Source: a virus. From it: a stretch of 28,662 nt of DNA. This document shows positions 1 to 28,662 of this stretch, piece after piece. Made by a program: the position numbers and the translations under genes. How positions within the stretch are numbered: position 1 is the stretch's first letter; each line of letters opens with the position of its first letter. The notes below the pieces were generated by a model, which ran no database searches, was not told the origin of the DNA, and saw only the letters and a program-made list of their open reading frames with translations. The stretch spans positions 1 to 28,662 of the IMG/VR virus record IMGVR_UViG_3300042460_000110. One strand, written 5' to 3'.

Positions 1-800
1 GTAGGCATAACCGCTCTTGGCTATCAAGCGTTGCGTTTAAGTACGGGTAACAATAATACTGCCGTTGGTGGAGCCGCATTGAGTTCAAATACAACGGGCA
101 CTAACAACGCTGCTTTAGGGTTTCAAGCGTCATTAGGCAACACTACGGGCGGAAATAACACCGCAATGGGTTTGAACGCCTTACTCCTTAACTCAACAGG
201 AAGCAGCAACACGGCCATTGGATATACTGCCCTTAACAACAACACCGCCTCTAACAACGTAGCCGTAGGTTATGAAGCAGCATTAACCAACACGAGTGGT
301 ACTCAAATTACTGCAATCGGCTACCAAGCCTTGAAGTTAAGTACGGGCGTTGATAATACTGCTTTAGGTTCACAAGCATTGGCAGTTAACACAACGGGTG
401 CCAACAACAATGCCGTAGGTGTTTTTGCGTTGGTTAGTAACACTACGGGAGTAAGTAATAGTGCTATGGGTCGCAGCGCATTATTTTCAAACACCTCAGG
501 CAACAGTAATTGTGCCTTTGGCGGTAGCGCTTTAACTTCAAATACAACGAGTAATAACAACACCGCAGTTGGATTTTCGGCATTAAGCGCTAACACGGCT
601 GCAAACAACACAGCATTTGGCTTTGAAGCCGCGCAAACCAACACGAGTGGCACGAGTATTACCGCCATCGGTTACCAAGCGTTGAAGTTGAGCACGGCTT
701 CAAACAACGTAGCGATTGGCACCTCTGCATTAACCTCAAACACTACGGGAAGTTTTAACACCGCAGTTGGCGTTAATGCCTTGTCAGCCAACATAGCGGG
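1..800 (+). repeat. 17-residue (51-nt) fibre repeats in larger blocks
   Basis: Units of 51 nt encode NTTGxNNTAxGxxAL-like repeats. A distinctive unit encoding AIGYQALKLST (ALGYQALRLST in the first copy) recurs with its GG(C/T)TA(C/T)CAAGC stretch at 19, 319 and 670. Block lengths are therefore 300 and 351 nt, which differ by exactly one 51-nt unit. Confidence 0.7.
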
Positions 801-1017
801 CGCGAACAATACTGCGTTAGGTATCAACACAAGTAGCGGAAACTTTTCGGGTTCAGTAATTTTAGGCTCGGGCGCAGCAGCAACAGGAAACAACCAATTT
901 GTAGTTGGTACCGCAGCAACTAACGCAGGAGCAGTCGCAACGGAAGTAGTCGTATCAGATAGAACTTGGTCGGTAATTATCAACGGAACCGCATACAAAA
1001 TCTTATTAAAAGCATAA
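1..1017 (+). CDS. Tail fibre with YadA-head-like repeats (5' partial)
   Basis: The reading frame is open from base 1, so the ATG at 31 is internal and the gene begins before the window. The product is almost entirely tandem 17-residue units of the type NTTGxNNTAxGxxAL, rich in Asn, Thr, Gly and Ala. This resembles the left-handed beta-roll head repeats of trimeric YadA-like adhesins and of many Bacteroidetes phage fibres. The last ~55 residues leave the repeat and end in a short beta-rich cap (RTWSVIINGTAYKILLKA). I infer a trimeric receptor-binding or tail fibre. The next gene starts on its stop codon (TAATG), so they are probably co-translated. The repeat type is clear; the role as the receptor-binding fibre is inferred from family and phage context. 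Confidence 0.75.
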   Translation, partial: VGITALGYQALRLSTGNNNTAVGGAALSSNTTGTNNAALGFQASLGNTTGGNNTAMGLNALLLNSTGSSNTAIGYTALNNNTASNNVAVGYEAALTNTSGTQITAIGYQALKLSTGVDNTALGSQALAVNTTGANNNAVGVFALVSNTTGVSNSAMGRSALFSNTSGNSNCAFGGSALTSNTTSNNNTAVGFSALSANTAANNTAFGFEAAQTNTSGTSITAIGYQALKLSTASNNVAIGTSALTSNTTGSFNTAVGVNALSANIAGANNTALGINTSSGNFSGSVILGSGAAATGNNQFVVGTAATNAGAVATEVVVSDRTWSVIINGTAYKILLKA

Positions 1018-1340
1018 TGACAACTTACACTTGGGCAGTAACTGCCCTTTACACCGAAACCATCGGCACCGAATCTGACTACGTTGTAATCGCAAACTAC
1101 GAAGTGGTTGGCGTTGATGGCGAGTACACCGCAAGCCTTTCAAGCACCGCACAATTCTCTACCGAGTCAGTATCGGAGTTTATCCCTTACGCTGACCTTA
1201 CCAACGAAATCGTTATCGGTTGGGTTCAAGAGGAACTTGGCGTTGATGGCGTTGCCAATCTTGAGGCTTGCATTCAAGGACAAATTGATTCTCTTATCAC
1301 TCCCCCCGTTTCACCCGTCAATACCCCGTTGCCTTTCTAA
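1017..1340 (+). CDS. Small phage protein, beta-rich, after the fibre
   Basis: 107 residues. I place the start at the ATG overlapping the fibre stop (TAATG); the frame extends further upstream but only into the fibre gene. The product starts MTTYTWAVTALYT, has a GVDGEYTASL segment and an acidic, helix-like second half (IGWVQEELG). This resembles a widespread small phage family usually found near fibres and lysis genes, with no established function. No signal peptide, membrane segment or catalytic motif is visible. A fibre-associated or virion accessory role is a guess from position. The next gene overlaps its stop by one base. Confidence 0.7.
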   Translation: MTTYTWAVTALYTETIGTESDYVVIANYEVVGVDGEYTASLSSTAQFSTESVSEFIPYADLTNEIVIGWVQEELGVDGVANLEACIQGQIDSLITPPVSPVNTPLPF

Positions 1341-1486
1341 TGGAGCATTCAGTAGCACTACAAGTCACGACCGAAGCCTTGAACATCGCCATCGCAAAGG
1401 GCTGCTTCAACTTGGTTGAGGTGACCAACATCGTGAAGGCATTAGAGGAACTCCACAAACTGCCAACGATTGAGTTTGGTGAGTGA
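1340..1486 (+). CDS. Small hypothetical helical protein, 48 aa
   Basis: The start ATG overlaps the previous stop (TAATG) and its own stop overlaps the next ATG (TGATG), which supports a real gene despite its size. The sequence looks like two amphipathic helices (TTEALNIAIAKGCFNLVEVTNIVKALEELHKL). Similar small proteins occur beside holin genes in Bacteroidetes phages. No function is known to me; position alone ties it to the lysis cassette. Confidence 0.6.
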   Translation: MEHSVALQVTTEALNIAIAKGCFNLVEVTNIVKALEELHKLPTIEFGE

Positions 1487-1656
1487 TGACAAAAGAATCT
1501 GCCGATAGCGTTATCACGTCTTGGTCTTTAACGGGAGCAGGACTTCTCGTAAGCTACGCCCACCAAATGTTGGGTTTAGCCGTACTTGTAACCTCACTTG
1601 CGTACACTCTTTGGAAGTGGCGAAGGGACTACAAGCGGGACAAAGGTGCTAATTGA
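1486..1656 (+). CDS. Holin-like membrane protein, 56 aa
   Basis: The start overlaps the previous stop. Residues ~13-45 are a long hydrophobic stretch (LTGAGLLVSYAHQMLGLAVLVTSLAYTLWKW), followed by a strongly basic tail (RRDYKRDK). Size, hydrophobic core and charged C-terminus fit a small phage holin or antiholin in the inner membrane. It overlaps a second membrane protein by 11 nt and lies just before the M15 endolysin, which supports a lysis role. Whether this or the next gene is the pore former cannot be told from sequence. Confidence 0.6.
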   Translation: MTKESADSVITSWSLTGAGLLVSYAHQMLGLAVLVTSLAYTLWKWRRDYKRDKGAN

Positions 1657-1846
1657 GCGAATCTTCGGCAATCCGAAGACTACTCTACTTGGGCTGATTA
1701 TTATCGGCCTTTGTTTTGTGCTTGTGTTTTACGAGAAGGCCACGCTCACGGAGGTGAGTGCGTTTATGATGGGTGCATTTGCCCTTATGTTTTTGAAAGA
1801 CCCTAAAGATGGCGAAGACGCAGGCGGTAAGCCAACGAATAAGTAA
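1646..1846 (+). CDS. Second holin-like membrane protein, 66 aa
   Basis: I choose the GTG at 1646 because it gives MLIERIFGNPKTT followed by two hydrophobic helices (about residues 13-31 and 38-53) and a charged tail. A TTG at 1598 would add 16 residues of no obvious character inside the previous gene. Two membrane spans, small size and the position between another membrane protein and the endolysin fit a holin/antiholin pair. The start codon is the least certain part. Confidence 0.6.
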   Translation: MLIERIFGNPKTTLLGLIIIGLCFVLVFYEKATLTEVSAFMMGAFALMFLKDPKDGEDAGGKPTNK

Positions 1847-1937
1847 GAGCAAGAAGCGAGGCAAGCACTCCAAGAGTGCATCTGCTAATAAGGCGAGTAA
1901 GAACTACTCCAAGCCCTACAAGTCACAAGGGCGATGA
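1809..1937 (+). CDS. Small, very basic protein, 42 aa
   Basis: The ATG lies within the end of the previous gene in another frame, and the stop overlaps the endolysin ATG (ATGA). The peptide is rich in Lys, Ser, Arg and Asn (RISKSKKRGKHSKS), with almost no acidic or hydrophobic residues. Such a composition could bind nucleic acid or membrane phospholipid, but no family is certain. The tight overlaps on both sides are the main evidence that it is translated. Confidence 0.5.
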   Translation: MAKTQAVSQRISKSKKRGKHSKSASANKASKNYSKPYKSQGR

Positions 1938-2359
1938 CCAAGAACTTTACTCTCGCAGAATTGACTGCTACAAAAACAGGGCTTCCTAACGCTTTACCCA
2001 AGCACTTGGAACCCAACCTCCGTGCGCTTGCAGAAAAGGTCTTACAACCCACGAGAGATGCATTAGGTGCGGTGAAAGTAACGAGTGCATACCGCAGCCC
2101 TGCGGTGAATAGCAAAGTAGGGGGGGCAAAGACCTCGCAGCATACGCAAGGGCAAGCGGCTGACTTAAAGTTTGATGGTGGCAATGATGTGTTGTTCCAT
2201 TGGGTAAAGGACAATTTAGACTTTGACCAACTCATTTGGGAATTTGGCTCTGATACTGCGCCATCGTGGGTTCACGTTAGTTATTCTAATACCAAGAACC
2301 GAAAACAAATCCTAAAAGCAGTAAAGCACAATGGCAAAACTAAATACCTCCTCTTTTGA
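1934..2359 (+). CDS. Endolysin, M15-type peptidase (Peptidase_M15_3-like)
   Basis: 141 residues. The zinc-binding M15 pattern is complete: SAYRS at 51-55, then S68-Q-H70-TQGQAA-D77, and a later W112-V-H114. H70, D77 and H114 are the predicted zinc ligands. Enzymes of this type hydrolyse peptide cross-bridges in peptidoglycan (L,D- or D,D-endopeptidase/carboxypeptidase). It has no signal peptide, so it would need the upstream holin to reach the wall. Length fits compact single-domain phage endolysins. It overlaps the preceding basic ORF by four bases and the next lipoprotein gene by four. Confidence 0.88.
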   Translation: MTKNFTLAELTATKTGLPNALPKHLEPNLRALAEKVLQPTRDALGAVKVTSAYRSPAVNSKVGGAKTSQHTQGQAADLKFDGGNDVLFHWVKDNLDFDQLIWEFGSDTAPSWVHVSYSNTKNRKQILKAVKHNGKTKYLLF

Positions 2360-2444
2360 TGAATGGCTTGACTCCCTTGAAACTAAACCCCAACCGACTT
2401 GCAATGTGGACAATCCTGCTGACTGCGACTCTTGCGGTAGTTAG
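2331..2444 (+). CDS. Overlapping 37-aa Cys-containing ORF, possible gene
   Basis: This frame starts with ATG after an A-rich stretch inside the end of the endolysin and runs through the start of the spanin-like gene. It encodes MAKLNTSSFDEWLDSLETK followed by a Cys cluster (three Cys, ending CDSCGS). The N-terminal part looks like an amphipathic acidic helix. It would be embedded in two other genes, as Rz1-like genes often are, but it has no lipobox. It could be fortuitous. Confidence 0.35.
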   Translation: MAKLNTSSFDEWLDSLETKPQPTCNVDNPADCDSCGS

Positions 2445-2778
2445 CAGTTGCGCTACTGTGAAACCCGTCCTTCAGAGTGTAGTTGTTCGGGACACGGTAA
2501 TTGTCACGCAGACAAAGTACCTGACCGACACATTGGAACTCTACAAGGACACGACAATCTACCAAGACAAGGTAAGGCTTCAGCTTCAGTACATAGACCG
2601 AAAGGTGTACGTTGAGGCAACTTGCTTGCCCGATACCATCCGAGTAACTCAGACCAAGATTCTAACGAAGGAGAAGAAGCAGAGGGGATGGACTTTTGAA
2701 GGGGCAGCAGTTACGCTTGGGCTTATCCTTGTCGCTGCGTACTTCATCAGGAAGTGGATAGACAAGCTCGTAGAGTAG
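2356..2778 (+). CDS. Spanin-like lipoprotein with C-terminal membrane anchor
   Basis: 140 residues. An N-terminal signal with positive charges ends in a lipobox-like VSSC (Cys at about residue 32), predicting lipidation and outer-membrane anchoring. The middle is rich in beta-prone Thr/Val segments (RDTVIVTQTKYLTDTLELYKD). The C-terminus has one membrane span (about residues 117-131) followed by RKWIDK. An N-terminal lipoprotein plus a C-terminal membrane helix is the layout of a unimolecular spanin (T1 gp11 type), which fuses inner and outer membranes at the end of lysis. It directly follows the endolysin. The membrane layout is visible; the spanin role is inferred. Confidence 0.6.
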   Translation: MMNGLTPLKLNPNRLAMWTILLTATLAVVSSCATVKPVLQSVVVRDTVIVTQTKYLTDTLELYKDTTIYQDKVRLQLQYIDRKVYVEATCLPDTIRVTQTKILTKEKKQRGWTFEGAAVTLGLILVAAYFIRKWIDKLVE

Positions 2779-3021
2779 GTTTATTTGGCTTCTGTTGCGT
2801 TTAAATGCAAAAGATAGGGGATTGCCTACCTTGAGGTATTTGGATGCGTTAGAACGCAAATTCCTTGTTTAGTTGATTTAAGTTGTTAGTTAAGTTATAA
2901 GTTGACTAATTACTAACTTAAGTTAACTTAAGAGTTGATTAAGTTAAGTAACTAATCAAGTTAACTTGTAAAAAAAACAAAATAAAATTGACATACGCAA
3001 ATTTTGTTAATAAATAATTCT
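2779..3021. promoter_or_regulatory. AT-rich palindromic control region (possible origin/operators)
   Basis: No gene is supported here. The region separates the lysis and replication modules. It contains several inverted repeats: TACCT/AGGTA at 2827-2838, TGCGTT/AACGCA at 2845-2858, a 16-bp perfect palindrome CTTAAGTTAACTTAAG at 2917-2932, TTGATTA/TAATCAA at 2935-2959, and a 12-bp perfect palindrome CAAGTTAACTTG at 2957-2968. The two long palindromes share the core AAGTTAACTT, with centres 38 bp apart. TTAAGTT-type words recur throughout. An operator cluster, an origin or both would fit. Confidence 0.5.
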
Positions 3022-3141
3022 ATGAACGACCACATCTACATTTATTGGGATGATGTACCTTTGGCTAATGACACCAAAGTACTACATCGGCAAGACGTTG
3101 AAGATAGAGGCGAAGGATGTGGTAATGGACTTCCAACCTGA
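3022..3141 (+). CDS. Possible 39-aa leader ORF
   Basis: This is the first ATG after the palindromic region, preceded by an A/T-rich stretch. It encodes MNDHIYIYWDDVPLANDTK and continues to a stop at 3141, overlapping the start of the next gene in another frame. It may be a short real gene, a leader peptide coupling translation into the DUF3310-like gene, or chance. No family recognised. Confidence 0.3.
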   Translation: MNDHIYIYWDDVPLANDTKVLHRQDVEDRGEGCGNGLPT

Positions 3142-3328
3142 TAATTACAATCTTGGAACTGCCCTTACCTACCTAATGAGAGCAGGTAAGAAACCTCACA
3201 ACCCTATCTGCGATGACATCCGCAAGGCCATCGCTCACCTACAATTTGAATTAGAACGCCAAGATGAGCAACGAGCAGCAAGCGAAGGAAGCCAAACAAC
3301 AACAGGAAAGTATGCAGTACTATACTAA
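3050..3328 (+). CDS. DUF3310-like protein
   Basis: The body reads KYYIGKTLKIEAKDVVMDF, then NLGTALTYLMRAGKK and DDIRKAIAHLQFELER. This matches the pattern of the DUF3310 family (Ile/Glu-Val-Asp segment, Asn-x-Gly-x-Ala-x-x-Tyr-x-x-Arg-Ala-Gly-Lys, then a helix of the DLKKAIWYL type), common in phage replication regions and of unknown biochemical role. The frame is closed at 3025, so the start must be ATG 3050, 3053 or 3068; the last gives MTPKYYIGK and is equally plausible. It is the first recognisable gene of the early module. Confidence 0.7.
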   Translation: MMYLWLMTPKYYIGKTLKIEAKDVVMDFQPDNYNLGTALTYLMRAGKKPHNPICDDIRKAIAHLQFELERQDEQRAASEGSQTTTGKYAVLY

Positions 3329-3512
3329 CCCTGCCAAACGCAGGAAGATAGACTTCATCCTTGAGGAGTGCGCTACGCTGATGTCTAACTGCGAAGCCTC
3401 ATACAACGCTCGCCAACAGGCGAAGTACAAAGAACAAGAGCTACTCGGTGAGATTGCCAAGATAGACCTGCACTTCGCCATCCAATGCGGCTATCTGATA
3501 CCCGACAATTGA
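3264..3512 (+). CDS. Hypothetical protein, helical, 82 aa
   Basis: It overlaps the end of the DUF3310-like gene by 65 nt and the RusA-like gene by 28 nt, always in a different frame. The N-terminus is Gln/Lys/Glu-rich (EQQAKEAKQQQ); the rest looks helical with two Cys (EECATLMSNCEASYNARQQAKYKEQELLGEIAK). No family recognised. Placement between DUF3310-like and RusA-like genes suggests a replication or recombination accessory. Confidence 0.6.
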   Translation: MSNEQQAKEAKQQQESMQYYTNPAKRRKIDFILEECATLMSNCEASYNARQQAKYKEQELLGEIAKIDLHFAIQCGYLIPDN

Positions 3513-3865
3513 CATACAAGATTGTCGTGGGTAAGGTTCCAAGCCTTAACGCCTTCTATGCATCCAAGCATTGGACTGCCCGTGTGAAGGCAAAGGAGTT
3601 GGTATCAAAGGAGGTAATGTCGCAGCTTGAGAAATATGACCTGCAAGAGATAAAGGATGTCCACATCCATTGCAAGGTCAACTACCGATACGATATTGAC
3701 AATGCAATAATGGCGGTGAAGTTTGCCCTTGATACATTCAAAACTTGGGGTGGTGTAAAGGATGATAGCCGCAAGTATGTGCATTCCTTAAAGTTGGTAC
3801 ACGACCAAAGTATTGGGAAAGACACGGCAGAAATAACCTTCACGGGTTTGTTGGTATCAGAATAA
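3485..3865 (+). CDS. RusA-like Holliday-junction resolvase
   Basis: 126 residues, the normal RusA size. The conserved acidic residues are present: YDIDN (D70, D72), ALD (D83) and GGVKDDS (D93, D94). In RusA these coordinate metal for symmetrical cleavage of four-way DNA junctions. The N-terminal VVGKVPSLNAFYASKHW segment fits the family's P-x-x-N-x-x-Y start. Probable role: resolving recombination or replication intermediates before packaging. It ends 20 nt before a TATATTTG promoter box. Confidence 0.8.
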   Translation: MRLSDTRQLTYKIVVGKVPSLNAFYASKHWTARVKAKELVSKEVMSQLEKYDLQEIKDVHIHCKVNYRYDIDNAIMAVKFALDTFKTWGGVKDDSRKYVHSLKLVHDQSIGKDTAEITFTGLLVSE

Positions 3866-3877
3866 GTTGTATATTTG
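3847..3877 (+). promoter_or_regulatory. Bacteroidetes-type promoter TTTG-N19-TATATTTG
   Basis: TTTG at 3847-3850 and TATATTTG at 3870-3877 are separated by 19 nt, matching the Bacteroidetes sigma-ABfr consensus (TTTG near -33, TAnnTTTG near -7). Transcription would start around 3884, giving a leader of only ~16 nt before the ATG at 3900. It would drive the coiled-coil and ssDNA-binding-like genes up to the terminator at 4511. Confidence 0.75.
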
Positions 3878-3884
3878 CATAACT

Positions 3885-3897
3885 TAAAACCAATCAG
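3885..3897 (+). promoter_or_regulatory. TAAAACCAATCAG leader motif (best copy)
   Basis: It lies between the promoter and ATG 3900. Related copies precede or lie near other early starts at 4038 (TAAAACCAATC), 4559 (TGAACCAATTAG), 8144 (TAATACCAATCAG), 8575 (TAAAACCAATCAA) and 9690 (TAAAACCAATC). The exact reverse complement of this copy is at 4478-4490. It may be a translation enhancer or an RNA-pairing site. Confidence 0.55.
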
Positions 3898-3899
3898 TT

Positions 3900-4040
3900 A
3901 TGACTTTATCTTTTTCTTCAGACGTATACACCGAGATGGTGCAAGTGCAACAAGCACAAATCCAAGCACTACAAAACAAGGTACAAGAGCTTGAAGCTCG
4001 TATTGAGGTTTTGGAGCAGCAATCAATTCTATTTATCTAA
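3900..4040 (+). CDS. Small coiled-coil protein, 46 aa
   Basis: It is the first gene after a strong promoter and the leader motif. The product is MTLSFSSDVYTEMVQVQQAQ followed by a heptad-like helix (IQALQNKVQELEARIEVLEQQ), a clear short coiled coil. No catalytic residues. It is separated from the ssDNA-binding-like gene by a second copy of the leader motif and is probably on the same bicistronic transcript. Function unknown; an oligomerisation or partner-binding peptide is plausible. Confidence 0.65.
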   Translation: MTLSFSSDVYTEMVQVQQAQIQALQNKVQELEARIEVLEQQSILFI

Positions 4041-4052
4041 AACCAATCTATT

Positions 4053-4481
4053 ATGTCAAAAATTATTTCAATCACCCCGACAGGCCAATGGCAAGATTTA
4101 TTCAAGCTTGAGGTTCGCTTTGACAATGGAGACTTCGGTACTGCCTTTGCCAAATCACAGACCCCACCCTATGCCGTAGGCGAAGACGTGGAGTACACCA
4201 AGAATGAAAAGGGTACGGTGAAAATCCAACGAGCTAATGCTTTTGGCGGTGGAGGCTATAACCAATCAGCTCCATCTGCGCCTAAAAATAACGATGAGCG
4301 CTCACTTTCAATCATCCGACAGGTTGCTTTAAAGGCTGCGGTTGAGTACGCTTGTGCTGCGCAACACGATGTCAACACCATCCTTGCCAACGCAGAGACC
4401 TTTAACGCTTGGATGACAGGTGCAAGTTCAGCTCCTGCATCACACACCGAGCATTTCGCAAATCGCAACGACCCTTTCTGA
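4053..4481 (+). CDS. ssDNA-binding-like protein (OB-fold type, SSB-like tail)
   Basis: 142 residues. The N-terminal ~60 look like an OB-type beta fold (ISITPTGQW, LFKLEVRFDNGDFGTAFAKS, VGEDVEYTKNEKGTVKIQRAN). A Gly/Ser/Pro linker (FGGGGYNQSAPSAPK) is followed by a helical segment (SIIRQVALKAAVEYACAAQHD). The extreme C-terminus is NDPF, like the acidic-Pro-Phe tip by which SSB recruits replication proteins. Similar proteins are frequent in Bacteroidetes phages and often annotated only as hypothetical. Flanked by an inverted pair of the leader motif and followed by a terminator. The ssDNA-binding role is inferred. Confidence 0.6.
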   Translation: MSKIISITPTGQWQDLFKLEVRFDNGDFGTAFAKSQTPPYAVGEDVEYTKNEKGTVKIQRANAFGGGGYNQSAPSAPKNNDERSLSIIRQVALKAAVEYACAAQHDVNTILANAETFNAWMTGASSAPASHTEHFANRNDPF

Positions 4482-4534
4482 TTGGTTTTATATTAGGCCG
4501 TTGCGTGAAGCCCCTCTACGGAGGGGTTTTTTTT
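4478..4534 (+). ncRNA. Candidate 3'-end-derived small RNA or RNA switch
   Basis: CTGATTGGTTTTA at 4478-4490 is the exact 13-nt reverse complement of the leader motif at 3885-3897 and near-complementary to the other copies. It is followed, ~20 nt later, by a strong intrinsic terminator with an eight-T run. A seed-like single-stranded stretch plus terminator is the layout of a 3'UTR-derived sRNA. Alternatively it pairs within the same mRNA, closing the transcript into a loop. No promoter dedicated to it is visible. Confidence 0.35.
4511..4534 (+). terminator. Intrinsic terminator after the ssDNA-binding-like gene
   Basis: CCCCTC-TACG-GAGGGG forms a perfect 6-bp GC-rich stem with a tetraloop, followed by eight T. 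It ends the 3900-4481 transcript and is followed 16 nt later by the next promoter box. Confidence 0.85.
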
Positions 4535-4550
4535 ATCTCAATTATTTTTC

Positions 4551-4558
4551 TATATTTG
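4551..4558 (+). promoter_or_regulatory. TATATTTG promoter -7 box
   Basis: A perfect TAnnTTTG box lies directly after the terminator and 17 nt before ATG 4576. The -33 position 19 nt upstream is TTTT rather than TTTG. A degenerate leader motif AACCAATTAG follows at once. It would drive the ATPase gene and the downstream early operon. Confidence 0.65.
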
Positions 4559-4575
4559 TGAACCAATTAGAAACA

Positions 4576-5508
4576 ATGATACATCCTGACTTACTGAGCA
4601 ACGAATCTTCGCTGCCATACCTGCAACGAGCCCTTAAGGGCAAATACTACGACACGGGTAAGCTCGGTGTTTATGAAGTAGACCAATACCTGCGCCTAAA
4701 AGAAGGTGAGTTTGTAGTCGTAGTTGGCCACGCCAACGTAGGCAAGACCCACACGCTTCTATACCTTATGCTCTTGCAGTCGTATAACTTCGGCAAGAAG
4801 TGGCTGATATACTCCGCAGAGAACGAAGTCCCAAGCCTTAAGCGTAAGCTCATTGAGTTCTTAGTATGCAAACCCATACAGGGAATTGATGAGGGAATGA
4901 TGTTCCGCAAGTTGGACTTCATCAACGAGTACTTCCAATTCATAGACGGCAACAGGCTATTCACCGCATTTGAACTTCTTGAGATAATGAACTCAATCAA
5001 GAACGAGTGGAACTACACAGGTGCATTGATAGACCCATACAACTCCCTATCAACAGACCAAAAGAAATTAGGCAAGACAGGGATGCACGAATACCACTAT
5101 GAGGTAGCCTCCGCGCTTCGGGTATTTGCCCATCAGAACAACGTCACCACAATAGTCAATGCTCACCCTGTAACCGAAGCAATGCGTAAAGTATTTTACA
5201 AAGGCCACAAGTACGAGGGTATGGCGATGCCCCCAAATACTGCGGATATTGAAGGGGGTTCCAAGTGGGGCAACCGCAGCGACTGTGTAGTTGTGATACA
5301 TAGGCAGGCTTCCCACGAGACTGATTGGATATACACTCAAATCCACGTTAGGAAGGTCAAGGAGATGGAATCGGGTGGGCGCATCACGCCCCTTGAAACT
5401 CCGCTTGTTTTGCAGAGCGTGTTGGGGAATGTTGGGTTCGTGATAAACGGGCGTAACTTGCTGCCAATTAAAACGGATGAAACCCCTGCGAGCGATGTAC
5501 CCTTCTGA
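4576..5508 (+). CDS. RecA/DnaB-fold replication ATPase (helicase-like)
   Basis: The ATG at 4576 lies just after the promoter and leader; the frame extends further upstream only across the terminator, so the longer form is rejected. 310 residues. Walker A is GHANVGKT (51-58), Walker B is ALIDP (150-154, D153), then NAHPVT (195-200), a DnaB-like sensor segment GGSKWGNRSDCVVVIHR (227-243) and HVRKVKEMESG. This is a DnaB C-terminal/RepA-type hexameric ATPase core without the DnaB N-terminal primase-binding domain. It ends SDVPF, again like an SSB tip. Likely role: replicative DNA unwinding or loading, with the neighbouring ssDNA-binding-like protein. Confidence 0.8.
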   Translation: MIHPDLLSNESSLPYLQRALKGKYYDTGKLGVYEVDQYLRLKEGEFVVVVGHANVGKTHTLLYLMLLQSYNFGKKWLIYSAENEVPSLKRKLIEFLVCKPIQGIDEGMMFRKLDFINEYFQFIDGNRLFTAFELLEIMNSIKNEWNYTGALIDPYNSLSTDQKKLGKTGMHEYHYEVASALRVFAHQNNVTTIVNAHPVTEAMRKVFYKGHKYEGMAMPPNTADIEGGSKWGNRSDCVVVIHRQASHETDWIYTQIHVRKVKEMESGGRITPLETPLVLQSVLGNVGFVINGRNLLPIKTDETPASDVPF

Positions 5509-5806
5509 CGATAGCCACGACCTCTACATTCGCGAAAAGCAGCTTATGCTTGCAGGTACTGCGATGTGGTTGGCGAAGCAAGCAGCAGACAAAGCAAACG
5601 GCAGGGAGGTACAGGATGACCTACTGCACCACGTTATGAGTTGCCATTACGCAGACCTACTCTTGCAGCAGTTTATTGACTACCGCCAATTCACCGAAGG
5701 CAAGATGAACGAGATGTACTTGGCAAACGCCAAGCTGCGAGTTGATAGCGAGCAGATGCACTACGAGATACAACGCCTGCAAGGGATAATAGAGGACAAC
5801 CTATGA
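5477..5806 (+). CDS. Hypothetical helical protein, 109 aa
   Basis: It overlaps the ATPase gene by 32 nt and the next gene by 4 nt (ATGA). The product appears wholly helical, with a possible coiled coil near the C-terminus (NAKLRVDSEQMHYEIQRLQGIIEDN). Two His/Cys residues occur in HHVMSCHYADLL. No family recognised. Tight coupling to the replication ATPase suggests an accessory factor, but nothing in the sequence proves it. Confidence 0.65.
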   Translation: MKPLRAMYPSDDSHDLYIREKQLMLAGTAMWLAKQAADKANGREVQDDLLHHVMSCHYADLLLQQFIDYRQFTEGKMNEMYLANAKLRVDSEQMHYEIQRLQGIIEDNL

Positions 5807-6030
5807 GGCAGATTCTATCTCCCTTTCAGAAGTACGAATGCTTTGCAGTAGATGGGGTGGACTACCTCGTGGTGGACTACACTATCGTACAAGACAAAGA
5901 TGACAATTTAGTGGAATGGGCGAGTGAGATGAAGTTTAAGAGACTTTCAGACCACAAGCACTTCACTATGCCGATAACTAAAATAATAACCAATTACAAC
6001 GAGGGCAGAGCGAAACGCTGCAAATGCTAA
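5803..6030 (+). CDS. Hypothetical protein, 75 aa
   Basis: It is coupled to its neighbours by an ATGA overlap upstream and a TAATG overlap downstream. It looks beta-rich (YECFAVDGVDYLVVDYTIVQ) with a basic C-terminus containing two Cys (RAKRCKC). No recognised domain. Confidence 0.65.
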   Translation: MRQILSPFQKYECFAVDGVDYLVVDYTIVQDKDDNLVEWASEMKFKRLSDHKHFTMPITKIITNYNEGRAKRCKC

Positions 6031-6443
6031 TGAGACCATTTGAAATACGCCAATTAAAAGTATCTAAAGAACAGTACTATGCCCGTCTTGGGTTTCAAGA
6101 CAATGGAAGCCGTGCGCATAAAGAATCCACCGCAAGAGCAGCATTCGTATCAGCATTCCGCAACCACGCCACCCTGCACGAGTTGGGTGAGGCCATAGAC
6201 AAAGACCATAGCTCGGTAGCCTATGCGGTAAGGATGCACAAAGACCGCCTTATCTACGGGGACTATCAGCACTATTACAAGGTAGCTTGCTGCGTTTTGG
6301 AGGAGAACCCTATGGCCTGCATTGACAAGCCCGACTTTCAATCTTTAGAATTGGAATTAAATAAACTCAACGAAGTCGTTGCGGAGTTATCTAAATACAA
6401 GGAATTGTATCTAACTCTTAAACGCACATTTGATGAATTTTAA
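6030..6443 (+). CDS. DnaA domain-IV-like DNA-binding protein
   Basis: The start at 6030 overlaps the previous stop (TAATG); an in-frame ATG at 6024 is also possible. Residues ~33-70 resemble the DNA-binding domain IV of DnaA: ARAAFVSAFRN, then LGEAIDKDHSSVAYAVRMHK, where DKDHSSV (58-63) corresponds to DnaA's GRDHTTV signature that contacts the DnaA box. The C-terminal half is a predicted coiled coil (LELNKLNEVVAELSKYKELYLTLK). No AAA+ domain is present. It may bind DnaA-box-like sites in the phage or host origin and regulate initiation. The motif is seen; the role is inferred. Confidence 0.65.
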   Translation: MRPFEIRQLKVSKEQYYARLGFQDNGSRAHKESTARAAFVSAFRNHATLHELGEAIDKDHSSVAYAVRMHKDRLIYGDYQHYYKVACCVLEENPMACIDKPDFQSLELELNKLNEVVAELSKYKELYLTLKRTFDEF

Positions 6444-6591
6444 CGTAGGACTTTACCCAATCTATGGGCTTGTAGTTGGGGCTAATTGGTCAAAGACCGA
6501 TTACCTTGAGGAAGATATTGTGATGCACACAGTTCAGTTTGCCCTGTTTGTGATAATCGTAGAAATCACTTGGGACTCCTCGCAGTATTAG
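6433..6591 (+). CDS. Small membrane-associated protein, 52 aa
   Basis: The ATG overlaps the end of the previous gene by 11 nt, in another frame. The product starts MNFNVGLYPIYGLVVGANW, has a short acidic middle (YLEEDIV), then a hydrophobic segment (VQFALFVIIVEITW). I have seen similar small proteins before sigma-like genes in Bacteroidetes phages, without known function. It overlaps the next gene by 22 nt. Confidence 0.6.
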   Translation: MNFNVGLYPIYGLVVGANWSKTDYLEEDIVMHTVQFALFVIIVEITWDSSQY

Positions 6592-7106
6592 CAAAGCGGC
6601 AAACCGATTGGATTCGGATGTGCAAGAGCTTCGGGGCGAGTGATGACCTTGCTCAAGAGCTTGTGCAGGAGATGTACGTTAGGTTGTACAAATATGTGGA
6701 TGATGCCGAGAAGATAATGTACAACGAAACGGAGGTGAACACCTTCTTTGTCTACGTTACGCTCCGCAATATGTACGCTACCTTAATGCGCCAACGGGCA
6801 AGATTTGAATTTGTAGACGTAGACATCCTTGAGGAGTTTATCTTTGAAGATACTAACGAAGATGCAGAGGTGCAACTCATCCAACTCTACGATAGGGTAT
6901 GGTCAACCCAAACCGATTGGCATTGGTACGACAAAAAGATATTTGCCCTGTACCACAACACCGATATGAGCATCCGTACTTTAGCGGATGAGACCAAGAT
7001 TTCAGCACGTTCAATTTTCAACACACTAAAAAATGCAAGAGAGCGAATCCAAGAAGACTGCCAAGACACCTACCAAGCGTACAAAGAAGCCAAGCGGCTT
7101 GGGTGA
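6570..7106 (+). CDS. Sigma-70-like RNA polymerase factor (ECF-type)
   Basis: 178 residues from a TTG start. I keep the TTG because LAKRQTDWIRMCKSFG before the first ATG reads as part of the domain. Region 2-like helix: GASDDLAQELVQEMYVRLYKYV (22-43) and the segment to MRQRARFEF (about 80). Region 4-like helix-turn-helix: SIRTLADETKISARSIFNTLKNARERI (134-160). This two-domain layout is that of small alternative sigma factors. A phage-encoded sigma could redirect host polymerase to phage promoters, for example the late genes. The following gene overlaps its last 74 nt. Confidence 0.75.
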   Translation: MGLLAVLAKRQTDWIRMCKSFGASDDLAQELVQEMYVRLYKYVDDAEKIMYNETEVNTFFVYVTLRNMYATLMRQRARFEFVDVDILEEFIFEDTNEDAEVQLIQLYDRVWSTQTDWHWYDKKIFALYHNTDMSIRTLADETKISARSIFNTLKNARERIQEDCQDTYQAYKEAKRLG

Positions 7107-7431
7107 TACCATTGAGCAAATCACAAGTGCCACAGGCATCAAGGCTGCGGTGGATTGGTTTAGCGAAGCAACGGGAGTTGACTGCGGTTGTGATGCCCGT
7201 AAGGAGAAACTCAACAAGCTATTCCGTTACAGAAAGCCTGAATGCTTAACCAAAGAAGAATACGAGTTTGTCGGCAAGATGCGAGGCAGGAACACCGTGA
7301 CTGCGATTGAACAGACGGAAGTGAATAGAATCTACAACCGAGTATTCAAAGACTCCGTGAAGCCAACTAACTGTGGCTCTTGCTTGAGAGGTAGGTTGCA
7401 GGAGCTTGAGACCCTTTACAACGCCTATTAG
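7033..7431 (+). CDS. Phage protein with Cys motifs, 132 aa
   Basis: It overlaps the sigma-like gene by 74 nt. The N-terminus is a Lys/Thr/Pro-rich linker (SKKTAKTPTKRTKKPSGLGD). The middle has GIKAAVDWFSEATGVDCGCDARKEKLNKLF and the end NCGSCLRGRLQELE. Cys at 51, 53, 71, 114 and 117 could bind a metal. Similar proteins recur next to phage sigma/nuclease genes in Bacteroidetes phages; function unknown. Its stop overlaps the next GTG start. Confidence 0.65.
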   Translation: MQESESKKTAKTPTKRTKKPSGLGDTIEQITSATGIKAAVDWFSEATGVDCGCDARKEKLNKLFRYRKPECLTKEEYEFVGKMRGRNTVTAIEQTEVNRIYNRVFKDSVKPTNCGSCLRGRLQELETLYNAY

Positions 7432-8066
7432 TGTTTTATACTATTGACATACCCAACACCTTATTTAGTGAGCTTAACAAGAACTCACAGATAAACCAAT
7501 TCTTTGGCAAGGTGTATGTCGGTGAGTGTATGAGGTTGATTTCTGATTACTATGAGAGCACCACCCTAAACACACAAGAAGGGTGGCAAGAATACTACAA
7601 GGAGATGCAAGGCTTCGCAGGTTTGACTGTTGTATTTGAAGAACTAAAGAGCAGGCTCCCGAATGTTGAGGAGCAACAGATTAAAAAATACATTTGGCAT
7701 CGTGTAATCGGTCAGACTTGGAACGGATACCAAAAGGAGCTAATCGTGGTAAAGGAGCTGAACGCAGCGTTCCCCGACGCGCACTTCAAGAAGACCACCT
7801 TTAACATTGACCACGACTACTGCATTGATGCGGAGATGTTCTTCAACAAAACCCTGATGCTTGGCTTGCAGATAAAGCCTGAATCCTACAAGGCGATGGG
7901 TAGCCCCTACCAACTCCGAGCAAAGGAGGCGCATCGTGCAAAAAACGAGCGCTACAAGCAAGAGTTTGCACCTTATGTGTACGTTTACTACGGCAAGGAT
8001 GGTATCTTGGATAAGGAGCAACTCTACAATCAGATAGACCTGTTCCTGCACTACACAAATAATTAA
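7431..8066 (+). CDS. MjaI-like PD-(D/E)XK restriction endonuclease homologue
   Basis: 211 residues from GTG 7431, which overlaps the previous stop (TAGTG). The likely nuclease core is TWNGYQKELIVVKEL (E103), FNIDHDYCID (D127, D133) and GLQIKP (Q147, K149), an E...D...QxK variant of the PD-(D/E)XK fold as in the MjaI family. No cognate methyltransferase adjoins it. It may cut host or competing phage DNA, while phage DNA could be protected by the Mom-type modification encoded at 12825. The family call is from motif reading; the substrate is unknown. A terminator overlaps its stop. Confidence 0.6.
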   Translation: MFYTIDIPNTLFSELNKNSQINQFFGKVYVGECMRLISDYYESTTLNTQEGWQEYYKEMQGFAGLTVVFEELKSRLPNVEEQQIKKYIWHRVIGQTWNGYQKELIVVKELNAAFPDAHFKKTTFNIDHDYCIDAEMFFNKTLMLGLQIKPESYKAMGSPYQLRAKEAHRAKNERYKQEFAPYVYVYYGKDGILDKEQLYNQIDLFLHYTNN

Positions 8067-8085
8067 GGGCGAAAGCTCTTTTTTT
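8066..8085 (+). terminator. Intrinsic terminator after the MjaI-like gene
   Basis: AGGGC-GAAA-GCTCT forms a 5-bp stem with one G-T wobble and a GNRA loop, followed by seven T (8079-8085). The stem begins at the stop codon. Confidence 0.7.
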
Positions 8086-8105
8086 ATTTATTTTTTCTTT
8101 GAGTG

Positions 8106-8134
8106 TTGGTAATTCAAAAAGTTTTGTATATTTG
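8106..8134 (+). promoter_or_regulatory. Promoter TTGG-N17-TATATTTG
   Basis: TATATTTG at 8127-8134 is a perfect Bacteroidetes -7 box, with TTGG at 8106-8109 as a candidate upstream element (17-nt spacing). TAATACCAATCAG, a 12/13 match to the leader motif, follows at 8144-8156, just before ATG 8158. It would drive the small-gene operon 8158-9687. Confidence 0.65.
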
Positions 8135-8157
8135 ACAAACATTTAATACCAATCAGA

Positions 8158-8250
8158 ATGAAACTACTACTTAAAAACATCACTTACTTCTGCGCTCTTG
8201 CGCTGACGTTTTGGGCATACCTATGGACTCTTGAACTTCTTGGGATATGA
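8158..8250 (+). CDS. Small membrane peptide, 30 aa
   Basis: It directly follows the promoter and leader motif and overlaps the next ATG (ATGA). MKLLLKN is followed by a single hydrophobic helix (ITYFCALALTFWAYLWTLELLGI) with almost no tail. Size and promoter-proximal position fit an early host-takeover or membrane-effector peptide. Evidence for expression is context only. Confidence 0.5.
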   Translation: MKLLLKNITYFCALALTFWAYLWTLELLGI

Positions 8251-8573
8251 TATTCACATACAACGACCTGAAGTTTTGGCTCGAAGATGCCGACCTACTA
8301 CCGCAGTCTTATTGGGATGCCCTTGAGGACTACAACCCCGATGACAAGAACTCCGATGAGATTCTTGCCAAGTGGCTCGGCTTTGCCCACGTTGCTGACT
8401 TCTACGAGTACGAGATGCAAATCACCTATGTTGAGGAGTCATACAACGAGGATGGATATACCAACACCACCGCATACCCCACGACATCCATTTACAGGGA
8501 TATACCAAACCTTGCCGATGACATCTACATCAAGTGGATGAATTGGGCAACTCAAGTCGCATCCGAAGAATAA
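8247..8573 (+). CDS. Strongly acidic hypothetical protein, 108 aa
   Basis: It carries 13 Asp and 10 Glu against 4 Lys and 1 Arg, a net charge near -18, together with many Trp and Tyr (FWLEDADLLPQSYWDALEDYNPDD). No catalytic motif or known domain is visible. Size, charge and early position resemble DNA-mimic anti-restriction proteins (T7 Ocr is similar in length), but fold similarity cannot be judged. It is translationally coupled to the membrane peptide upstream. Confidence 0.65.
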   Translation: MIFTYNDLKFWLEDADLLPQSYWDALEDYNPDDKNSDEILAKWLGFAHVADFYEYEMQITYVEESYNEDGYTNTTAYPTTSIYRDIPNLADDIYIKWMNWATQVASEE

Positions 8574-8588
8574 TTAAAACCAATCAAA

Positions 8589-8771
8589 ATGAAATACGAA
8601 ACTATCTCCCAACTACTCCGACAACTGAAGTCGGCAGACATATCCGAATCAATCTTAAAAGACATAGAACTGATTGAGAAAGTCACCTTGCGTATGGCCT
8701 ACCACGATGCCCTGCTTCGTGTTCCCTTTGACCAATGGTACGAAGCAACATTCAAAACAGAAACAAAATGA
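8589..8771 (+). CDS. Hypothetical protein, 60 aa
   Basis: It is preceded by the leader motif TAAAACCAATCAA with ATG two bases later. Predicted helical (YETISQLLRQLKSADISESILKDIELIEKVTLRM). It overlaps the nuclease gene by 4 nt (ATGA). No family recognised. Confidence 0.6.
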   Translation: MKYETISQLLRQLKSADISESILKDIELIEKVTLRMAYHDALLRVPFDQWYEATFKTETK

Positions 8772-9538
8772 AAATAATAGAACTTTTAGATGGCAGCACT
8801 TGGGATATGGAGACAATCCTTGAGAAGATGCACGATGATGACTTTTACTACGGGGTACTCGGCAAGAACGCCCTATCCTCCTCTGCTTGTAAGCTGCTGC
8901 TGACATCACCAAAGACGTACCACTACGTTACGAAGTACGGCAGCGAGGACTCCGATGCGTTTGCAGTAGGCAGACTCGTTCACCTTATGACTTTAGAGCC
9001 TCACAAAGTAGCAGACTACGAAGTGATTGAGGTGCAAAGCAAGAACGCAAAGGCTTGGCAGGATGCTAAGGGCAAGCGTAACCTCTGCACTCGTAAGGAG
9101 TACAACGAGGCTCAACGCATCTCTGATGCGCTCCTGCGTAACGAGAACGTGCTTGGTCTTATCACAGGCTGCGAGTTTGAGGTACCCAAGATTGGAATGA
9201 TTGGCGGCCTGCCCTTTAGGGCGAAGGCTGACATCTACGCTGATGGTTTTCTCGCAGACATCAAAAGTACTCAAGACCTCCGAGCCTTCCCTTATTCAGC
9301 TCAAAAATATGGTTATGACGTACAAGCGTTTATCTACACCCGATTATTCGGAGTGCCGATTGATAAGTTTTTCTTCATCGCTATTGACAAAGGAAGCCTT
9401 GACATAGGCATCTACTCTGTCAGCCCTGAGTTCGTGGCACAGGGTGAGCGTAAGACTATGGAGGCTATTGAAATGTACAAGCAGTTCTTTATCTTGGGTG
9501 AGGACTTGGATTCGTACACCATAGTTGGCACGTTATGA
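8768..9538 (+). CDS. PD-(D/E)XK exonuclease (exodeoxyribonuclease VIII/Cas4-like)
   Basis: The start at ATG 8768 overlaps the previous stop; the open frame extends to 8735 but within that gene. 256 residues. Motifs of the phage PDDEXK (DUF3799-type, RecE/YqaJ-related) nucleases are present: ALSSSACKLLLTSP near the start, AVGRLVHLMTLEP (H72), CEFEVP (E138), RAKADIY (D155), LADIKS (D164, K166) and the downstream YGYDVQAFIY motif. Such enzymes are 5'-3' dsDNA exonucleases in phage recombination or replication. It is probably partnered with the ssDNA-binding-like protein; no RecT/Redbeta annealase is visible in the window. Confidence 0.82.
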   Translation: MKIIELLDGSTWDMETILEKMHDDDFYYGVLGKNALSSSACKLLLTSPKTYHYVTKYGSEDSDAFAVGRLVHLMTLEPHKVADYEVIEVQSKNAKAWQDAKGKRNLCTRKEYNEAQRISDALLRNENVLGLITGCEFEVPKIGMIGGLPFRAKADIYADGFLADIKSTQDLRAFPYSAQKYGYDVQAFIYTRLFGVPIDKFFFIAIDKGSLDIGIYSVSPEFVAQGERKTMEAIEMYKQFFILGEDLDSYTIVGTL

Positions 9539-9687
9539 CCGACATCACCAAATGCTCGGGCGAAGGTTGCCCACTAAAAGAAACGTGCTACCGATTCACC
9601 GCACCTGCCGAAATGTACCAATCGTTCTTTGTTGGCGTACCTGTCAAGCACGGCCAATGCGAATACTATTGGAACACCAAACTTTAA
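9535..9687 (+). CDS. Small four-Cys (zinc-ribbon-like) protein, 50 aa
   Basis: The ATG overlaps the nuclease stop (ATGA). Cys at 7, 12, 18 and 43 (KCSGEGCPLKETC ... GQCEYYW) suggest a metal-binding knot. The TKCSGEGCPLKETCYRFTAP pattern is one I associate with a recurrent tiny family after phage exonucleases in Bacteroidetes phages, of unknown function. It may be a partner or regulator of the exonuclease. Confidence 0.65.
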   Translation: MTDITKCSGEGCPLKETCYRFTAPAEMYQSFFVGVPVKHGQCEYYWNTKL

Positions 9688-9689
9688 CA

Positions 9690-9717
9690 TAAAACCAATC
9701 GTTGCATTTTTTGCAAC
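9690..9717 (+). promoter_or_regulatory. Leader motif followed by hairpin
   Basis: TAAAACCAATC at 9690-9700 is followed immediately by GTTGCA-TTTTT-TGCAAC (9701-9717), a perfect 6-bp stem with a 5-nt loop. ATG 9738 follows after 20 nt. Unlike the other copies, the motif here is separated from the start by structure, so it may act as an RNA switch or weak attenuator. Confidence 0.45.
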
Positions 9718-9737
9718 ACCTCAAATATCAAAGAATA

Positions 9738-9878
9738 ATGCAAGACCAATTTATGAGGATAGCAATGGCGCAGCTCCGTAGCACCTACCCCTTCAAGCCC
9801 CAACGCAGAGCAGTAGCTGCTCGGATGTGGGTAAAGTTTCTTGACCGAAATGAGAAAAGGCAAGGCATCAACAATTAG
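9738..9878 (+). CDS. Small basic protein, 46 aa
   Basis: ATG follows an A-rich leader (AAAGAATA). The peptide MQDQFMRIAMAQLRSTYPF is followed by KPQRRAVAARMWVKFLDRNEKRQ, amphipathic and Arg-rich. No family recognised. It overlaps the next basic gene by 29 nt in another frame. Confidence 0.5.
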   Translation: MQDQFMRIAMAQLRSTYPFKPQRRAVAARMWVKFLDRNEKRQGINN

Positions 9879-10023
9879 GTATAAAGCCAAGAGGCGTAAA
9901 ACGAAAGGAATGCCTAAAGGCTACGCTGCGAAGTGTCTTGCTGAACAAAGAGAAAAGGATAGACCACCAATTATAAAGCGCAGACCTAAAGATGAACACA
10001 ACGACACAGAACAATATGATTAG
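9850..10023 (+). CDS. Small very basic protein, 57 aa
   Basis: I choose ATG 9850 (MRKGKASTIRYKAKRRKTK). Lys and Arg make up about a third of residues, with an acidic end (KDEHNDTEQYD). It is probably nucleic-acid binding, but no domain is identifiable. It overlaps both neighbours, which is normal in this genome but also lowers certainty. Confidence 0.45.
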   Translation: MRKGKASTIRYKAKRRKTKGMPKGYAAKCLAEQREKDRPPIIKRRPKDEHNDTEQYD

Positions 10024-10954
10024 ACCATTCGTTCTTGCGTTCCACAAGCAGAATTCGGGCGTATCGCACCACAGGACATTTGCACCCTTGATATGCCACA
10101 AGGGAGTAGATGTTTTTTTCATTGAGAAGATAACGGATATTGACCCTGAGATATGGCCGAAGGTTACTCACATCTTTACCTCACGGATATTCCCCGTTGA
10201 GCCGTTTGATGACTTTGTAAAGCTCTGCCGTAAGGAAGGCATCAAGCTAATCGTTGACAATGATGATTGGTGGGTACTGCCTCCTACCCATCCTTTGCTT
10301 GGGGTATATTCAGACCAAATGAAGATGAAGATTATTCGCTCTATGAAAGCAGCGGATGAGGTATGGGTAACCAACAAGCACCTCGCCTCAAAGGTCAAGA
10401 AGTACAATAGCAACATCCGAATCATCCCCAATGCAATCAGCGTAGCAACGTGGCAGGTAGAGAGAAAGCCAAGCGAAGAAGTGCGCTTTGGGTATATCGG
10501 AGGCAACCATCACGCAGCAGACGTAAAGGATTCCACAATCAACCTTGAAGGCTATCAAGGGTATGTCGCAGAGGTAGATGGCTACCCCGATATTATGAAG
10601 GCAAGCCATAGGCTGCCCACGATGCCACCAACACACTACCACAAGCTCTACGAGTTCTTTGATGTGAGCCTCGTGCCGCTTACGACATCTGAGTTTGCCA
10701 AGTGCAAGTCGCACCTAAAGATGCTTGAGGCAGGCTTTAGCAAATGCGCCTTGATAGTGAGCAACACACAACCCTATTCACCATACATCACAAAGGATAA
10801 CTGCATTGCCATCAAGCACCCAAGCGAATGGGCAGGAGCAATCAAGAGGCTAAAAGAAAACCCCAACCAAGTGGCTGACCTAACGGAATCGTTATACGAG
10901 TATGTGCAAGATTTCACAATGGACAAAATAAACGAACTGCGATGCTTTATATAG
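9992..10954 (+). CDS. Glycosyltransferase, GT-B fold, GT4-like
   Basis: 320 residues (ATG 10016, giving MIRPFVLAFHKQNSG, is an equally good start). GT-B features: an N-terminal half with GVSHHR near the acceptor loop, VDNDDWWVLPP, then EVWVTNKHLASKV and IRIIPNAIS at the domain linker. The C-terminal half has FGYIGGNHH and the donor site SHLKMLEAGFSKCALIVSN, where K238 and E246 fit the GT4 E-x7-E region. It would transfer a sugar from a nucleotide sugar. The acceptor could be a virion protein, host surface glycan or modified DNA; nothing in the sequence decides. It overlaps the next glycosyltransferase gene by 13 nt. Confidence 0.75.
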   Translation: MNTTTQNNMIRPFVLAFHKQNSGVSHHRTFAPLICHKGVDVFFIEKITDIDPEIWPKVTHIFTSRIFPVEPFDDFVKLCRKEGIKLIVDNDDWWVLPPTHPLLGVYSDQMKMKIIRSMKAADEVWVTNKHLASKVKKYNSNIRIIPNAISVATWQVERKPSEEVRFGYIGGNHHAADVKDSTINLEGYQGYVAEVDGYPDIMKASHRLPTMPPTHYHKLYEFFDVSLVPLTTSEFAKCKSHLKMLEAGFSKCALIVSNTQPYSPYITKDNCIAIKHPSEWAGAIKRLKENPNQVADLTESLYEYVQDFTMDKINELRCFI

Positions 10955-11469
10955 TCACGCCCTGCTCACGCCCTCATAACCTCGTTAGGCTAAAACAACA
11001 TATCCCTGCCTATGCAACGTGGGTGGTGATGATGGATGCTTCTGCCAACTACAAGGGAGCAACAAGCGCATCAATCACACACTACTCCACACGCACGGGA
11101 GATATGGGCAACCCCCTACGCAACGAGTTCCTTGACTTGTATGCTGACTCCTTTACCAAAGAGGATTGGGTTTACTATTTGGATGATGACAATGTGCTGC
11201 ACCCAAAGTTCCTTGAGGAGTGGAACAACCTAAACGGACTTGACTGCTCAATCGTAACGTGGGGGCAAGTAGGTAGGCTACGCCCTACCGACCAACCAAG
11301 AGTCGGCAACATAGATACCGCCTGCTATATGTTCAAGCCATACGACCTGCCCACCCTACGCTTTGAAATGACGTATGAGGCAGACGGTACCTTTGCTCAA
11401 GCAGCATCTCAGCAAGGAACACTTATCTGCGTAGAGCAGTACCTTTGTTATTACAACGCCCTAAAATGA
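10942..11469 (+). CDS. Small glycosyltransferase, GT-A fold
   Basis: 175 residues. It starts with LYIVTPCSRPHNLVRLKQHIP, a GT2-like nucleotide-sugar entry strand, and contains the metal-binding YLDDDN (D81-D83), then VTWGQVGRLRPTD and FEMTYEADGTFAQAA, consistent with a minimal GT-A domain. It overlaps the GT-B gene upstream and the methyltransferase downstream (ATGA). The three genes look like one small glycan- or base-modification operon. Confidence 0.7.
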   Translation: MLYIVTPCSRPHNLVRLKQHIPAYATWVVMMDASANYKGATSASITHYSTRTGDMGNPLRNEFLDLYADSFTKEDWVYYLDDDNVLHPKFLEEWNNLNGLDCSIVTWGQVGRLRPTDQPRVGNIDTACYMFKPYDLPTLRFEMTYEADGTFAQAASQQGTLICVEQYLCYYNALK

Positions 11470-11993
11470 AAACGAGCAAACAAATAGATGGGTGGTTTAA
11501 CCACCAAGCAGCATACGACTACCTCCTTGCCAATATGCCCGAAGACGGCACGTTTGTAGAGTTGGGGGCTTGGCTCGGTAAGTCATCGGCTTACCTATGC
11601 GACAAAGCAACATCCCAAGAAATAACAATCATTGATACTTGGAAGGGCTCACCAAACGAACTCACGACTACACATAAACTTGCAACGGAACAGAATATCT
11701 ACAATCTCTTTGTGGAGAATATGGGAGACCGCAAGTACAAGGCCATCAAAGCAACATCCAAAGCAGCATCAAAGAAGTTTGCCAACGAATCCCTTGACGT
11801 GGTATTCATAGACCTAACACATACGTATGAGGCGGTAAAGGAAGACATCAAGCTATGGCTACCCAAAGTAAAGAAGGGAGGCTTCATCGCAGGAGATGAC
11901 TACCACGAGAATTGGAAGGGAGTGATACAAGCCGTTGATGAGCTGCTGCCTCGTGCTTGGTTCATTGATGACTGTTGGATTTACCAAAGGTGA
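11466..11993 (+). CDS. Class I SAM-dependent methyltransferase
   Basis: 175 residues from ATG 11466. Motif I is FVELGAWLGKSSAYL (30-44), then ITIIDTWKG (D57), LDVVFIDLTHTYEAVKEDIKLWLPKVKKGG and FIAGDDYHENW. This fits the Methyltransf_24 group that often acts on small molecules or sugars. There is no DNA-methylase motif such as DPPY. Placed after two glycosyltransferases, it probably methylates a glycan or its precursor. Its last four bases overlap the HNH gene (GTGA). Confidence 0.8.
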   Translation: MKTSKQIDGWFNHQAAYDYLLANMPEDGTFVELGAWLGKSSAYLCDKATSQEITIIDTWKGSPNELTTTHKLATEQNIYNLFVENMGDRKYKAIKATSKAASKKFANESLDVVFIDLTHTYEAVKEDIKLWLPKVKKGGFIAGDDYHENWKGVIQAVDELLPRAWFIDDCWIYQR

Positions 11994-12250
11994 AGAACCA
12001 TACAAAGGTCTACCTCAAAGGGATGGGCTACTCCACAACTGACTTTATACCTTGCGAGGTATGTCAAGGCCAATCGCAAGACATACACCACATAGAATCA
12101 CGCGGAATGGGTGGAAGCAAAATTGCTGATACCATAGAAAACCTGATGGCTCTATGCCGAGCTTGCCACGTTGCATACGGGGATATTAAAGAATGGAAGG
12201 AGCGACTTCAAGCAACACACAACCACCACCTATCAAAAAGAGTTATTTAG
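11990..12250 (+). CDS. HNH endonuclease
   Basis: I use GTG 11990 because it overlaps the methyltransferase stop; TTG 11975 would also be in frame. 86 residues. The HNH fold is clear: C22-x2-C25 (PCEVCQG), DIHHIE (H33, H34), ENLMALC (N51), C56-x2-C59-H60. The structural zinc Cys pairs and the ββα-metal catalytic His/Asn are intact. HNH proteins lie close to terminases in many phages and assist packaging cleavage, so that is likely; a free-standing homing nuclease is the alternative. Confidence 0.82.
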   Translation: MKNHTKVYLKGMGYSTTDFIPCEVCQGQSQDIHHIESRGMGGSKIADTIENLMALCRACHVAYGDIKEWKERLQATHNHHLSKRVI

Positions 12251-12252
12251 TT

Positions 12253-12846
12253 ATGCAAAGAGCAGCAATCGGTACAATCATACCAAACCCCGTAAACCCA
12301 AGAATCATAAAGGATGACAAGTTCAAGAAGCTTGTAAAGTCCATACAGGACTTCCCACAGATGCTTGAGCTGCGCCCAATCGTAGTGGATGGCAATATGG
12401 TAGTGCTTGGGGGGAATATGCGCTTAAAGGCGTGTATTGCGGCAGGACTTAAAGAGGTGCCCATTATCGTGGCAGACCAACTGACCGATGCGCAGAAGGC
12501 TGAGTTTATCATTAAGGACAACGTAGGCTTCGGAGAATGGGATTGGGACTTGCTCGCTAACCAATGGGAGGTAGAAGCTTTGACCGATTGGGGCTTGGAT
12601 GTTGGCGGCTTTGATTTGAACGCATCAGAGTTTGGCGATGACTTTACTTTGCCCGATGGCGATAAGTCACCATTCCAACAAATGACCTTCACGCTTGCGG
12701 ATGAGCAGGCTGCGCAGATTCAGAATGCCATCAGCGATATAAAAGCAACAGACGAGTACAAATACTGTGAGACGTTAGGTAACGAGAACTCTAACGGCAA
12801 TGCTCTCTACTTAATCATTATGCAATGGGCAGAGCAAAAGAAATAA
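12253..12846 (+). CDS. ParB-like (N-terminal/Srx-fold) domain protein
   Basis: The start at ATG 12253, just past the HNH stop, gives MQRAAIGTIIPNPVNPR; the frame extends to 12193 inside the HNH gene. 197 residues. ParB N-terminal signatures: NPVNPRIIKDDKFKKLVKSI (12-31), LRPIVVDGNMVVLGGNMRLKACIAAGL (40-66; GGNMR replaces the usual GGHRR) and VPIIVADQLTDAQKAEFIIKDNVGFGEWDWDLL. The C-terminal third is acidic and distinct. In phages this domain is often paired with DNA-modification enzymes. Here it overlaps the Mom-like gene by 22 nt, supporting a joint role in base modification rather than partition. Confidence 0.75.
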   Translation: MQRAAIGTIIPNPVNPRIIKDDKFKKLVKSIQDFPQMLELRPIVVDGNMVVLGGNMRLKACIAAGLKEVPIIVADQLTDAQKAEFIIKDNVGFGEWDWDLLANQWEVEALTDWGLDVGGFDLNASEFGDDFTLPDGDKSPFQQMTFTLADEQAAQIQNAISDIKATDEYKYCETLGNENSNGNALYLIIMQWAEQKK

Positions 12847-13595
12847 TCGTTAAGGTCATACCAAGCAAAATAGCAAACGAGTTTGTAAGGAAGCACCATT
12901 ACTCAGGTAAGGTAGACCCTCGTTGTTATGTACACTTTGGTGCGTTTTTAGATGATAAGTTGCACGGGGTAATGCAGCTTGGCCCAAGCATAAACAAACA
13001 CGCTTCAAAAAATCTTGTAAAAGACACACATTGGAATGGTTACGTAGAGTTAGCTCGTATGGCTTTTGATAATTATATGCCCAAAAACAGCGAGAGTAGA
13101 TGTATTTCTATTATGATGAGAATGCTTAAAAAGCAAGCTCCGCACATAGAGTGGTTAGTAAGCTATGCGGATGGAGCGCAATGTGGCGATGGGACTATTT
13201 ACAGGGCAAGTGGTTTCTACTTGGTTGATATAAAAAAGAACACAAGTATGTGGAGGCTATCGGACAACAATGTCGTATGCAGTCTTGTTTTCAATTCGGG
13301 GTTCTCTCCAAATAGCAAAAACGACATAGCGAAGAAATACGGAAAAATTGGTGATATGTCTACTTGGTCTTCAAATAGATTTTTAAGACACATCAATGCA
13401 GAGCCTCTTGCGGGCTTTCAATTAAAGTATATTTATTTTTTAAACGATGCTGCAAAAGAAAGATTATCTGTGCCTATTATACCATTTAGCAAAATAGATG
13501 AGATGGGCGCAGGTATGTACAAGGGGCAAAAAATAACCCTCCAAGACAGGAGGGCTACTTTGAGCGAGGAGGTCGATTCGAACGCCACCTCTTAA
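12825..13595 (+). CDS. mom: Mom-family DNA adenine-modification protein
   Basis: 256 residues. Strong family pattern: FVRKHHYSGKV (20-30), CYVHFGAFLDDKLHGVMQLGPSINKH, THWNGYVELARMAF, NSESRCISIMMRMLKKQAPHIEW (88-110), SYADGAQCGDGTIYRASGF (113-131) and, near the end, KMG-like DEMGAGMYKGQKI. Phage Mu Mom, a GNAT-fold enzyme, converts adenine in DNA to N6-methylcarbamoyl-adenine and blocks restriction. By eye this gene is more AT-rich than its neighbours and uses more A/T-ending codons, which suggests separate acquisition. Its last 33 nt lie in a strongly structured region. The Mom assignment is confident; the exact modification here is inferred. Confidence 0.85.
   Translation: MGRAKEIIVKVIPSKIANEFVRKHHYSGKVDPRCYVHFGAFLDDKLHGVMQLGPSINKHASKNLVKDTHWNGYVELARMAFDNYMPKNSESRCISIMMRMLKKQAPHIEWLVSYADGAQCGDGTIYRASGFYLVDIKKNTSMWRLSDNNVVCSLVFNSGFSPNSKNDIAKKYGKIGDMSTWSSNRFLRHINAEPLAGFQLKYIYFLNDAAKERLSVPIIPFSKIDEMGAGMYKGQKITLQDRRATLSEEVDSNATS
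13537..13554. repeat. Perfect hairpin near the end of mom
   Basis: CCCTCC-AAGACA-GGAGGG is a 6-bp perfect inverted repeat with a 6-nt loop within the mom reading frame. It lies just upstream of the tRNA-like structured element. It has no T-run, so it is not a standard terminator. Confidence 0.6.
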
Positions 13596-13633
13596 TTGGA
13601 ATACTAAGTGTGCAACCGTAACACTTCCCTCGC
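13563..13633 (-). other. Imperfect tRNA-like fold over the mom stop codon
   Basis: Read on the minus strand, GCGAGGG (13633-13627) pairs over seven positions with TCCTCGC (13570-13564), one G-T included, like an acceptor stem. Next comes AA, a GTGT/ACAC arm with GG in its loop, a weak anticodon-like CTTAG/TTAAG arm around TTCCAA, and TTCGAAT as a T-loop. The total is ~71 nt. The T-stem is mismatched and the anticodon loop has eight bases, so it is not a standard functional tRNA. It may be a decayed tRNA, a tRNA-like regulatory structure or nested hairpins. Confidence 0.35.
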
Positions 13634-13659
13634 AAACCGAAGATACAACAAACAAACAA

Positions 13660-14007
13660 ATGGACAAAACTGAACAACATAAAAAGGCAATGCTTGATGC
13701 TTTGGAAAAATCCTTAGGCGTAGTTACATCAGCAGCTAAGGCGGTGGGCGTAGGTCGTACGACTCACTACCTATGGCTGCAAGAGGACAAAGAATACAAA
13801 GCAGCAGTCGAAGAACTATCAGACGTAGCCATTGACTTCGCAGAGAGCCAACTGCACAAGCAGATAAAGGAGGGCAACTCCACCGCTACTATCTTTTTTC
13901 TAAAGACCAAAGGCAAGAAGCGTGGATACGTGGAACGCCAAGAGGTAGACGTATCTTCGGGCAAGCTATTTCAAATTGAGGTGCTTGGCGAAGATTCAGA
14001 CCAATAA
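13660..14007 (+). CDS. terS: Terminase small subunit-like protein
   Basis: 115 residues. The N-terminal helix-turn-helix (VVTSAAKAVGVGRTTHYLWLQEDKEYKAAV, about 21-50) fits the DNA-recognition domain of phage small terminases. A helical central part (DFAESQLHKQIKEGNSTATIFFLKTKGKKRGYVERQEV) is typical of this family's oligomerisation region. It lies directly before the large terminase and overlaps it by 23 nt. Role: recognising phage DNA for packaging. The preceding A-rich leader (AACAAACAAACAAATGG) is a good Bacteroidetes start context. Confidence 0.8.
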   Translation: MDKTEQHKKAMLDALEKSLGVVTSAAKAVGVGRTTHYLWLQEDKEYKAAVEELSDVAIDFAESQLHKQIKEGNSTATIFFLKTKGKKRGYVERQEVDVSSGKLFQIEVLGEDSDQ

Positions 14008-15142
14008 AGTATATAACCACCTAAAGCGCAGCGACAAGAAGATAGTCGTTGAGCAGGGCGGTACTCGTAGCGGAAAGACTTACAACATCCTGCTATGGGT
14101 GATTTTCTATTATAGCACACGAGAAACTAATAAGACCATCACCATCTGCCGCAAGACGTTCCCTTCGCTTCGTGCTTCGGTGATGCGTGACTTCTTTGAG
14201 ATACTGCGCAACCACGACCTGTACAGTGAAAGCTTCCACAACAGGTCAAGCCACGAGTATTATCTGAATGGCAACCTTGTGGAGTTTATCAGCCTTGACC
14301 AACCGCAAAAGATACGGGGGCGCAAGAGGGACTTGCTATACATCAACGAGGCTAACGAACTAACCTACGAGGATTGGCAGCAGCTTATCCTGCGTACCGA
14401 AGGCAGGGCAATCCTTGACTACAACCCTTCTGATGCGTTCCATTGGATTTACGATAAGGTGGTGACCCGTGATGACTGCGAGTTTCATCAGACCACCTAC
14501 CTTGATAACCCGTTCCTTGATAGCAGCATCCGAAATGAAATAGAACGCTTGCGTGATACCGATAGCGACTATTGGAGAATCTACGGACTTGGAGAACGTG
14601 GGATGAGCAGAGCCACCATCTTCCAATACGGGCAAGGAGAGATACCAACGGATGCCACGCTCTTATGTCACGGGATGGACTTCGGGTACACCAACGACCC
14701 AACGGCACTTGTGGCAGTTTACAAGTCGGGAGACAATCTGTATGTGGATGAGCTTATCTACCGAACGGGTATGACCAACCCCGACATCAGCAACGTATTG
14801 AACTCTCTTGGTCTTGATAGAAGGACTGAGGTGTTTGCTGACTCTGCAGAGCCTAAAAGTATTGAGGAGCTGCATCGTATGGGATGGAACGTGAAACCCA
14901 CGCAGAAGGGCGCAGATAGCGTCATAGTGGGCATTGACGTGCTGAAGCGGCACAAGCTATTCGTAACCCCACGAAGCAGCAACCTAATCAAGGAACTTCA
15001 AAACTACAAATGGGTAGAAGACAAGAACGGCAACCTGCTCAACAAACCCATAGACGCATTCAACCACGCCATAGATGCGCTGCGCTATGCAACGTATAAC
15101 AAACTCAGCCGCCCTAACTTTGGCAGGTATGCCATACGCTAA
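13985..15142 (+). CDS. terL: Terminase large subunit
   Basis: There is no ATG near the start of the frame. TTG 13985 gives MAKIQTNKVYNHL, the expected N-terminus, with TTG 13976 as an alternative. 385 residues. ATPase: Walker A GGTRSGKT (25-32), Walker B DLLYINEAN (catalytic E122). Nuclease: HGMDFGY (D232), VFADSAEP (D286) and DAFNHAIDALRYA (D358, D364). The protein powers DNA translocation into the prohead and cuts the concatemer. At 385 aa it is a compact terminase of the Terminase_3/6 type. Expression from a TTG inside terS suggests translational coupling. Confidence 0.93.
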   Translation: MAKIQTNKVYNHLKRSDKKIVVEQGGTRSGKTYNILLWVIFYYSTRETNKTITICRKTFPSLRASVMRDFFEILRNHDLYSESFHNRSSHEYYLNGNLVEFISLDQPQKIRGRKRDLLYINEANELTYEDWQQLILRTEGRAILDYNPSDAFHWIYDKVVTRDDCEFHQTTYLDNPFLDSSIRNEIERLRDTDSDYWRIYGLGERGMSRATIFQYGQGEIPTDATLLCHGMDFGYTNDPTALVAVYKSGDNLYVDELIYRTGMTNPDISNVLNSLGLDRRTEVFADSAEPKSIEELHRMGWNVKPTQKGADSVIVGIDVLKRHKLFVTPRSSNLIKELQNYKWVEDKNGNLLNKPIDAFNHAIDALRYATYNKLSRPNFGRYAIR

Positions 15143-15145
15143 AAC

Positions 15146-15158
15146 TAAAAGGTTATTT
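15146..15158 (+). promoter_or_regulatory. Shared late leader motif TAAAAGGTTATTT (copy 1)
   Basis: The 13-nt TAAAAGGTTATTT, followed by an AT-rich spacer and ATG 15164, recurs at 25768-25780 before ATG 25788. Both precede structural genes. It could be a late promoter element or a translation signal. Confidence 0.4.
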
Positions 15159-15163
15159 TAATA

Positions 15164-15877
15164 ATGGAACTAAAGGTAATTGTACCCACCGACCTGTCGG
15201 AGATAACGCTTGACCAATACCAACGCTTCGTGCGCTTGGATGGCGATGAGGAGTTCCTCAGTCACAAGATGCTTGAGATATTCTGCGGAGTGCCTCTTGC
15301 CAAGTTGCCCAATGTAAAGTTCAAAAGCCTCGCAGGGGTAGTCAACCGACTCAATGGTATGTTTGGCACCAAGCCATCCCTCAAGCAAGAGTTCAATCTT
15401 GGTGGGCAGACCTTCGGATTCATTCCAAGCATTGAGGACATTAGCTTTGGCGAGTACGTTGACCTTGACAATTATATGGCAGACACGCTGAACCTGCACA
15501 ATACGATGGCGGTTTTGTACCGACCCATCACTCAGCGAGCAGGCAAGCGATACGACATTGAGCCATACGAATCGGCAGAGAAGTATAGCGACTTAATGAA
15601 GCAGGCTCCGATGGATGTTGTATTAGGCGCAACGCTTTTTTTTTATCGTTTAGGAAACGACTTGTTGACCGCTACAATGAACTCTTTGGAGAAGCAGAAA
15701 ATGAGTACTCCACAGAATCACAATTCGGAAGGAAGTGGGGATGGTACTCCTCTTTCTACCACCTTGCTAAAGGAGATGTCACAAAGTTTGAGGATGTGGG
15801 AAGATTGGGCGTTCACCAATGCCTCACCCTTCTCACGTTTGACAAAGAGCGAAATGACATTGAACGAAAGCAATTAG
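15164..15877 (+). CDS. Putative tail-assembly chaperone, 0-frame form
   Basis: 237 residues from ATG 15164. The first 160 look like one folded domain (KVIVPTDLSEITLDQYQRF, LGGQTFGFIPSIEDISFGEYVDLDNYM, AVLYRPITQRAGKRYDIEPYE). At residues 158-160 (LFF) the frame crosses nine T. The 0-frame C-terminus (YRLGNDLLTATMNSLEKQKM ... TTLLKEMSQSLRMW) is helical and plausible. The position at the head of the tail genes, ahead of the tape measure, and the slippery run fit the lambda G/GT type of tail chaperone. Similar N-terminal domains are common and unannotated in Bacteroidetes phages. The chaperone role is inferred. Confidence 0.65.
   Translation: MELKVIVPTDLSEITLDQYQRFVRLDGDEEFLSHKMLEIFCGVPLAKLPNVKFKSLAGVVNRLNGMFGTKPSLKQEFNLGGQTFGFIPSIEDISFGEYVDLDNYMADTLNLHNTMAVLYRPITQRAGKRYDIEPYESAEKYSDLMKQAPMDVVLGATLFFYRLGNDLLTATMNSLEKQKMSTPQNHNSEGSGDGTPLSTTLLKEMSQSLRMWEDWAFTNASPFSRLTKSEMTLNESN
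15636..15644 (+). promoter_or_regulatory. Slippery T9 run, putative -1 frameshift site
   Basis: C-TTT-TTT-TTT-A contains the ideal heptamer T-TTT-TTT in the 0 frame (CTT TTT TTT TAT). A -1 slip continues in a frame open to 15894. No obvious downstream pseudoknot was worked out by hand. Confidence 0.6.
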
Positions 15878-15894
15878 AAAAACTAAAGAAATGA
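15643..15894 (+). CDS. -1 frame C-terminal part of the tail-chaperone fusion
   Basis: This frame is open from 15589 to 15894 but has no ATG, GTG or TTG before the slippery run, so it can only be reached by frameshifting. After slipping it adds 83 residues (LSFRKRLVDRYNELFGEAE ... FGRKWGWYSSFYHLAKGDV, VHQCLTLLTFDKERNDIERKQLEKLKK), a highly protein-like sequence with Trp/Tyr clusters and a final coiled helix. Fused to the first 160 residues it makes a 243-aa isoform, close in length to the 237-aa 0-frame product but with a different C-terminus. Its TGA overlaps the next ATG (ATGA), as real stops do throughout this genome. Confidence 0.6.
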   Translation, partial: LSFRKRLVDRYNELFGEAENEYSTESQFGRKWGWYSSFYHLAKGDVTKFEDVGRLGVHQCLTLLTFDKERNDIERKQLEKLKK

Positions 15895-16358
15895 GGCAGT
15901 TTTACGACATCACCACCAAGCTAAAAGACACCCTTGAAGCCAATAGCCAAGTCAGCGTGGTAACGACAGGGGATATTTTTGACATAGACCTAAACAAGCA
16001 GACCATCTTTCCGCTATCGCATATCATCATCAACCAAGCAACATTCGAAGGACAGATAGTACGGATGAATGTAAGCATCGTGTGTATGGACTTGGTAGAT
16101 GAAACCAAAGAGAATCCTCGCTTACAGGCGGAGCCGTTCTATGGGGTGAGCAACGAGCAGAATATCTTGAACACGCAGCTCGCAGTAATTAACGATGTGG
16201 TGACAGAACTCCGCAGGGGTACTCTGTACACCGACCTTTATCAGTTGGATGGCACCGCACAATGCGTTCCCTTTAGCGAGAGGTTTGAGAACCTGCTTGC
16301 AGGGTGGACTGCTACCTTTGATGTGCTGCTTGCAAACACCGAGATAAGTACCTGCTAA
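15891..16358 (+). CDS. Tail terminator/completion-like protein
   Basis: 155 residues. It begins MRQFYDITTKLKDTLEANSQ and contains VVTTGDIFDIDLNKQTIFPLSHIIINQATF, FYGVSNEQNILNTQLAVINDVVTELRRGTLYTD and ERFENLLAGWTATFDVLL. This alternating alpha/beta layout fits the tail terminator (gpU/gp16-like) or minor tail family that caps the tail tube. The start overlaps the -1 frame chaperone stop and its stop is two bases before the next gene. Assignment rests on pattern and position, not on unambiguous motifs. Confidence 0.6.
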   Translation: MRQFYDITTKLKDTLEANSQVSVVTTGDIFDIDLNKQTIFPLSHIIINQATFEGQIVRMNVSIVCMDLVDETKENPRLQAEPFYGVSNEQNILNTQLAVINDVVTELRRGTLYTDLYQLDGTAQCVPFSERFENLLAGWTATFDVLLANTEISTC

Positions 16359-16359
16359 A

Positions 16360-16878
16360 ATGGCACGAGAGGATTTGCTTGCTTCGGTGCTTGTTAAGTT
16401 TGGCAAATATGTCATTCAACAGGCGAGGACTAATCTCTCTCGCAAGAAGCAAAACGTATCGGGCAATCTATACAAGTCTCTAAAATATAATATCTACTAT
16501 TCAAATAATAAGTTCTCCCTGACGTTCTCAATGGATGAGTATGGTGAGTACCAAGACAAGGGAGTAAGGGGCGCAAAGAGCACCTATTCAAGCGCAGGGA
16601 GGTCTCCCTACAAGTACACCAACAAGATGCCACCCGTAAGTGCGTTTAGTCAATGGGCTATCAAGAAGGGATTGGATGGCGTACGAAATAAGAAGGGGCA
16701 GTTTGTAAAACGCAAGAGCCTTCAGTTTGCATTAGCACGGAGCATCTACGAGAAAGGAATCCCTGCAACTAAATTCTTCAGCACCCCTTTTAATATAGCG
16801 TTCAAAAATCTACCTACTGAATTAGTAGAGGCGTTCAAACTAACAGAACAAGACTTCAAAGCATTTACCACAAAATGA
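16360..16878 (+). CDS. Neck/head-tail joining protein, HK97 gp10-like
   Basis: 172 residues, basic. FGKYVIQQARTNLSRKKQNVSGNLYKSLKY matches the N-terminal helix plus 'SGxLxxSL' pattern of HK97 gp10-type tail-completion/neck proteins. The middle has FSMDEYGEYQDKGVRGAKS, also typical. The C-terminal half has FALARSIYEKGIPATKFFSTPF. It probably sits at the head-tail interface. It overlaps the next gene by four bases. Confidence 0.65.
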   Translation: MAREDLLASVLVKFGKYVIQQARTNLSRKKQNVSGNLYKSLKYNIYYSNNKFSLTFSMDEYGEYQDKGVRGAKSTYSSAGRSPYKYTNKMPPVSAFSQWAIKKGLDGVRNKKGQFVKRKSLQFALARSIYEKGIPATKFFSTPFNIAFKNLPTELVEAFKLTEQDFKAFTTK

Positions 16879-18101
16879 GTACACCTACTGCATCCACCCC
16901 AAGCAGCCTTTCAATGGGGCGCAGCCCTTTATTTGTCACGGGCAAGAACAACGCCCTTGCTGCTGACCAACTTGATTCAATGACGCTTCAGCTAAAGATT
17001 TACAATGGCCTAAAGGCATCGCCCCCTGCTACTGCAAACTATTCTTTAAGTAAGAATTATTCTATCAACGAGGTCATCAACTTTGAGGTGAGCGACCTTG
17101 TACGCTCGGAGTTCTACCACGACTTCAGCGTATGGAACGACATAGGCTACACGCAGAGTCCGCAGGGTGAGGCGTTGTGGGTTTCACCTATTGGCGATTG
17201 GGTCTATTCAAATAACGGAGCCGCACCTGAATCAGCGGTATGGGCAACAGGCAGCTCTTTGGCGTTTCTTGCTACCGATGGATGGGCAACGCGTGATAAC
17301 ATAGCCCCCGTTGCGGTATCACAACCTGTGCTTGCCACAAGCCGCAATAGGCAGGTGCTTGTAGGTAACTACGAATCCCTTGCGATTAACAATAGCAGCA
17401 CAAATGCCCTTGCTAAAATTGTCATTACTTGGCAGAGTGGTGATTCTGATGATTTCTATGTGAGTGCCGTAAGCGCAGCACCACCCGACAGAACAACAAA
17501 CAATAGCCAAAACCTTGTAATCTACGCGGGAGTCGGCCCTGCAAACCTTGAGAACAATCCTTATTTACCTACGGAGATAAAGCCAAGCGAGCAACCTAAT
17601 GGTGGCATAGGGCAGTACTACGATGTGATTCTAAAGAACGCAGGCAATACCACACTTGCAACGGTGAGGTACTACGTTGAGTGTGAGGTAAAGTACACGC
17701 CTGTACAGGTAGCGTTCATCAACCGCTTTGGCGTTGCTGACTTTATCACGTTCTTTAAGCGCAGCGATGAGAGCGGAACTTTCACGCAGGACTCCTACCA
17801 AAAGAGCATCTACAACGATGGCTTCACCACCCCTTCATTAGAGGTAGGCAAGTACCAATCATACAACGTCAACTCTCGCAACACACTAACTCTAAACACA
17901 GGGTTCGTTGACCAAGACTACGATGAAACGATTGAGGACATTCTGATGAGCGAGTATGTCGCGGTTTATACTAATAGTAATTGGGTGAGTGTTGTTCCTC
18001 AGCGTGGAACTATGGAGTACCAAAAGCAAGTAAACACAAAACTTATCAATTACACAATGTTATTTGACTTCGGCTTTGATGAGCGCAGCTTGGTACGATG
18101 A
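16875..18101 (+). CDS. Tail structural protein, beta-rich, 408 aa
   Basis: 408 residues, almost entirely predicted beta (SPLFVTGKNNALAADQLDSMTLQLKIYNG, ATVRYYVECEVKYTPVQVAFINRFGVADFITFFKRSDE). No signal peptide or catalytic residues. It is ATGA-coupled to both neighbours. Position between the neck protein and the large baseplate-like protein suggests a tail or distal-tail component. Proteins of this shape are common but unnamed in Bacteroidetes phages. Confidence 0.6.
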   Translation: MSTPTASTPSSLSMGRSPLFVTGKNNALAADQLDSMTLQLKIYNGLKASPPATANYSLSKNYSINEVINFEVSDLVRSEFYHDFSVWNDIGYTQSPQGEALWVSPIGDWVYSNNGAAPESAVWATGSSLAFLATDGWATRDNIAPVAVSQPVLATSRNRQVLVGNYESLAINNSSTNALAKIVITWQSGDSDDFYVSAVSAAPPDRTTNNSQNLVIYAGVGPANLENNPYLPTEIKPSEQPNGGIGQYYDVILKNAGNTTLATVRYYVECEVKYTPVQVAFINRFGVADFITFFKRSDESGTFTQDSYQKSIYNDGFTTPSLEVGKYQSYNVNSRNTLTLNTGFVDQDYDETIEDILMSEYVAVYTNSNWVSVVPQRGTMEYQKQVNTKLINYTMLFDFGFDERSLVR

Positions 18102-20227
18102 ACAAGGTAGATATTTACGTCAACGACTTCCGTCTTGACCTGTTTGATGATGAGGAGATAAGCATCAACCTGTCGGTGCAGAACGTGCAGGACATCTCAA
18201 AGGTGTTTACGGACTTTACGCAGGGGTTCACCATTCCTGCAAGCCCACGCAATAACGAGATACTTCAGCATTACTACAATGCTAACATCACAAGTTCAGT
18301 TATCACTACCGAGACCGCAGGTAATCCCGTTTGGAATGCCATCGGCATCACTTGGAATACTTTTAACACGGTTTGGAATGCAGGTGCAACAACCACGAGC
18401 GTAGCCAATACGTTTGATGGTAGGCTAAGGCAACCTGCAATGATTGAAATAAACTCTATCCCATTCCGCTCAGGCGTTATTGAGGTAGAGGGTGTGCAGC
18501 TAAAAGGCACAGAGCCATATGCGTACACCTTGACGTTCTATGGGGATTTGGTAACGCTGAGTGATTTGTTTGGCGAGGACTACCTGTACGACCTTGACTT
18601 TGCAGAGTTCAATCACGCTTACACCGATACTGAGGTATTTAACAAGTTAACAACTGATGATGACACGGGCTTGTTTTATCCGTTATGCAGCCCTGTAAAG
18701 AATTGGTTTTATCAGAGCGCAAGTGGCGCAGGTGCTGACAATGAGAACAACATTGCTCACAAAACAGGAGGCGTGGGATTGCGTGGCATCCGCTACTATG
18801 AGTTAAAGCCCGCGCTAAAGGTTACGGCTATTCTTGATGCGATGGAGCAGAAGTATGGCATCACGTTTACAGGAGCATTCTTGGCTGCTACTCCGTTTGT
18901 TGATTTGTCGCTTTGGCTGCATCGGTTTGAGGGGTATCTATTTGCAGGAGGTAACGACATTGCTTATCAGTTAATAAATATGAACCGAAACACAGGTAGC
19001 GGTTCGCAGTTTAATTTAACTACCGATACTTGGGCAGTTGTGGAAAGCAAGCAATATGACTTACAGATTACAATGCAAAATGTAAGCGAGGACTATGAGC
19101 TTGCGGTTTTCCGTAATGGAGTCCTTGACTTTACGACATTGGTTGATGCTCACGCTGCTTCTTCTGTAACTACAAATATGGCTGCTTTGTCGTTTACCGC
19201 AGGAGATGCGGTGCAGTTGTTTATACGTTCGCAGACTCGTGAATCAATGACTTACCAATGCACGGACTATTCGGGTATTGATAGCGATACGGCTGCAAGT
19301 GATTTTTCAGTAGACCAAACTGCATCTGCAGCCTACTCTTTTATATTAGTAGTGCAAGATATAATGCCCGAAATAAAGGTCAAGGACTTCTTGGCAGGCA
19401 TTATTAGGATGTACAATATGGTGATTGTGCCAAGCGGCACAAGTTTCTTGCTTCAGCCTTTGGATGATTGGTATGCAGCAGGAGCAACAAACGATTTGCA
19501 AGACTACATTGACATCACCGAGTATGATGTAAACCGCCCTGCGCTATACCGAGAGATTGAGTATAAGTACCAAGAGACAGAGCAGATACTCGGCTTTCAA
19601 TATCAACGCTTATATGGTCAAGGCTTTGGTGACCTGCGAACCTTCTTTACATTTGATGGTGAGCAGTTTCTTGTTGAGGTGCCGTTTGAATGTCCGCTAT
19701 TTGAGAGGCTGACAGACCTGCATACAAACACACTTACCAACGTACTCGTTTACAAAAGCATCACAAGCGAAGCAAACGAAGATGGCACATTCAACCCTTA
19801 TTTGGGAGCGCCTGTCTTATTCTATGGCTACTTTGATGACTATGACTTGTCCGCAAATTCTTTGACATTTGTAAACTCAGATGGCACTCACGAACAAGTG
19901 AACATTGCGTGGTACGCAAATACTTCCAACCGCTATCAAAGTGCAGGGGCATCGCATTCTATTTGCTTTGGAGTTGACAATGACCCCTATCATTTGGAGA
20001 CCATAAACCGCAGCCTCTACAATACGGAGTGGGTTGACTACATCACCGACCTATACAACCGAACCCGTAGGATTTACTCGGTTGAAGCAGTCTTGCCATT
20101 GGGTAAGATGGCAACGCTTGAGATGAACGACACGATTATTTGGAACAACAACAAGTACGTCATCAACAACGTGCAGTTGAACCTAACCACAGGCCGAGCA
20201 ACATTTGAACTCCTCAACGTAGTATGA
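18098..20227 (+). CDS. Large tail/baseplate-like structural protein, 709 aa
   Basis: It starts MNKVDIYVNDFRLDLFDDEEISINLSVQNVQDISKVFTDFTQGFTIPAS, a beta-rich domain found at the N-terminus of Bacteroidetes phage tail-tip proteins, then GRLRQPAMIEINSIPFRSGVIEVEGVQLK. The centre contains a jelly-roll-like stretch (YDLQITMQNVSEDYELAVFRNG) and the C-terminus ends in a conserved-looking VINNVQLNLTTGRATFELLNV. Size and place before the tape measure suggest a tail-tip hub or adsorption scaffold. Function by position only. Confidence 0.6.
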   Translation: MNKVDIYVNDFRLDLFDDEEISINLSVQNVQDISKVFTDFTQGFTIPASPRNNEILQHYYNANITSSVITTETAGNPVWNAIGITWNTFNTVWNAGATTTSVANTFDGRLRQPAMIEINSIPFRSGVIEVEGVQLKGTEPYAYTLTFYGDLVTLSDLFGEDYLYDLDFAEFNHAYTDTEVFNKLTTDDDTGLFYPLCSPVKNWFYQSASGAGADNENNIAHKTGGVGLRGIRYYELKPALKVTAILDAMEQKYGITFTGAFLAATPFVDLSLWLHRFEGYLFAGGNDIAYQLINMNRNTGSGSQFNLTTDTWAVVESKQYDLQITMQNVSEDYELAVFRNGVLDFTTLVDAHAASSVTTNMAALSFTAGDAVQLFIRSQTRESMTYQCTDYSGIDSDTAASDFSVDQTASAAYSFILVVQDIMPEIKVKDFLAGIIRMYNMVIVPSGTSFLLQPLDDWYAAGATNDLQDYIDITEYDVNRPALYREIEYKYQETEQILGFQYQRLYGQGFGDLRTFFTFDGEQFLVEVPFECPLFERLTDLHTNTLTNVLVYKSITSEANEDGTFNPYLGAPVLFYGYFDDYDLSANSLTFVNSDGTHEQVNIAWYANTSNRYQSAGASHSICFGVDNDPYHLETINRSLYNTEWVDYITDLYNRTRRIYSVEAVLPLGKMATLEMNDTIIWNNNKYVINNVQLNLTTGRATFELLNVV

Positions 20228-20361
20228 AGACAGGATATTTAAGTTATTTAATAGAACTCTTGCAATTAGAGGAATGGCGCAAGGAGTCAGAGGCGATTGA
20301 TATTGCCAAAGGCAAGTACGCAATTCCCAAGACTTGGGATGAGTTCTTAAAACGCAGATAA
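20224..20361 (+). CDS. Small helical protein before the tape measure, 45 aa
   Basis: It is ATGA-coupled to the upstream gene and TAATG-coupled to the tape measure. Sequence MKTGYLSYLIELLQLEEWRKE, then AIDIAKGKYAIPKTWDEFLKRR: a short helical, charged protein. In other phages a chaperone product sits just before the tape measure, so a chaperone-like or structural accessory role is possible. No family identified. Confidence 0.6.
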   Translation: MKTGYLSYLIELLQLEEWRKESEAIDIAKGKYAIPKTWDEFLKRR

Positions 20362-21980
20362 TGGCAGTAGTAGAAACAATTAAGATTGAGGCTGACGGAA
20401 GTGGGTTTGAGCAAACAGTTAACGACCTTAACGAAGGCGTCAAAGACCTAAACAAAAGCGTTAAAGCCGTAGGCACTACTGCGGAGAAATCATTTGATAA
20501 GGCCGAGAAAGCCGTTCAAGGCGTAGAGAAGGAAGTTAAAGAGACGGGCAAGAGTGTTAAAGATTTAATTAAAAACATCACCGCTCTTGGTCTTATAACC
20601 AAACTCACCGACGCGGCAAGTGAGGCATTCACGGGCAATCAAAAAGTAGTTGATAAACTAAACACGGGATTGTTCTCCGCGCAAATCCTAATCAGCAATC
20701 TGATTGATTACTTTAGTGGCGGTGGTGGAAGTTTAGCGGATGCGTTTAAGGGTGTTACCGACCAAGCGGCTGAATTAGTAGACCTGCAAAACAAATCTAA
20801 GCTTGCGGAAGTTGAACGAATCAAAATTCAATTTCAATATCAAATTCTTGCGGAGGAGCAACGGCAGTTGCGTGATGATGAATTATCAAGTATTGATGAA
20901 CGCATCAGCGCTAATGATGAACTTAATGCAGTTCTTGTAGAACAATTAGCCGCAGAAAATGAAATGGTTCAGGCAAAAATTGCCGCAGCACAGGCTGAAG
21001 TCAATCGCTTGGATAACATTGAAAACCAAGTTGCTCTTGCTCAAGCATTAACGGAGGAGACTGATATACAAGAGCGTATTCTTAGTCAGACATCAGAATA
21101 CTTGACAAACCAACGTGGTCTTGAGCGTGAGCGTTTAGAATTGCAAAAACAAATCAACGAGCGTAAAGCCATTGAAGCTGAAACGGGTGTTAAGCAGTTT
21201 GAGGATGAGCGGGCGCAAGATATGGTCATTTATGGCTTCAAAGTAAGAACTGAAAAAGAGCTTGCTGAAATAGAGTATGAGAGATACTACAATGGCTATC
21301 AGGTACGCAAAGATTTTCTGATTCAGCAAATTCAAGACGCACAAGATGCAGGTCTAACCGAGAACGCCCAATACCAAACTCTACTTGATGAGAAGTATCA
21401 ATTAGATGTTGAGTATTTTGAAAGGACACGAGACTTAGACAATCAACGCAGAGAGTTTAATTTACAGTCAGTAAGTGATGCAGTAAAAACAACGGGTCAA
21501 GCCATTGATGCAATATCTGCTTTCTATGAGGCAAGGTATGCTAACGATGAGAAGAACGCAGAGAAAGCGTTTAACATACAAAAGAAACTATCTATCGCTC
21601 AAGCCGTAGTACAGGGGGTAGAGAGTGTGGTGAATGCTTATGCAACGGCTCAAAAATCACCGCTCACAAGCGTGTTCCCTGCTTACCCAATAGTGGCGGC
21701 AGGCGCAGCCGCTGCATTCTCAGCAAGCCAAGTGGCACTAATAGGCAATCAGCAGTTCCAATCTGCATCGGCAGGCGGTTCTTCAAGCTACGATTCAGGC
21801 GCAGCAGTACCATCACAACCTGCTAATTTTAACATCGTATCAAAAAGCGGTAACAACATCTTAATGGAAAGCATCGCCTCACAATTCCAAAAGCCTATGA
21901 AGGCATACGTTGTAAGTGGCGAGGTTATTTCAGGAACGCAACTTGACCGCAGGCGCATCCGCACCGCAACATTTGGATAA
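20361..21980 (+). CDS. Tape measure-like tail protein
   Basis: 539 residues, mainly long helices and coiled coil (VNDLNEGVKDLNKSVKAVGTTAEKSFDKAEKAVQGVEKEVKETGKS split across residues 19-65; long Glu/Gln/Arg-rich coil 150-370). A small Ala-rich hydrophobic segment (VFPAYPIVAAGAAAAFSASQVALIG) near the C-terminus is typical of tape measures. The C-terminus is a small Ser/Gly-rich region ending in SGEVISGTQLDRRRIRTATFG. By the usual ~1.5 A per residue, tail length would be near 80 nm. This gene looks more AT-rich than the baseplate genes upstream. Confidence 0.8.
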   Translation: MAVVETIKIEADGSGFEQTVNDLNEGVKDLNKSVKAVGTTAEKSFDKAEKAVQGVEKEVKETGKSVKDLIKNITALGLITKLTDAASEAFTGNQKVVDKLNTGLFSAQILISNLIDYFSGGGGSLADAFKGVTDQAAELVDLQNKSKLAEVERIKIQFQYQILAEEQRQLRDDELSSIDERISANDELNAVLVEQLAAENEMVQAKIAAAQAEVNRLDNIENQVALAQALTEETDIQERILSQTSEYLTNQRGLERERLELQKQINERKAIEAETGVKQFEDERAQDMVIYGFKVRTEKELAEIEYERYYNGYQVRKDFLIQQIQDAQDAGLTENAQYQTLLDEKYQLDVEYFERTRDLDNQRREFNLQSVSDAVKTTGQAIDAISAFYEARYANDEKNAEKAFNIQKKLSIAQAVVQGVESVVNAYATAQKSPLTSVFPAYPIVAAGAAAAFSASQVALIGNQQFQSASAGGSSSYDSGAAVPSQPANFNIVSKSGNNILMESIASQFQKPMKAYVVSGEVISGTQLDRRRIRTATFG

Positions 21981-21981
21981 T

Positions 21982-22914
21982 ATGAAACTGATAGAACTAA
22001 TACTTGATGAAACAATGCTGCTCACGGGCATTGATGCAATCTCCCTTGTAGAACACCCTGCTATTGAGGAGGACTTCATTGCGCTCAACTCACAAAGGGT
22101 GGAGTTCGCTACGCAGAGCGATGAGAAGCGCATCCTTATGGGAGCAGCACTCGTACCAAACAAACCCATCTACCGAGCAGAAGGGCAAGAGGAGTTCTAT
22201 GTGTACTTCAGCGAAGCCACCATCCGCAAAGCGAGTGAGATGTTCTTCCAAAAGAGCAAGCAGAACAACGCTACGCTTGAACACGAAGTAGGCATCAACG
22301 GCCTCACGGTTGTGGAGTCTTGGATTATTGAAGATGAGGTACACGACAAGAGCAAGAAGTACGGCTTTGATTTGCCCGTAGGTACTTGGATGGTATCTAT
22401 GAAAGTTAACAACCCCGAGATTTGGACAAACTTTGTCAAGACAGGAAAGGTCAAAGGCTTCTCTATTGAGGGATACTTTGTGGACAAGCTAAACCTTGCC
22501 AAGCAAGAGATGGCGCAGATAGAGGAGCAAGAAGCAGCGTTGATGCTTGCACAGATTGTGGCTATCATAAAAAGAGATGGCCGCAAGAAGTCGGGAACAC
22601 GCACCGAGATGGAGTCGTTCTCTGACTACCCCGATGCGGTAAAGAACAACGCCAAGCGTGGCATTGAACTAAACGAGAAGAACGGCAACAAGTGTGCAAC
22701 GCCTGTCGGCAAGGTAAGGGCGCAGCAGCTCGCACAGGGCAAGCCTGTAAGCGTAGAGACCATCACACGGATGTACTCATACCTATCAAGAGCCGAAGAA
22801 TACTACGATGAGAATGACACGCAAGCCTGCGGCACAATATCATTCCTTCTATGGGGTGGTCTTGCAGGTAAGCGTTGGGCAGAATCTAAACTAAAAGAAC
22901 TTAACAATGAATAG
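21982..22914 (+). CDS. Prohead protease (XkdF/Peptidase_S78_2-like) with C-terminal domain
   Basis: The ATG at 21982 follows the tape-measure stop; the frame extends upstream only inside that gene. 310 residues. Protease core: PNKPIYRAEGQEEFYVYFSE, ATLEHEVGINGLTVVESWIIED (H101), WTNFVKTGKVKGFSIEGYF (S161), fitting the His/Ser pair of phage S78-type maturation proteases. Residues ~205-310 form a separate domain (SFSDYPDAVKNNAKRGIELNE, CATPVGKVRAQQLAQGKPVS, RMYSYLSRAEEYYD, GGLAGKRWAESKL) often fused to phage head proteins. Role: cleaving scaffold and capsid precursors. The gene precedes scaffold and capsid genes. Confidence 0.8.
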   Translation: MKLIELILDETMLLTGIDAISLVEHPAIEEDFIALNSQRVEFATQSDEKRILMGAALVPNKPIYRAEGQEEFYVYFSEATIRKASEMFFQKSKQNNATLEHEVGINGLTVVESWIIEDEVHDKSKKYGFDLPVGTWMVSMKVNNPEIWTNFVKTGKVKGFSIEGYFVDKLNLAKQEMAQIEEQEAALMLAQIVAIIKRDGRKKSGTRTEMESFSDYPDAVKNNAKRGIELNEKNGNKCATPVGKVRAQQLAQGKPVSVETITRMYSYLSRAEEYYDENDTQACGTISFLLWGGLAGKRWAESKLKELNNE

Positions 22915-23068
22915 ACCACAAAAACTCCCTGTTGCTTCCCCACGAGGTGGAAGGCGTGGGTGCTTATGCCCCGACAATACCTACAAGTCCAACTGCTGCG
23001 ATGGCTCCCTGCAAGCGCAGGGTGTTGGCTCACTTGTCGGACAAGGAACCGTAGTTATTAATCCCTAA
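22907..23068 (+). CDS. Small Cys-rich protein, 53 aa
   Basis: The ATG overlaps the protease by 8 nt. Sequence MNRPQKLPVASPRGGRRGCLC, then PDNTYKSNCCDGSLQAQGVGSLVGQGTVV. The pattern RxCLCxDxTYxxxCCxG is one I associate with a small recurrent family in Bacteroidetes phage structural regions. Four Cys may bind metal or form disulfides. Possibly a minor virion protein; function unknown. Confidence 0.65.
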   Translation: MNRPQKLPVASPRGGRRGCLCPDNTYKSNCCDGSLQAQGVGSLVGQGTVVINP

Positions 23069-23108
23069 AAATGTTACAAATAATCAAAACCCCTTTAATT
23101 AGTTAGAT

Positions 23109-23687
23109 ATGAAAGCAAACAATATCCTAAACCGCATCCTTGCCGAACTGTCCTCCATCCGTGAGGTTAAGTTTGAGCAAATGACACTTGAGAACGGAGC
23201 CGTTCTTGAGGCAGAATCATTTGAAGCAGGCAACGAAGTATTTGTCCTTAGTGGCGAAGACCGCGTTGCTGCTCCTGTTGGCGAACACCTCCTCGAAGAT
23301 GGTCGTGTACTCGTCATCACCGAAGAAGGCGTTATCGCTGAAATCAAAGAAGCCACCGCTGAAGCAGAGGTAGAAGTTGAGGTTGAGGCCGAAGCAGCTA
23401 CTGAACTTGCTGATATGCCAATGGCAGAAGAAGCCCCTGCGGTTGTTGCAATCATTGAGAAAGTTCTCGAGGAGATTGCAATGATGCGCGAAGAAATGAA
23501 AGGGATGCGTGATGAGATGGGCGGTTACGCCAAGAAGGAGGAGATGGCTGCGGTTAAAGCAGAACTATCTGCCGCACCTGCTGCGAAAGCCATCAAACAT
23601 AATCCCGAAACAAAGCAAGTCCAAAAGATGAGTTCTAACCGCCCCGAAAGAGCGATTGACCGAGTCCTTGCACGAATCAACAACTAA
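23109..23687 (+). CDS. Capsid scaffolding-like protein
   Basis: 192 residues directly upstream of the major capsid gene. It is strongly acidic in the middle (Glu/Ala/Val-rich, about 105-135), followed by a coiled-coil-like helix (VVAIIEKVLEEIAMMREEMKGMRDEMGGYAKKEEMAAVKAEL) and a basic tail (RPERAIDRVLARINN). This layout (acidic, helical, basic C-terminus that would bind capsid) is typical of phage scaffolds. The N-terminal ILNRILAELSSIREVKFEQMTLENGAVLEAESFEAG segment looks folded. Probably cleaved by the protease encoded upstream. Confidence 0.7.
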   Translation: MKANNILNRILAELSSIREVKFEQMTLENGAVLEAESFEAGNEVFVLSGEDRVAAPVGEHLLEDGRVLVITEEGVIAEIKEATAEAEVEVEVEAEAATELADMPMAEEAPAVVAIIEKVLEEIAMMREEMKGMRDEMGGYAKKEEMAAVKAELSAAPAAKAIKHNPETKQVQKMSSNRPERAIDRVLARINN

Positions 23688-23697
23688 CAAATAAACA

Positions 23698-24624
23698 ATG
23701 GCTACAACTACTTCAATCACTACTTCGTACGCAGGTCAATTTGCCTCGAAGTACATCTCTGCTGCTCTTTTGAGCGCAAACACGCTTGACAAAGGTCTCA
23801 TTGAGATTCTTCCAAACGTAAACTACAAAACCACCTTGCAGAAGGTGAACACCAACGACATCGTAAAAGATGGTACTTGTGATTTCGATGCAACTTCTAC
23901 CTTGACTTTGACCGACCGCGTTCTTGCCGTTGAGCCTTTTCAGGTAAACTTGCAGCTTTGCAAGAAGGACTACTACTCATCTTGGATTGGTGGTCAGATG
24001 GGATTCTCTGCTTACGATAGCATCCCTGCTTCTTTCGCTGACTTCCTTATCGCTCACGTTGCTGCAAAGACTTCACAGAAGATTGAGCAGAACATTTGGA
24101 ACGGTAACGCTGCTTCAGCAGGTGAGTTCTCGGGCTTCCTTTCATTGATGACTGCTGACTCAGACGTTATTGACGTAACCGCTACCACCGTGACTGCTGC
24201 TAACGTAATCACAGAGCTTGGTAAAGTTGTAGATGCCATTCCTTCAGCACTTTACGGTAAGGAGGATTTGACTATTTTCGTGCCACAAAACGTAGCGAAG
24301 GCTTATGTCCGCGCACTTGGTGGATTCGGAACTTCAGGTCTTGGAGCAAATGGTGTTGACAATAAAGGCACAATGTGGTACGGACAGGGCGATATGTTCT
24401 TTGACGGCATCCGCATCGGAATGTGTAACGGTCTTCCTTCTAACAAGATGGTCGCAGGTCAAACAAGCAACTTGTTCTTCGGAACAGGGCTTCTTGATGA
24501 GCGCAACGAAGTTCGTGTTCTTGATATGGCTGACCTTGACGGTTCAGACAACATCCGCGTAATCCTTCGCTTCTTCGCAGGAGTTCAGTACGGTATCGGT
24601 TCAGACGTAGTTCTTTACTCGTAA
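23698..24624 (+). CDS. Major capsid protein, HK97-fold type
   Basis: 308 residues, after scaffold and before a strong terminator. It starts MATTTSITTSYAGQFASKYISAALLSANTLDKGLIEILPNV, has an extended arm (TTLQKVNTNDIVKDGTCDFDATSTLTLTDRVLAVEPFQVNLQLCKKDY), and later PASFADFLIAHVAAKTSQKIEQNIWNG and VQYGIGSDVVLYS. This matches Bacteroidetes phage capsid proteins I recognise. Codon use looks different from neighbours, with many C/T-ending preferred codons (AAC, TTC, GAC), as expected for a highly expressed gene. The leader AACAAATAAACAATGG is a strong A-rich start context. No N-terminal scaffold domain, so the scaffold is separate. Confidence 0.85.
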   Translation: MATTTSITTSYAGQFASKYISAALLSANTLDKGLIEILPNVNYKTTLQKVNTNDIVKDGTCDFDATSTLTLTDRVLAVEPFQVNLQLCKKDYYSSWIGGQMGFSAYDSIPASFADFLIAHVAAKTSQKIEQNIWNGNAASAGEFSGFLSLMTADSDVIDVTATTVTAANVITELGKVVDAIPSALYGKEDLTIFVPQNVAKAYVRALGGFGTSGLGANGVDNKGTMWYGQGDMFFDGIRIGMCNGLPSNKMVAGQTSNLFFGTGLLDERNEVRVLDMADLDGSDNIRVILRFFAGVQYGIGSDVVLYS

Positions 24625-24642
24625 TCCGAGCTAATGTAAATC

Positions 24643-24679
24643 AAGAGGGGGCTTGGGCTATGTCCTCGCCCTCTTTTTT
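24643..24679 (+). terminator. Intrinsic terminator after the capsid gene
   Basis: AAGAGGG (24643-24649) pairs with CCCTCTT (24669-24675) across a 19-nt loop that can pair further, followed by a T-run to 24679. It would insulate capsid expression from the tail tube gene. Confidence 0.75.
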
Positions 24680-24702
24680 AATTCTAATAAAACAAAGAAA
24701 CA

Positions 24703-25251
24703 ATGGCTTGTGATTTAACTAAAGGCAGGGCAGTACCCTGTAAAGACGTAGTAGGTGGCATTCGTGCCGTGTACTTTGTAGACTTCGGTGACTTGGGTAC
24801 GATTACCCTCACCAACGATGAGATTACCAACATCAGTGGTACTTTCTCTGCTTACCAATACCTTGTGAAAGGCAATAGCTCTTTCGAGCAGACCTTCAAC
24901 TCAAGCCGTGATAATGGCACAACCTTCTTCACGCAGACGTTGAATTTGACGTTGACCAAACTCACAAAGGAGGACAACAAAGAATTGAAGCTGCTTGCTT
25001 ATGGCCGCCCTTATGTTGTGGTGCAAGACTACAACGGCAACGCATTCCTTATGGGTATGAACAACGGTGCTGAAGTAACGGGTGGAACGATTGTAACGGG
25101 TGCTGCAATGGGTGACCTATCGGGTTACACTTTGACAATGGAGGGGCAGGAGACAATGCCTGCTAACTTCATCGCAGGTGCTACTACTGCCAATCCATTC
25201 GCAGGGCTTGCAGGTGCTAACGACACGATTGTCGTAGGTTCAAACTCGTAA
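24703..25251 (+). CDS. Major tail tube-like protein
   Basis: 182 residues. MACDLTKGRAVPCKDVVGGIRAVYFVDFGDLGTITL, then SFEQTFNSSRDNGTTFFTQTLNLTLTKLTKEDNKELKLLAYGRPYVVVQDYNGN, all beta-prone; ends in a Gly/Ala/Thr-rich segment. This is a common pattern in Bacteroidetes siphovirus tail tube proteins. It lies just after the capsid and shares its codon preference, as a second very abundant virion protein would. The A-rich leader (ACAAAGAAACAATGG) resembles the capsid leader. Confidence in 'tail tube' rests on pattern and abundance signs. Confidence 0.7.
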   Translation: MACDLTKGRAVPCKDVVGGIRAVYFVDFGDLGTITLTNDEITNISGTFSAYQYLVKGNSSFEQTFNSSRDNGTTFFTQTLNLTLTKLTKEDNKELKLLAYGRPYVVVQDYNGNAFLMGMNNGAEVTGGTIVTGAAMGDLSGYTLTMEGQETMPANFIAGATTANPFAGLAGANDTIVVGSNS

Positions 25252-25258
25252 ATGAATT

Positions 25259-25278
25259 AGGGGGGCGCAAGCCCCCTT
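25259..25278 (+). terminator. Hairpin after the tail tube gene
   Basis: GGGGGC-GCAA-GCCCCC forms a perfect six-GC stem with a GNRA loop, followed by TTATATTTA rather than a pure T-run. It probably acts as a terminator, mRNA stabiliser or attenuator between the tail tube and the next gene. Confidence 0.7.
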
Positions 25279-25293
25279 ATATTTACAAATAAA

Positions 25294-25668
25294 ATGAGTA
25301 AACAAATTTTTTCCAAAATCGCCAAAATTGGCGAGGAGATACGTTCAATCAACAAAATAGAATTTGCATCGCAAGACCTTCGCCCTAATGCGGAGAAAAT
25401 CAGTACTGCAATTCTTGATATGGGATTCTTTAATGAATTGCAACGAGTAGAATCAGCAATGTCAACTTCAATCAAGAAGTCAATGTCATTGCGTGACTTA
25501 GTAGCAAAGAACTTAAATGAGTTTGAGGCTTCCGTCAAAGAATTGGGAATCAACCCAAGTGAATCAGAAAACTACAAGTTTGCAACTCGTGAACTTCGTT
25601 TGCTTGATAGCAATATCGCTGATGCTCGAAAGCGTCTTGCTGCGCTTGAAAGTGCTATGGGTTCATAA
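25294..25668 (+). CDS. Hypothetical helical structural protein, 124 aa
   Basis: Almost wholly helical and coiled-coil-like (ELQRVESAMSTSIKKSMSLRDLVAKNLNEFEASVKELGI, RELRLLDSNIADARKRLAALESAM). More AT-rich than the flanking tail tube and portal genes. Bounded by hairpins on both sides, so it may be transcribed at a distinct level. No family recognised; possibly a virion, scaffold-like or chaperone protein. Confidence 0.65.
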   Translation: MSKQIFSKIAKIGEEIRSINKIEFASQDLRPNAEKISTAILDMGFFNELQRVESAMSTSIKKSMSLRDLVAKNLNEFEASVKELGINPSESENYKFATRELRLLDSNIADARKRLAALESAMGS

Positions 25669-25685
25669 AAGTTTGGTATATTATT

Positions 25686-25710
25686 TTTAGCAATTCTAAA
25701 GATTGCTAAA
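25686..25710. repeat. Perfect inverted repeat in the intergenic region
   Basis: TTTAGCAA (25686-25693) and TTGCTAAA (25703-25710) form an 8-bp perfect stem around a 9-nt loop. It sits between the end of the gene above and the next hairpin. A protein-binding site or structured mRNA end is possible. Confidence 0.6.
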
Positions 25711-25724
25711 GTGATAAAATAGTT

Positions 25725-25745
25725 AAGGGGGCGTAAGCCCCTTTT
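25725..25745 (+). terminator. Intrinsic terminator before the 111-aa gene
   Basis: GGGGC-GTAA-GCCCC with flanking AAG/TTT pairing forms a strong hairpin with a GNRA loop, followed by four T and an AT-rich tail. It resembles the hairpin at 25259 in sequence and loop type. Confidence 0.75.
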
Positions 25746-25767
25746 CTATTTTCAAACAAATCGGAAT

Positions 25768-25780
25768 TAAAAGGTTATTT
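25768..25780 (+). promoter_or_regulatory. Shared late leader motif TAAAAGGTTATTT (copy 2)
   Basis: Identical over 13 nt to the copy at 15146-15158. ATG 25788 follows after 7 nt. It lies right after a terminator, so a promoter function for the portal operon is possible, though no TAnnTTTG box is obvious. Confidence 0.4.
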
Positions 25781-25787
25781 AATTAAG

Positions 25788-26123
25788 ATGCACATCCTTC
25801 AAGTATCAGCCTCACCACAAGCGATTGTAATCATACCACGCACGTTCCCTGCGAGCGTTACGATTGCGCTGATTGATGAATCAACAAACACCACCGCAAC
25901 ACCTGCGGTTACTGCTGCCTCTGCTGATGGTTTTATGACCCTTACAGGCACGTTTAGCCTTGTCAATAATAGATTCTATGGCTTGAAGGTATTCGCATCG
26001 GGAAATCTAATATACAGAGACAGGGTATTCGTAACTTCGCAAACAGATTACGAGAAATTTACGGTGAACCAAAACGTCTACACCGAAGAAACAAGCTATG
26101 ACAATGAGTACATCATCATCTAA
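25788..26123 (+). CDS. Small beta-rich structural protein, 111 aa
   Basis: MHILQVSASPQAIVIIPRTFPASVTIALIDEST, then FMTLTGTFSLVNNRFYGLKVFASGNLIYRDRVFVTSQT: an Ig-like or beta-sandwich pattern. It overlaps the portal gene by 26 nt. Similar small proteins lie just before portal genes in Bacteroidetes phages. Possibly a head decoration or minor head protein; no defining motif. Confidence 0.65.
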   Translation: MHILQVSASPQAIVIIPRTFPASVTIALIDESTNTTATPAVTAASADGFMTLTGTFSLVNNRFYGLKVFASGNLIYRDRVFVTSQTDYEKFTVNQNVYTEETSYDNEYIII

Positions 26124-27867
26124 AGTCCACGTTGTGAACTTCAGTTCCTACACCACACCTGTTGTTAAAGAGGTGCAAGGCAAGGACTACGTTGAATACG
26201 GAGATAACAACGACTACTTCGGGTATCTAATTGACAGGTACAACGGGTCACCTACGAACAACGCTATCCTCAACTCTTTGATGGATATGACCTTTGGTAA
26301 GGGCTTGGATGCAACGGACTCTGCCAAGAAGCCGAGCGAGTACGCAGCGATGCGTGGCCTGTTCCCGAAGGCGTGCTTGCAGAAGGTTGTGGCCGATTAT
26401 GTGATGATGGGGCAATGCTCCTTTCAGGTCGTGTACTCGCAAGACCACAATACCATCGTAGAGGTGCAGCACATCCCCGTAGAGACTCTCCGAGCCGCAA
26501 GGTGCAACGAAGAGGGTGAGATTGAAGCGTACTACTACGCAAAGGATTGGACAGACGTAAAAGGCAGAAAAGAAACTGCGGTACGCATCCCTGCGTTTGG
26601 CACAAGCAAAGAGGGATTAGAGATTCTGTACATCAAGCCATACCGAGCAGGATTCTACTACTACTCCCCCGTTGACTATCAAGGTGGCCTGCCCTATGCA
26701 GAACTTGAGGAGGAGATTGCCAACTACCACATCAACAACATTCAGAACGGCCTATCGCCTTCGATGCTGATTAACTTCAACAACGGAGTACCGAGTGAGG
26801 AGGAGCGCAGGAGCATCGAGCAGCAGATTGCAACAAAGTTCAGCGGCAGTTCAAACTCGGGTAAGTTTATCCTTGCGTTCAATGACAACAAAGACCTTGC
26901 GGCAACTGTTGACCCTGTGCAGTTATCGGATGCCGCAGAGCAGTACCAATTCTTGAGTGCTGAAGCAACGCAGAAGATAATGGTGTCGCATCGTATTGTC
27001 AGCCCTATGCTATTGGGCATCAAGGACAATTCGGGATTAGGCAACAACGCTGATGAGCTGAAGACCGCATCTACGCTTTTGGATAACCTTGTCATCCGAC
27101 CGAAGCAGGAGATTATCATTGACGGCATAGATATGATTCTTGCGTACAATGACATCAGCCTAAACTTGTACTTCAAGACCCTTCAACCTTTAGAGTTTAC
27201 CGAAGACGTAGTTACGCCTATGGATATGGAGACTCGTGAGGAGGAGACGGGCGTTAAGTTATCAAGCCAAGAACCGAGCGATGAGATATTTGAGGAGGCG
27301 TTTGCTGCTTTAGAAGAAGTAGGCGAGGTCGTGAATATGGATGAGTGGGAGCTTGTAGATGAAAGACCCGTTGACTACGATGCGGAGCAGGCATTGAGCA
27401 AGTACGCATTCGCATCAACAGGCAGCGCATTCCCTAACGCCAAGAGCAGCCAAGACGGAGTAACTGAAGAAGGCAAGAGGTACAAGGTTCGTTATGCTTA
27501 CGCTCCCGAAACTACAAAGACCAATAGCCGTGAGTTCTGCAAGAAGATGGTAGCATCGGGCAAGGTGTACCGCAAGGAGGATGTGCTTCGTATGAGCAGC
27601 CAAGCGGTAAACGCAGGTTTTGGTGTAGAGGGAGCAGCAACCTATTCAATATGGTTATACAAGGGCGGGGCAAGATGTCATCACTTTTGGATGCGCAAGA
27701 CGTACTTGGCAAAAGGCGAAGGCGTAACTCCCGATGTAGGCAACCCTAACGCAGAGGTGAGTGTAAACAAGGCAAAGAAGGAGGGCGTGGTACTTGAGAC
27801 CAATCCTACAAACGTAGCGAAGCGACCTGTTGATATGCCCAATCAAGGATTTGTAAACCCACGATAA
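26098..27867 (+). CDS. Portal protein with extra C-terminal domain
   Basis: 589 residues (ATG 26104, MSTSSSKVHVVNFSSYTTP, is also possible). Portal features: YVEYGDNNDYFGYLIDRYNGSPTNNAILNSL, VVADYVMMGQCSFQVVYS, an acidic clip region and the wing/stem segment QYQFLSAEATQKIMVSHRIVSPMLLGIKDNSGLGNNADELKTA, typical of phage portals. Residues ~455-530 add a compact domain (KRYKVRYAYAPETTKTNSREFCKKMV, YRKEDVLRMSSQAVNAGFG, IWLYKGGARCHHFWMRKTYL) with Cys and His that might bind metal. The portal forms the dodecameric DNA gate. Its place after the capsid is unlike the usual portal-protease-capsid order. Confidence 0.85.
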   Translation: MTMSTSSSKVHVVNFSSYTTPVVKEVQGKDYVEYGDNNDYFGYLIDRYNGSPTNNAILNSLMDMTFGKGLDATDSAKKPSEYAAMRGLFPKACLQKVVADYVMMGQCSFQVVYSQDHNTIVEVQHIPVETLRAARCNEEGEIEAYYYAKDWTDVKGRKETAVRIPAFGTSKEGLEILYIKPYRAGFYYYSPVDYQGGLPYAELEEEIANYHINNIQNGLSPSMLINFNNGVPSEEERRSIEQQIATKFSGSSNSGKFILAFNDNKDLAATVDPVQLSDAAEQYQFLSAEATQKIMVSHRIVSPMLLGIKDNSGLGNNADELKTASTLLDNLVIRPKQEIIIDGIDMILAYNDISLNLYFKTLQPLEFTEDVVTPMDMETREEETGVKLSSQEPSDEIFEEAFAALEEVGEVVNMDEWELVDERPVDYDAEQALSKYAFASTGSAFPNAKSSQDGVTEEGKRYKVRYAYAPETTKTNSREFCKKMVASGKVYRKEDVLRMSSQAVNAGFGVEGAATYSIWLYKGGARCHHFWMRKTYLAKGEGVTPDVGNPNAEVSVNKAKKEGVVLETNPTNVAKRPVDMPNQGFVNPR

Positions 27868-27870
27868 GAT

Positions 27871-28371
27871 ATGGCAACGGCATTATGGATTAAACGAGAG
27901 GACTTGGTTCGCAACACCGCAATAGGCGGTAACGTGGACACGGACAAGTTTATTCAGTTCATTAAGATAGCACAGGAGATTCACATCCAAAACTACACAG
28001 GCACGAAGTTGTATGATAAAATCAGCAACGACATCATCGCAGGAACTCTTGCCAACCCTTACTTGGCGTTGGTGAACGACTACCTTCAGCCGATGCTTAT
28101 CCATTGGGCTATGGTGGAGTACTTGCCTTTTGCAGCCTATACCATCGGCAATGGTGGGGTGTTCAAGCACAACTCAGAGAATAGCACTACCGCAGAAAAG
28201 ATAGAGGTGGACTATTTGGTAGGCAAGGCTCGTGACTTGGCGCAGTACTACACCGACAGGTTCATCACATATATGAGCTACAACCAAGCCTCATTCCCAC
28301 AATACAATTCAAACAACAATGCAGACGTTTACCCTGATACGGATGCGAACTTTGCATCTTGGGTGTTATGA
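27871..28371 (+). CDS. Head-tail connector-like protein
   Basis: 166 residues, helical: ATALWIKREDLVRNTAIGGNVDTDKFIQFIKIAQEIHIQNYTGTKLYDKISNDI, then YLQPMLIHWAMVEYLPFAAYTIGNGGVFKHNSEN and a final YTDRFITYMSYNQASFPQYN. This fits the helical gp6-like adaptor family attached below the portal. It starts three bases after the portal stop. Its stop overlaps the next ATG (ATGA). Confidence 0.75.
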   Translation: MATALWIKREDLVRNTAIGGNVDTDKFIQFIKIAQEIHIQNYTGTKLYDKISNDIIAGTLANPYLALVNDYLQPMLIHWAMVEYLPFAAYTIGNGGVFKHNSENSTTAEKIEVDYLVGKARDLAQYYTDRFITYMSYNQASFPQYNSNNNADVYPDTDANFASWVL

Positions 28372-28481
28372 GTGGTAAGAAACAGACGTACACGCCTAAG
28401 CGTAGCAACATCGTGAAGTTAAAGAGTTATTTAGACAATGGGCATACAAGGCGATTGGGGACAGGGAGCAGCAAACAATGA
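28368..28481 (+). CDS. Small basic protein, 37 aa
   Basis: ATGA-coupled to the connector gene. MSGKKQTYTPKRSNIVKLKSYLDNG followed by HTRRLGTGSSKQ; Lys/Arg-rich. It overlaps the next gene by 44 nt. Short basic proteins of this sort follow connector genes in related phages; function unknown. Confidence 0.5.
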   Translation: MSGKKQTYTPKRSNIVKLKSYLDNGHTRRLGTGSSKQ

Positions 28482-28647
28482 CATCTATTGGGGTCAAGCT
28501 GCTGCAACGAATAGTATCTCTTGGGGTATGGTTCAGCCATTGTCTTATGGCCATCCGACTACAAACCTTTATGGTGCTAACGAGCAGGAGGTTTGGCAGT
28601 CAATAGTAGAAATTTGGAACACTTGGTCAACAACTTGGGAAGCATAA
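28438..28647 (+). CDS. Small Trp/Gly-rich phage protein, 69 aa
   Basis: MGIQGDWGQGAANNDIYWGQ and AATNSISWGMVQPLSYGHPTTN show a repeated WG(Q/M) pattern with Asn and Ser, typical of a small family in Bacteroidetes phage structural operons. It ends EVWQSIVEIWNTWSTTWEA. Possibly a fibre-tip or adsorption accessory; no proof. Confidence 0.65.
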   Translation: MGIQGDWGQGAANNDIYWGQAAATNSISWGMVQPLSYGHPTTNLYGANEQEVWQSIVEIWNTWSTTWEA

Positions 28648-28651
28648 AATT

Positions 28652-28662
28652 ATGGGAACAAC
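28652..28662 (+). CDS. Start of a gene cut by the window end
   Basis: ATGGGAACAAC follows an A-rich leader (GCATAAAATT) four bases after the previous stop. Only three full codons (Met-Gly-Thr) are visible, so no product can be named. Confidence 0.4.

Follow-up and report, generated by a model that had tools for sequence, protein, structure and literature searches.

Probable programmed -1 recoding at a conserved run of nine T's in a phage late gene with two selected, dual-coded C-terminal ends

A gene from the late region of a stretch of viral DNA 28,662 nucleotides long (here ‘the window’; IMG/VR record IMGVR_UViG_3300042460_000110, positions 1 to 28,662) possesses an in-frame run of nine T's (T9), after which both the 0 frame and the -1 frame are coding and under purifying selection. 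It is fairly likely that a tail-module gene here undergoes programmed -1 recoding, from which would come two isoforms that share an N-terminal part and have different, dual-coded ends, that is, an arrangement like that of lambda G and GT. That tail chaperones make use of -1 recoding is well established (PMC5009743), and for two HK97-like chaperones slips have been measured at 6% and 7% (PMC3711429). The features considered are as follows, with positions as counted within the window.

13976..15142, + strand: terminase large subunit, directly upstream of the recoded gene
15164..15877, + strand: 0-frame open reading frame, 237 aa, with residues 1-160 common to the -1 product
15636..15644, + strand: T9 run, a sequence feature read in the 0 frame as CTT TTT TTT TAT
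15637-15643, + strand: slippery heptamer T TTT TTT, inside the T9 run
15643..15894, + strand: -1 tail, what would be read beyond a slip (83 aa and a TGA); predicted to be all-helical, no start codon in the -1 frame
15643..15877, + strand: dual-coded stretch of about 78 codons, under purifying selection in both frames as judged against single-coded controls
15891..16358, + strand: next gene, 155 aa, phrog_30964, its ATG overlapping the -1 stop
20361..21980, + strand: probable tape measure protein, 539 aa, with weak matches to phrog_9483 (tape measure; 1e-4) and phrog_21537 (virion structural; 3e-5)
24703: tail tube candidate, called by the look of the sequence only

The first-pass annotation had pointed out a gene with a T run and a start-less -1 frame, and in this it was correct. 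The heptamer is indeed found within CTT TTT TTT TAT, and the -1 frame is open from 15589 to 15894, lacks ATG, GTG and TTG between its upstream stop and the WGWY motif, and ends in a TGA which overlaps the ATG of the next gene at 15891. As read from the sequence, the -1 product comes to 160 + 83 = 243 aa. The approximately 80 dual-coded residues which had been proposed correspond to the roughly 78 codons just listed, with both frames selected. The 0-frame product matches phrog_32199 (unknown function) with an E of 8e-19.

The proposed process would be as follows. From one start in the tail-module gene two proteins would be made, sharing residues 1-160. Most product would stay in the 0 frame, acquiring 77 more residues, which are predicted to form a helical hairpin. 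A minority would instead move one base backwards at T TTT TTT and gain 83 residues in the -1 frame, these being predicted to be all-helical, such that about 78 codons would be read in both frames, with both readings selected. Were the two to work as lambda G and GT do, the tape measure protein would be coated by the abundant form, while the rare one would bring in the tail tube protein. Here we infer that slippage occurs, and likewise its frequency, which of the two forms is abundant, and the role as chaperone.

Relatives were fetched using the 0-frame protein or profiles and, as added to lessen bias, using the -1 segment of Nonlabens phage P12024L, with the peptide patterns employed for fetching loci permitting TTC as well as TTT. 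Searches by 0-frame protein or profile contributed the best 80 of 106, 80 of at least 583, 80 of 174, and 80 of 157 relatives; the P12024L -1 segment contributed the best 80 of 345; and further matches were taken whole (63 of 63 and 1 of 1). The result is 412 sequences, i.e., the window plus 411 loci among the matches listed, where loci in part are the same contigs with other flanks and where the 80 loci from the P12024L -1 segment overlap partly with the first set of 254. Passing through an automatic WGW filter were 390 of the 412, and the other 22 loci, which were inspected individually, are left out of the 234 distinct complete genes and of the tree (47 clusters at 80% identity, midpoint rooting). 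The first set consists of 254 sequences (window plus 253 loci), of which 239 are complete and 164 distinct, these reducing to 101 representatives at 97%. Also from the first set are 39 path-disjoint, that is, independent pairs of 0.12-0.5 four-fold divergence.

Every one of the 412 sequences, the window included and among the matches listed, has nine or more consecutive T's in frame, with the codon being the same throughout, that is, a conserved in-frame heptamer of the X XXY YYZ type that is associated with frameshift cassettes. None of them lacks the slippery run, on whose conservation among relatives the suggestion of a -1 slip had been made to depend. Within the first set the run is T9 in the same phase in 253 of 254 sequences and an in-frame T10 in one (among the matches listed); among the loci fetched by the P12024L -1 segment (best 80 of 345) it is T9 in 77 of 80 and T10 in 3; and over the distinct complete genes among the matches listed it is T9 in 231 of 234 and T10 in 3, with NTT TTT TTT invariant. 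Runs of nine or more T's number just 105 across the 101 representative loci (584 kb). Nor is TTT TTT simply a matter of codon preference, because upstream of the run TTT is used 352 times versus 451 times for TTC. The cultured Nonlabens phages P12024L and P12024S display T9 at the same codon with only about 30% protein identity, and the run therefore is no assembly artefact.

A downstream stimulatory RNA structure is a common though not obligatory component of programmed -1 frameshift cassettes. That feature was not found here, with single folds of 10 relatives revealing no conserved RNA stimulator (z-scores of -1.6 to 1.4) and with the consensus fold of 30 sequences reaching -0.99 kcal/mol and showing no compensatory changes. 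A hairpin picked out visually was set aside, one of its pairs being broken in 12 of the 30 with no double-sided change. The finding of no conserved stimulator in these folds is also what might be seen if slippage were instead, or in addition, by RNA polymerase, as it transcribes T9 to produce extra-U mRNAs, with the same two proteins resulting. This is possible, if on the unlikely side. Among the sequences listed the run is never under nine T's, and in bacteria transcription slips at stretches of nine A or T (PMC5009743). The length of T9 is not independent evidence, however, because the heptamer together with its flanking codons (NTT before, TAT or TGG after) already requires nine.

Whether by ribosome or polymerase, the pair of isoforms would probably consist of lambda G/GT-like tail assembly chaperones, a label which is based on context because no homology to known chaperones was found. 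For the recoded gene, Pfam and PHROGs run on the window's proteins yielded no usable match to a chaperone or other functional family, nor did Pfam for 77 0-frame members and 62 -1 tails, PHROGs for the -1 tails, or, with both predicted models, the PDB by profile, Foldseek, and VIA-align. Candidates set aside are DUF7785 (1 of 77 members only, E 0.00085), phrog_10626 ‘DNA binding protein’ (weak, 9 of 62 -1 tails, best E 0.007), and matches by VIA-align (Z up to 6.9) to what is a generic helix hairpin. The -1 tails do match phrog_38404 (16 of 62, best E 6e-44), which carries no function. As modeled by AlphaFold2, the 0-frame product (77 sequences; mean pLDDT 79) has a predicted helix at 150-181 passing through the slip point and a second one, of moderate confidence, at 194-220, with residues 182-193 and 227-237 having a pLDDT below 50. 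The -1 tail modeled alone (62 sequences; pLDDT 78, pTM 0.58) is all helical. The 0-frame fold is matched by 33 viral models, with E up to 0.001, none of them with a named function.

As for that context, the recoded gene sits in the late region, near the tape measure candidate. It is followed by the phrog_30964 gene in 44 of the 45 clusters with enough sequence, with the gene after that being phrog_29822, as present in 32 of 41 clusters and as having, in P12024L, a weak neck/tail-completion match. The 539-aa open reading frame at 20361 is probably, and in part provisionally, identified as the tape measure protein; its P12024L counterpart matches phrog_9483 at 6e-12. From 13976 to 28371 the late genes of the window are in an unusual order, i.e., terminase, recoded gene, tape measure candidate, protease (XkdF-like), capsid, tail tube candidate, and portal.

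With regard to the G/GT comparison, two products with a common N-terminus would be obtained from a -1 slip in a tail-module gene, as judged solely by sequence, but the gene is not located between those for tail tube and tape measure and instead adjoins terminase. Of the earlier proposal of a tail-chaperone frameshift, what stands is the slip site, the start-less tail, and dual selection, while the chaperone identity obtained no family or structure match. It could be, then, that the recoding is real and the protein some other late protein, e.g., one of packaging or of the neck, as would be in keeping with the adjoining terminase (in the window, and with an upstream terminase match in 34 of 44 clusters) as well as with the finding of no chaperone homology in Pfam, PHROGs or the PDB. 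This we view as rather unlikely, given a tape measure candidate along with a neck-like gene downstream, in the same orientation. In addition, we know of no other class of late phage gene with a -1 slip that is so widely conserved.

Programmed -1 recoding, to return to the favored explanation, has a bearing on how the -1 tail might be expressed at all. Between the upstream stop and WGWY, the -1 frame is without ATG, GTG or TTG in 50 of the 101 representatives, has only GTG or TTG in 46, and has ATG in 5, one of the latter being P12024L. Thus there is a conserved, selected -1 reading frame which in half of representatives (50 of 101) has no start of its own, as typifies a frameshift cassette. 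Stops in the -1 frame of relatives would speak against its use, and none was seen within the first 75 codons of the -1 tail among the matches listed. The possibility that the -1 segment might be a separate gene with its own start finds a partial example in P12024L and P12024S, where there is an ATG and an annotation as two genes, yet even there T9 is kept. The +1 frame has a stop five codons after the run in all 101 representatives, perhaps forced by the double use of TTTAGG. Where almost all other loci from the P12024L -1 segment have TTTAGG, the locus L357 has TTTCGTG; together with L383 and L400 it makes up a divergent branch having a 0-frame tail of 41 codons.

Purifying selection, which had been suggested as a check on each frame, was seen for both, with each frame conserved beyond what the other alone would cause. 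In terms of codon positions, variation in the upstream part of the gene falls on position 3, in line with expectation. The three positions hardly differ in the stretch just beyond the run, and in the rest of the dual region 0-frame position 2, corresponding to the third position of the -1 frame, is the most variable. Relative to the upstream rate, the four-fold sites of the -1 frame change over the 39 pairs at 0.08 and 0.27 in the opening two of seven segments and at 0.32-0.61 in the next five, with those of the 0 frame at 0.06-0.39 across all seven. The low synonymous rate in the last part of the dual region may in part reflect the nearby start of the next gene. With a simulated null in which one protein is kept and its synonymous sites change at the upstream rate, the -1 frame alone predicts a 0-frame identity of 0.735/0.775/0.787, against 0.902/0.845/0.887 observed (39 pairs), and the 0 frame alone predicts a -1 identity of 0.742/0.767/0.775, against 0.872/0.917/0.969 observed. 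The pairs of this test, and of its repeat described below, use only codons before both 0-frame stops, such that zero stop counts are by construction and are no evidence.

Among single-coded controls, off-frame identity falls 0.012-0.036 below the null (25 pairs for terminase, 39 for the upstream part, and 35 for the next gene), and the identity test therefore does not lean towards finding overlap. Four-fold sites in the next gene (15891-16358 and homologues), moreover, change faster than those in the recoded gene's upstream part, by a factor of 1.36 (550 seen versus 404.1 expected over 35 pairs), and the upstream baseline therefore is if anything low. At the level of sequence, then, the slip site, the missing -1 start and selection in both frames can be viewed as established.

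The 0-frame tail varies in length. It consists of 18-27 codons in 3 of the 47 clusters (the P12024 branch), 41 codons in another 3 (which form a second early branch when the tree is rooted at its midpoint), 56-67 codons in 28, and 74-85 codons in 13, these last comprising the wider clade around the window and, in addition, two single tips, L144 and L270. Near the window, L314 and L317 nonetheless have 0-frame tails which end at 63-64 codons. The range over the 234 distinct complete genes among the matches listed is 18-86 codons, while the -1 tail is of 82-94 codons throughout; in 41 of 47 clusters, that is, a 0-frame tail of 56-85 codons lies over a -1 tail of 82-94. The near-equal isoform lengths noted earlier for the window (237 versus 243 aa) therefore hold there and do not extend to the family as a whole. 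Similarly, the swapping of C-termini that was proposed is nearly complete in part of the family, whereas in other lineages there is instead a lambda-like extension. Judging from one midpoint-rooted tree, the overlap would seem to be the older feature, with near equality in the window having come about later.

Given such variability, it might be supposed that what counts is the -1 tail plus a short piece of 0-frame tail, with the 0 frame past about 20 codons passively open, an overlap that serves no purpose. Six clusters, including that of P12024L, do end the 0 frame at 18-41 codons with the arrangement unharmed, and past the first stretch it is the -1 frame that chiefly shapes divergence by codon position. 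Against this, the chance of the 0 frame being open beyond codon 22, for as long as it is in fact open, given the -1 protein has a median of 0.026 over 98 representatives and is 0.007 for the window, with the converse chance, of the -1 frame staying open, being 0.0015 (101 representatives, stop simulation). The identity test was repeated as well under a null that does not permit new stops. In this version the excess for the 0 frame is +0.155 (39 of 39 pairs) in the first of four sub-regions, small at +0.038 (27 of 39) in the linker (codons 22-41), and +0.086 (31 of 38) and +0.079 (30 of 36) in the last two, all with intervals above zero. A passively open 0 frame consequently is very improbable. 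Homopolymers are typical places for sequencing or assembly errors, though an error or decayed gene at this one, which would be next to inconceivable, is already refuted by the conservation, i.e., the same run in 412 of 412 among the matches listed, including two isolate genomes, and both frames conserved.

With textbook tail-chaperone frameshifts, the two forms differ by an extension that follows a few shared codons. The recoding proposed here resembles lambda G/GT, HK97 gp13/gp13-14, and P2 E/E+E' in that a tail gene carries the -1 slip, the two products have their N-terminal part in common, and the second part needs no start of its own. It differs in the extent of overlap, with at most 20 codons of lambda G, at most 16 of HK97 gp13, and about 6 of P2 E after its annotated slip lying in an open -1 frame, versus 56-85 here (41 of 47 clusters). 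It differs also in location, the chaperone gene of lambda and of HK97 being found between those for tail tube and tape measure while here the gene adjoins terminase, and it has no detectable homology to the lambda, HK97 or P2 chaperones in the family and structure searches made. Closer are genes 40 and 41 of P12024L and P12024S (phrog_32199), i.e., a homologous gene with the same T9 codon and a homologous -1 tail. These are annotated as two separate genes, with the T9 slip site inside gene 40 (L082, L083 4001-4695), a 0-frame tail of only 27 codons, and the ATG inside the -1 segment. Arterivirus nsp2TF and the cardiovirus transframe protein likewise involve internal recoding and a dual-coded C-terminal part (PMC5009743). 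The viruses, sites, proteins and stimulators are unrelated, however, such that the likeness is one of principle only.

The slip trick, that is, is known from phage tail assembly, and it is the length of the doubly used stretch that is unusual; a literature search limited to open-licence papers did not find this dual-coded arrangement. There is a slightly better than even prospect that a widespread phage lineage obtains its two tail-assembly isoforms by swapping whole dual-coded C-terminal domains in this way, as opposed to lengthening a short form, with the selected helical domain of the abundant form overprinted on that of the rare form and with a 0-frame tail ranging over 18-86 codons while the slip site stays fixed. 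One stretch with two selected alternative endings would represent deep, naturally varying overprinting in a DNA phage. With the slip site fixed and the length of overlap varying by lineage, the order of events is then open to study. Annotation would be mended as well, since gene callers provide only the 0-frame form, or instead two genes as in P12024L and P12024S.

Elsewhere in the window, 12193-12846 encodes a ParB-like/methyltransferase-related protein, after which comes a DNA modification protein of the Mom-like kind (12825-13595; phrog_1384, E 3e-47). This hints that the DNA of this phage may be modified.
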